Part shown: positions 1-64,000 of the stretch, in pieces
Layout: each line of letters opens with the position of its first letter
How positions within the stretch are numbered: position 1 is the first letter of the stretch
DNA from: Macrocystis pyrifera
Taxonomy: Eukaryota; Sar; Phaeophyceae; Laminariales; Laminariaceae
Length of the DNA: 64,000 bases
Direction of reading: 5' to 3'
Assembly (NCBI GenBank): GCA_031763025.1
Contig: JASSKH010000005.1
Location: 11,798,528 to 11,862,527, forward strand
Position numbers and translations under genes: made by a program
The notes under the pieces: model-generated
Seen by the model: the letters and a program-made list of their open reading frames with translations, nothing else
The model's database searches: none
What the model was told of the DNA's origin: nothing

Positions 1-605
1 GAAATTACAAGTATTTTCTGGACAAATATCCCTCGCCGATCATGGTGGCGGTCTTCTCTTTTCGCGTACGACCGTCCGACCAACTTTGGTGGCAAGGCCG
101 TCAACTACACCCACGTCATTTGTCCTACAGCGCCCTGCTCTTGTCTCCTAACAACCCCCTCACTCATCCCGAAAGCATGCATTGCACCTGTTGAATATGC
201 AATCCGCCCCAGATGTCAACTTATCAACCAACGGATCTCGACATTGAGAATGTGATCATGTTATCATGTTAGACAGCTCTTACGTTTCCGCAGCTGAACG
301 TGTACGTCCTCTTCTCTGCTTCCTATATCACCGGCTCCTCGCCTCGAAGCGTTGTTGGCGTTGTGTATGCTGTCTCACTCTAACCACCAAAATTGAGATA
401 GAACACCCAACGCCCTCGTTGTTCCCATGTAATCTTGTTTCGCTCGTTCGAACGTTCTCCTGTTTCATGTGATCTACATGAGACACAGTGTCACCCTACC
501 AGTGTTACCCACCCTACCACCGAAGCGTCTCCCCGGTCGTACATGGTGTGTGGTTGCCCATTCGCAATGTCTAACCCTTGACTTCGACCCCGTATCCCTT
601 ACCAG

Positions 606-677
606 GCACTTTAACGGCCTCTATAGGAAACCTTCGAAACCTACAGACCCTCGACATATCGAGAAACAAGCTCACTG
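606..677 (+). CDS. LRR exon 1, 72 bases
   Basis: Acceptor ..ttaccag at 605 and donor GTAAGG at 678. Translation contains TASIGNLRNLQTLDISRNKL and ends in Thr-Gly at the phase-1 boundary. It is the first recognisable LRR in the window. I could not find a start codon or signal peptide upstream, so earlier exons probably lie outside or have diverged. Confidence 0.85.
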
Positions 678-3600
678 GTAAGGAATAAGGTGTATATAGA
701 TCGCTAACATAAGTGGACACATCTCGGTTGTGTTGGTCGTGCGTGATGGGTTGAGGCGTACCTGGTAGGCCTCCATTCGTCCCAGATGCGTGTTTGAGCA
801 CCATACGTGAAATGGAAAGGGGCTCGTACGGCCGTACTTTATGCGTTGCCGCTTTTCTCGTCCTTGGTGGTCATTGTTTATCAGCGGAGGGGGGGGGGGG
901 GGGCGTACTTGTTTGTTGCTTGGCTTAGTTATTTGATCGTTGACCACGCATCCCTTTCGAGACGGAGATTGGCAGGGGGGGGGGGGGGGGGTAGAATAGA
1001 GAATTATCGCTTCATTGGTGGCTCTCATGGTGCAGTTGTGGTTGACGTCATTGGTGGGCAAGATGGCAATGGGCTGGTTCTTTATAGGGGCTACGGGCCC
1101 CACTGACGAAGAGCGCGGGGGGAGTAAGTGAGGAACGATCCTTCCTAATATTATTATATGGTGTCGCCATGGTGTGCAGTGCGACGTAAAGGTCGTGGAG
1201 ACACAACAGTATAAGCTCTCCGTTCTCGCAGCATGTATCATCTGATACGGCAGTAGTCGTCATGCTGATCGGACCCAGTTGAAACAGAGCATACGGCACG
1301 TAAAAAACACGTGGCGTGGACATCGCTCCCCAAGGAGCCACAATACCGTTACACGCACTCCCAGCCACCAGCGTGCACGCATGTAGGAAGTAAAAAAAAC
1401 CTCCCAGCTAAAAAAGGACCTTGTTTCTCCTTTACAAGTATGTGCAAGTACTCCACTTGCACTTCTTATTCATTCCGTTTGTCTTGGGTTTTGCCAATAG
1501 CGTGAGGCGCATGTCGATTCAGGTCCGCCGGCTGTCCCGGTGGTGTGAGTGATAGCTTCTGATCCTGCAATGTACGAATACACAACACTTGTGCGGATCA
1601 CGGCCATGTGAGAGATTCATGGGCAATCTAGAGCTCAAACCGCCAGGTTTTGTGACTCCTTCGGTATAGTGTATGAGAGAAAAGGGACGTCAGTCAGCCA
1701 GCAAACGAATTGTCGGCCCTAACGCGCTACAGAAAGAAAAAGGCATATCCTCGCGGAGAAGAGAAGAGGGGCCCTAGACTGAGACTCTGGGGTACGACGA
1801 ATCAAGGGGCAGGCGATAGCGCCAAGAGCTAAAGGACCGAGAAAGCCTAGTGTTGCTCTCATTAATAGCGCGTCCGATAAACGGTCACAGCCAGCTAGTC
1901 GTGACCACGTTCGTGCCAACCGGTCCGCTCATTTGCTGTCGACTTGTGACGCGACTGTACTGTTTGGAGTGCTTGTTGTTCGAAAGTTAGAAAAAAAAAG
2001 ACAATTAAGATGGAGGAAATGCCCTCGACATAAGGCAAGCGTTGCACACTACGAAGCGTTGGCGCCATCGGTGATACTTTTGGGGCGTTCCCGGATACTA
2101 ATTTACACTCATGTTCCATATACCGCACTACTTTGCTGCCCATGTGTGTTTATTCCATGGGGCGCGGCCGCGCCGTCCATGTATCAGGAGCCATTCCTCG
2201 CGAGCTCGGCGACTTGGTGGCCCTCACAGTCCTTGACCTGCACGGCAACTCCTTGGGCGGTAAGCGCTGCAGAATATGGATAAATCTTAAAAAGGCATAC
2301 TTCTTGGGTCACAGACAGGAGGGTGCGCAAGCGGGGCATTGATGGTGTACCAGCTTACACTATCGCTGTTGCGGCAAGGACATAGGTTGACTCAGTGATT
2401 TTTTATCGTCACGTAGCTCCTGCCAGCATGGAAAGGTGGCTATTTCGGTGACCAGCGCATCGACGTGCTGCTAGCAAACTGCCGAAACACCCTATTAGAT
2501 ACTGAATGTTAGTGCTGTCAAGAAAATAATATCAAACCATACTTATTCAAAACAAATGTTCAAACGTCATCATCAGCAACTGACATATAGCATGCGCGGT
2601 ACACGCCTACCATCCCGGAGTGGTGGAAGCGCGTATCGTACCCTCGTGTGGGAGATGAGAGCAGTGTAGATAGTTGACAGTGTCGCCTTGCCTAAGTTTG
2701 AGTGCCTCTACAGGGTTGATGCAATTGCCGCTCGAATGTGCACTCTCTCACAGCAACGTCCCGAAAGAGATGCGTAATTCAGAACGATTGATGAATTACA
2801 CCTCGTCCTCTCGCCTGCTGCGTTTCCGTCTGTTTTTGGGCGGACTCGTAGAGCGGCGATGGGGTCTTAGGGGCCCCTTTCCGCTTCCGTATTTCTTGTG
2901 GCCGTTATCGTTCTGCGCGCCATCGATTCGCGCGCTTTGTGTAATCCGTTGCCTATGATGTTTTCACTTGTTCCTCCCTCTCGCCCCTGGCCGACCCTCA
3001 CCTCGCGTACTACTAATCTTTCGGCTATCACAACTGTAGGGGAGGTTCCTCACACGTTGGGAAAACTTGCGGGCTTGAAGACACTGGACATCAGCAACTG
3101 CAAGCTGTGTGGGTGAGTACGGCGACGACTCACGTAACCTTCGCGTTCCCCTACGTATAGCTTTCGATTGACTGCGGAGGTTCATATAGCGCTGCTTAGT
3201 TGGGTTCGGGGAGCGCCCCCGGCAATTTGTCAAGTACGTCGAGGCCCATGAAACCGTTTGGGGTAACGCAGCTCAAGGGCAAGAACACAACAACGGCCTC
3301 GAGCAACCTATCGCGTGTTTCACTATCGGGCCCAGCGCCGTGCTTCTCCGGTGCATTCTCCTTTTAAGAGGCAGTCGCAACAAGTCGAATAATATCGTCT
3401 CGCGAAGGAACAGATTGTGTTGCTCAAGTACGGACTACGAGAGTCGTAAGGCAAAGAGGGTGCAACGAACGCGTAGTGGACTTCGGTTAACCAGAAGCAC
3501 CTCATCTTCACATATGTAGTTATGTTTTCGAAATCACGCGAAATACGTGCCGATCGGCGTGCGGGACGGGCGCATGTATGCTGCCCATCGATGTTTGTCT

Positions 3601-6600
3601 CTGCCTACCTACTGTAGTTGAATGAGTTTCCTCTTTCATCTCTTGGTCCGCCATGCGCCAAGTCCCATCCCGAACGAGTTCGAGAGGCTTGAAGCTCTGC
3701 GGGTGCTCCGGCTCGGATGCAACGATCTGACCGGTGAGCCGTGATGCCATGGGTGGCACTTGAACGTGTTACCGAAACCTATTCAGAAAATAGCACGTGT
3801 TCTCCTCGCGGGTATGTCCTCGGATAGCTAAACGCGGCGGGAGCGAGCGCCGAGAGTGCATCGACAGAATTCGACGTCTGTGTGAAACATGCCTCTTATT
3901 AGCAGCCCGGACGTCTGTGTGAAACAGTTTCGATGTTCGTAGCACGACCTTCCGGTCCAGTTGTTTTATGCAGGTGCTGATGGGCCGTGGGTGTGGTAGC
4001 GAGGGATGCCTATTGGCAAACGCTCGTTCTCGTCTGCCGGGGAGAAATCCCCAACACGGCACAAGCATTGGTTTATATTTGCTCGTTCGTTGCGAGCAAT
4101 AAATTAGCTGTTGATACGATTGCTTGGTCGGTGAGGTTCTGTTTGGCGGATAGCTGTGCCGCTATTTCGGTCCATGCGGCCGGAACGGTTATGGACACGT
4201 ATGCATATTCTGCTCCGTTCGCCTCTCCGCGCAACACCAAACACATGAGCTGGTCGCCTTACACCTGGTACGCGTTCTCCGTATTCTCCTCTTTCCCATC
4301 AGCGAGATAGTTAATGCCATCGCCCTGTTCCTTGCCGGGCGTTTCGCATTGTTCATGTAGGTAACATTCCGGAGGGGTTGGCGAAGCTTACCCTGGTCAA
4401 GGAGATAAACCTCAGGGAGAACAAGTTCACCGGTGCGTATTTGTTATTGTCTTGAATGCGGTCATTGATGGGAAACACACACTTTGATAGAACGGTGGGT
4501 TTGAGGTGCTCCTTGCACGCTTCCGTTAGTTGGATAGCAAAAACCCTTGATATATTTTTGCGCGAAGGGAGGGATTCGTTTTGTTCTCGACTAAGTCACG
4601 TGTAAATTTTGTTTTTGGTGTCTGCACGTCGCCATATTTGTCAGTAACGTTGCAGCTCTCTTGCAATCACTGCAGTCATGAATGTGGTACCAAGACAACA
4701 GCAGCTTCCCCAATGACCAGGGTGCGCATGAGCCGTGTCGTTTCCTTCATGGCGTACCGTGATTGGGAAATTAGCGGCAAGCAGCTACCGGACTTGAGCT
4801 AAATTGTCGCTTCATCGATTGTTTGAGTCCCGTCTCTCTACATTTAAATCGTAGCAAACAAAATTGCCGTTGTTGTACGGCGCGCAGCCCCGACACGCAC
4901 GGTGTTGCTGTATACGGCGCGGTGTATCGTGCTCGGCCTGTCGAGCTTCAGGGGTAACTGCAGGCGTAACTGCGCAGAGGGGCGTGCCGCACATGGCCGC
5001 CAATATACCCCGCCACTCCTTATTTAATGGTACATGCCGTTCTGGTCGGTTTTCTTGATATCGGCTCAAAACGAAATCTAATAAGGACTTCGGACTCGTT
5101 GATACGCTTGCACCGTCGTGGGCGGGCGATTTTGTGTGTACAGGGCCTATCTTGGCGGTATCCGGGAGCTGGCCGGACCTCTATATTCTCGACCTGTCCG
5201 GCAACTCTCTGGAAGGTGAACCAGGATAGACGGGCGATACACGGTGGCGTTGTCCCCCCCCACCTATTATATATATTATGGGTTTGGTTGGCGTCTGTTA
5301 GCAACGACACTGTAAAACATGCCGCTCACTACGTGAGCTAGACATCCCAGGGTACCGTTTCTTTTTTCTTTTTTCTTCTTTGGCGGTCTCCCACAGCTGG
5401 TCGTCGAGTTAGATCATTTGTGCGAGGTAAAGAACCTTTACTCTGCACATGGGAGTTGATCGTATCACGTAGTGTTCAAGGTAAGGCACCCAAGAGGCTG
5501 TTACTCCCATTGCTGTCTTTGGAAGTGGCTACACCGAAACTTAAACTAACTCATTGAAGCTGCCATCCATATGCAAGTCCGCCTCACAAGCGGTTCTTAG
5601 TAGGATGCAGCTCACCCTTCATGCGACTCGCCGGACACCTCACGGCGCTTTGCGCGCGGTGTTGTCTGTCTGGTCGGTGAAAACCCGACATGCTCCGCCC
5701 CGGCATTGTAGGGATGCGGGGGTCTATGGTCATACGACTAAGGCCATGCATGAGATCGAGTACATCTCTCTTATCGAGTACCCCCCCCCCCCCCCGGTCG
5801 AATTCAAAGGGCGAGCTTGAATAAGGTGGGATAGCGTAGTTGAGAAAGTATGGAAGGATATAGGAGAAAAACAAGACGATGTTATGCCTGCAGAGAAGTT
5901 TGGGAGGTACAGGGCAGAAGCAGAAGAAAGGATAGAAAGAAGGGGAAGGCTAGCGCTAAAACACAAGGTGAAATTGGAGAAGTACTCGGAGATGTACGCG
6001 GGGTTTAGCGAAGGGATAAAAATGGAAACGTATTGGCACGGCCCAATGGACTTCGCGAAAATGCTGAGACTGCGATTTCGTGTGAGTGACCTGGATCTGC
6101 CCGAAAGAAGGAAGAAGTATATACCAGTAGCCGGGATAAGGAGGAAGTAGATGCACAGATATGCCCGTGTGGCAAAGCGATAGAGAGCAGAACGCACACA
6201 GTAGGAGAATGCGCAATGTACAAGGAGGAACGGGATGTGTTGGAAGAGGAGATGGGGGAAATAGACGAATGTGACATGGAGGAGTTTGGTACACTAGATA
6301 GCAGCGAGAAAACGATCGCTATCCTAGGAGATGCATGGTGGCGACAGGCGGCGAAAGAGGAAGGGGATAAGACTGGCAAAACGTTTATGTAATATATTGC
6401 AACAACGTAATGAGCGCCCAAACGTCGGAGGTGTCTCGAATAGGAGTAGAAACACGGTGCTCCGCCTCGAAAGGGATGCGTGGTCAATGGTCAAATAACT
6501 AAGGCAAACAACGAATGAGTACGCCCCCCCCCCCCCGCCGAATTCAAGATGAAAGGAAGTGGTCCTTGTGGCGGCGGCTATTGGGGTATTTGCTTGCGGT

Positions 6601-9600
6601 TCGTGGAGCACCAGTTTGCACGTGTTTTTCCTGGCTGTGTCATTATGTTTGCATGTCTCCCGGCTGATATCCCCGTAGAGCGAGATAAGCTACATACAGT
6701 ACACGGTAGTTTGTATCGTATTTCCCGAGATCTTCACGACGAATATCGCCTGTTGCCCGCAAGGGGGGGTGATAGCGGTGCACGATGCTGGATATGATTG
6801 GTGACCCTTCCTGGTTTAGAAGCTGCCAGCATGTAGAGTCTAGTGTCTCTGGCATGCTCAACAGGTAGGTGGCTCCGACGGACATTCGGTGCAATCATAT
6901 GCCGGGTGTGTCCATTTCGTTCCCTCCTCTTGTAACATTCAGTGCTGCTTGTGAAAAGCCCGATCTCTCAACGTAGCATTCCTCTGAAATGCCGGCGTTT
7001 GCGGATGCAGGACCACGTAGTGGTGGAACCGATGACCTTCCCCCCCCGCTGACCTTCCTCCTGCCCAATAGCTAAGTTTAAAATAGGCGCTGTGTTTGGA
7101 GATGGCGCTTGAGGCATGACTGCCACAGTGCGTATTTTCGCTTCGCGTGCTATGTGCGTTCTTGCGTCGTTGCCGGAGTTGGCCGTGTGAAGACGGCGTT
7201 TTGCACGAGCAGGCCCTGCTCGTGCCGGCGTTGGTTCCCTCAACGCCGCCTACTTTGATCAAATGGTGACCACTGCGCGTGGTGGACCCCGGCATTGTTC
7301 TCTCCTGTTTGGGTGTGCAGCTCTGTTATTCACTGCAGCTCACGCGCTCGACATCCTCAGCAGGCACAGGGCCTTTGGGGGATCAATGCAGACACAACCG
7401 GGGTGTCGGTTTCGTCAATTTCCTCTCCCCGCCGCTATGTGCAATATGGTATGTCTCGTCACAGGGCATCGCCTGGTAGTAAGCCCACGACCGCGCCCGC
7501 TGATGGCCTCGTGGAAAATCGCTTGGTTGCGAATGGGGCACTGAACGCAGAGTATATCGGTTGAGTCGCTACTATGTATATATCATACCACCGTGTGCAG
7601 TCCACCTCCAGGCCTATCCCGAAGCGCTGAACGGGATTTCGTGCATACGAGCTGCCATTTTCCAACCGTTTGCCTCAAAGGATCCGGCCAAAATACCGAA
7701 CAGCCGTTGTAAAGCTGATGCCCTCCCCACTACCCCCCGAATGGTCATACGACTACGGGCATGCATGACATGAGTACACCCCCCACCCACCCCCATGAGT
7801 ACCCCCCCCCCCCCCCCCCCCCTCCTCTCCGATGCATCAATGCTTGTTTTACGGCGGTGGCAGGGCACATACCCCTAGAGTTGATGGAATTTAAGTCGCT
7901 GACGACCCTGATCTTACAGCGGAATTCACGTATCGTAGGTGAGTTTAGTACTCATTTGTCTGAGACGAGTAGTGCTGTCTTGAGCATGCGCCCGAAAATA
8001 TACATCAATGAATACCATGGTACCTGTTTGTGTTCGTTGCTTTCCCCCAAAGACTGGGCGATTGCTTAGAAAATAACAAAACACGTGATGCGGCGCAGGG
8101 CTAAGATAACTACGGATGTGCCACCCCATAGCACGATGTATGGCCGAAGATGTGGCACGTGGCCCGCGTCCGTGCAGACGCGGTGAGTTACCTGGCTGGT
8201 CAACACCTCTAAGGTGTCGAATATGTGTATGTATTGATTCGGCCCAACAGGCGCCGTACTGCAGCCAAAGGTCGTGCATTTACACTGCTGCACACTCTTG
8301 GGGTACATTTTTAGTGTGCCCGTAGAACCAATATCAGTTCCGGACGCATAGTGCTCCTTGACAGCCGCACTGCTTCAAAAACAAAACATGTTATCAACGA
8401 GAAAAGGCTGCGAGTACTGTCCCTCGGGGGAGCTGCAACTTGGGCAATACCCCCCTCGCGTTCCGTTCGAAACGGCCCGCTACGGAAGAGGTACTAAGTG
8501 AGCGTGCGTAAAGTACAAAGCTCCAGCCTTCTGCTTCTTTTTCTTCGCTTGGACATACTATACGAAGCCTGTTGATGGAGCTGGGATCTCTCGATATAGT
8601 AAGCTTTGTCTACGGCATTGCCTTTCATTTGAAGACCGTTGGGCACTTTCCCGAGGTGCACACGGCATATATGTCACCCCAAGCCGGACACTGTATACCA
8701 GGTAGGCGACAGCCTCACTCGTACATTCGTGGTGTGATTCTGGCCTCAGCCAATGCAGGTGTGGTGTCGCGGCAATGACGAGCTTTCATTCAAGTTTCAT
8801 ACGCTACACGTGACCCAGCTGCCCTCGCACGTGCTGCTGATGCGTCTTTGTGGTGCGCTCAGGTCGTATCCCGTCCTGGATCGGGAGCATGGCTTTCCTC
8901 ACGGAGGTCAACCTTGATGCGGTACAGTTGGGTGGTAAGCAGCGTGCACGGGCTTCCGCCCATAGAAGGACAAATTTAGTAGAGGGTGCCACCGGCCTTC
9001 TCGGAGACGGGGCGATAATGTCCATGGTTGACCGGCGAGCGAAAGCACCATATTAGCCCAGGAGCGATAGTGGAGGATTTTGATAGCGGCGTACGTGAAG
9101 TCTATCGGCGGGGGCGTTGGATTTCTAGATACTATCCCAGTGTATTTCCCCTTGGGAATCCCTTATCCGTAGAGTCGTGTCGCTGTACCACTCTCGGAAC
9201 ACCACGTGGCGACGACGATACTGGCAGTTCAAAAGCGCATGTGAACAATATAATATTATTGTCACAAGGATACTGTAGTGCAATTACTAAAATGCCAATC
9301 TTCAAGTAATTATGAAGTACCTCTACTACGCATGTACTAAGCACCATAGGGCTCCCATGAACGTCCAGTTGGAGTCCCATGGGAGCACTCTGATCTCATG
9401 GGAGTCCCATCCGAGTCCCATGGGAACTCTATGACTTCATGGGGGACCCATGGGCCAGCACCGTAGCGGGAGTCCCATGGGAGAGCCATGAGCCATCATC
9501 GCAAGCCTAGAAGAACCCATGAGAATTCCAGGGGCCAGCACAATACACCTATGGGAGGCCCACGGAACTCACGGGAGACTCATGGGGGTCCCATGGGAGG

Positions 9601-12600
9601 GACAAAGGTACACGAAGGCACATAGTCGTCCCATGGGAGACCCGTGGGGGGGGCATGATAAATCCATGGGGAAGCATTGTGCGTCCCGTGGAAGACCCAT
9701 GGGAACACTGCAAACCTGTGGGGGCCCCATGAAATTCCGATTGGCAATATCTTTCATTCCAAACCCGTGGGAGGCCTACTGGGGTCCCGTGGGAGTTCCG
9801 TGGGGGACCAAAGGGAGCTCTAAACCCATTGAAGACCCACAGAAGTCCCGTGGATGACCCATGGAAAACCCATGGGCAGCACATGGGCCAGCATTGTGCT
9901 TACTACAAAGTCATAAGAGCCCTGTGAAAGTCCAATTGGTCATCGCTCTGATCCCATAGGAATCCGATGGTGGACTTATGGGAGGATATCGAACCCGTGC
10001 GAGACCCATGGACCAGTACTAGGATTCCCATGGGCATCGCATGAGAGACCCATGGGAGCACTACAGCTCCATGGGAGCCCCATGGGAGTTCCGTGGGCCA
10101 GTACCATTATTCCATGGAAGTACAATGGGAATCCCATGCTAGACCCACAGGAGAAAATTGAACCCATGGAAGACCCATGGGAGACCCATGGGAGACCAAT
10201 GGGAGTCTCATGGGCCAACACTATGATCCCATGGGAGATCCACGGGAGCACTACAAACTCGTCCGAGCCCCCACGGGAGTCCCATGGACAAGCACTGTAT
10301 AGCCTCGAAGTCCCATAGGAGACCCATGGGAACACTCTTAACCACTGGATAGCCCATGGAAGTCCCATGGGTCTCCCGCGGGGCTCCGGTGTGCCTCCCA
10401 TGTGATTCGGATGGGTCTCCCATCGGTCGTCGGTGGGTTTGTGGTGCTCCCACCAGACTCCCCTGGGACTCCTAACTCTGGTCCATGGCTCTCCTACGGC
10501 TCTCTCATGTAACTCTCATGGATCTCCCATGCGACTTCCGTGGGCTTTCCATGGGCTTTTACTGTGTTCCCTGGGTCTCCCATGCGACTTCCAAGGATGT
10601 ACAGTGCTGGCCCATGGGCCTGCAGTTATCCCATGGAACTCAAATGGGACTCACATGGGACTCCCATGGAACGTCCGTGAGACTTCGACGGGTTTGTAAT
10701 GTTCCCATGGGGCTCCCATTGGTGTATTGGTTCTCATTGGTGTATTGTGTATAATGCTGGGCCATGGAACTCCCATGGGTCTTCATGAGCGTGTAGCAAT
10801 TCATGGGTCTGCTCAGCGACTTCCAACGGTATGCAGTGCTGGCTTAAGGTACTCCCATGGCGCTCCCATGGGTTTGGTGACTCTCTTAACTCCCAAGGCT
10901 GGCCCTCGTTCTTGGATCGCTCATAGATCTCCCAGGGGACCACCATGGACCTCCCATGGGTTTACAGTGTTCCTGTCGGGTTTCCCATGAGACTCCCGTG
11001 GGACTCCCATGTGTTTGTAGCGCTTGCTCATGGACCTCCCTCGGGTCTCCCATGGCAATCCCGTGGGTCTTCCACGGTTTTATATAGCAGGCCCACAGAT
11101 CTCCCATGGATTTCCCTCGGGTCTCCTCCCTTGGGCCCTCCATGGGATTTCCATGAGTGATAGTGCTGCTATGGGACTCACATTGGACTCTCCGCCACGG
11201 GTCTCCCATGGGATCACAGTCATGTTGTAGTTTAAACTCCTATGGGTCTATCATGGGAGTCCCATAGGACTCCTGTGGGCTTTGAGTGCTAACCCATGGG
11301 ATTCTCATAGATCTTCTATGAGCTCACAGTGCTTGCATGGGATCCCCATGGGACTCCCACGGGTATCCTGTGGTCTCTGAGGGGATTTCTAGGGGACTCC
11401 TATGAAAACACCATGAGAGGCGCGCCAAGTACCCATCAAAAACCTAAACATAGTAAATATGCGCATCACCCGCCTCCCCGCTGTGCTCCGATTGTGCCCT
11501 TCATGAAAATATCGCAAACAACGCCGGATGTACGGGGCCCTCTCTCAGCATGTTCCCTGCTCTGCCCCGCGTGTATCACCATCATCTACTCCACCTTACA
11601 AAGGCGAGATCCCCAAAGAGATTGGGCAGCTGACAAGGCTTACGCGACTCAGCCTCGGCTTCTGCCAGCTTGAAGGTGAGAGCACCTCGAGTCATGACAG
11701 CTTGAAGGTGAGAGCACCTCGAGTCATGACGCGTGGAATAAGACAAGCGGGAAGCATAGTGCTGAGTGCTGTCCAGCTACGATAGAGACACAATGTTGCT
11801 TGCTGCCTGTTGCTGTGCGATTGTACCACTGTGCGGCCGAATTCCACAGGTTCTATATATAATTTGGGCGTCGACTTGGTATTGCTCCAAAAAACTACAT
11901 GCAAGTGTCTTTGTGTGCGAAGGAGCGCCCCCTCGCTTTTAGGTTGGTCTCGCCGTGACTTCAGGCTGGAGCGAGACCTTACGGAACACGTAGGATGTCG
12001 TCTCGTTCACAGTTCAGGCACGCACGACATGTGTTTAGATGGGATCTTCTGTGTGGGCACTAAATTTGCTTGTTTAGCAACTTCCAGGCTTCACAACCGT
12101 CGTTCGTTTACATGTGGGCCTCTGGGCCGTGCCAGGTACCCTGCCGCCCGAACTGGGACAACTGAGGTCCCTCGAGCATCTGATCCTGCCCAGCAACAAC
12201 ATTACAGGTGTGATGCCTCTTGCGAGAGAAGTACGTGCTGCCCACGTGTACAAGGCGACCGGTCCATATCTTGACCACTCTGTCTGGTAGTTTCCCGTGC
12301 TGTGTTACGACTGCCTTCGATTTCTGTACATATTTTGTTTCGGCACACGGGGTGCGAAAGGACTCCCAGGGTGGGGCTCTAGAGGGCTGTACTCGTATAA
12401 CATAAGACGTACCCGAGAGTAATGTCTACTCGTCGTGGCTTATACACGTTACTACATACAATGCCATAAGGCTATATAGCAGTTGTGCACCAGCCCCAAA
12501 AAATGAACAGGATCGAACGATATCAAACGATATATACTGTACCCCCAAATATACCAGCATTTCGTCAATCGAGCCCCTTTTCCGCTATTGTTATTGGAGA

Positions 12601-13521
12601 GTTTTTTTCCCGGAAATACAGGCATTGTTTTCGCCCATTTTTTTCATCTCCCAGATTTTCCTGGGTTTTTTTTTCAAATATATGTGCTTAACTCTCCTGA
12701 CAACTTTCCCTCTGAAGAAGTTTACAAATCGTGACAGAACGCCTCCGCATCTTGATACAAATTTCAAATTTCCAAAATTTGGGATTTTGAGGGGAAAATG
12801 CTCTCCGGGAGAAACTTACAGTTTTGAACTGCGTGTAACACCGCCCCCATACATAGGCGCAATCCCCAAAGAGATTGGGCAGCTGACAAGGCTTACGATA
12901 CTCAACCTCGGCTCCTGCAACCTTGACGGTGAGAGCGCCTTGTGTCATGATGATGCCGAAGCACGTTTGCGGGCAGCGTTCCCTGGATGCCGTCCAGTCA
13001 TAGTAGACGCAATGCGGTATGGTCCATTCAGGATACTTTTTACAAAAGGGGTATAGGGTACATACATGCATCTACAGTGAATGAACTTAAAATTTCAACA
13101 TTTTTAGCTCCCTAGACGACACAATATTTAGTATACCTTATAGTAACGTAGCACGATGGCTTCGACTTGGCGTCATGTCAAAAGTTCGTGTTTAAGTGCC
13201 TTCGTGGGAGCGAAGGGCGCCTATTAATAGCTGTATTTGGGAAGGATTTACCGTGGCTCTGGACGGCAGAAAGACCGAGCGGACTGTCGCAAAATGTCGC
13301 CTCGTTCACAATCCACGTGCTCAGCCGTGTATTCCGGTAAAAACCCCCGTGTGCGCACTCGACGACGTTGCGTGCTTGGCAGATTACCCACTAACCGCAT
13401 CCTCTCGTGTGTGTTGCGTGTTTTTGGTCTGGCCTTTCGGCCATGCCAGGTACCCTGCCCCTCGAACTAGGTCAACTGAGGTCCCTCGAGCATCTGGTCC
13501 TGCACGACAACAAGATGACAG
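606..13521 (+). CDS. Leucine-rich-repeat gene built from single-LRR 72-base exons (partial)
   Basis: Twelve separate exons each encode one LRR of the plant/stramenopile type (Gly-x-Ile-Pro-x-x-Leu-Gly-x-Leu-x-x-Leu). They are 606-677, 2188-2259, 3040-3111, 3662-3733, 4361-4432, 5144-5215, 7864-7938, 8863-8934, 11604-11675, 12136-12207, 12857-12928 and 13450-13521. Each begins with two bases completing a Gly codon and ends with the first base of the next, so all introns are phase 1 and each exon is a self-contained module. Spliced together they would give an LRR solenoid of about 288 residues, probably an extracellular or ligand-binding surface. Ectocarpus LRR-GTPase (ROCO) and LRR receptor genes are known to carry such shufflable LRR exons. 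I found no signal peptide, membrane segment, GTPase or kinase part attached here, so the class is open. Two exons have poor splice sites, so the gene may be partly decayed. The first and last exons of the transcript are not identified. Confidence 0.8.
678..2187 (+). other. Intron 1 of the LRR array, with a LINE-tail fragment
   Basis: No coding signal on the + strand. Between two poly-G runs (about 888-903 and 977-991) lies a minus-strand copy of the LINE 3' tail also seen near 6430-6540 and 49575-49690; it includes the block complementary to GTACGC-polyC and ACCACGCATCCCTTTCGAGAC. The rest holds nothing I recognise. Confidence 0.5.
2188..2259 (+). CDS. LRR exon 2, 72 bases
   Basis: Acceptor ..gtatcag at 2187 and donor GTAAGC at 2260. 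It encodes IPRELGDLVALTVLDLHGN followed by Ser-Leu-Gly-Gly, a textbook plant-type LRR with all consensus leucines. It is one of the best preserved modules in the array. Confidence 0.9.
3040..3111 (+). CDS. LRR exon 3, 72-base frame with a displaced donor
   Basis: Acceptor ..caactgtag ends at 3039. It encodes VPHTLGKLAGLKTLDISNC, then Lys-Leu-Cys-Gly. The 72-base module ends at 3111, but the GTGAGT donor starts at 3113, so splicing there would give 73 bases and shift the frame. Either splicing uses the weaker GG position, the exon is skipped, or it is a decaying copy. Confidence 0.65.
3662..3733 (+). CDS. LRR exon 4, damaged acceptor
   Basis: It encodes IPNEFERLEALRVLRLGCN and ends at a good donor, GTGAGC at 3734. 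The base pair before the 72-base frame is AA, not AG. The only nearby AG (3661-3662) would leave 71 bases and break the frame. Probably a dead or skipped exon. Confidence 0.6.
4361..4432 (+). CDS. LRR exon 5, 72 bases
   Basis: Acceptor ..ttcatgtag at 4360 and donor GTGCGT at 4433. It encodes IPEGLAKLTLVKEINLREN followed by Lys-Phe-Thr-Gly. Both splice sites and the LRR consensus are intact. Confidence 0.85.
5144..5215 (+). CDS. LRR exon 6, 72 bases, N-terminal half frame-altered
   Basis: Acceptor ..gtgtacag at 5143 and donor GTGAAC at 5216. The C-terminal half reads WPDLYILDLSGNSLEG, a good LRR. The N-terminal half reads Pro-Ile-Leu-Ala-Val-Ser-Gly-Ser instead of the usual consensus, but a shifted frame there reads Gly-Gly-Ile-Arg-Glu-Leu-Ala-Gly. 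Two compensating single-base changes would explain this while keeping the length at 72. Confidence 0.75.
5240..5800 (+). mobile_element. Poly-C-tailed dispersed element, copy 1
   Basis: About 550 bases that recur in inverted orientation at 28910-29445, with shorter copies near 28080-28340, 28606-28815, 44705-44815, 45640-45740 and 48655-48710. Shared blocks include GTTGATCGTATCACGTAGTG versus its complement, the CAAGCGGTTCTTAGTAGGAT block, and a terminal block of CATACGACTA, GAGTACATCTC and poly-C. No coding frame is conserved, so it is probably a non-autonomous element or satellite-like retrocopy. Confidence 0.65.
5803..6540 (+). pseudogene. 5'-truncated non-LTR (LINE) retrotransposon 3' end, copy 1
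   Basis: This matches 48965-49690 closely. It encodes the tail of a LINE ORF2: a basic Arg/Glu-rich stretch, the motif HGPMDFAKMLRLRFRVSDLD, and, after a frame break near 6130-6150, a knuckle CPCGKAIESRTHTVGEC (C-x-C-x9-H-x4-C). Such a knuckle is typical at the C terminus of LINE reverse transcriptases. The 3' UTR ends in GAGTACGC followed by poly-C (about 6523-6537). There is no reverse transcriptase core, so it is dead. It lies within an LRR intron. Confidence 0.75.
7864..7938 (+). CDS. LRR exon 7, 75 bases
   Basis: Acceptor ..gcggtggcag at 7863 and donor GTGAGT at 7939. It encodes IPLELMEFKSLTTLILQRN, then Ser-Arg-Ile-Val-Gly. It has one codon more than its neighbours, in the variable loop after the conserved Asn, and remains a 1-1 phase module. 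Good splice sites suggest it is used. Confidence 0.8.
8863..8934 (+). CDS. LRR exon 8, 72 bases
   Basis: Acceptor ..gtgcgctcag at 8862 and donor GTAAGC at 8935. It encodes IPSWIGSMAFLTEVNLDAV, then Gln-Leu-Gly-Gly. The Asn of the LxxN motif is replaced (Asp-Ala-Val), unlike most other modules. Confidence 0.85.
9345..11420. repeat. 2-kb degenerate satellite arranged as a large inverted repeat
   Basis: The block is dominated by variants of CCCATGGGAGTCCCATGGGA, so it is very rich in CCATGG. From about 9345 to 10370 the + strand carries the ATGGGAG/GACCCATGGG sense. From about 10370 to 11420 it carries the complementary CTCCCATGGGTCTCCC sense. A longer-order word, GGGCCAGCAC with variants, recurs every 100-200 bases in the left arm, and its complement GTGCTGGCCC recurs in the right arm. 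The arms are similar in length (about 1.0 kb each). It sits in the intron between LRR exons 8 and 9 and has no convincing coding frame. Confidence 0.85.
11604..11675 (+). CDS. LRR exon 9, 72 bases (cassette copy A, first exon)
   Basis: Acceptor ..ccttacaaag at 11603 and donor GTGAGA at 11676. It encodes IPKEIGQLTRLTRLSLGFC, then Gln-Leu-Glu-Gly. It is nearly identical to exon 11 (12857-12928). The donor region is duplicated just downstream (see 11666-11729). Confidence 0.9.
11666..11729 (+). repeat. 32-base tandem duplication covering a splice donor
   Basis: The unit CAGCTTGAAGGTGAGAGCAC...TCATGA (32 bases) occurs at 11666-11697 and again at 11698-11729 with no visible change. It contains the last bases of LRR exon 9 and its GTGAGA donor, so the transcript has two equal donors 32 bases apart. 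Confidence 0.9.
12136..12207 (+). CDS. LRR exon 10, 72 bases (cassette copy A, second exon)
   Basis: Acceptor ..ggccgtgccag at 12135 and donor GTGTGA at 12208. It encodes LPPELGQLRSLEHLILPSN, then Asn-Ile-Thr-Gly. It is closely related to exon 12 (13450-13521), including flanking intron sequence. Confidence 0.9.
12857..12928 (+). CDS. LRR exon 11, 72 bases (cassette copy B, first exon)
   Basis: Acceptor ..acatag at 12856 and donor GTGAGA at 12929. It encodes IPKEIGQLTRLTILNLGSC, then Asn-Leu-Asp-Gly. Differences from exon 9 cluster in the variable xxLxLxxC/N positions that form the LRR concave face. Confidence 0.9.
13450..13521 (+). CDS. LRR exon 12, 72 bases (cassette copy B, second exon)
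   Basis: Acceptor ..ggccatgccag at 13449 and donor GTACCG at 13522. It encodes LPLELGQLRSLEHLVLHDN, then Lys-Met-Thr-Gly. It is the last well-formed LRR exon I can find; the 3' end of the gene is not identified. Confidence 0.9.
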
Positions 13522-16500
13522 GTACCGTATGGTGCCTGCAATTTTGAGAAGTACGTGTTGCCCACGTGTAAGAGGTTGCTTTGTCTATGCACCGTTCTCC
13601 TTTTTTCGTTGCCCCCATCTGAATCACGTTCGGCTCCTGTAGTTAATGGTGTGCCGTAGGGTGCACAAGGACCGCGTGCGCGTTTTTTAGTACGATGTAT
13701 TGTGACACAGTGCACATGGCTCGAAAGGGCTTTCCTAAAATGTACTGGTACGATACACTACAGTACGACGTCGTATGGTCGATGCAACTATAAATTAGTG
13801 TTGCCGCTTGACCAACGTACGAGTGTGCAAGGACGGTGAATCGGCACCAAAACATAATCAGCGTGATAGATCGAACGCTATCAAGCGATAGGCGGGTATA
13901 AATATCATATGCCGACAGCCAGGACTCAAGCCGATCGTTTTCCCGACAGGGACAAAGGCGTTCTAGGATAGAGGTATCACATTTGGGAAAAAATAAACTT
14001 TCTGAGCCACACTGGCGTTTTCACCGGGCGCCAGTTGAAGGATGCCTACCGGTATGTGACTTGTTATCTACATTGTTAGGGATAATATGTGCGTACACGT
14101 AGGAGATACGTGCAGCATCAGTCGTATTCATATATTTGTCCCCATTGAATTCCGCATTGTACCTTGGGGGGACATAGGAACCTCAGAAAAAGTGGGTGAA
14201 CTTCTATCGTAGAACGCCTCGGTGTCAGATTCAGAATGGCGTATAGTCTCTTGACGCTACCTCGGAGGCGGCGGGCCAGGTCGAATGGAGCAGCTCCCTC
14301 CATAGGAAATCTCTTAGTTCCGCAGCGGACAGCGACAACCTCCGGCGTCGTCGTCATTAAGCTCCTGATCGACGCTGACAATATCCGCGCTTCAGCCGGG
14401 GACAATGCAGAACCTCCGGCCCCCGATAGACTCGCATGCGCATTTCGGTGGGGCTGTAGCGTCAACCGGCTCACGGGACACCCGTCCTCGAAGAACGACA
14501 ATGCTTCCACTGTCAACTATGCAAGGGTGTCAAGTTTGGTGTTCGCCTCTGATCAATAATCTAAGACATATTGGCTTCAATTGTTCTTGCTGAACTGTTC
14601 CTTGAACCACTTCACAGACCACGGTCGACGATGTTTTGGGGGTCCACAGCAGGTTGTCTTTGCGGTCTCGAGGGGTTGATACCTCCTGAATTTGAACGCG
14701 TGTAACGTGGTGACCATCTACAATACGTCCCCGCATGTTTGCCTGGGTAACGCGTATTCCGACAATACTGACAAGTGTGCTCGCCTTGGTGTACGACGGC
14801 TCGACAGGTTACATCCCACGCGCTTTGCTGAAGATACCAACTCTACGCACATTTCATCTCGAGAAGAACCACTTCGGAGGTGACAAGGACTTCATACAGA
14901 CTTCCCAAGCATAACGAAATTGTTTTTGAGCCTGGGATATGTACATGGAGGATCGCGAACCAAGCCGGCCCTCACCGAGTAGAAATCACGAATCATTTGT
15001 ACATGATGTTCCCATTAACATCAATATCGTTGGAATGTCTTCGTTGTTTATCCGATGCAATGGCCACACCTCTCTACTTTGTACGACAAGTGCAAACGAT
15101 GACGGGACCTATTTGCGTAGGAATCTTCGGCAAAATTTCGTTGGCCAATATTTTTCATGCCGGCTTGGTAAGGCGTTTTCTTCAGTTATGACGTGTGTTG
15201 CCGTCGACGCAGCCTCTCGCAAATAGTTGCAGTCCTCCCCCGCCAGCTCGATTCGCCCTCTCTCTTATTCGTCACATCTCATCTATCCCCGCCCGCTCCT
15301 GCCCCCCCCCCCACTACTGTTGACGCCTGGCTATCCTCGGTCCCTTTCTGCACGTTTGCCTCGCGGGTGACCATCCACTCTCGCCCTTCCCCTTTCTTGG
15401 TGTGTGCGAAACACAACGTGTACGCCTACTGGATGCAGTAAGAATACGGTTATTGGGCGGCACGGGGAACACCAGCACGATCAAAAAAATGCTTCCTAAG
15501 GACTGCGACGTGAGGCTGTGATACAAAAAAGTGGACACTCCTTCGCACCGTTGAGGTCTACCACCCTCTGCAAAGGTTTGGGTTGATACACACTTGATGA
15601 GTGTGCGGTATATACCAGGTAGCCGTGAAGGAAGTAGAACCTTATATGTCTATGCTCAACCTTTACCCCTGAGAACACTGTGTGCGCAATACTCGTAGCG
15701 CCTCTACTGTAGAGTCGCTTGGACAGATAATGTACGCGTGCGAGCGTCGTTAATACAAGCTTCATGCCACGGTTCGTGGTATTGCCTGCCCAGAGACGCG
15801 TCGTGATTGATGTTTCCTGTCGTGCGCGATTTTCACGCACGAGTGCCTTTTGGGATATTGTGTTTGGGCACGATGCTGTTGAGTTGATCAAGATTTCTTG
15901 TACGTTTTGGTTCCAGCAGCCTGCACAGGAACGACAGTGTTTCTTGACGGGAACGTTCACCGGAGTGTAGGCATCGTGTCCATAACGTTTGATTGTTGCC
16001 AGATCGTTTTTGTGTAGTGCGGGTCTCATGTGGTTATCACATCATACCGGATGGAGATTTTGTACTGTGAATAGCTCCTGCTCCCAAGCGTATGTTGACA
16101 ACGCTTGTCCTGTGAAGCAGCAAGGCCGTAGAGCGAGAGCAGTGTGTGTGCTTATGCAGTACGTCCGCGACGGCGATCCTCGGGTGCTTGCCGTGCAGCA
16201 CATTCCTTCGTAATGGTGCTCTACTCGAAGATATTTCCCTGGGTCAAGAGTGCTTGTTTTAGATGTGTGTGGGAGAGGCGTTCGCCCCAAACGACTCTTG
16301 CTTCATTCAGTGTATGGTGCCTTCTTTTGGGGAGGTATAGGGAAGGCGTTCTGTCCAGCATGCGCCCTTGGCGTGGATGAATTGCCTGACGTAGGTTCCT
16401 TGGATACTACAGTATGTATGTGTAGGCGTACATCAACGCTGGTCAGACTCTGCATTTTGATAAGAACGAAGAATGGGCTGAACACCGGATTCACCCCGAA

Positions 16501-18937
16501 ACTATCCACGGCGGTTTAGGATGGTGCTCATGTCGTGCCCCTAGCGGTCCACGTTCTAACAGATAGACCATGTGTAGCAAGCACTACCGTCCCGTACCAC
16601 CAAGCACCCCGTTCCTTCTGCAGAACCTCTTGGTCCTTTATGACGCATGCGCCTCGATGGTCTCCATCGTTTACTTGCGATACGTGTTCGTGCTCGATGA
16701 GAAACATGCACGACACGAAAAAGCTATTATCACAACGGCAGTATCTCCATGTTATAGTCCACCACGTCTAGCCGCCGAGTCTTCTTCCTAAATGATCACC
16801 GAAAAATCCTGTCACGATCCTCGTTGGTATAGGATGTTTTTTTAGACTCGCTAACCATCGCACAACGTGCCGCGCCCCCGCCACCCGTCAATCGAAATTA
16901 AACAATGGCGACGCCCACGCTCTCCGTTCCCGGCTATCGGCAATACCCCACCCTCGGATTTTCGATTAAACCGGAATGCACTACGCTGAGCAGCACTCCG
17001 ATCCTACATCTCTGCACGTCTTGACAGCCTTGAGCTACAAGCCAGCGCCCCTACCCAAAATGTAGGCTCAATACGGTACATTGTGGCGTCACGGCTACCG
17101 ACGGCGAAAACAGGCTTCTTTCGTCTATCAGCACCCACCCCATGTTGTCGAGTGCTTTTAGTATTGGCCGGCCCGCCACGCTGCGGAGAATGCACTCCTC
17201 TTTTTTAGCGGCCGGATGATATCCTCGCTTCCTTCTCATCCAAAGCTTTGCTTTGTTGACTCGTTTCTACCTTCGCCATGCCCGGAGCCCATTCTCTACA
17301 TATGTCATAGTCCCATCTCGCCTTTGACTCTCATTCTCGTAGAATGGGCGAGAGTCTATCGTCTAGAGGATAATACGTCGCGGCATAGTTCCGATTCACC
17401 ACATATTCTGCACAGGCGGCCTCCAGTAAGCCCAGGAACTTTATTATTTGCCAGAATGGCTCACATTCCCGCGCGTGCACGCCCCTCCAATCTCGTGCCC
17501 CCGTGCCTTTTTCAACCTCCACTCAGCGCTCACCTTCCCTCGCCTGTTAGGCCGGGTTACCAATATGTACAGATCGTCTGCAATGGTGCTGACAAACACA
17601 CAAGCAGGCCCTCCTGCTAGCCTTCGACGATACTATCCAGCCTACTTACCGTCGTCCGTCTCGGGAAACAAGCGCCCAATGCTCGCCACGTTCCCACCTA
17701 CTACTTGCTCTCAGTCACTCAATTCCTGGATGACGAACTTCGTAACGTGGAAGTCAATTTGTAGCGACACCACCCCCGGCAAACTTCGGCCATGCATCAT
17801 CTCTCTTCTGAACATCTCCCGCCACGGTAGTGGAGTGCGAGCGAACAACCTTGGCCCTTCGCAGTGTCACCTGCCCGAGCGTCTCGGTTTGGTTCACGAC
17901 ATCCTGAAAATATGAAAATATCGGCGCCACGTACACACAAGACCCAGCCGTGCCTCTACAACAAGTCTCCGCCTTTCTCTCACACCGGAATGGTCCTTAT
18001 GCGACAACCTAACTACGTCTACCCCACAGAGCGACGTTACTTGCTGAGCCCGTAGTTCCGCTCGAGTTGGCGATCCAGACCGGTCAAATATGTGGGGTGT
18101 GCGGAGACGACTGGTGTTGGCTCTTCGTCTGTACACGTCACTGCCAGGCCGTCAAAACCTCTCTGTTGCAGTACCGTGGCCTCGCTAAACACCAACCACT
18201 TCGGCAGTGAGAGTATATTCGTTTCGCCTCTCCCACGGAAGGGCGACCACCACTGGCCGTACGCTTATCGACCAAGCTTGTCCCAGACCCTTCCCGTATC
18301 CTCCCTCACGGCATCGTGTTAGAAACTATGTTGCCCCCTTGGTGATGCGCGATCTTGCTGTCTGTGCCGCTCGTGCCTGTCTCACAGCCGCTCGCCATGG
18401 CAGCATGCTGCTACCCACTGGTGACGCCTGACGCTGTTGCAGCGCTCGTGTCGGCCCCGCGTCTGTCTCCCAAGTGACGTGCTACTTTCGGAGTAGGCGT
18501 TGTGTGTGGTGCTCTGCTTTGACGGCGGCTACCTGGTGCTGACCTGATTGCTGATGGCGGATGGCGGCTACCTGGTGCTGGTATGTCCCAATCAGCGAGA
18601 TCGCCGTCGTGATGCTTGGTATAAAAACCTCTGGCGTCCGCGGCACAGCTGCAAAGCTGGCACAGCAAAGACAAATACGTGGTGGCGTACATAGACAATA
18701 ATACGTAGGCATTTTTTTTTTTAACTCAATTAGTTTTAGTTTCCAGCCTATAATTCGTAGGGGGTTCTTACCCAGTACACCCTCAGCGATCTTCTGGAGA
18801 AGCCGTGGTCACAGGTGTCGTCCCTTCCCCCCGGTACGCGCCATTGCTTTCTATCGCGCATAGGGTTCAGCATTCCCACTGCTGGTCGATTTTCATCGAA
18901 TGAATGTAGCTACAACTCACGCTCTCGCGCTTTTCCT
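13522..18937 (+). other. 5.4 kb without an identifiable gene; one decayed LRR exon
   Basis: At 14411-14476 a module begins after ..gacaatgcag, reads Glu-Pro-Pro-Ala-Pro and ends Ser-Val-Asn-Arg-Leu-Thr-Gly in the usual phase. It has only 66 bases, the middle is off-consensus and the donor GT is replaced by GA, so it is probably a dead LRR exon. Open stretches at 14939-15160, 16570-16790 and 17620-17760 look protein-like but match nothing I know. From about 15.2 to 18.4 kb the + strand is pyrimidine-rich. A short direct repeat (GGCGGCTACCTGGTGCTG) occurs at about 18524 and 18563. Confidence 0.4.
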
Positions 18938-19043
18938 ATCATGGGGGGCCATAGTAAATAGGACCAAATATTGTTGGTAAAAAGAGAGAAATATATATAT
19001 TTTTTGTGTGTACCGTAGGTCCTATTTTACTCAGTCAGGTCCC
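18938..19043. mobile_element. MITE, copy 1 (degenerate right end)
   Basis: Left end GGGGGGCCATAGTAAATAGG and the internal ATATTGTTGGTAAAAA and TTTTTGTGTGTACCGTAGGT blocks match the family described at 22619-22721. The right inverted repeat is damaged (TTTTACTCAGTCAGGTCCC). Confidence 0.7.
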
Positions 19044-19276
19044 GCGTAATAATCATTTTTTTATGCAAGAAAAAGTCCCTACGAGTACGAGCATGCACTC
19101 GGTGAGACCCGAACCCACGAAATCGATCTTGATAGGCACGCGGACCACCTACCAAGCCACCAGGGACGCCGGCATAGCATGCACGATTAATACTCTGTGC
19201 CGTCTACAGCACTACTACTGTAGGTTTTCGGGTGACCTTCATAGCAATCGCATGGGGAGCAGAACGAACGAGTAGA

Positions 19277-19412
19277 ATGAAGGCCGTTCGTTTCCTCATC
19301 GCCACTTTTTTCGTCGTGTGCGGGACCATCAACATAGGGGCTGCGCGGGACGGTCAATCAATCAAGAAGCTGTATCATTGCGTCCTCCACCTGTTCGTTA
19401 ACTCGCTTCCAG
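19277..19412 (+). CDS. Possible first exon with signal peptide
   Basis: From ATG at 19277 the frame reads MKAVRFLIATFFVVCGTI..., a good signal peptide: a short basic start, a hydrophobic core, and possible cleavage after Gly-Ala-Ala. It ends with Leu-Pro-G at a GTACAT donor in phase 1, the phase used by every LRR exon upstream. No LRR exon follows in the 700 bases before the next gene, so its partner exons are unknown. It may be an orphan first exon of an LRR-type gene or a chance frame. Confidence 0.3.
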
Positions 19413-19844
19413 GTACATACAGATGGCCTCCAAACAAGGGCTGCCCGTTTCTGTGTTTGCAGTTTACAATGCCAGGCAACCAACCAGCAAAATACCGGCC
19501 GAATTTCGAATAATATTCGAGCTGCTTTAGAATCAACAAAGACAGCACTTTCACCCCTTGACACACAGCAACGTTGCCTTGACTGACACCAAACTTCTAG
19601 GTTTTAGTGTGGACCACTCGGTCCTACACCCTTGACAGCGCACGTTTTGCACGTTTGGTTGGTTGACGTGTCTCCTCAGTCCTCTGACATCTTTGCTAGT
19701 CAACGGGCATTTTGCGTACTAATAATATCGTTTCATTGGTCAATTACCGCAATGTTGATACTCTATGATTGGTCCAGTCCTCGTACCCCAAAATATTTTT
19801 TGGTTCTGCAGCTTACAAAGATGAAGTTGAGTACCAGGTATCAA

Positions 19845-19992
19845 CTATTTAATCAGTCGAACTCACAGCTGACGTATTTCAAAATTTATAAAAAAGAAAA
19901 AAAAACAGTCGAACTCACAGCTTTGACGGGTTTTTTATAAATTTTGAAATATGTCAGCTGTGAATATTTCAAAATTTATAAAAAAAAATCTG
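19845..19992. mobile_element. Short inverted-repeat element (family B)
   Basis: It contains TCGAACTCACAGCTGACGTA, then TTTCAAAATTTATAAAAAA, and later the complementary TTTATAAATTTTGAAATATG with GTCAGCTGTGA, so it can fold on itself. Related ends occur at 45455-45580, 53787-53960 and 54670-54965. Confidence 0.6.
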
Positions 19993-20115
19993 GCTCGAGC
20001 AAGGAACAAATACAAAACGCCTCAAGAACCAATAGAAGCCCCCCATAATTTGATTTCGTTGATCCCATCTCGATGATACGTTGCAGACTATTAGCAGGGA
20101 AGGACAAGCCTGCGT

Positions 20116-20241
20116 ATGCCCCCAGCTAGCACTAGCATTGCGTCAAGCAGAGGCTCGGCTTCGTTTTTCCGTGGCCGTTCTTCAGCTGCCTCCGGCCGAT
20201 CCCGCGTTGTCCTGTTCATAGTAAGCGGAACGCTTGCAGTA

Positions 20242-20272
<31 letters not shown>

Positions 20273-20835
20273 CGCCGCTCCTGCCGCTGTTGCGAAACAT
20301 GGGATCGCTGCTGCATCTACAGGAGATTGGACCAGCGGGGCAGGCCCAGATTTCCCAACACATTGCGAAAGACTCGGTAACAACAAGAACAGCGGATGGC
20401 GGCTATATTTGTCGCGCTGTTGACGAGTGCAATGGCAGGGACTGGCGTGTCGTGGCGGATGAGATGCTCGCAGAGGCGGGGGGGGAATCTGTCCGCAGAA
20501 CGGCGGTTGCTAACGGGAACGATCGTGAAACGCAAGCCGCGAGGATCCCGTTCTTCGGTAACGGGAACGCTGAGAGCATGCGGGGCGTCGCCAGCCATCT
20601 CGACCATAGGGTGGATGAGTACCGCCAGGAGCTCGTCAAAGTTATGCAGGTGCGAGCCCTCTCGGCTGTGTCCCCGCTGACACTGATTGGTGTTCGTACG
20701 GGTACTCGTAAAAACATATGATACGTAGTCTTTCGTTTTGGGGCATCGCTGCGGTAGCTTGGATGAAAGCTTGGTCCCTTGCTCTTCAACGGGGCATCGC
20801 TGCCGTATAGCTTGGACGCAAGCTTCCCTTGCTCT

Positions 20836-20867
<32 letters not shown>

Positions 20868-22197
20868 GGCAGCGGCAGCAGCAGCAGCAGCAACAATAAC
20901 AACAGCACGGCAACAATCCTATCATGACCTACGGGCGTGAACCCTTCGCCGTGTTCAAATGTCCAAATGGGTTGGCGCATACCAGGTATAGCATACCAGG
21001 TAGGGAACAGCATACTCACACTCAATACCAGCAGGTACTCGATGCCTCTGTTACGAGTACAGGACTACCGGTATGTACGAGTACGATCGTTGCCGTGTGC
21101 CGTGCCGTCCTCCTCGACCGTGGCCCCTGATGCCAGAGACAGGCGGTGGAGGTGCAGAATCAACGCAACGCAATAAGGCGTCGGCACGCCTTCGTTCACG
21201 CATGCAGGGGGCTTGCAAAGTCCATGTCCCATGTTCGAGACGACCTTTGATACCTCGTAAATCGTTAGCATGACCGTAAATCCTTAGCTTCAAAATACGG
21301 CACTCGTAGTCCCGGTACTTATGTTACAAATGTGATAAGAAGACTCGCCATAAAACGACCCCCACATCCCCACTACATGTGTGTCGAGTTCTCGTTCTTC
21401 CGGGGCGGGTTGAGTCTCATTTTTTGTTGCAATGCCCTTTTCGACTCGAACACCATCACCTGCGGACCGGCTTCTCGTAAATATACACGGTCCACGGCCT
21501 GATATATACGCTGATATACACCAGCAGTATAGAGTACCGCCCCGCCGGCCGCACCCACAGCAGTTCGTAGTATTAAGAGTGAGAGGGTTTCCAGGCACAC
21601 CGCTGACGTATCAAAGCAGCGGTTTCACGCTTCCCTCAGCCCCCAGAGACTCACGATGTTCTAATGCGCGGAACGGATAATTACAACGATGTGCTCTTTC
21701 GTTTTGCAGTGAACAGACACAACAGCAGTACGAGTGGTACCCAACTTTGCTATACCCGTCTGATATACATACATACGAGTATAGCAAAGTTAGGAGGTAC
21801 AAGTGGGGCTTCGCCGTGGCGGGCTCACGCCCGCCTGCGGCTGCGAGCATGGTCGTATTGGCGAAGAGGCGTATAATCATAAGTGAACCGGAGCCGCCTA
21901 CAAACAACCGAACTGGCAAGGGGTGTACGGTAAAGTACGTACATTCGACATAAAAAAGATTCACGGTAAGCACTGCTGCTGTATCAGTATGAACAGCACC
22001 TCGGATGGCATCGCGAGGTATATGTCGCGAAAATGGCTGCAAATTACGTCTACCATAAGCCGAGGCTCGCTCACCTCGAAGCACCAACAGCATTGTCCCT
22101 GTATTTATTGGCGGTATGTGCTGCTGCTGCTGTACTATTAATACGAACTCCTCGGGTGGCAGGTGGCAGGTGTACAATGACGAACAGCAGCAACAGC

Positions 22198-22237
<40 letters not shown>

Positions 22238-24983
22238 GAATGTATACGCACAGCAGCAGACTCACATAAATAAATACTACTGTAAGTACATACCTGGTAC
22301 CTGGTATACACGTATTGACAGTACTGAATATGCCATATGCCATATGCATACTCCCCTGGTACCTGGTATACACGTATTGACAGTACTGAATATACCATAT
22401 GCCATATGCATACTCCTACATACAACAATACTACGGGCACAATACTCGTACGATACCATCAGCACCAGCAAACATCAGTATCATACCATTACGGGGGTCC
22501 ATAGTTAATAGGACCAATGGAACACACAAAAACCTATATATTTACCTATTTCTACTGACAATATTTGGTCCCATTAACTATGGACCACGGTAATAACAAG
22601 TATACGACGCACATACTATTACGGGGGTCCATAGTAAATAGGACCAAATATTGTTAGTAAAAATAAGTTAATATATGTTTTTATGTATGCCATAGGTCCT
22701 ATTAACTATGGACCCCCGTAATAAAGATCATATGATACTGGTACTGCTGTATGAGCTGCTGTGGTACTGGTACGCATATACGGGTGTCGGCAGCAAGTAA
22801 TCCTTAAAAAAAAACAGTGTCGTCGACATAAAAACGGAATTTTGGATATTGATATATTTGTGGACCAGGGGAGAACGTATGTGCGGTACGAGTCCGAGTG
22901 CGCACGTGCATATAGTTCAGAACAGCGTAGACTTTTGCAGGACAATAAACAAAAGGCAAGCTCTCGATCGCCACATCGTTGATGGCCTACGCATAAATAA
23001 TTCGGAACAACTTACACTTTTGCAGCAAAAAAAAGCAAAAGGCAAGCTCTCGATCACCACATCGTTGATCAAAGTTGAAGCGTCCACCCCCCGAATGCTC
23101 ACGGCACGAGCGCATGTGAGGCCTCGCCCGGTGCAAAGAAGGCCGGCGGGAACGTTTGCGCATGAATCGACCGAAAACGTTCACCGCCTCGCGAGAAACG
23201 TCCCGACATGCTCATGCGTACATCGCAAGGTCCGAAGAGGTAATTATCCCGGACGGGACTGTCGCAAACATATGTATGGCGAGCCTGTGATGAAGGCATG
23301 ACATCCTCAAGGAAAAACACGCCCGCGAGACACGGCTTGGGCACGGCCGAGGCTGCCCTTGGCAGAGTGGGCAGAGTAGGGGTCGGCGAGCACGATGAGG
23401 GAGTTTCGGGCCGAGAGGCCCACCTCATCGCGAGTTATCGCGAACACGGCTCAAAAATATGTCTAAGAAAAGCGGAGACTCGCTCACGGCGAAGCACCAA
23501 CAATATCATCCCTGTATTTATATACCAGGTACTAAGTAGGCATACAGTGGTTGTTCCCCGGAACTGCGAGTGCGATCGCACGCCGAGTACAAAACTCTGT
23601 ATATTGAGCCAGGTACCACAATGTATCGGTTGCGCCTCGGGATCGTTTCCCCTTTCCTCCCGCAGGGGTTGGACCTCATCGTCAACGGCCTTGAAGAGAG
23701 ACGGCAGCGAAGGTGAGGACGGGGGACAGGGACTTGCCGGCGCAGGGGGTGCGCCGCCTTGCCACCAAGCTAAGGCAAAAAATGGACAAGACTCCTCCCC
23801 TTTGGCAGGTGAGAAACTAACGTTCCCGGTACAAACACGCAGTCCTTTTTGAGCTTAGTAATGTAATGCTAAACCTACACACCCTGGAGCATGCGCGATC
23901 AAAGTATGTAGCACACCAATTCAGGTAAGAGAGGAGTGTTGAGAAAAAAAAACGACAGCATCACAGCTCTGAGGGTTTTTTTTTTCTTCTTTTTTCCAAT
24001 ATAAGCACTTAAGATCATAACCATATTTCAGGGATTCGGTTTTTTGGCGGCACTAAATTCCAGGTGAATTTCGAATTTCGGTTTTGTTCGAAGGAAATTT
24101 CAATTGATCAAAGAGCCAACGACGTCCTTTCTTACGCTGTTTTTGAAAAACACGTCGCAAAACTTTGCGCACTGGTTCAATACGTAGACGGAGGATTTCG
24201 GATGCTCCCTTATTCGAACGGCCGTGATTGGCTTTCGTTGTAGGCGGAGACGTCAACGACCTGGAACCTCACTTAACCGGTGGATGAAAGGCGGTACATC
24301 GAAATTACACGCTACGGAGATTCAACGAAAGACCGAAAGAAATATATTGTGAAACCCATGTACAGGCTTTTATGGCATGTCGTGCAAAGCGGCGTAAAGA
24401 AAAAACGATCTTACTGTAGTTAGAAATTGGTAACTTTCTCTCAGTTGTATTGCGATACTGTACTGCAGTATGTACCTACTGTAGTATATACGAGGTATAG
24501 GTATTCTCTGAGCCAAAATTGTCGAAATCCCCCTGATAACCGTGTGCACGCATGTCATGCACGCTGGTGTCGGATGAATCCACTTGTGCCGTTTATTTAG
24601 TATGATAAGCTCCACTTCGCCTCCGCACCCAGGTCGTGGTTTTGTGGTGATATCGGCGATGACGAATGAGTATGCGAATTAGAGGTGTTATCCCCTGGAC
24701 CCATAGTTGGTGGTAAACCGTTTCGCCAGTCAGCAAAAAATGCTGTCCTGTTACAGCTGCTGCCGCCGCTGCTGCTGCTATTCCTGCCGCTGGTGATTCT
24801 GATGCTGAATAAATCCCAAACGACTTCTTGAGCCTTACATGCTCCCTTGTCAGCGGCGACTGTCCGGTGCGGGTAGTACATACACAGCTTCTCCGTTCTC
24901 TCAACAATGTCATCCCAGCTCAGTGTATGTCTTCCAGCCCGCCGACTGGAATGAGCCGCGCTTGCCCCCACCGTGTGCCTAAG

Positions 24984-25021
<38 letters not shown>

Positions 25022-28000
25022 CGCCGCGGATGGGGTGGACACCACAGGTCAACACGGACGTCTTGTCCTGGCTGCTTCGACCCGTCCCCTTCGTGGCTGG
25101 GCTTCCGGCTCCGGCTCCAACCCCACCCACGCCTTTCAGCAGCACGCCCCGACAGAACGGTGGGTGTGACTCCGCCAGCGCCGTGGCGGAATGCGAGGCG
25201 CAAGACACAGGGAAGGTCACTGAACCAGTCGAGGAGAGACGGCCGGCACCGTTCGTGCATGGGGGGGGGGGGCGACGGCTACGCTTGCCGAGGACTTGAG
25301 CGGACGGGAACCAGGACAGGGTCGCGGGGAGGGCGGCGAGCACGAAAATCCCTCCAGCAACAGAGCAGGGTTTCATTCGTACGACGAGACCCACCAGGTA
25401 GGCGTGGAAATCAAAGATTCGGCATGGGCGTCGCGCTTGCCTGCTTCCCAGTATCCACAATATATGTAGCACGCATAAATATACAGCCGAGCTCCTTGCG
25501 GCGTACGCAGCTCGTCCCTGCTTCCTCTAGCTCCCCGTAGGCCGGCTGCCCCAACCTTATGTACCTTCCAGCACACTCGACTGGCGTGCAACAACGCGTC
25601 CTTCCGTCACGCGGTATCCTTGCCCCTTCTCTTTTCTTCCCAAGATCTTCACGCACATGTTGAGAGACTGGACGTCGGAGGGAGATTCCGTGCGCGCTGC
25701 CGTCTACGACCCTCTTCTGCAAGCCCTGGACCACTGGGTTGGCTGGCAGGAGGGCGCGACCGCTCGTGCCACCCCAACCGCGACCGAGGCTGGTGCTCGC
25801 GGCGGCAGCCGCGGGGAATTTAGGGCGCGGCAGCGGAAACGGCGAGGGCAGCCGAAGCCGTCGAGGGTGAGGCGACCGGCGAACGTTCTGGTGCCCGGCG
25901 CGGGTCTGGGGCGGCTGGCGGCAGAGATCGCGGCGAGGGAGTACGCAAGCGTCCACGCGAACGAGCTCTCCATGACCAGTTAAGCCGCCGGCGATGGGTG
26001 ACATACGAGGGCGTTGAGCTCGCGTTGCGTGCGCGTATGATAGAGTTAGGAAGAACACGGGGCGCTCTTTCATGCAGGTCGAGAAATGCGGGCAATTAGG
26101 GTGTGTGCGCCTGTTTCCGAGAAGGGGGTGATTCTTGGGTGCTTTGTCGCGCTTGTCCTGTTGCCATCTTGACCGCTGTCTTGAGGGGTAGCGTGCAGTA
26201 ATCGCGGTTTATTGCGGAGACGTGGCTTGGTTGGTGCAGTACACAGGACCATAACGGAACCAAGTTGACCGCGCATTCGGCTGAAATATATTACGGGGGT
26301 TGTCCCTAAATTGAATCGATCAGGCTGCTCGCCAACGCTCACTATCAAAGCTAGGAACTGCCGCCAAAGAATGAGCGGTGAAGCTCGCGCCCCCGCCGAG
26401 TTGCTTGTTCGCAGTCCCCTGCCCTTATCTGGTATACCCGCGTTTTAAGCTGCAGACGACACGGTTCAACTCCACAAGTGGCCCTTCTCTTGCCCCGCCC
26501 CCCCTCATTCAGCTTCTCCCGAGACAACAGAGGCGTGCTGCTGAATCACTCTCTCTCTCTCCGTCAAGGAGAAAGAAACGTGCCCCTTTTTCTGCCCGCA
26601 GTTTTTTGGTCGGAGGGCTGTACCGCGTTCGTGTCGTTCGTTCGTTCGTTTGTTCGCGGGGCGTCTCTCCACCTCTTTCTTCTTGTCCGACCTACCTCCT
26701 CCTGCCCCGCTCGCCTACCCATGTTATCGACTTGTTGATGCCCCCTGAACCTTCCCCCTTTTTTTTCCCATCGCCCTCCGTTGTGTATTTGCAGTGCTCG
26801 CCTCCTGCTATTGGGTGATGGAGGCGCTGCGAGGCGACAGCTTCTCGGGTCCAGGGCCTTCCCCTTCGGCGACGCCCGCGAGCGAGTGGGACGGGGGGGG
26901 GGGCGACCGCCCATGGTCCCGTCCCCCGGCAGCGGACTCCATGTCGGACCGCAACGATGACGCGAATCTGGGGGGCCATTGCGGTAGCGCGTGCGGCAGC
27001 CCCGGCTACGCGCGAGACGGCGGCGGCGCACCGGGGGGTTGGGGCAACGGAAACAACCGTGGCGCGATGGGTGCCGAAGAAAACGGAGGCGCTGATGGAT
27101 CCGGGGGGGTAGGGCGGGGTTTCTTCGAGTTCTATCCGTTCCTCAACGACGCTGCGCATAACGAGGTGGACGGCGAGGCTCGGTGAGAATGTTTTATGTG
27201 CTACGTACGTACTTACTTACGGTGATTGTGGTGACTCTTTTCGTTTTGCTCTCGCTTTTTAGCACGTTGTGTCGCCTTTTGTCGTGCAGCGAGCCAACAC
27301 CTGTTTTGGCGCTCGCGCCATCGAAGGGCGTTTTAGAGCTGCGGGTCGGACTGCAGGCAGGGACATGGAAGACTACCGTTCGTCCCGTGCTGTGGCGCTG
27401 TACTACACCAGCCAGCCGTCTCTTTGGATTGCGCATGTACGCGAGGAACTCATCTTCCGGGCTGTTTTATTTTTCTGCCTCTGATGCCTGAACGGTAAGG
27501 TCCACAACCATTACCAGAGTACTATATCGACCCCAGGTGGGACGTTAGATGAGACCAAGTGACGATACGAAATGGCGATCGTAGCTTCGGCCACTGTTTG
27601 GTTGGGCGCCATACTGTAGTTCATTCGATGTGTTGAAACAAACGCCTACGCGCGCCTACTCGGCAACAGATTTCTGAGACGGTGGCCTTCACGTTGTTCG
27701 GTTTTTCCCCCAAAGTATCCTCTAGTCGAAAACTGAAGAAGAAAAAAAAACAGAAAAAAATGATGTCTCGTTGTTTTGCCCCGAAAACGAAAAGTTTCGT
27801 TAAGAACGAACGACCCTTACTTACACTGCAAGGAGTCCTGCTACACACGGCGCAACACGATTCTACTCGTGCTGCTGCTGCGCGATCGCACTGCTCGTCG
27901 GAAGAGACTGACAAGACTTAACTTTGTCGTAGTTTGTGTCGGCATATCTGTGCGTCCCGGCCGACGCAAGCAACTACGGCGTGCCTCTACATAACTCACG

Positions 28001-28874
28001 TCAACTCCTGGCAAGGCACTCACGAGAGCAGTTACACGGTGTACCCTTTGCTGTGTCTAGAAGTGGCCTCACCCTGAAGGCAAATAATTTAAGTCGACGC
28101 TGTCATGCAATGCGAGAAAGTCCGCCTCAAACAGGCGGTTCTCAGTAGGATGTACACCTCACCTTTGACGCAACTCGCCGAATACCTCACGGCGCTTAGC
28201 GCATGATGCTACTCGTACCATATGTCGCCCTGGTCAATGAAAGCCCGACGTGCTCTGTCCCTTCGTTGCAGGGATGCCAGGGTCTTTGCTCATGCGACTA
28301 CGGTCATACATGTCATGAGTACACTCCCTCCCTGCCTATTTACCCGTTTGCTTCCGTGCAGGTTCCGCCCGGTCCAGTTTCCTGACCCCGATGGACGCGC
28401 CGCCCTAGCGCGAGCCTATGGTCGTCTAAGCTTCCAGGCCGGAGAATTCTCGGCGACATACGGCGCGGTGGGGGGGCCTTTTGAAGGTTCTTTCGACGCG
28501 GTCGTGACCAGCTTTTTCGTCGACACCGCCCCCAACGTGGTGCAGGTGAGTTTCCGCACGCGCAACTGTTCTTCGGTGTGTTTTAGATCATCAGGTACGT
28601 AGGAGGGGGGTGATAGTGGTACTCGTTGTCGTGCATGGCCGTACGTAGTCGTATGATATGAGCATAGACCCTCGCATAGCTGCAATGCCGGGACGGATCA
28701 CGTCGAGTTTTCACCGAACGGGCAGACATCGCTTGCACCAAGCGCGAAGCGCCGCGAGGTGTTGGGCGAGTCGCAAGAAGGGTGAGCTGCATCCTACTTA
28801 GAACCGCTTCTGAGGAGGACTTCGGCACCTTGTGCGCGCTTCCTTGTATATGGATGACAGCGTCGAATACCAAG

Positions 28875-28914
<40 letters not shown>

Positions 28915-29590
28915 ACTCGATAGGAGAGATGTACTCGATCTCATGCATGGCCGTAGTCGTATGACCATAGACCCTCGCATCCCTACAATGCCGGGACGGA
29001 GCATGTCGGGTTTTCACCGACCAGGCAGACATTGCTTGCACCAAGCGCGAAGCGCCGTGAGGTGTCCGGCGAGTCGCGTGAAGGGTGAGCTGCATCCTAC
29101 TAAGAACCGCTTGTGAGGCGGACTTGCATATGGATGACAGCTTCAATGAGTTAGTTTAATTTCCGGTGTGGCCACTTCCAGAGACAGCAATGGGAGTACT
29201 ATGTAACTGCCTCTTGGGTGCCTTACCTTGAACACTACGTGATACGATCAATTCCCTTGTGCAAAGTAAAGGTTATTTACCTCGCACAAATGATGTAACT
29301 AGACGACCAGCTGTGGGCGACCGCCAAAAAAAAAAAAAAAAAAAAAAAAAACGGTACCCTGGATGTCTAGCTCACGTAGTGAGCGGCATGTTTTACAGTG
29401 TCGTTGCCAACCGACGCCAACCCAACCCATATTGGGGGGGAGGGGGGGGGTCCGCTTTAGCGTTGCTGGCGCTCTGTATGTCGCATCCTGTAAAATCAAG
29501 AAGTGTGCACCTTCCAGGACTTGGTGAATATCACGTTTAGATCTCGAAGAATTTCCACCCACATGCTGATCACCCCACGCTAATTGCCCC

Positions 29591-29622
<32 letters not shown>

Positions 29623-29955
29623 ACTCCTCACCCCCAACTCGTCGTCATCCTACAAACCTACAACCTGGTGCCGCGGTCAACCCGTAAGTACGTTGCAACG
29701 ATCCGCCGCGCGCTGCGGCCCGGTGGGGTGTGGATCAACTGCGGCCCCCTGCACTGGCACAACCAATCGGCGCTTGCTCTGAGCCTCGACGAGATGCTCG
29801 CTCTCGTAGCCGGGTCGGGCTTCCAGCTCGAGGTGGTGGAGCGGCTGCCTGCTTGCGCGTACAGAGTGGAGGATGGCGGGGGATCGCTGAGGGTGGACGA
29901 GTTCAAGCCAGTGTTTTGGGTTGCCATCTTGGGAAAGGCGGCAGCGGCGAGATAA
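20116..29955 (+). CDS. N2227-family SAM methyltransferase (carnosine N-methyltransferase-like) with N-terminal membrane anchor
   Basis: Exons: 20116-20649, 23666-23808, 25048-25215 (less sure), 25645-25978, 26795-27182, 28362-28545, 29689-29955 (stop). Phases agree at every junction: 0, 0, 0, 1, 2, 0. The product should transfer a methyl group from SAM, in animals and fungi to the histidine ring of carnosine; the substrate here is unknown. Motifs in order: RDWTSEGDSVRAA, NVLVPGAGLGRLA (SAM-binding glycine loop), HANELSM/MLASCYW across an intron, FRPVQFPDPDG, FDAVVTSFFVDTAPN, RPGGVWINCGPLHWH. The first exon starts with a basic segment and a Leu-rich membrane span (about residues 32-60), partly coded by CTG repeats. 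This type II anchor is unusual for the family. An acidic, Gly-rich insert fills exon 5. Exon 2 has 143 bases and needs one more base to stay in frame, so the sequence has an error or the gene is damaged. The methyltransferase identity is sure; the 5' part is less so. Confidence 0.8.
22489..22593. mobile_element. MITE, copy 2
   Basis: Inverted repeats TTACGGGGGTCCATAGTTAA at the left and TTAACTATGGACCACGGTAA at the right flank an AT-rich centre with AAAACCTATATATTTACC. It lies 25 bases from copy 3, in the methyltransferase intron. Confidence 0.85.
22619..22721. mobile_element. MITE, copy 3 (best TIR pair)
   Basis: Left end TTACGGGGGTCCATAGTAAA and right end TTAACTATGGACCCCCGTAA form near-perfect terminal inverted repeats of about 27 bases. 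A TA flanks each side, consistent with a TA target-site duplication as in Tc1/mariner-type or related MITEs. It is about 103 bases long with no coding capacity. Confidence 0.9.
28080..29450 (-). mobile_element. Cluster of poly-C-tailed element copies in methyltransferase introns
   Basis: Three copies of the element described at 5240-5800: about 28080-28340 (direct, in the intron before exon 28362-28545), 28606-28815 (inverted) and 28910-29445 (inverted, nearly full length), the last two in the final intron. The longest copy starts with a G run of about 37 bases (28876-28912) followed by GTACTCGATAGG, the complement of the poly-C tail of the 5.2-kb copy. A poly-A run (about 29326-29351) and poly-C run (about 29588-29622) follow before the last exon. 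Confidence 0.7.
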
Positions 29956-30119
29956 GTTGAGGAAGTGAGAGGGCTGGGTTGACCGGCTTTGCCCACGATC
30001 GGGAGAGAAGAGATACGTGTTGTGCTTTGCAACAGCGAAGGAGCTCTGCTAAGTCCTTAGTTGGGACGGCAGAGCTATATTGCACGTAGCGAAATATTGT
30101 TTGTTGTTGCCGCCCCTCC

Positions 30120-30167
<48 letters not shown>

Positions 30168-32373
30168 GATGGTGTGAGTAGGCTCCCAATCCTTTTGCGT
30201 TGGAGGGGTCTTACTTGAATCTGTCGTGTTCTTGAAAGCGATTTTGGGAGGGGGACAGCGAGGAGAGAAGTTGAGGAATGAGAGGGAGGAGGTTTTGGTG
30301 TGTGTGCGGGGGGAGGGAAGGATGTGCAGCGAATGAGGTTGATGTTTAGGGATTAGGCTGATGTATAGGGATGGGGCTGAGGGGCTTTGTGATTCTGGCG
30401 CAAACGTCGCGCGTGTGTGTGTGGTGGCTTTTCGTGTTTTGCTTTGTACATTGTCCGTTTCCAACTCCAACGCTTGCATTGATGTTTTGGGGGGCGCTCT
30501 GCCCAGCACGATGCGGCATTTGCTGAACGCGGAGAGAGGTTAGATGTAGAAGCGATGATGTGCTCAGCCTGATGCTGGCGGTGTAGTTGAGATGTTCCGA
30601 GCAGGGCGAAACAGTTGTCCTAGAACGGTATACCTGGTACCTGCTCTCGGTCGTCGCTTGGCGATGTCTCGGTCGAGATGCGAGCGCGACTGGAGGAAAT
30701 TTGTAGAGTTTACCCGGCGCATATGGTTGAGGAGGATAACGGGGCTCCGGTGTTGTGTGGTACCGGTACCCTGGCAGCCGTTTTGAAAGCGGGGCGCGGC
30801 AAGACAGCAAGGCGGATCATTTGAGCGATGATCTCGGCGTCATATTCGTGTCTTCGCGCTGTAAACACAGATTGCCGACGAAGCAAATAGGACTTACGAA
30901 AATATTAGATCGCGCTAAAGAAGCGTGCGTAAAATATGCATGTGTGGTGCAACACAAGGGGTCGAGAACGGTCAGGAAAAGAGAAGGCCGGACCGAATGT
31001 GTGACGAAACTGGCGATCGCCCTCTGCTTTTTCTCGGCCTATTTGGATGGAAAGCGAAAACGAAAACTCTGGACCACCGGGAGATGTCAAGACCATGGAC
31101 GGTTGTGTGGCAATTGCGTCCCTCAACCGACCATTAATAGGGTCGAACGGTAATTGCGATTGGGTGCTCTCACAGCGACCGTGCTGCTTTTGCAGCTGGT
31201 GGTACACGACCGGAGAGGCATACAGCGCAAAGGAATTGCGCACGACGACGAGGGGAAACGCTTTTAGGTTTCCTCGAAACAGTTGGATAGCCAGCACATC
31301 TTCGCTACGTAACACACGCCGGTACGTCGTTTCTTGTCCACCATTCTTGTTGTTGTCGATCGCCTGGTTAGACTCGCTCCACGGATGGGACTGTGCTGTG
31401 TCTCTTGTAGTAATCTCTTACTGCCCTCGATTGCCCACCCTGCTCCTTGTCGCAAGTGAAAAATGGGCATCAAAGTATAGCTGAAGAAGTTACCTTGTTT
31501 ATTGTAGTGTTACACCCATCGACAATTTGCGCCTACTCCTGCCAAGCAGTATTATTCCCCGCATCACAATAGGCACTAAACACCGATGCTCAAGCAACAA
31601 GAGAGCCATCCTCTCTCAGCTATCAAGGGGATGCCACAGGGAATCCAGCAATTTGTCGTTCAGTGTAGGACTCGAGGAATCGGTACCCTCGAAATGGTAT
31701 ACTGCGCTGCTGCGCGCTGGGATTGCACTGGGCTGTGGGGAACACAACGAAGCGGGACTACCACTAGCATATCCCAGGATGGCCCAGACGTCACAGGGCT
31801 CCTCATCCCAACCGATCCAGCAGCTCCACGAAACGGCGCTCCGCGTATGCATTGCCCCAACTCTCGCGTGATTGACCATTGTTGTATGTAGTCGGTACCA
31901 TCCTTCCTACAGTCGCAGGCAATTTGGTTGCGTACGCCCGACAGCCGTTCTTGGTCTATATGTGGTGTCCGGCGTATTCGGACCCTCGCGGTCGAGAACG
32001 GTCGGGATTTCGCGCGTCAGCTCTCGTACTTGAGTTGTCTACCGTACAAAGAAAGCATTGGTGCCCTTGGTGAGCTCAAACAGCAGCCGCTGCGACCATT
32101 GGCTCCAAAACGCCCCTTATTCGCGCGGCGAGACCAACTTGTACGACGGTCGAGGCGGCGACAGACGGGGGACGTTCTGAGCTAAACCACCTGCAAGGGT
32201 CTCGGACATGGTTGGCTCGGCATCCACCGCATCGCCTCGTCGGCTTCACGCAGAATAGCTGTTCCTCCCGCTTGCTACGACAACCCCATTCACTTCGCAT
32301 CTACTGCGCAGGGCATGCAAGTTGTAACAGGTTAAGAGCCTTGTTTCCTTGGTGAACCGGAGATCGAAGAGAA

Positions 32374-33066
32374 ATGGTTGGTTGGCATCTCGATCGTTTG
32401 GCGTCGTCATCAGCAGCAATGGAGCAAGCAGCCCGTCGAGGTCAATGCAAAGCTATGTTGGGAGTAAGCACCCTTGCCCTCCTTGCTTCGACCGCTGCCG
32501 TTTCGATCACAGCTTCGTTGGAATCCGGTCCCTCGTCAACCCCTGTCCCGCTTTTTTTTCAGATATCAAAGGGGCGCACAAACAACCTTCGGTCCTTGAG
32601 CACTTTCTGCCTTGTTGTCGTGTCGCAGCCTCGAGTGCAGCTAGGATCACACATAGCCCGACGATTCGGGTGGGTGGTGCCCTCGCTTCCTCTGCTGGGC
32701 GCATTCCACTTCCCCTCCCCCGCCGTCGGAATTAATTTAAACTCGGTTGCATTGCAGGACAACCGCCGCTGGGGATGGATACCTTCACTGGCCGCTACTG
32801 AATTCCGTTTTTTTTGCCCGGCAGGTGTAAAAACCACAGCCACAGCCCGGCGACAGAACAGACCGATGCTGCCACCACGGCCGCCGCGCGACTCTCAACA
32901 GCTGCGGACATATTTTTCTATGGACGTCGGAGATGTGCCCTCACGTTCCATCGACTGTGTTCCGCCGGTGCCGATTCGATTCCGGAACGGCACGACCACC
33001 ACGTCTTATTTTGGCGTCTTTTCGTGGCGTGCCCTCCCGACGCCCCTTCTGAGGCCGTCGATCTGA
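32374..33066 (+). CDS. Unrecognised 230-codon open frame
   Basis: It is the longest + frame in the gap that is not low-complexity. A second Met (MEQAARRGQ...) precedes a hydrophobic run (MLGVSTLALLASTAAVSI) that could act as a signal peptide. The remainder is Ser/Thr/Pro/Arg-rich without family motifs. In an intron-rich genome an uninterrupted frame of this length may be one exon or chance. Confidence 0.2.
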   Translation: MVGWHLDRLASSSAAMEQAARRGQCKAMLGVSTLALLASTAAVSITASLESGPSSTPVPLFFQISKGRTNNLRSLSTFCLVVVSQPRVQLGSHIARRFGWVVPSLPLLGAFHFPSPAVGINLNSVALQDNRRWGWIPSLAATEFRFFCPAGVKTTATARRQNRPMLPPRPPRDSQQLRTYFSMDVGDVPSRSIDCVPPVPIRFRNGTTTTSYFGVFSWRALPTPLLRPSI

Positions 33067-35769
33067 GCGCACGTACCGGGATGATTTCCTCTAGAAAGTG
33101 AAAGTCGTGGACATTCGGCCGGTTCCATGAATGTATTGTTTTTGTATGCGTGTCTCGAAAATGCCGCCTGCCGTGGCTTGTCGAATGGAGCGACGTCGCA
33201 AACGAGTAATCAGTACCGGTGGCAGACACAAATGCTCTGCGAATCGCAGTTCCTGCTAAATTGATATCGCTGCAAAGCTTCTGAGCTGGGTGCGCAAGCG
33301 CAGTCGTTCACTTCAAGAAAGCCTCCGGCTCTACTATTGACAGGATTGTCATCAAGCGCTGTGACAGGACCATGGTGCATTGTGCGCAATTACCGGCATG
33401 TAAATAATACGTGTTGCTCAAACCTTTATTTCATTCTCGGCACGCTTACTGCGTCCATCCAGGCTTCCGCCTCTTCTTAAAAAAAAACAGCTTGCGTGTA
33501 CGAGTACCGTCATAGAACCTTTTACATTGAACAAAACGCACTACCAGGAGCTACCGACGCGGAGTCGATCGACTACTTTTTGGCGTATTGCATCAACTTT
33601 TGTATTGCTGCTGTAACACCCGGCGAATGCCGTCCTAGGGCTACCTCACCTTCGATCCAAACCTACTATTCGTCACATCAACACATACACCTAAACTCGC
33701 CCAGCACACTGACTTGACACTGCACTCCTCTCTCTCACGTCCTCGAACGGCAAATGTACATGCATGTGGCTGGCGTAACCTCGAAAACATAGAACCTCTA
33801 AGACCGTAGTACAGTATAATACTTTCCCTTCCAAGACCAACAGCTGGTACTCTGCACCTTCCTTTTCGATACCGCGGCAACCGCTTCGTTCCTATCCGTA
33901 GTCGTGTGAAAGAAAAACAGCTACGTACGCGCAGATACATCTACGTCGGCGCTTACCTCCATCCCCGACTCCCATCAACAAACAGCTACAGTACGTGCAG
34001 CTCCCTCCGACATGCGCTCACCCCCTGACCCGATTCCTATCGACACGTACATCCATCCATCACCCCTTGGCATAAACAAACCGAACGTCAGAAGAGCAAC
34101 CTAAACGAATAGCCTTCGAAATCGACTACAGCAGTAAACACGATTTGCCGTCGCAAAACCGTCCAGTTCCCAAACTGCCCTCGCGCGCAATATTACGTCC
34201 CCCTGTCCCTATTTTTCTCGGCCATCTCTGATGTCATCTTCGGCTAGGTGCGAGTAGCCTCCCGGAGGCAACAGATGCGCACGCACGAGGCGCAAATTCG
34301 ACGCCCCCCACCTCGTGGGTTGTCGCTGTAGCTGATTGGCTCCCACAGATGCGCGACCACGTCGATGGCTGTTTGATTCGCTCCCAAAACCCAGTATATC
34401 ACATCAAATCCGAGTCCCAGCTTGCACCGTCACTATTCCTGCTAGTGCCTCTTCCGCTTGTACGTAAAACCTCACCCCCCCCTGCATGACCACGCTCCCC
34501 CCCCTGCCCCCCCCCCCCCCCCCCCCCCCCTCCCTCTCTCCTTGCCCTCGCTCCAAGCCTGTACCAGCAAAATCCCCATGTGGATAACACACTGTCTGGG
34601 TTTTATTTTCCCATTGCCGACTCGCCAGAAGCTCGCTTTCACGAGCAAACCTTCGTGAGATCGAAGTAAAGCTGCGCGATGCAGAAAACGCTCGTGTTCT
34701 CAGAACTAGCCGCACACCTTCATCTCGTGGGTTAGCGCGCAGGCAGGACTCGCGTTTTGTTGGCAAAATCCTTCAGTGGTACCTGAGAGAGAGGGGGGGG
34801 GTTACATGCAAAAAGGAAAAAAAAAAAAAAACGGGCGGCACACGAATAAGGTTACAGACGTTTCCCTCATAATAGTCGCGGGATCATAAAAAAACAAAAA
34901 CTGTGAAAAAGCGGTGGGAGGAGGCAACCCCTTAAGAACTGCACCCACATTTTCAAGGACGAATTAGTTGGAATTAGAGTGAGTCGTTATTGAAGCACTA
35001 AAGGGGTTTCAGGTCCCGAATTCGCACTTCTGTAACCCTTTTGTTTTCAAGTACTGAAACGGTTAAAGTCCCGATTTCGAACCAGCCGAGCAAGGAAAAG
35101 GGACGCCAAAGCGACAGTTCTTTTTTTGGGAGGCGACAGAGACACGCGATGGGGAACTCCACAGGAGCTTTCACGCAGCTTCACGGGCCTAGAAGCGGAC
35201 ATTTCCTATTTTGGGCGCGGTGGCCTATAGCTTGTCCCACAGAGCTGAAGCTACTGAGCACCAACAGACATGAAGACAAACACGGGGGTTGTCGCTGTCT
35301 TCCAACTCACAGGGTGCGTCCAACCATTTTATCGAAGAAATGGGTACAGCAGTACCTCATTATGATTAATCAGTACCGGTATAGGAAGGAGGAGTGCGCT
35401 TTGAGCAACATCAGCCCAGCTTTTCATTACCGGTGGGAACAAAAGCGAAAACGAAAGGACAACACCGGCTTCCAACCCTTTTTAGAAAATCTACCACGTT
35501 TCGGGAACAAACTACTTGGAAATGGCGTCGAATGGTATTTTCAGCAGGCACAGGTTTAAGACAAGAAAAACAGGAGGGGGGTAGTGGGGGCACCTTAACC
35601 TTGTCGCTGGCATATATCTCTCTGAAATCAGCTCACAACAAAAAACAAGCAATCATCGCGGAGAGGAGTTTCGCGCAACAAAAAACGAATTTTGCGCGCC
35701 AACCCACTGTAGGCGTTTAGAGCCCATCTTAACGGGGAACACTAAGTTTGGTTCAATCAGATGCAAATT

Positions 35770-35905
35770 AAATTAGAGAAACAGAAAATCTAGTCAATTT
35801 GAAAGAACCGAAAGTCCTCGATAAGGTGGGCCCTTGAATTAAATTAGAAAAAAAAAATCAAGTCAAATTGAAAGAGCCGAAAGTCCCCGTTAAGATGGGC
35901 CCTTG
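35770..35905. repeat. Two tandem units of about 72 bases
   Basis: AATTAAATTAGA, then GAAAGAACCGAAAGTCC and GGTGGGCCCTTG, is followed by a second copy with GAAAGAGCCGAAAGTCC and GATGGGCCCTTG. It abuts the 3' end of the minus-strand VWA gene, so it may lie in its 3' UTR. Confidence 0.75.
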
Positions 35906-35915
35906 CAGAAGTCGC

Positions 35916-38900
35916 TCACCCTTTGCTGGAGTGACCCTTTGCCCTGTAAGTCTGGAAAGACAAGCTGTCGTTGCCCGAACGTGCCGACTTGCGGTTCCTG
36001 CCGAGGGTTGCGCTCTCCGTCTCGTCGTTCACGGCACCACCCTGCCAGAACCGACGCGGTCGAACGACAAGAGGAGGGCGAGGGGGAGGGGAAGGCAGAG
36101 AGCTCGGGAAAAAAAAAATCTTCGCATGACACCCGTGAGGGTACACTATGGCGTCACTTTCTTAAGAGCCTGGGTGCTATGAATTCACGTCAACTGCTCC
36201 ATGCGTAGGCTGGGGAGGCAAGAGCTCGGGTGAAAGCCTTCGCATGACCCCCCGGGAGGGTACTGCAGAATCACTTTCCTAGAGCCTGAATGCTACGAAC
36301 TTATATGACTCCATGCGCAGGCTGGGGAGGTACAACCGCTCGGACAAAAAGCTTTCACATGGCCCCCGTAGGGTGGCGTCACTTCGCTTGAGCCTGAATG
36401 TTGATATTAACGTACATCACTCCTGCGCAGGCTCCCCTCGCGCTACTACAATACTATTGGCTTGACCGGTTGCCGCCGAGGCATGAAAAAGAAAATCGGA
36501 CCCAACAGTTCACCGCTTGGCAGACACCGATACCTTTTAGAGCACGGAACAAACGACACTGGCATTGTTTCCACGCCGTGATGCATCGTGTAACGGACGA
36601 AGCAGCTCGAGCGCATATGATGGGGCTGGTGTTTCCACCAAAATAATGCGGTGTGTTAACAAAATAATGCGGTGTGCTGGGTCGATGGCCCCCGACAACT
36701 ACTGTAGGTCTCACAGACCACGAGTGATCTAGCGAAAAAAGTGTTTTGCCTCTCGAACCAAAACGCCGCTGACTGTTGCAGAACGCCAACTTCCCCTCGT
36801 TGACTCCTCGAACGCCACGACCACCCCTCACCCGTCGGACAAAAATGCGCTGCCTATTCCCCCCTTTGGTAAAATACCGTCACGGCACGGACGACGTCAA
36901 GCTACGAAATCATTCCAAAAACAGGCCTGCTCGCTCTCCAGCCTACTGCGTACGTTCGCGCGAGAAAGCCACTGTCGAGCTCCGAGACAGCGGCCCGAGA
37001 CTGCAATCACCCCTCGGCAAAATGGAGTGCCTAATTTTGTTTTGTAGCAATATTTTACCAGAAAACGCCATGGCATAGATGACGTCGATCTCTAAATGCA
37101 ACATCCGACGTGGCTTGCTCTCTATTACGGGGGGCCATAGTTAATAAGACCAAATATTGTTGGTAAAAATAGGGAAATATATAGGTTTTTGTGTGTACCG
37201 TAGGTCCTATTTACTATGGTCCCCCGTAATAGTCCAATACGGCAAAAATCGTGGGAGAAAGTCTACCGTCGAGCGGACGACTGCAACAAACCATCACAGG
37301 CCTTGGGTGCCAAGCGCGTATGTAACGATTTCAACTGGCCCAGCCAATTGGCCCAGCACTTGATCAGCGCAACCCACCTCGTCCTGTGCGGCCGCCGGGC
37401 GACCACCCTCGGAGGACTGAGCGGTGACGAGCTCGTTGTCTAAAGCCGCCATTTCTGAACCGAAACGCTGCACCTGCAAGCAAGGTGGCGCGAGTGGGAA
37501 ACGAATGATAGTCAATGCCTCGTCAACCAACGCGCATCAAACCATGTGTAGCCCCGCCCATGCGGTTGAGTTGATGCGTTCATCATGGGGGACCACAAGT
37601 AGTGCTGCATGGTACCACGTCAACGAGCGACTGGACGAAAGGGACGGTGAGACGGCGTAGTTGACGAGGACTAGGGAGGAAACAGACCAAAACGGCGTGC
37701 CGTGCGCTCAGCAGAAGAACGTTTCTCCACGACGAGTATTGGTGAGTGTCTCAAGAGCATGGTCATGTGTTGACCCAGGATCCAGAATGCATCTGTTGGC
37801 TCATGAACATCGACGTATTTTTCGTGCATTCGTGGATTTCCACAGCGACTCGATGCAACACCTGAACGCGACACCTCTCCTGATTCGTCTTAACAATATT
37901 GATGATATCATCCCGACGTCTGCCCTGGATTGAACTGCACCACTACGTAAGGTCCGAGCTTCTTCGCGTGGCCCATGCTGTAATAATCGTCACGTATTTT
38001 CGGCAACTTTTCCACCTTAAAAGGCATCATGCCTTGGACTCCCAAAAGAGATAGAGCTCCACGGCACTTGTTTCGTAATGCGCAGCATCTTCCGCTGTGT
38101 TGCTTTAATTGTTGAGTTTACCGTCTAGTGCACCGCTCTGTCTGGACATCATGAGGGTCACTATTATTAATAGGATCCAATACAAACATAAAAACGGTCC
38201 TTATATAGCGACACCAAGTGGAATATAGCACAAGGGCAACACACGCAAGTCAAAAGCAAAAGCACAAATCAGTCCACCTTAAAAAAAAAAAAAAAACAGC
38301 CACGAACAAATCGTACAGAAAGCAAGGTATCGACACTAACCTGCTCCTGTGCCTTTTTCGTTGCGGAATTCCTCGTCATAAGGTTGCTCCAGGCGCGCAT
38401 GGACACCCTCGTCGACTGGTAAGCGCCCCTGCTGGCCATGCTTCCAGCTTGCGATGCCGCGTGGCCGGCGACCACCGCCATCTAAAAATAGGCGGAGCGG
38501 GCATTCCACCCCGTCAACAACGACAGAAGCATTAAACAACAGCAGTAGCACCGCAGCAGCAGCATCCGCAGTAGCAGCAGAGCATCAACAACAGCAGCAG
38601 CAACAGCAGCGACAACAGCAGCAGCAACAACAACAACAACAACAACAACAGAGCAGCAAAAGCAGCAGCAAACGCGGCAACAAGAGAGCAGCAGCAGCAG
38701 CAACAACAACAACAACAACAACAGCAGCAGCAGAGAGGCAAAAACAGCAGCAAACGCACCAACAAGAGAGCAGTAACAGCAACAACGGTCGCAAGAGGGT
38801 GAGGAAAACAAACCAGAAAAGTACGCAGATGGCCTGGAATCATAGACCCGAGTTGAAACACGCACCCACAATCCGCGTCCTCGAATATCTGGGGGGGGGG

Positions 38901-41900
38901 GGGGGCATACAGATTTCTGGAAAGCGAAAACAAAAATACAACTTCGACGTCTCTCGATGCTGCAGAAATGTCGCTTGGCAGAAAACATGACCTTCGGCAC
39001 GTAGCATAAGTCAAATTGTCCCGTAGCCGTTCTATGGTCAAGGTTTTGCCTTGCAACCAAACGCTAATAACGCAAGCAAAAACAATACCACAGAAAGGCA
39101 GGAACACAGCGAAACGGACGAGTCGGCGCTTGAAAGAAGGACAAGACGGCGCTTTGAACACGACATAAATCATATACCCGGTGTATATTTCCCTTGAACA
39201 CTCGTTTTTGGCGGACCAGGACCCTGTCGGTCAACCGACACGCGCATAGAGCGTAGACATCTCGAACATCACCCTCAACGCGAGGGGCAACAGATAGACC
39301 CGCAAAATAGACACGAAATTTGATCGCATGCACCAATGTAGAAAACTGTAGAAAGGAAGTTGTAGCACGCGCTGCGATTCAGACTAAAAGCGAGTCCATA
39401 CCGAGCGATACCGGCCGTGAAATAAAAGAAAAAAGGATACCCTATGGTACCACGGCCTGTACCACGACCAAGAACAGACTCTCGCCCCGCTGGCCTTACC
39501 GACATCGACCTCTCTGCCACTTTTTTGCTCCTGGTCACTTTCTGGGTCCTCGTGAGCACGCGCATGCACTTCATGCCATCGGGCCGGGTGTAGCAGATCT
39601 GGACCTGTGCATCGATCGGCGTGCGAAACGCAAACGCAAACGGCTTGGGGGTCACCGGACGTCCAAAATATCGTTCCACGAAAGCCGCTTTCGTCCCGAA
39701 ACTCCTCGGGACTCAACCTTTGTGTGCGTTGGCAGAGTGTGTGCGTCTCGCGTCCAAATTTTGGAGAGACATAAAATAAGGGGTGTTGTCCGCGTCCTAC
39801 GGTGACAGTATACGTAAAAGCGACAACACGTGCATCGCTCATCTCCTGGTGAAGACACACGTCGCCGAAGAAACAACAATCCGGTCCGATCATCGACGAA
39901 AAAACGAACAGCAGCGAGCCGAACAGAGAAGACAGAGTTTTGCACTCGTCGCTTTCCGGTGACAATACAGTCACATCCGCACTCGCAATGGCCAAAACTA
40001 AACACATCAATCGACCGCTTTTCGTCGCCCGTTTTTTTAGCACCCGTGTCCTTCGTCCTCCCTTCTACCCTGTCGTTTTACGAGCTGTTTCTCCCTCTCA
40101 ACCCAACCAAAAACGCCTCTTCTCCCCACCTGGAAAGGAAGGAATGCCGGGTTGGTGGCATCTGCGTCCACCACCACCGCCGCCGCCGCGGTCTTACCCC
40201 CGTCCTGAGCCTTTTGCGCTGGAGCGGGTACGCGCCCACCCTGCCCAGCAGCCGCCGGCCCCTCGCCACTGTTCGCACTCACAGCCGGAGACTCTGCCGG
40301 ACCTGCGACCTTGACGGAGGCGGTGTTGGCGTCCCCAGAAGACGGGGGGAGGGGGGACGCGGCGGCGGCGGTGGCGGCAGCGGTGGCGGCGGCAGCGGTG
40401 GTGGCAGTCTCCGCAGCCGGGGGTGTGGGGACGGAAGCAGAGGAAGAAGAAACCACGGGGTATTTGATGCCCATCGCCTTGCGCTCGGCCTTGCTGCGTA
40501 CTTGGTACTCGAAGTTGAGCTCGGTTTCGCGAGTCACCTATAAAACGAATGGAGATAGTTACACAGAGAAAAAAAGAGAGGCCGGACATTGTGTAGGGGG
40601 GCTCCGCTCAACATGGGTTCGGCCATTATGGGGGACAACAGTTGGTTAGGCGGTGGCAGACGAAGAGGGTTGGAGATTGGTCGTCTTCTAGGGTGGCTCA
40701 TGCCGTCGATTGTATCATACCCCCCCGTCAGCATTGCATGCCGTAAGGCGTGCCTATTCAGCTAAGAGCCGAAATTATTTTCTTTCTTTCTTTTTTTCTA
40801 ACCCATCACTTTCATCTTCCGGCTCTCTGGACAAGCCGTGGTCACAGGGTGTCTTCCTAACTCCCGCCCCCTGGCACTTCCCGCCATTTTTATCGTGCAG
40901 AGAGGGTTCAGCATTCCCACCGTTCGTCGAGCTTTATCAATTTGTGCTTAGTCAAAAGCTCTCGCGCTCTCCGCGATGAAACATGAAACACATCGACAAC
41001 CCAAGGAACACCTGAAATCATTCCAAGCAAGAGAATTCCACCGTCGATTCGGCCATGACAGCAACGTGCCACTCGCGGCGTGTGGTTGAACTCACGTTGC
41101 CGACGTCCCTGTCGAGAGTGTTCGTGTCAGACCCGACGTCGGCGTTGCGGAACTTGAGCCCCCTGTGCAGGGTCACACGAACGGAAACCTTTTATTGTGC
41201 ACAAAGACACAAAGACAGAGAGAGGCAGAGAGAGACAGATATATAGAGAGAAGACAGACAGACGGACAGACAGACAAATCCACAGATACAGACAGATATA
41301 CAGAAAGACGAAGAGACAAAAGAGACAGAGAGGCGAGAGAGACAAGAGAGACACACACAGACAGAGGAACACACATAGACAGAGAAACACACAAGAGATA
41401 CAGAAAGAGACAGGGGGAGACACAAAGGCAGATAGAAAGAGAGGCAAGGATATACACACGGGCAGAGAGAAAGAGATAGACGGGTCGGAAGAAGAGGGTT
41501 CGGGAGGCGGCATCCATTCAGGCCCCAGGGATACGTACAGTAAAATATACAAACAGGATATAATACAAAAACACAACGCCTATCGATGGGAAACCGTATG
41601 GGATCAGCAGCGGCGGTTGTCTAAGCAAGGTATTTCGTGCCAGCAGTTCTTGTCATTGGCCCAACCTATTCAAAAGGGGAAACACAAAACAAATCACAAA
41701 AGCAAGAGAGAGAAAACGCTGCAGATGGCGACCTCGCCTTTGGTGGTGGGTGACCGTCAGAAGAAAAACAGAATTGACACCAACATGTTCCAACTCGGAA
41801 AAAAACGTATGCCGTGAAGCTCAAGGCCCCGCCCTCCGCCTTCACCAAGGATGACCTGGGCAAAATTGCGATCGAGAAAAAAAAAAAAAACGCGGAGGCC

Positions 41901-44900
41901 TAACCGGGCGTGATGGCGTACATAGTAGTCACCGTCCGTTCCCTTTCCCTCTCGTTTCCGTCCTGCCGAAACAGAGACCGTACCTTGGACGCAAGAATCG
42001 GGTTGGCCAGGATTCCGGCGAAGTTGGAGGCCAGCTCGGAAGCTTTGACCCGGGTGATGGTGCCGCCGGACTTGTCGGCCATGGTTCCGAGATTTTCGAG
42101 GTCGCAGGCGTCGCTGTCTACGGAGACGACGACGTCGACCGTTACGCCATTCTCCACCGACTGGATGCATGGCGGGGGGGGGGGGGGGGGGGGGGGGCGC
42201 ATTAGGAAGCGGGCAGAGACGAGGCCGGTCGGTTGTGGTGTCACTCACACACACGGCAGTAGGTGGTGGGTGCTAAATGCGTTCCATGTACGTTCAGTAT
42301 TATACCGTGCAAGGAAGCTAGAGCCTACCAGAATACGTGCAAGGAAGCTAGAGCTACCAAAATACGTGGGGTGTTCACTTATAAAGGCCAACCACTGAGG
42401 TACTCCGTGAGCGCTGGCTGAGGAGCTTAGTGGTTTTTGTTTTTCATCAACGAACGAAAGAAGTCCGGGGCTCAAACCCCACCAAACGAAAGCGTGGATT
42501 CGTGGGCGTTGGTATGTACGTGGTGAGGGAAGGCGTGAGACGAACCCCGAAGGGCCAACCATGGAGCAAAAAACGACAATGATCATCGAGAGGAAGCCCT
42601 TCGCAGATTTATATCTAGTCGCTACCAAGGTTCGCATAAATAAAAATGTTTCAAATCATTACACCGCGAGGCATTCCATGGAACCCACTGCGAGAGGAGT
42701 ATAGCGCTACCAATGCATACGTATCAGGTAATGTGTCAGGCGTCAGGGAACGCGCACGAACTACATCGAAGGCCCACCCGTGGAGCAAGAGACGCGATGG
42801 CTTCTCCGAGAGGAGACTATTCGCATATACTTCATCTATTTCTAGCGTTCGCTAAAACAAAAACATACAAAGAATATACCAAGCACGTACAGCCGTCAAG
42901 CACGAGAAAGCGTAACGCATACCAGGTGCCAGGTATCGAATTACCATGCGCAGCTTGCAGATACGAGTTTCGACGAACGCCTCCATCTCACAGATGGTAT
43001 ACACCTCGTATATGCTTATTTTTAAATAAATATAAGATGCATCGTGAAGCAAAAACAGCTCGTGCTACATTTTTACACACCGAAGCGACAACTACTGCTG
43101 TAGATAAAGCACGCACCTCGATCCCCAGCTGGTCGTAGAACTGTTCGGCGGCCTCCCTTTCCTCGTCGTCCTTGAGGTCGTCAAGCGCGCCGAGGCCCAC
43201 ATTGGCCAACCCATCAGTACAGAGAACCAGGCGCGAGCCACGACCCCCACGCTCCTGAAACAAAACAACCAGACAAAACGAGTTGTGAGTCATCAAGTTC
43301 GATTCAGTTTCAAGACGCGCTTTTAAAAAAAAAAAAAAAAGAACCACGAATTCTGGTGAGCACCGAGATGGGTAGTGCCCCATCAGCAGCCACAAGCAGC
43401 AAACGCTGAAGGGGTTACAGATACGGAGCCTGGAGATGATCTGCAGATTCATTGCTTGGGGAGTGCGGGTTATTTCGTGTGGAAACTTCGGTGGCATTCT
43501 CCATCCCCCGACCACGATATTGCGACGACGACGGTAACTGCAGACAGTCCCGTGCGTAAAAAAACTAAGGCGTGCTTTAAGTTGCAGCGAAAAATCCCCA
43601 TCACCTACATTCCGCGGAGCGGTGTAACCACGATACCCTGGTATAGCGCAACACGGCATGCACCAAAAGCAACCCTTCCCAGCGTCGACCACTGCTTCTT
43701 CGGAGAAACCGCAGAGCCATTTGTTTTTTACCCCAAAACTCTCTCAGCGTTCCCCAAACCCGTCCAGTTCTCGCCCAGCGTTCTGGTTTTGTTCACGATC
43801 GCTCAGCCCCTTACTCGTCACCCAGATAGGTGGAACAGAAGCATTAACTAATTTTTTTGCGATATTGCATAAAAAACGCCTTCGAGGTACCATGCCGCAC
43901 CAAAAGGACCCGGGCAGCCCATATCGCACACCACAAAACCGGGGAACCATACCGTTCGAAACGGAACCCGGGAAACATATCGTACAGAAATCGGAACCTG
44001 GGGAACTACACAGTTCAAAAACGAACCGAACCGGGGAACTGAACCGCACCTTACAAAACAAAAAAACTGAAGCAAGAGACACCACACCAAACAACAAAAA
44101 CGGAATCAACCGGGGAATCACACAGTACAAAAAAAAACGGAACCGTGGTGTGGAATCACAAAAAAAATATCGAAAGAAAATTCCACCCCACGCCCCCAAT
44201 GCCTCCCACTCCCCTACCCCCCAAAACCCCGCCCGCTTTTGTCTCCCTCTCGCCTTAAGCATCGATAGACCCGCGACAACCGCCGGACCCAGGGCGGTCG
44301 GACCCCCCTCCTCCAGGGCGAAGAGGCGGTCGGCCAGTCGCTCGCGCGCCTCCGACACGGGCCTGGACAGGGGGTAGGCCCGGCCGACCTCCCTCAGCGC
44401 CTCGCCGTCGGACAGGCGATCGCCAGCGACGACGCGGGAGTCGCCGGAGCCGTCCCCGATGAGACACACCTCGGCGTTGAACGTCACAAGCCCGGCGTGC
44501 CGAGAAGGCGTGTCCTTGGCCATGATCTGAGTTATTGGGGGGTTGGAGGTGGGGGTGGGGGTTGTGGGGGTGGGGACGGGCGTGAGGAGGGGGGGGGGGG
44601 GGGCTCACGATAACTCGGGTATGTCGGGAAAGAGCCGTACTTTCGGGGAGAAGGAGCAAGAACAGCGTGGCACCGCCTGTTTTAGACACGCTTAGCAGAA
44701 TTTCCAACCAGAGACTGGACCCCGGCGTGCTCCGTCCCGGCACTGTAGGAATGCGAGGGTTTTTATGGACATACGACTACAGCCATCGAAAGCAATGAGT
44801 ACCCCTTCCCCCCTCCCCTCAGCTGATCGGAGGCCTCGGGTGCTTCTCGCGGTTTTCTGACTTGCGGCTACAATCTGAATCAAGTGCAACATTTCTATGG

Positions 44901-46285
44901 TTCTGGCGTGAACAAACAGCACAAAACATTATGGTACGCGAGGCCAGCCTAACTCTGCCTGGCCGTGATGACGAATCAGAAATGCTACAGCCGACCGATG
45001 CCCTAGACTCGCGAGCGGGAAGGTCGGACACGGGACACCCGACCGTCGAGTCCTGCAGCAACAGCACGACCGTCTAGTTCCGTCGTCACAGGAGCCCCCG
45101 TCCAAGCCGTTGCCACGAGCTTCCGACGGAACGGCATTGCTCAACAATTCGCTCTCTCTCATCACGCTCCACAGCACCAGCACCTACCTGTAGCTGTGCG
45201 TCGATGGCCGCTTGCATAGACTGCAGCCTGGAGACGTACGTCATTCCACGCTTCTGGCCCGGCATGAGCTGGTTGCGGTCGTCCTGCCGAAAAAAAAAAA
45301 CAAGACGCCACACATAAGAACGAGACACGAAAAAAAAAGCAGGAAAAATAGCAAATTTACCGATTCGTGCCCATTTTTGGTGCCGACGGCATGCATATCA
45401 TCACCGGCCGCCACGCAAAGCGCAGTACCGTACGGAAGAACGAGCATCATTCGCCTGAAACGCTCGAACTCACAGCTATAGCTTAAGGTATCTGTAATAA
45501 AATGTATTTAAGAGCAAGAACGCAAAGTCGAGCATCAACCACTCAATCGGTCGAACTCACAGCAGGCGTATTTTGTAAAATGTATTCAAGATCAACGTAC
45601 GTGTAGCTGCTGTAACCGTTGAGCACCGCTCCTTGCAAGCGCGGCATCACAGGGGTGTACTCGTTATCGTGCATGGTCGTAGTCATATGACCATAGACCC
45701 TCGCATCCCTACAGGGGGGGGGGGGGGGGGGGCTAGGGGGAGAAGATGGGGAAGGAGGCGTGCAGGCCGCGTTCATCGAGCACCTCGGCATTAGCATGAG
45801 CACCCACGCCACGAAGCACACACTATAACGCCATAAAACGGCATTGCACGGTTACAGCGGATACCTTCTACGTACTGCCTGTAGCGTGGGTGCTGGTAGA
45901 GAGGCGCAATTGGACGCGACTCGAAGAAAGGGGCTGGACCCTTCTCGTGATAAATAAGACAAGGCACGTACCGTAGCGGGGAGGGATGGGGGGGGGGGGG
46001 AGCGACCCCCGGGTTTGAGTTACGACTTCGAGTAGGAGGGAGGAGAAACAAACGGCGGAGCTAATAAATGGGATGGAGAAAACACCTGTTTACGTACACC
46101 AGGAAAATACGTAGAATAGGCGAGCATGTACGGCACGCACAGCGGTGCTTTTAGGCAAGTCGGGGACCGTTTCGCAAAAGATGAGAAAAGAGACCACAGA
46201 TGTTCACATAGAGAAAAAAAGAAGAAAAAAAAGAAGAAGAAAAAAAAAAAAAGTGCCTGCAGTTCCACGGCCGATTAAAAAAAAA

Positions 46286-46320
<35 letters not shown>

Positions 46321-48074
46321 AAAAGTTTGACTTTTTAGGTTGGATACGTACCCCTTCTTGGCTGACCTAGTCACGACAATAGACCATCTACTCTACTCTA
46401 TTAGTATTACGGGGGTCCATAGTTAATAGGACCTATGGTGTGCATAAAAAACAACATATTTACCTATTTTTACTGACAATATTTGGTCCTATTTACTATG
46501 GACCCCCGTAATAGTATCGGGTAACAAGTGGGTAGAGTAGACATGAATGAGGTACTACAGCAGTAGTGGTCCCTCAACAGTAGTCCCGATTAAGTAGTGC
46601 CGGTTGCCCGCTATAGTGACCGACCGTGAAGTCGCTTGGCACGGACGGGACAATAACAACGCGTGCGGCAGTGTGCGGAGTAATTAGTGCCGGTTGGTTG
46701 CCGCAATAGTGTCAGCACTGTTAGCTGGCGCATACAGGCACCAAAGAGGGACCACCACTGAAAAACGAATCGCGCAAAATCGAGGCAAAGGCTTGCCAGC
46801 TCCTCCAGCGAGGCATGGTCTACGACAGCGCTCATCACCACGGCGGCGTGAACGGAGTCACGAACACCCCCGCAAAACCAACCCCCTTATTTCAACGACG
46901 CTTACCCCCGAACCGAGCAGCCGACTCATGTCCTTGGTGCGGTCGCCCCTCAGAGTCAACCGACCTTCCACTGCCGTCGTCACGCACATGGAGCCGGAGG
47001 TGTCGATCACGAATAGCACAGCAGATTCGTCCTTGTTTTTTTTTTTTTTTTTTTCGTTCCGACAGAGAAAGGAGGAGACGAGGGGATAAGGACCGGGAGG
47101 ATTACACGGGTTATCGTTTTGTTGGAAGGGTTTCAAGGTAATGAAGGGACAGACGACTTGCGCTACCGGCTCCCATGGCGGAACATCCGTTAATTTCAGC
47201 GTATACCGTAGAGAAACAAGACAAGCAGCCAGCGTGTGAGCGCGTTTTCCTCGAAAATAAAAGCCCGTATCATGCCACCCGGGATCGATGTAAGAGGAAT
47301 ATTGAGGCGTGCTGTTCATGTAACCACGATGATCGCCTTAGGAGTCTGCCAAACCGACTATGTGTCTGCCCTCGGATAAGTATCACGTATGCCGATCGAA
47401 ATATGAGGTTCCTGGAGGGCGTGGTTGACCAAAAAAACAACAAGTACAAGCCAGTCAGAATAGACTACCGCAACAGCGGCAACAGCAGTAACGGCACATC
47501 CGCAGCAGCGATAACAGTTTCCCTGACCCCTATTTCCACATGTATGTATGCCGCACCTTGTCGTCACCCCCTCCCTTGCCCTGGGCGACGGCGTTCGCGA
47601 TGGGAGCCATCTCAAGGACATAATCCACGCTATCCTGCCCCTTGATCGGCTTCTCCATGTCGTCCAGTTCCAAGCGGTTGACCTCGCCGCAGTACTCGCA
47701 GGTCCAGTCGTAAGCACCCTCCACAAATGCGTCGCCGTCAGATTCAGCGTCAGCTTTCGCGACACCGTTAGACTTGGCGTCCTCATCTCCTGCTCCGGCT
47801 GCACCCCCCCCCCCGCCGACGCCGCCGCCGCCGCCGCCGCCGCTGCCGCCGGGGGGCGGGGCGACGGCGAAAGCTTCAAGCTAGCACCCCCTTTTCCGGC
47901 CACGGCCGATTGGCTTTCGGCAGCGGCGGTGGTGGGCTTGTGAGGGACGGGGGTGAGGACTGACACGGCGCTAAGGCACGCCCCGCAGCCGCTGCAGATG
48001 GTCGGGTCCCCCGTGGCGTAGGGCGCCGCGTTGCCGAGAGCTGCCATATCGACGTTCAGGATGTTCGTGTCCAC
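35916..48074 (-). CDS. VWA-domain protein with Sec23/24-like zinc ribbon
   Basis: Twelve exons traced, in transcript order: 48074-47557, 47031-46906, 45283-45188, 44526-44254, 43254-43117, 42160-41984, 41188-41096, 40537-40130, 39604-39500, 38481-38341, 37473-37378, 36041-35916 (stop). All boundaries are phase 0. The zinc ribbon has CSGCGACL near the start and WTCEYCGEVN later, as in the Sec23/24 zinc finger. The VWA domain has VLFVIDTSGSM (MIDAS DxSxS), GGPTALGPAVVAG (the MIDAS Thr) and SRLVLCTDGLANVG. After it come DVVVSVDSDACDLENLGTMA, a beta-rich segment with VTLHRGLKFRN, a low-complexity Ala/Pro stretch, YTRPDGMKCMRVLTRT, and a basic Ser-rich tail. VWA plus Sec23-type ribbon occurs in circularly permuted Ras proteins and relatives; no GTPase motif is seen here. 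It is probably an intracellular metal-dependent scaffold. An 11-base G run at 47813-47823 splits the frame between the zinc pairs. One exon may be missing between the last two. Confidence 0.8.
36083..36430. repeat. Three tandem units of about 115 bases
   Basis: Each unit has AGCTCGGG/CGCTCGGA, TTCGCATGAC or TTTCACATGGC, CCCG(T)GAGGGTA or variant, GTCACTTTC or variant, GAGCCTGAATGCTA and variants, and ends GCGCAGGCTGGGG. Units start near 36083, 36211 and 36330. The block lies in the last intron of the VWA gene, just before its terminal exon. Divergence between units is moderate. Confidence 0.75.
37135..37229. mobile_element. MITE, copy 4
   Basis: TTACGGGGGGCCATAGTTAA at the left, TTTACTATGGTCCCCCGTAA at the right, flanked by TA on both sides. 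The centre has ATATTGTTGGTAAAAATAGG. It lies in the VWA gene, between exons 37473-37378 and 36041-35916. Confidence 0.85.
38540..38785. repeat. Imperfect CAG/CAA repeat tract
   Basis: About 240 bases of CAGCAGCAA-type triplets on the + strand, in the intron before VWA exon 38481-38341. All six frames give homopolymer-like shadows (poly-Gln, poly-Leu, poly-Cys). I see no reason to call it coding. Confidence 0.85.
41200..41480. repeat. GACA/GAGA-rich low-complexity tract
   Basis: AGAGACAGA, GACAGACAGAC and ACACACACAGACAGA repeats on the + strand lie immediately 5' (on the minus strand) of VWA exon 41188-41096. On the transcribed strand this is a long CT-rich run ending in an AG acceptor, so it may serve as an extended polypyrimidine tract. 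Confidence 0.7.
42300..42860. repeat. Local duplications in a VWA-gene intron
   Basis: TACGTGCAAGGAAGCTAGAG with its flank is repeated 31 bases apart at about 42300-42365. A diverged pair of about 150 bases follows: GGCCAACCATGGAGCAA...ATCGAGAGGAAGCCCTTCGC (about 42553-42605) and GGCCCACCCGTGGAGCAA...CTCCGAGAGGAGACTATTCGC (about 42770-42830). Confidence 0.6.
45455..45600. mobile_element. Short repeat element, family B relative
   Basis: Two copies of TCGAACTCACAGC (45466 and about 45551) each lead into TGTATT(T/C)AAGA near AAAATGTATT. They resemble the ends of the element at 19845-19992. It lies in the VWA intron just upstream (on the transcript) of exon 45283-45188. Confidence 0.45.
46407..46511. 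mobile_element. MITE, copy 5
   Basis: Left TTACGGGGGTCCATAGTTAA and right TTTACTATGGACCCCCGTAA with TA on both sides. The centre is in the opposite sense to copy 3 (TTTACTGACAATATTTGGTC at the right). It lies in an intron of the VWA gene. Confidence 0.9.
46550..46730. repeat. Dispersed repeat shared with 62925-63110
   Basis: Shared words include CAGTAGTGGTCCCTC / CAGTGTCGGTCCCTC, TAGTGCCGGTTGGTTGCCGC here and its complement GCGGCAACCAACCGGCACTA at about 63015. Both contain internal inverted copies of TAGTGCCGGT, suggesting a hairpin-type non-autonomous element. Confidence 0.6.
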
Positions 48075-48361
48075 CTTTCGTTTTTTTTTGTGTGTGTGAT
48101 GGAGCGCAGACGGCATGATCGCGTGCAAGGGCGGTGACGATGATGATGGGGAAAAACAGCGGAGGACGACGACAAAAAAAAAACGATACGGAAACGGAGC
48201 AGTCAGTTTCGCTTGTTTCTCAAAATCAGATTCTTGATCAAACGGACCCTTGCCTGGGTTACAACCCGTTCGGGACCCCCGTGTGTCGTGAAAGGTGCAG
48301 TATAACCATAAAAAACATGCGAAGCGTAAGTATGTGCGGTCTTATCAAACGAGCTGTAGTA

Positions 48362-48466
48362 TTACGGGGGACCATAGTAAATAGGACCCATGGTACACAC
48401 AAAACCCTCTACATTTCCCCATTTTTACTAATATTATTTGGTCCTATTTACTATGGTCCCCCGTGC
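48362..48466. mobile_element. MITE, copy 6
   Basis: Left TTACGGGGGACCATAGTAAA and right TTTACTATGGTCCCCCGTGC. The last TAA is changed to GCT, so the right end is slightly damaged. TA precedes the left end. Confidence 0.85.
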
Positions 48467-48699
48467 TAGCAGAAAAGCTTAGCGTACCATCATAGCAACA
48501 CATCTAGCTCAAAAGATAACGCCTCCTCCTTGCGCTGTTCGGCAGGAAGTGGGTGCGTTATCACAAAAGCGAGAAAGAGCAATCTTCTAGTTGATAGGCC
48601 GACGGCGAAAAACAAGCACCGGCTCGGCATTGCAGATTATACCTCCCCCTTCAAGTCTATGGTCAAACGACTACGGCCAAGTATGATAACGAGTACACG

Positions 48700-49690
48700 C
48701 CCCCCTAAACGAGGTGTCTCTAATGGGAGTAGGGACGGAGCTCTGTCTCGAAAGGGAAGCGTAGTCAATGATGAAATACCGAAGGCGAGCAACAAACGAG
48801 TACGCCACCCCCCCAAATACAGCATTAAGAGCAGAACTGGGAATGCACCCACTCAAGACAGGTAGAGACGCGAGGAAGTTGAAATGGCAATATGAAGTAA
48901 GGAACGTGCCAAAAAAGAGGTTGCCAGCCATAGTTGATAGAGCTGTATGGGAGAAAGTAACAAAAGGGCGAGCTGGAATAAGGTGGGATGTCGTAGTTGA
49001 GAAAGTATGGAAGGATATAGGGGGAAACCAAGAAAAGATTACGTCCGCCGGGAAGTTTGGGAAGTACAAGGCAGAAGTAGAAGAAAGGGTAGAAAGAAGG
49101 GAAAGGCTAGGGCTAAGAAACAAGGTGGAATCGGGAAAACACGGGGGATTGAGGGAAGGAATAGGAGTGAAAACGTATTTGCACGGCCCACTGGACTTCG
49201 CGAAAACGCTGAAACGGCGCTTTCGTGTAGGTGACCTGGACCTGCCAGAAAGAAGAAAGAGGTATACCAGTAGCCGGGAGGAGGAGGAGGAGTAGATGCA
49301 CAGATGTGCCCGTGTGGCAAAGCAATAGAGAGTAGAACTCACATAGTAGGAGAATGTGAAATATACAAGGAGGAACGGGATGTGTTAGAAGGGGAGATGA
49401 GGAAAATAGACGAATGTGACATAGAGGAGTTTCATAAGATGAATAGCAGCGAGAAAACGATCGCTATCCTAGGAGATAGATGGTGGCCACAGGAGGCCAA
49501 ACAGGAAGGGGATAAGATTAGCAAAAAGTTTCTATGTAATTTATGGAAACAACGTAATGAGCGCCCAACCATTGTTGGAGGTGTCTCTATTAGGGGTAGG
49601 AACGGTGCTCCGTCTCGAAAGGGATGCGTGGTCACTGGTCAAATGACTGAGGCAAGCAGCAAATGAGTACGCCCCCCCCCCCCCCCTCCC
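48700..49690 (+). pseudogene. 5'-truncated LINE retrotransposon 3' end, copy 2
   Basis: It begins with a stray copy of the LINE 3' tail (about 48705-48812, ending GAGTACGCCACCCCCCC). It then runs into coding sequence from about 48815: ELGMHPLKTGRDARKLKWQY, a Lys/Arg/Glu-rich stretch, HGPLDFAKTLKRRFRVGDLD, a frame break in the Glu run near 49285, then MCPCGKAIESRTHIVGEC, EERDVLEGEMRKIDECD and AILGDRWWPQEAKQEGDK. The 3' UTR ends GAGTACGC-polyC at about 49665-49690. No reverse transcriptase domain is present. It lies in the gap between the VWA gene and the proline-rich exons, on the opposite strand. Confidence 0.8.
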
Positions 49691-50745
49691 CCCCCCCCTC
49701 TAAACGCGGCAGGTGCTTACAAAATATTTCCGTGCGTGTAGAGGCCACCTGGCATATATTTCAAGGGGACGAACTTGCCCTCCCTTATAAATCGTCGTGC
49801 GCATCCTGGCACTATCCGCGGGGGGGGGGGTCGCCGGCTACTGGACCTTACCCTTCACGAGGAATGCTTGGAGAGCAGGCGCGACCGACGAGTCGCGCAG
49901 CTTGAAAAAGCATAAGCGGTAAAAAAAAGTATCGACCAACCTTGTTGGTCGAACTTACAGATGAGACGACATCTGTATACGACTTCGTTCGTATATACGT
50001 ACCGGCTGGACATCAACGTATATATTCGTTTGCACTGATGCTGCTGGACATCAACGTACTTCCGTACACAATTACGCAGGACGTTGGTGTTTGAGGAAGT
50101 GCTACAAAAACCAAGGGATCAAGTCGACGACGCCAAATATAAAAGCGCCCTGACACGAGTGTGGTCTACCACTTTGTCCCGAAATATAATACCCGTTTGG
50201 TTTAACAATTAGTGTAAAACCGTTTATTATATTATGGGACAGATTGGTACAGTACAGTTAAAGCAGGGGGCGCAGGGGTATCTGTATCGAGCGTGTTGGA
50301 TCTCTGGTCTTGATTGATAGCTGACGGCGTTCGATTGGTTGCCGTGATGTTGCTTTGGGGTCGGACGAGGATCGACCGGAAGGGGGGAGGACTGACACAA
50401 ATATGTACCCCAGGTGTATGAATATATTGATCCCCTATCCCCGGTATGTATCCCTACTGCATCCATAACGCCTACCAGCATCATCTATATTTCGTATGTA
50501 TAATGAACGGATAGCAGTGAAACGTTTCCCCCATCACCCTAAGTCACGGTACATGACACCTTGTCCAGATGTACCGGCGGCCATGTATGCTACATGGCAC
50601 CATATATATGTGGCCACGTACTGCTGTACCAGGCAAAAATGTAGATATCTGGTATACAAATCAGCAAGCCGAACGTAACAAGTTGGTGTCGATGTTGGTT
50701 GTAGGGTACCTGGTACCTGGTACGGACCAGATACTCCTATTAATA

Positions 50746-50870
50746 GTACGGGGGATCATAATAGGAAGTAAACAGGACTGGATATTGTTCGTAAAAATAG
50801 CGAAATATATAGGTTTTTGTGTAACCGTAGGTCCTATTAAATACCAGGTATTTAATATGGCCCCCCGTAA
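50746..50870. mobile_element. MITE, copy 7 (with inserted sequence)
   Basis: AGTACGGGGGATCATAATAG at the left and ATATGGCCCCCCGTAA at the right, with the centre ATATTGTTCGTAAAAATAGC and TATAGGTTTTTGTGT. The right arm is lengthened by TAAATACCAGGTATTTAA, a palindromic insert around the ACCAGGT word common in this window. Confidence 0.75.
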
Positions 50871-51113
50871 TATGATGAAAGAAAAAAAACTACCTGTTAC
50901 AACTATTAAATATTAATAGTACAACTATTAATATTAATATTAACAATGCACCGGACCAAAACGACTTACAGCACCACTGCAAAAAACAGTTGCAACGTTG
51001 CAACATCTTACTGCTGTACCATCATTCAACATGTACTGCTGTATACGAGTACCATACGCCTGGTACTGGACGTGGAACCAGGGGGATATTGTACTGATAT
51101 GAAGAGAAACGAC

Positions 51114-51167
51114 CGCTGCGATCTCCGCCAACCGGCAGAGAAGCGCGTTCATATTCATGATTTGCAC
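51114..51167 (-). CDS. Possible 18-codon phase-0 exon
   Basis: It reads VQIMNMNALLCRLAEIAA between an AG (51168-51169) and a GT (51113-51112), phase 0 at both ends. It would fit between the proline-rich exon 51798-51325 and the zinc-ribbon exon at 48074. Both splice sites are weak, so this is a suggestion only. Confidence 0.25.
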
Positions 51168-51324
51168 CTCTTTCGTGCAGCAGTCAATACGTAGACTTAC
51201 ATCTACAGCTTCCAGCGGGACGTATCTATCTATGATACGATACACTTACTCGTACCTGCAGTACCTGCAGTACAGAGTCCATACACGTAGGAGTGAAAAA
51301 GTAAACATCAAAAACGGAATTTAC

Positions 51325-51798
51325 CTTGCGCGTCCAAGTTCTCGACCGCGGCGGCACCTCAGCCGCCGCCCCCCGGCCCCCTGCACCACCGGCGGCGGGG
51401 GCGGCGGCGGCGGCGGTACGAGGAAGCTGTATCCCTGGTAGCGGTGGAGGTGGCGGTGGTGGCCCCCAACCCTGAACATGTTGCCCTGGTGCCGGTGGCA
51501 GTGGCGGTGGCGGCCCCCAACCTTGAACATGTTGCCCTGGTAGCGGTGGCGGTGGCGGTGGCAGAACCCCACCCTGAACATGTTGCCCTGGTAGCGGTAG
51601 CGGTGGCGGCGGCGGCACCCAACCCTGAACATAGCCGCCTGTTTCACCCCTATTCTCTCCTATTCCCCAAGGGTCTCGCCGCAGCCGCTCCTGCAGACGC
51701 CGCCCCTGATTCTGCGGCGGCCACCCCTGCTGAGGCGGCGGCAGACACTTCGGGCCTTCGGCAGCGGGCCGGCGTTGCAGCATCCGCCCGAGGAATTC
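51325..51798 (-). CDS. Proline-rich exon with 17-residue repeats
   Basis: After the acceptor ..acccgcag the frame reads EFLGRMLQRRPAAEGPK, then a Pro/Gln-rich part. Three tandem units of PGQHVQGWGPPPPPPPL and variants follow (51-base DNA repeat at about 51425-51600), then an Ala/Gly-rich tail. It ends at AAG|GTAAAT in phase 0. Such FH1-like proline runs bind profilin or SH3/WW domains. The phase-0 ends match the VWA gene downstream, so it may be part of that protein's N terminus, like the Pro-rich leader of Sec24. It could also belong to a separate gene. Confidence 0.5.
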
Positions 51799-51835
51799 CT
51801 GCGGGTTTTTTAGGGGATCCGGTGGTATGTTTGTT

Positions 51836-52996
51836 CTACCTTGCGCGTTTGCCCTCATCTCCGGCGGCACCAGCGTCAACGGCGCCGCCTTCTGTGCCCG
51901 CGGAGGCGCCAGCGGCCACGCCAGCAACGGCTCTCCCTCCCCTCCTCCTCCTCCTCCTCCTCCTCCCTACTCCTCCTCCTCCTCCTCGGCCCTCCTTGGT
52001 CACACCGGTCCCGGCCCCATTCCCGGACCCGGTCCCGACCCTGTTCCTGGCCCCGTCCCCGAGCATCCCACCAGCGGTACGGGGTAGGGGCAATGGGATT
52101 TCTTCATCATCATCTGATGCCGGCGGCGATCCGGACCCACCACCACCACCACCACCACCACCACCACCACCACCACCACCACCAGCGCCCCTGGCACCCA
52201 GGTTGCGGGACATATCGACCCAAGCAGCGTCGTGGGGGACAGCAGTCAGACTAGGGTCACGCAGCAGCGTCGGATGGGGCGGTGGAGGATCAACGAAGTC
52301 CGGGTTGAGAGTAGGGTTCACATTCATCTTCCTCGGCCCCATTTTGTTAGCGAGAGCAGCAGCAAAAGCAGGGTCCATCCCGTTCGGTCTATCGGCTGGC
52401 ATGGTTCCTCGCTGAAGGTGGGCTCGGATGAGCGACTCCCGATCGGTGATGGGACCCGTGTTCAAGCCGTGGTGGAGCCCTCCTCGCTGTTGGTGCGTCG
52501 GATTCGGGTCCCTCGTTGTAGCAGGTGGAGCAGCCTCGGCTGCTGCTAGCTGCGCTCGCCGGTCAGCGGTGGCTGCCGCTGCCGCCCGAGCAACTCCCTG
52601 GCCTGCTACCGCCCGCGCGACTGCCTGGCCGCCGCCGCCGCCGCCGCCGCCGCAACCGCGAGCGGGAGTCCGCCGGTTCCAAGCGAGAGACAATTTTTCC
52701 TTGAGCATGGGCCAGTGTTCCCCGTGCGGCACGGGGGACTGCGTCGTCTCCGCCCAGCGTACGGTCTTCTCGGCCTCGCCGCGGGGGGGCTGCTGGGGAG
52801 CGCCATTGTTGCAGTGAGTGTAAGTGGCTCGCGTGGGTGGCGGCGGTATATGTGTGTTGAAAGGACTGGCGGCACCAGGGAGAGGAATACTAGGGGCCGA
52901 GCTCATCGAGGAGAGCGGTCCGGCTGGCGCGTCCTCCCGCACTTCCTCCTCTTCGTCATCGCTGTCGTGGAGCGCGAACTCCGATCCGAAGTTCAT
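51836..52996 (-). CDS. Acidic, proline/glycine-rich N-terminal exon
   Basis: ATG at 52996 begins MNFGSEFALHDSDDEEEEV, an acidic start. Then come PSIPLPGAASPF, KTVRWAETTQSPV, an Ala-rich part, GLNTGPITDRESLIRAHLQR, FAAALANKMGPRKMNVNP, a Gly run coded by (CAC)n on the + strand, DDDEEIPLPLPRTAG and a basic tail. The open frame ends at 51836, but the true donor is probably earlier (a GTGGGA follows the Arg-Thr-Ala-Gly). The varied non-repetitive segments make real coding likely. I recognise no domain. It is probably the first exon of the gene that includes the proline-rich exon 51798-51325. Confidence 0.5.
   Translation of the reverse strand: MNFGSEFALHDSDDEEEEVREDAPAGPLSSMSSAPSIPLPGAASPFNTHIPPPPTRATYTHCNNGAPQQPPRGEAEKTVRWAETTQSPVPHGEHWPMLKEKLSLAWNRRTPARGCGGGGGGGGQAVARAVAGQGVARAAAAATADRRAQLAAAEAAPPATTRDPNPTHQQRGGLHHGLNTGPITDRESLIRAHLQRGTMPADRPNGMDPAFAAALANKMGPRKMNVNPTLNPDFVDPPPPHPTLLRDPSLTAVPHDAAWVDMSRNLGARGAGGGGGGGGGGGGGGGGSGSPPASDDDEEIPLPLPRTAGGMLGDGARNRVGTGSGNGAGTGVTKEGRGGGGGVGRRRRRRRRGGRAVAGVAAGASAGTEGGAVDAGAAGDEGKRAR
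52136..52187. repeat. (CAC)n tract
   Basis: About 16 CAC triplets on the + strand, read as poly-Gly in the minus-strand exon at 51836-52996. Confidence 0.9.
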
Positions 52997-53009
52997 GATG
53001 CCGAGCTAA

Positions 53010-53014
<5 letters not shown>

Positions 53015-53058
<44 letters not shown>
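53015..53058. repeat. (CAG)n tract
   Basis: About 14 uninterrupted CAG triplets, only some 20 bases upstream of the minus-strand ATG at 52996. If that ATG is a true start, the tract is a CTG repeat in the 5' leader of the transcript. Confidence 0.9.
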
Positions 53059-53060
<2 letters not shown>

Positions 53061-53786
53061 AGGCGGTAGTATCTGGTAGCTGCTGTGTTACAGTCTGCTG
53101 CTGTAGTTGAATGTGCCCTGCGCTTGGTTTGCCTTGCCCCCCTGCTCGCTCTTCGCTGGCGTGCTTGCTCTGGCTGGCTGGCTTGCTTGCTTTGCTGCTG
53201 TAGTTTACAGTAGTAACCTGCGGACTATCTCTCTCACAGACTTTTTTTTATTTATTTTTTTCGTGGAAAAACTACAAATTTCCCTCTCCTTGTCCCAGCG
53301 ACTGCACCGGCGGCGTCGGTGGCGCTCGCGATGCCGTACCGGTGGCGAGAAAGAAAGTCCTAGCTCTCCTTGCGATGTTCAGGGTCTGCCGCCGATCGTT
53401 GGGAACTACGCGCGCTCACGCCCGCCCTCTTCTGCTATATATGTGAGCAGCAGATCAGATCTAGGCAGGAGGGTAATTTGTCTAGGCATGAAATGGCAGT
53501 GATTTTTCTGCGGTAGGAGATCTTCGCCAAACCGACGTAGATCTGCACGGATCTACGACAATAATTCGTTACATTTGGTTGCTCAGGAACGGTCCAGGTC
53601 CACGCGGAACGGTCGGAATATCAGTTTGGGATCTTTGGGAAAGCGACTGAAAAACAGAAAAAAAAAGAGCAGGTACAGCCTGCTGCTGTTGTTTTATCAT
53701 GATGATGTGGATGGAACGTCACGCCCGCCTCGCGCGCTCAGTCATCATGTACTGCTGTGTAATATTTTATAAGAAACTAAGAAAGC

Positions 53787-54965
53787 ACGTCAGCTGTGAG
53801 TTCAACCGATCGGCAGATCGGTCGATACTCAACTTTGCAAGCTGCGTGAACCGCGCGCGTTTTCCATTATTTCCCTCGCGGTTGACATATTTTATAAATT
53901 TTGAAATACGTATCTGTGAGTTCGACTGATTAAATAGTTGATACTCAACTTTGCAAGCTGCGTAATACGCCTCGTCTATATTCCATTTTAAAACTACGTG
54001 TGATGCGGTATAATTTGCCTGGTCACACCGCTGCCAACAGTGTTGTTTGCTGCTGTTGCTTGCTCTTCTTCTTGTTATCAATATTATTATTAATAGTTAG
54101 TTGCTGCTGTGTGTGCTGCTATTTACTTGTGGTGGTTGTTTTTTTGTTGTTGCTTTTTTATTCGTACACGTACGTGCGTGTTATTTCATTACCAGGTATA
54201 TCTTATAAACAAAACTAAAAAAAAGCACGTCAGCTGCGTGTGAGTTCAACCGTCCACACTCGCAGCTATTAATAGCTGCTCTCGTCTACATGCTCCCAAG
54301 ACACCACGAACGAGTCTCTCCAAGGAAGGTCTCTCGATCAAGAAAATACATATTTTTTTGAAAAAAATAATTTAATGTCTGGCTGGCGAAAAACTCTGCT
54401 TGCTCACAGCACATTCACAGATTCATGCATTCAAACAGATCAGATCGAACGCTCAACACAGAGCCCTCTTCAATTCAAACTAAATCGGTATCACACTTTT
54501 ACTCTTCTTCTTGTAGCTCTGTCAGTCTGCTTGACAACGTGCTTAGCTCGCTGGTCAGCAACTAACTACGAACTATTAATAGTACAAGTAACCCGCGTTG
54601 ATCTGATTAGTTGCCCAAACTTCTTCCTTACGACGTAAAACTCCCATTTTCTCGTGCCTCGATAGTAATACTATGCGTCAGCTGTGAGTTCAACCGATCG
54701 ATCGATACTCTCAGCTTTGCAAGTAGTTGCGTGAACCGTTTGCGCGTTTTCCACCATTTCCCCGCGATTGACTACTGGCCGGTGACTCTCCTGGATGCTA
54801 GCCACGGTCAATTTAATATAGAATACGCGCGTTCGGTTTATCACAATACTTGTAAAATTCGGTAAAAATGGAATATAGACGAGGCGTATTACGCAGCTTG
54901 CAAAGTTGAGTATCAACTATTTAATCAGTCGAACTCACAGCTGACGTATTTCAAAATTATATAAA
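53787..54965. mobile_element. Family B inverted-repeat elements flanking about 0.8 kb
   Basis: The left block (53787-53990) has CGTCAGCTGTGAGTTCAACC, GATACTCAACTTTGCAAGCT and GCGTAATACGCCTCGTCTAT. A related forward block starts at about 54672 (GCGTCAGCTGTGAGTTCAAC). The complement of the left block (ATAGACGAGGCGTATTACGC, AGCTTGCAAAGTTGAGTATC) runs at 54875-54965. The ends TATTTCAAAATTTATA / TATAAATTTTGAAATA match the 19.9-kb copy. This suggests a larger hairpin element or nested insertions. No transposase frame was seen. Confidence 0.6.
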
Positions 54966-55040
54966 AAACAATATGGGAGTACCACAGCAGTACCACCTGG
55001 TCCAGTTAAACTAACTGTTGTAGGAGGAGGAGGAGGAGGA

Positions 55041-55588
<548 letters not shown>

Positions 55589-58500
55589 ATGCGTCGGACA
55601 TTTACCCGTGGGTTGGCATTTAACTTCTCATTGAAGAGGGAAAACTACCTGGTTTTAGAGGAAAAATCGATCGGGCGTTTACCTTGGTTTAACCACTTTA
55701 GGACCGCAGTCCCGATTGTGGGACAAGGTACTTAGAATATGACTGGTCTCTCCCCAAAACGGGACTGCAGTCCTAAAAGGAATCGATTGAACCAGAAAAA
55801 ACGTAAAACTCCCAAGTAGACAACCCAGCAGTACCCACTGGGAAATGACCGCGTGGATAAAATTGGACGATGACGTAGTACATAGATAGGAGCACAGGTC
55901 CATCGCGGTGTTTCAACCAATCGCAACCATTGTCCTTCAAAGAGCGCTTACGAGCAAGAAAAAATGAGGTATATCTTCCTGTTTCCTTTCTCCATACTAC
56001 TACAGTACCAGTAAACACCCGTTGTGTTGTTCCCTCTCTCCCATTCATCATTCTCGCCCTGTCATCCAGCTCCCTCCCAGTAGTAGTAACTGTAACTCAA
56101 ATCGGGGGTCAAATAGCGGGCGCTCCTCTCCCCTCCCGATTTTTACGTGCGGTATGTGCGTGCCTTGATTTTTATCGCGCGGGAAGAATTCAGCATTTAT
56201 TTGAATGCATGTACGTACATAGTGCTACAGCACACATACCTGGTATATATGTAAAGAGCAAGCAGCAAGCAGGACGTATAGTAGTAGCAACGTTTACCTC
56301 CTCCAGCCTTTGACCTAAAAGCGGAGGATTGGTTGGTTTTGGGGCGTTTGATTGATGACCTCACATCACACCCTCGTAGGCGCCTAGCCTGAATCATCTT
56401 GAAAATACTTCCAACTCAGTGACCGCCCCGACCCCCCTCACTCTTCCAACATGACAAGTTGTCACCCGCAGTCAAACTTCTCCGTTCCAGGACGTGTTCT
56501 TCCTCTTCATAAGACACCAAGCAAGTGAGTCACGCAAACACACGAAAAGAGTACCAGACACTGCAACATGTTTCCATGACCACCACCACTACCACTATTA
56601 CTACTATTATACTACTATTGTATGATACTAATAATACTGTCGACGGGTAGCAATAACGGTTCATTAATGTGAAGATCACACACTGCTGTTGTGTCGGGGT
56701 ATAATGCGACGAGCTAACTATTCATAGCTAAACAGATTTAATGGGATCACGAGCATTTTCTTCCCGTCGTACGCAAGATATCTACGATCAATAAGCTTGC
56801 CACATCCATCCGTCACGTCGCGCCAGGCAAGCAAGCACGCAAGCAAACGCCGTTTGACGCATCATACCCACACAAACTACGTACACAAATACTAAAACAC
56901 CACCACCACCTCATACAGTAGTGCTACTGAATTATACCCCTTTTACTGCTACTGTAGTATAGTATACCACCGTACGCGGGAAATAAATGAAAAGAAAGGA
57001 ACCCACCCCAAAAAAAAATCATTGACCACATATAATACATGCATCGTCATCTAGTCGGTCGCGGCAACCGTCGTCGGCCCACACTCAATCCACACGCAAT
57101 CTACACGCAGAGAGAGATAAGAACCGGCTAACTTGGCCAAACGAGTGCGTCATAAAATAAAAAATAATAATAAAAAAAAAAAAACTCGCCGCGACAAGCA
57201 AGACAAAACAGAAACTATTAATAGCAAAGACAAGAAAAAATGAAGGACAAGAAAATGGCACTACTGCTACTGCTGCCACTGCGGGTCGCCTTCTTCTCCC
57301 CCCCCCCCCCCCCCCCCCCAAGTCAAGCCTCCCATATCAACAAAATGTACGTCGAACCGTCTGTCAATCAATCGAATCGCTGGCTCCCCTCCCCTTTACA
57401 CAAGAAAAAAAATGCCTTCTGGTACGTAATATACACCAGATATCATAGGTGCATGGTACAGCGACGCTGTATGCGCGAATACAAACAAAACGAAAGCAGC
57501 ATGCAACACTGATTCAAAGGCAATTCATCCAATCCAGTCCACCCAGTTCTCCAGCCGGTTAAAGTTCACGGCCGGTAGTGTGATACGTACGGGTGGTGCT
57601 GTTTTAGCGGTACCGGCATCATTGCACCAATAATTCATCGATGGGAGGTAAGTGTGGTAGGCTTGCTTGCTCGATTCGTGACGCCCCGTCTCTCCCGAGC
57701 GCGTCAACAGCCGAGAAATTGACATGCATGCCGGTGGCATGTCCCTGGCGTATGGGCGGCGTGTGTGGGTATACATGTATCGTAGATCAACAACTTTTAT
57801 TGATGTAAGAAAATACGACGACGGCTACGACATGAGACACGGACAGACAGGCAGCCAGACAGACGTGGGCAGACAGACAGGACACAACATGAAAACCACG
57901 TACCAGGTACGAAAATATGAAAAAAAAAACTAAATGCAGCTACTCGTACTCGCGCTCTACAAAGCAGCCAACCAACCCAATACCACCTACCCACCCACTG
58001 AAAAGAGAGCAAAAACCGAAGGCGACGAACAGGGAGAGCCAAGAAAAATAAAAAATTAAAGCACAAAATAAAACAAACGAAAAGGAGGGATGCTGCACGC
58101 CCCCCACCACAACCACACACACCCACACTTCGCATCATTCTGCTACCATACCCTCTCCACAACGACCACAGAACAGCGGTAGGAGGAGGTGGTGGTGGTG
58201 GAGGAGGAGGAGGAGGAGGAGGAGGAGGAGGAGGAGGAGGAGGACGAGTCCGTGGCTGCTGACTGCTGACCGCTGAATGCCGACGCCTTAAATACCGTAT
58301 CTCGTCGTTCACTTGCCAACCTACACCTCGGGCTGTGGTCGAGCTTATTTCTGCGCGTTGTTAATATTCTACCTGTTTTTGCTCTCAAGAGGCGACCACG
58401 CGCCCCTTACGACAACATGCCGATCGCGCGTCGAACTACTAACACACCCACGGCACCACACAACGGAAGCGGCCCCAGCGCCTATCAAAACCACCAAACT

Positions 58501-60381
58501 ACGACAATAGTACGCTCTACCTCTACAGCTATCCAACTGTCTGTCCGTAGTCAAATAGCTCCAGAGGTACAGTAGCAGTAGCAGTAGCAGTAGCAGTACT
58601 ATATATAGTACGAGTAGTCGCCAGAAAACAGGGCGTTCCTTTAACTACGCACACCACACACAAAAAAAAAAGAAAAGAAAAGTAAGACACATTCCTTTCC
58701 TACTGGTCGGTCACGGACAAACACCCTTTGTTTTATCACTACCACACACACAATGTCACACGACGTAATAGCATCGTTTTATCTAGTATCTCCGAACGAG
58801 GAACAGCAGACGCCTGCACACCACGCACCCTGCCGCTTTCGAGAAAGAGAGCAGTCGACCTTACCCCCCCCCGCACCCCCCACACACGCGCTCGGTCGCC
58901 GCATCGTGGCTTTCACCTCAAGTCACAAGCAGCCAACAACCACAAGTACAACGAACAGCCATCGCCATCACCGAGACACGAAAAAAAAAAACACGAACTG
59001 ACGATGCATCTCGCGAGACGAACCATCTATCGCTTAAGACAGACCAAAACAACTTGTGGGTGCGTGGGTGGGTGGGCGCACTTGTTTGACGGTCGTTCGT
59101 CGTCGTTCACCGTGACTTGACACACACCCTCGACAAACGCCGCGGAAAGGAGGCAGTCACCCCTGCATTCAACCTCCCTCTCCCTCCCCTCCCCTCCCCT
59201 CCCCCCCCCACCCCCCCCACCCTTCCCCCCTCCACCCCCCCCCCCCCCCCCCTCCGAACGACAAACTACACAAGCCCCGTAGGACCGGACACCAGCGTCC
59301 GTGGGCGTTGATCGTTCAATCTCCACCACCGCCACCACCGGCGCCGCCGCTACCGACGCTACCGCCAACGTTAACGCTACCGCTGGGTACCTCTTCACGC
59401 CACCGTCAGGCTAGAGCCTTTCCCGCGACAAGGGCGGGTATCAAACCGCGTCGACTGGGCGGAAAGAGTAGGTGGGTCGGTGGTTGGGTGGGCGTCAACG
59501 GAAAAAACGAGTTGGAGACAGCGCAAAGGTCCAACCGTTCTCGCGTCCCCTCCCCGTCCGCCGCTAAAACTCTCAGATGCGCACTCACGGTACGTACGCC
59601 GACCGATCGGACGGTCTGGTTTTCCAATGCAAGGAGGCGGTGCCAAAGCGCTGGAAATCGCCACCACTACCCCCCTGTACCAACGGCTGTATATACCGCG
59701 GCAACCGAAGCGGCCGAACACTAAACATCGCTCCACATATCTCGAAAAGAAAAAGCAGAAGATGCGGAAAAAAGCAGAAAAAAATCAACCGATCTCACAA
59801 CTAATATTGCAACAGAAAAGGCAGTATCCGACTAAAGTCTGTCTCTACCTATGATAGTAAGAGAAATCAATTTAATGCCCACATCTGGTCTTGTCTGTAC
59901 CACGAAATCGTGCAAGCAGTTTAATTCCGGCAGTCTGAAAAAAAAAGACGTTTTTTTTTCTTCGACGTTTCCTTCGTCTTTTTTGTATTAAGCCCTGACT
60001 TCGAACGCACACAACATAAAAGCAGGCAAGAAGATACCTACTGGTACAAAAAAAAAAAAAAAACGGCGAGCGAGCGCATACACGCACGCACGAACGCACA
60101 CACGCACGCCTCCGCAACCCGGAAAACCGCGCGTGGGGCTCGTGTTCTTACGCAGCACACATCTGTGGACGGCCTTGATTGACATGGCAGGGACAGAGGC
60201 GGGGGGGGGGGGGGGTTGTACAGATACCCACCCAAGGCAAGAATGCCTGACCAGAAGGCAAACCCGTCAACAAACATACCCTCGACCCCGCATCCCGTTA
60301 TAGGCCCCACGTCACCAAAGCCTGTTCCCCCGTGCACGGACCAGACCCGACCCCGGGAGGATCTGCTCACTTCAAACTCAC
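55589..60381. other. 4.8 kb without a recognised gene
   Basis: Mostly AT-richer, microsatellite-laden sequence: poly-C at about 57300-57318, (GGA)n at about 58193-58243, poly-C at about 59230-59252, poly-G at about 60200-60214 and several short A runs. A possible minus-strand donor (ACC|GTGAGT near 59590) follows a frame reading LWHRLLALENQTVRSVGVRT, but no matching acceptor phase was found. Nothing else can be supported. Confidence 0.4.
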
Positions 60382-60474
60382 CACCGCAGTGATAGTTTTC
60401 ATCGGTGTACCAACCTCGTTCTGCCCCAATATTGTTGCAAGCAGGTATACCATGGTACGGTGTCTTCTCGGAGT
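60382..60474 (-). CDS. Possible exon, 31 codons, phase 0
   Basis: After ..gttgttgag the frame reads TPRRHRTMVYLLATILGQNE and continues VGTPMKTITAV to a strong GTGAGT donor, phase 0 at both ends. It looks like an alpha-helical protein segment but I cannot place it in a family. It is compatible in phase with the exon at 61060-61173. Confidence 0.4.
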
Positions 60475-60717
60475 CTCAACAACTACAAACCACAACAACC
60501 ATAACTGCTGCTGCTGCTGCTGCTGCTGCTTCTGCTGTTGCCGGCACTGAGGCACCACAAGACAGGACAAGGCATGTCGACCGCCCGCCTAGGACACTCT
60601 GCACGTGCCGTCACTCGAGGTGTTCTTATCTATGAGGCCCTTCAGCACCTGCAAATAATCGAACGAGCGCGATACGGCGGTGGTGGAGGTTGGTCACGAT
60701 TATGGTTGCGACAGACA

Positions 60718-60725
60718 GACATACA

Positions 60726-60784
<59 letters not shown>

Positions 60785-60786
60785 TC
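60718..60786. repeat. (GACA)n microsatellite
   Basis: About 16 near-perfect GACA/CAGA units, followed by diverged GACC/GACA units to about 60960. It lies between the two possible minus-strand exons. Confidence 0.95.
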
Positions 60787-61059
60787 GATAGACACAATAT
60801 ATCGACGGACCGAATGACATACGGACAACAGCCTCGAAGACAGACCGATCTACCAACCCACAAACCGACTGACAGACCGACCAACAGCCCGACGAACAGA
60901 CCGACCGACCGACCGACCGACAGAAAGACAAACATACAGCCAGCCAACGAGCCAGACAGACACGAAGCGGGCATTTCGTTCAACTCAGCGTTCGATTGAT
61001 TACTTCCAACATCGAAACAAAAATAACTTCAAAATAACGAAAAAAAAAACTACTGTTAC

Positions 61060-61173
61060 CTGTTCTACGGCTCTCTTGCCCCCCTGGCTGGCCTCAGCCG
61101 CCTGCTTGATGATCTCCTCGATCGCCGCCATCTTCGTCTTGAGAGCTTTCAGCTCCGCGTCTTGCTGCAGCAC
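61060..61173 (-). CDS. Coiled-coil exon, 38 codons, phase 0
   Basis: After the acceptor ..ggtatggcag the frame reads VLQQDAELKALKTKMAAIEE then IIKQAAEASQGGKRAVEQ, and ends at CAG|GTAACA. The heptad pattern of Leu, Met and Ile gives a clear coiled coil. Splice sites and phase are good. The parent gene is unknown: it could be an upstream exon of the minus-strand gene at 36-53 kb or a separate gene. Confidence 0.55.
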
Positions 61174-61601
61174 CTGCCATACCGCGCCCAGACCAGAGGG
61201 AAATCCGGGGGTGGGGTGGGGGAGAGCAAGGGTGCGGAGATTGCGCCGCAGGACGTCCCGACAGACAACAGTAAAACGACACGGCGACAACGTGAGTGTC
61301 TGGTGTTGACGCCTATGCTGCCTGAACAATGTCGGGCGGTAAGCCATTATCATAATCCGTCTAAATCGCGTTTTTACGTTTTCGTGGTCGTTTTTTGTGC
61401 TCGACTTTAATGCTGAAATAATTACCCCCATGTACAAATCGAGAATATATTTGCCTCCGAAATGTTCGCCTACAAGTAGAGATCATGACTGACTGGGAAT
61501 CGGTGATATGCCCACGGCGTGGATTTTTTTTTTCTTGTTATTGCTTTCTTTCCATCCCATATATTATCTCCGCCCCTTCTTATATCTCCATCTTGGTAGT
61601 T

Positions 61602-61698
61602 TTACGGACAACCATAGTAAATAGGCCTACCATACACACAAAAACCTACCATATATGTTTCCCTATTGTTACTAACAATATTTACTATCGCCCCTCGT
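61602..61698. mobile_element. MITE, copy 8 (diverged)
   Basis: Left TTACGGACAACCATAGTAAA and central ACACACAAAAACCTACCATA and TTACTAACAATATTTACTAT match the family. Both terminal repeats carry several changes and the right end has lost the GGTCCTATT block. Confidence 0.65.
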
Positions 61699-61831
61699 CA
61701 CCACGTCACCACGTACGGTTCGTGCCTTGCATTTTTTTATCGCGAGAAGACCGCAACCCTTTCGTCCCTCGTCGGCTCGAGTCGGGTTCCGCCTAACCAC
61801 GCTGCCAGGGCGATCTCAGCAAGTGGTTCCT

Positions 61832-61946
61832 CTTTTTTTTTTCTTGCAAATCAAGTCAAAATCTCACCGCTACTACGCATGGGCTTCAAACTCAGGTACC
61901 AATGTCAGCACGTAGCATTCGAGGCTAACCACTAGACTACAGGGGC
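61832..61946 (-). mobile_element. tRNA-derived SINE candidate
   Basis: On the minus strand the element starts GCCCCTGTAGTCTAGTGGTT, a tRNA-like 5' half with an intact RNA polymerase III A box (TAGTCTAGTGG, 61938-61928). A B-box-like GAGTTTGAAGCCC follows about 40 bases later (61893-61881), then a short body and an A-rich tail (poly-T on the + strand at 61832-61842). There is no matching 3' acceptor stem, so it is not a working tRNA gene. Confidence 0.55.
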
Positions 61947-62924
61947 AACCGGCTGGCTGCTCAATGATAAAAAAACAAGAGATTATATGAGGACGATACG
62001 TATTGTACAATATCAAGTTTTTTTTTTGTAGAGGGGAAGAATGGCTTTTGTACACTACTGTTCTCAACAGCGTGATCTATCTCCTGTTAGACAACACCCA
62101 GGAGAGAGAGAATCATTGTGCTGTGCAGCGGGACGAGTGCATTTCGGAAAGGAGTAGCAGACTGCACGAGGACAAGTCACAACCACCGTAGCTGTCAGAC
62201 TATTAATAGTAGTAGCTAACGCTGTTGGTTTTTTTTTTACAAAACCCATTCGTTAGCACACACCAACCACACCTGGCGCCTGGTGCGGTGCAGTACGCGA
62301 CAGCAGTCAAGAACCTCGTATTTTGGCTGAGGCTCGCGGCTCAACTGAACAGCAGAACGCGACAGCAGTTACAAAATCTCCTACTTCGTAAATTTTGGCT
62401 ATGTATGGCTCGCGGCTTATTGTGATGCCGACGTTGAGCACGTACGTAGGCTCGAAAAGGCTACGTATTACCAAAGGATGCACAGTGGCGTTGCTAGCTG
62501 AGCACGAACATATGCATGTATGCGTACAGTAGATGCAAATTCCTAACTACTTCCCAAAAAAAAAAAAAAATCAAAATCCCTGAAATTATCAACACATGTC
62601 GCCTACGAGTACTGCTATACCAGTACTGCGTACCACCTCTGGGCATAAATATAAGAACCGCTTGGTATTTATATTTATGTATAAGCGGTCCTTATGTTTC
62701 CGGTCAGAGTTGTATACATGAACAGGAGGACCAAGGAGGGCTAGGGAAAAAAAAAACGACGACAAAATCGGGAAAAAAAAGAAATACGAAATAGCAAAGG
62801 GTCACGCAAATCTAACAATAAGCTTGACGCAGCCGACGCAAAATACAGGGGTGGCACCTATTTTCGTTTTGCTCTACGCCGCACCTTAACCCCTTTCGAA
62901 CTGAAACGAATATTTGGGGGACAA

Positions 62925-63110
62925 GCTACAGCAGTGTCGGTCCCTCTACTTGTATAGTGCCGGTATGATACGCGCCAGCCAACAATACCGGCACTACCAG
63001 GTATATAATAGCGGCAACCAACCGGCACTAATTACTCCGCACACCGCCGCACTGGTTTAATACCACTTGCGGCAGACGGTTTCACAGGCTCACTCAAGCG
63101 GGCCGCCGGC
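62925..63110. repeat. Second copy of the TAGTGCCGGT hairpin repeat
   Basis: Contains CAGTGTCGGTCCCTCTAC, ATAGTGCCGGTATGATACG, ATACCGGCACTACCAGGTAT and GCGGCAACCAACCGGCACTA, then ATTACTCCGCACACCGCCGC, the complement of the 46.6-46.7 kb copy. Confidence 0.6.
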
Positions 63111-63294
63111 ACTACTACTCAACAGGCACTTTATAGGGGGGCCAATACTACTACTACGAAGTGGGTAGTCATAGGGTGGTGTAACTGTTTTTTAACTCGT
63201 AAAAGGTTTTCTAAGAAAATGTCAGCTGTAGCAAGACCGATCCACAATACCATGGGCGAAAAACAACATAAACTTGTGTATCGTGAAAAGGCAA

Positions 63295-63600
63295 CCCCTT
63301 TAGGACTCAAGGAGGCGTTTAGCACTACACTCCCGATGTGGACACAAAACACTTGGAATTAGAGTCACATCTAGGTTGAAGTACAGAGCAGTACGAGAAA
63401 CATGAATTACCAATACATGTGTCGCCCCCTGTGACCAAAGCAGTGGGTGATGCTGCACACAATCGTCACTTTTGGTCATCATTTTTGGCCTTTTGAGGTC
63501 GGTCCCTTAACCCGTCCAGCACCGCTCTTCCGTCATGGACACAAAACAACTTGAAATTAGAGTCATGTCTAGGTTGGGAGCACAGCAGTGCAGTCCAAAA
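63295..63600. repeat. Tandem pair of about 200-base units
   Basis: GGACACAAAACACTTGGAAT, TAGAGTCACATCTAGGTTG, near 63340 recurs as GGACACAAAACAACTTGAAA, TTAGAGTCATGTCTAGGTTG, near 63536. Each is preceded by a CCCTT(T/A)A-type block. After 63650 the sequence is rich in AGATC/GATCT words to the window end (for example 63671-63715 and 63895-63940). No gene is seen. Confidence 0.6.
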
Positions 63601-64000
63601 AGGGTACCAACAATATATAGCTCCTCAGGGTAGGAGCTCGGTCGGTGACGAAGGTTTCACAACCTCGGAGAAACAGATCATCTACAGATCATTAGTTCCT
63701 GAACACGATGATCTAGATCTTTCAGGAGGGAGATAGCTCCCCTGACCTGTACGATCTGTCGCTCATATCGCAGGGCGGGACCCGCATAATCTGCACGTAT
63801 CTATTAAATAGCACATGCTTCCTGGGTTGGATCTGTCTGTACTACTAGACAGACCCTGCACAACCTCTCGCAACGGCAGCTAAGGAACTAGATGATCTAT
63901 CTGTAGACAGATCAGATAGATAGATCATGATCTGTCCGAGCTGTATGGTGTGTGAAACGTTTGGGCTAAAAAGTGCAAACTCTAGCATCCAGCCGAAGCC

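Follow-up and report, generated by a model that had tools for sequence, protein, structure and literature searches.

Results

Exon Structure of the LRR Array

The analyzed window, 64,000 nucleotides of Macrocystis pyrifera contig JASSKH010000005.1, contains at least 13 exons encoding a single LRR each, all on the plus strand; the left end of the array lies outside the window (Table 1). The twelve such exons that the initial annotation had placed in 606–13,521 are borne out, and a thirteenth is located just beyond this range. The further statement that nearly all are exactly 72 bases long holds for nine of these twelve (10 of 13 with exon 13) and fails for exons 3, 4, and 7. All 13 exons are preceded by AG and followed by GT. 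When joined, they form a single open frame of 313 residues, recognized as LRR_1 in Pfam (E = 3.5e-40). The consensus LxxLxxLxxLxLxxNxL fits the array; among the 12 units counted, all but exon 7, eight carry the Asn.

Table 1. Features of the LRR array and its surroundings in the window.
Feature	Position	Strand	Remarks
LRR exon 1	606..677	+	72 nt, phase 1-1; leftmost in window, possibly not the first of the array
LRR exon 2	2188..2259	+	72 nt, phase 1-1
LRR exon 3	3040..3112	+	73 nt, phase 1 start, phase 2 end
LRR exon 4	3663..3733	+	71 nt, phase 2 start, phase 1 end; locked to exon 3
LRR exon 5	4361..4432	+	72 nt, phase 1-1
LRR exon 6	5144..5215	+	72 nt, phase 1-1
Dispersed repeat, intron 6	5277-5795		copy at 28899-29431, 91% identity
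Dispersed repeat, intron 6	5806-6536		copy at 48963-49684, 84% identity
LRR exon 7	7864..7938	+	75 nt (25 residues), phase 1-1
LRR exon 8	8863..8934	+	72 nt, phase 1-1
CCCATGGG palindrome-rich satellite	9340..11420		fills most of intron 8
LRR exon 9	11604..11675	+	72 nt; duplicated cassette, copy 1
32-bp perfect tandem duplication	11666..11730	+	spans exon 9 donor site
LRR exon 10	12136..12207	+	72 nt; duplicated cassette, copy 1
LRR exon 11	12857..12928	+	72 nt; exon 9 copy, 63/72 nt identical
LRR exon 12	13450..13521	+	72 nt; exon 10 copy, 62/72 nt identical
LRR exon 13	14808..14879	+	72 nt; last LRR exon found
Carnosine N-methyltransferase-like gene	20116..29955	+	ATG at 20116, stop after last matching exon

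The scan for LRR exons applied a simple LRR score to AG–72 nt–GT stretches in phase 1, and hence takes in only the ten 72-nt exons and not exons 3, 4, and 7. At threshold 7, it yields 10 matches in 1–15,000 of the plus strand and none on the whole minus strand, while 300 dinucleotide shuffles of 1–15,000 give a mean of 0.027 and a maximum of 1; at threshold 6, there are 11 matches vs. a shuffle mean of 0.21. Of these three, exon 3 scores clearly by itself in the LRR profile (19.7 bits), exon 7 modestly (11.2 bits, and under the inclusion threshold in the DNA profile), and exon 4 weakly (6.2 bits, with noise up to 4.4); the calls of exons 4 and 7 are supported in part by where they lie and by the reading frame. 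As exons of the array itself went into both profiles, their matches follow by construction. No further LRR exons were seen above noise in the six-frame scan and the DNA profile of the window; LRR-like scraps noticed by eye near 18.2 kb were recovered by neither profile scan.

Published descriptions of brown-algal LRR exons are taken here from excerpts of Teng et al. (2024; PMC11378527). The excerpts describe the shuffling LRR exons of brown-algal LRR-ROCO genes as 72 nt long with the LRR in nt 3–71, citing Zambounis et al. (2012) for these exons. The layout of the array agrees with this description, which concerns candidate immune receptors: in its 72-nt exons the LRR occupies nt 3–71, and 11 of 13 exons are in phase 1, exons 3 and 4 meeting in phase 2. 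Phases are named differently in the two works, phase 1 here being phase 2 in the excerpted text.

Intron Phase and the Pair of Exons 3 and 4

The same phase at both ends is observed for 10 of the twelve exons initially reported (11 of 13 with exon 13). The claim that all of them are of phase 1-1 is wrong, as exons 3 and 4 join at a phase-2 intron, and it is the same two exons whose lengths are not multiples of three, contrary to what had been stated for every exon. Among 20 donor/acceptor combinations tested for the intron between them, four are open, all in phase 2, and 3112/3663 is the only one giving 24 + 24 residues. Exons 3 and 4 cannot move singly because neither is a multiple of three and the phase-2 junction locks them. 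Thus, the proposition that every exon is free to be deleted, duplicated, or relocated in frame does not apply to these two taken one by one. One two-exon cassette has been duplicated in frame (see below). Free shuffling has a limit here, two exons being tied by a shifted intron. The surplus nucleotide of exon 3 and the missing one of exon 4 restore the frame, as would be expected if the joined protein were under selection.

Duplication of Exons 9 and 10

The pair of exons 9 and 10 is duplicated in tandem as exons 11 and 12, in the order A-B-A′-B′ and with homologous introns, clearly by one copying event. Compared with 100 shuffles each, the intron alignments have z = 9.4 (introns 9/11) and z = 7.3 (introns 10/12), vs. 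z of 0.4–1.3 for four unrelated intron pairs taken as a control; upstream of the cassette, z is 0.2 (600 nt) and 1.6 (200 nt). Array-wide turnover is not supported: when the 12 units other than exon 7 are compared two by two, pairs outside the duplicated cassette have at most 12 of 24 residues in common.

The copied pairs differ by 12 residues in all. Six of these changes are at the four LRR positions described in the Teng et al. (2024) excerpts as concave-face and positively selected (p = 0.0019), and one is at the nine scaffold positions (p = 0.016); the scaffold deficit is not significant with the six selected-site changes set aside (p = 0.15). Half of the changes since copying are at positions proposed to touch the ligand, their ligand-facing role being taken from the same excerpts. 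The pooled pN is 0.137 vs. pS of 0.119, dN is not clearly greater than dS, and relaxed constraint would yield a similar pattern of changes.

Across the array, in the 12 units of equal length, variability extends beyond the four selected positions. With 3.08 bits each at positions 5 and 12 and 2.69 at position 2, these sites vary as much as positions 15, 17, 19, and 20 (2.52, 2.52, 2.63, and 3.25 bits, respectively).

Divergence of Exons and Introns in the Copied Pair

Synonymous differences in the copied exons amount to 4.5 of 37.7 sites (~12%), while the cores of the homologous introns differ at 423 of 847 aligned sites (~50%). This gap suggests gene conversion limited to exons, that is, short tracts comprising an exon and a few tens of flanking bases being copied between neighboring LRR exons; judged from the sequence comparison, we regard such conversion as doubtful, although conceivable. 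If it did operate, LRR exons would be refreshed as exon-sized units while the introns go on diverging, and introns would serve as borders for conversion, too, beyond splicing.

A somewhat better, still tentative account, for the cassette only, is that the exons look young and the introns old because splicing signals or codon use constrain the synonymous sites, or because the introns are poorly aligned. Consistent with it, the similarity of the exon pairs continues past the exon borders for some tens of intron bases, the region of the splicing signals, and introns 9/11 and 10/12 align only with many gaps. On the other hand, pS is 0.63–0.82 in the four other exon pairs tested, hence, such exons do not generally resist synonymous change; dN in the copied pair is as high as dS; and even the best-matching 100-column intron stretch differs at 35% of columns, more than the synonymous sites do (p = 0.008 vs. 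5/38).

The Neighboring Gene and the Search for Signaling Domains

On its right, the LRR gene is probably bounded by the carnosine N-methyltransferase-like gene. In the protein search with this methyltransferase-like gene, the first three matches with an organism name, among the best 120 of 217, are from brown algae; over about query residues 6–120, identity is 82% with Laminaria digitata and 53 and 55% with two Ectocarpus species. For this stretch of this one gene, the matches point to a brown-algal host nearer to kelps than to Ectocarpus; Ectocarpus itself as the host is not supported.

Between the array and the neighboring gene, no ROC-COR was detected, in a scan that is weak on short exons. 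In 14,881–20,117, Pfam (E ≤ 10, all three plus-strand frames) gave zero families, with the HMMER filters dropping most matches above about 0.1; a PDB search with one of the three frames gave no match; and the P-loop GxxxxGK[ST] is absent from the plus strand downstream of the array. Raw-frame Pfam scanning missed all eight LRR exons in 1–10,001; the same kind of scan did recover the multi-exon methyltransferase gene. Similarly, no kinase or NB-ARC domain was listed in the plus-strand frames of 14.6–34.6 kb, by a scan likewise weak on short exons, the only entries there being the methyltransferase and two unrelated matches below the cut-off. Nothing was found by Pfam on the minus strand in 1–20,001 and 24.6–34.6 kb. 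Rfam at gathering thresholds gave no match. Minus-strand open reading frames at 42–48 kb had been guessed to encode von Willebrand A domains; Pfam on raw frames gave no confirmation.

Protein Relatives of the Array

The LRR array was used as query in two protein searches, with 8000 scored candidates each, which gave the best 120 of 2440 and the best 120 of 5356 matches. The matches listed are 26–45% identical; most are LRR proteins that are unnamed or come from plants or bacteria, and one named brown-algal protein, P0074, is among them. Within the length limits of the search, the matches listed include no close orthologue, and no relative was found in viral contigs.

Discussion

LRR exon shuffling has been proposed as a route to new binding specificities in brown algae. 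The excerpts of Teng et al. (2024) report no somatic recombination locus or recombinase. We consider the array most probably to be a brown-algal LRR gene of the shuffling-exon kind, encoding LRRs only and seen from an internal repeat to the last LRR exon. An LRR-only gene is likely because no ROC-COR or other signaling domain was found before the next gene, in scans weak on short exons. Each plant-type LRR of 24 residues normally corresponds to one exon, the intron lying inside a Gly codon (phase 1); therefore, a unit copied together with its flanking intron adds one in-frame repeat. A single tandem duplication, about 1.25 kb in size, copied exons 9-10 into 11-12; of the subsequent residue changes, half are at the four selected concave-face positions and 1/12 on the scaffold. 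The product is then probably a protein of LRRs only and would belong to the class considered in the excerpts of Teng et al. (2024) as a possible reservoir for LRR shuffling. It may act in immune recognition, the labels "receptor" and "immune" for the array being putative.

Alternatively, the exons could be untranscribed relics in a decaying pseudogene or silent reservoir, at most serving as donors for other loci, which seems improbable. Introns 6 and 8 are indeed filled by dispersed repeats and by the satellite, in which all 24 CCCATGGG occurrences of the window start; pooled dN about equals dS in the copied pair; and the Teng et al. (2024) excerpts mention, along with the LRR-only reservoir, many pseudogenes among ROCO genes. 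However, each of the 13 exons has an open frame and intact splice dinucleotides, the frame survives the 73/71-nt pair, and one of the 12 changes in the copied pair is on scaffold residues. Slightly less probable still is a ROCO GTPase gene (LRR-ROC-COR) of which the array supplies the LRRs. These would then form the ligand-binding half of such a cytoplasmic switch, and the ROC-COR exons would lie in 14,880–20,115, missed by the scans on account of their shortness or divergence. The exons do have the length and register described for brown-algal ROCO genes in the excerpted text, and the raw-frame scan is poorly sensitive to short exons, but the Pfam, PDB, and P-loop searches of this interval or downstream were empty within their limits, and the next gene, beginning near 20,116, was itself found by the same kind of scan.

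The locus provides a concrete event for study, a tandem two-exon cassette with measurable exon and intron divergence and with half of its changes at proposed binding positions.

Among known systems, brown-algal NB-ARC-TPR genes are similar in having repeat exons with proposed shuffling, per the excerpts of Teng et al. (2024), and differ in that their repeats are of the TPR type and come with an NB-ARC domain; no such repeat or domain was found at the array. P0074 of Ectocarpus sp. 6 (unnamed product, partial) also carries GxIPxELGxL units of 24 residues, including one that recurs exactly; however, compared at the protein level, its best unit matches to the array are 8–14 of 24 residues (12 units compared). 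In Saccharina japonica, the excerpts describe 15 sequences with shuffling 72-bp exons outside ROCO genes, most with LRRs only; these resemble the array in having LRR exons with no detected ROC domain, a likeness drawn at the level of the class and not locus by locus. Brown-algal LRR-ROCO genes, as described there, share with the array one LRR per 72-nt exon, located in nt 3–71, a nearly uniform phase, and changes at concave positions, here in the copied pair; unlike them, the array has no ROC-COR found alongside, two phase-breaking exons, and a 75-nt exon 7.

LRR exon array

Scanning positions 1–15000 of the plus strand for phase-1 exons of 72 nt bordered by AG and GT, with LRR spacing, yields 10 matches at the score cut-off of 7. 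In 300 dinucleotide-shuffled versions of these positions, the average is 0.027 and no version exceeds one match. Lowering the cut-off to 6 gives 11 matches, against 0.21 on average after shuffling. On the minus strand, no match at score 7 occurs anywhere in the window. A profile built from these ten exons and applied to the six frames of the window shows 13 LRR units, all on the plus strand, in 605–14878, with a best remaining score of ≤4.4 bits; the ten seed exons match by construction, and the others score 19.7 (exon 3), 11.2 (exon 7), and 6.2 bits (exon 4). In a DNA profile, exon 7 falls under the inclusion threshold. All 13 exons have AG/GT borders and, when joined, form a single open frame of 313 residues that matches Pfam LRR_1 (E 3.5e-40) and LRR_8 (E 1.6e-30).

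The twelve LRR exons counted in 606–13521 by the initial annotation are borne out, and a 13th lies outside this range; since the window starts inside the gene, 13 is the count for the window only. The near-uniform length of 72 nt holds for ten of the 13 exons, the exceptions being exons 3, 4, and 7 (Table).

Table. Features of the window
Feature	Position	Strand	Copies	Details
Exon 1	606–677	+		
Exon 3	3040–3112	+		73 nt
Exon 4	3663–3733	+		71 nt
Exon 7	7864–7938	+		75 nt
Exons 9, 10	11604–11675, 12136–12207	+	exons 11, 12	cassette
Exons 11, 12	12857–12928, 13450–13521	+		cassette copy
Exon 13	14808–14879	+		
Dispersed repeats, intron 6	5277–6536		28899–29431 (91%), 48963–49684 (84%)	
Satellite, intron 8	9340–11420			2 kb
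32-bp tandem duplication	11666–11730			perfect
Short repeat	18936–19054		~22.5–22.7, 37.1, 46.4, 48.4, 50.8, 61.6 kb	both orientations, 78–84% identity
Carnosine N-methyltransferase-like gene	20116–29955	+		end of stop codon at 29955
Several long ORFs	42000–48000	−		one containing VLFVIDTSGSM
Trinucleotide array	55040–55588		~183 of AGT	nearly perfect, 98% matches

Exons 3 and 4 also depart from the pattern previously ascribed to all exons (phase 1-1, multiples of three), as they meet at a phase-2 intron. Among 20 combinations of intron borders (five donors by four acceptors), four are open, all in phase 2, and 3112/3663 is the sole open one leaving both repeats whole. The length deviations of +1 and −1 (sum 144 nt) mean that the frame survives only if both exons are retained or both skipped; the proposal that any exon can be lost, copied, or moved does not extend to either of them singly. 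This pair is a limit on shuffling, and its frame compensation suggests that the joined frame matters.

Duplicated cassette

Exons 9 and 11 are identical at 63/72 nt, and exons 10 and 12 at 62/72 nt. Similarity extends to the introns (intron n follows exon n): z = 9.4 for intron 9 with intron 11 (6.3 after trimming 40 nt per end) and 7.3 for intron 10 with the start of intron 12 (5.4 trimmed), versus 0.4–1.3 for four unrelated control pairs; for the 600 and the 200 nt preceding the cassette, z is 0.2 and 1.6, respectively (100 shuffles for each comparison). The simplest history is a tandem duplication of ~1.25 kb, starting just before exon 9 and including both exons, the intron between them, and most of intron 10.

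The satellite, immediately ahead of the cassette, fills most of intron 8 and is rich in the palindrome CCCATGGG; its unit direction flips between the left and right halves, with the switch at ~10200–10500. Through the 32-bp tandem duplication, the last bases of exon 9 and the adjoining splice donor are present twice; the second donor, if used, would add 32 nt and shift the frame.

The copied exon pairs show 4.5 synonymous differences in 37.7 sites (3/23 at fourfold sites), whereas their intron cores differ at 423/847 aligned sites (474/909 with two other alignment settings). Even the best intron stretches differ by 35% (100 columns, p = 0.008 vs 5/38) and 30% (60 columns, p = 0.045). Such young exons and old introns fit exon-limited gene conversion after the duplication, as judged from few sites. 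Poor intron alignment is a possible source of the contrast. Constraint on synonymous sites is also possible, but four other exon pairs have pS of 0.63–0.82, hence LRR exons here are not generally resistant to synonymous change.

Exons 9 and 11 differ at residues 2, 15, 17, 20, 22, and 24, and exons 10 and 12 at residues 5, 17, 19, 20, 22, and 23 (24-residue numbering). In brown-algal ROCO genes, nt 3–71 of the LRR exon encode a 23-residue LRR with four positively selected sites, according to Teng et al. (2024; PMC11378527); these sites, 14, 16, 18, and 19, become 15, 17, 19, and 20 here, assuming that their numbering starts at exon nt 3. Six of the 12 changes fall at these positions (p = 0.0019), an overlap noticed after the site set had been taken from that paper. 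The nine scaffold positions carry one of the 12 changes (p = 0.016); with the six selected-site changes removed, this deficit is not significant (p = 0.15). Two observations weigh against a strong reading. Among the 12 equal-length units, positions 2 (2.69 bits), 5, and 12 (both 3.08 bits) are on a par in variability with positions 15, 17, 19, and 20 (2.52, 2.52, 2.63, and 3.25 bits); and pN of 0.137 and pS of 0.119, pooled over both copied pairs, make neither purifying nor positive selection clear.

Outside the copied pair, any two units have at most 12/24 residues in common (12 units; exon 7 omitted), thus the array holds one clear duplication event, not many. The idea of a shuffling array is supported by the cassette, but not as regards wider turnover; exon movement between loci and a function as a receptor or in immunity are putative. 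In an Ectocarpus sp. 6 LRR protein (P0074), one unit is exactly repeated, hence turnover is real in the group; the present array is no extreme case of it.

Gene boundary and other features

The downstream gene on the same strand matches Pfam CARME (E 9.2e-29) and PDB 5yf0. A partial Laminaria digitata protein aligns with it from residue 1 onward, beginning at the ATG at 20116, and the stop codon follows the last matching exon. Barring nested genes, the end of the LRR gene falls within 14880–20115. Among the best 120 of 217 matches to the downstream gene, the first three with organism names are the brown algae Choristocarpus, Laminaria, and Hapterophycus, with Ectocarpus lower. Over query residues ~6–120, identity is 82% for L. 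digitata, 53 and 55% for two Ectocarpus species, 54% for Hapterophycus, and 44% for Choristocarpus; a EukProt protein shows 55% there and 82% over the rest of the query. These matches place the window in a brown alga, probably one other than Ectocarpus, although a single gene is too little to identify the species.

In 14880–20115, Pfam finds no family in the three plus frames at E ≤ 10 (HMMER filters drop most matches above ~0.1), PDB no match in one of these frames, and the plus strand has no GxxxxGK[ST] motif. Plus frames of the wider 14.6–24.6 kb give two unrelated Pfam matches, both under their own cut-offs. In a control, raw-frame Pfam over 1–10001 returned no family despite eight LRR exons; the failure to find ROC-COR is thus no proof that it is missing.

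By eye, the intron 6 repeats resemble the end of a non-LTR element. VLFVIDTSGSM, read by eye as a von Willebrand A motif, received no confirmation from raw-frame Pfam.

Comparison with brown-algal LRR exons

Among the open-licence PubMed Central articles listed in literature searches, judged by titles and abstract openings, this layout is treated only by Teng et al. (2024; PMC11378527). In their account, each LRR of brown-algal ROCO genes occupies a separate 72-bp exon, and Saccharina japonica carries such exons in 15 non-ROCO sequences as well, most of them LRR-only. Three details of the present locus are worth keeping: the locked exons 3 and 4, the cassette duplication, followed by changes of which half lie at positions proposed for binding, and the age contrast between exons and introns. 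The array shares with those ROCO genes the one-LRR exons of 72 nt and the register (their phase 2 being phase 1 here), and is a well-formed member of the published kind.
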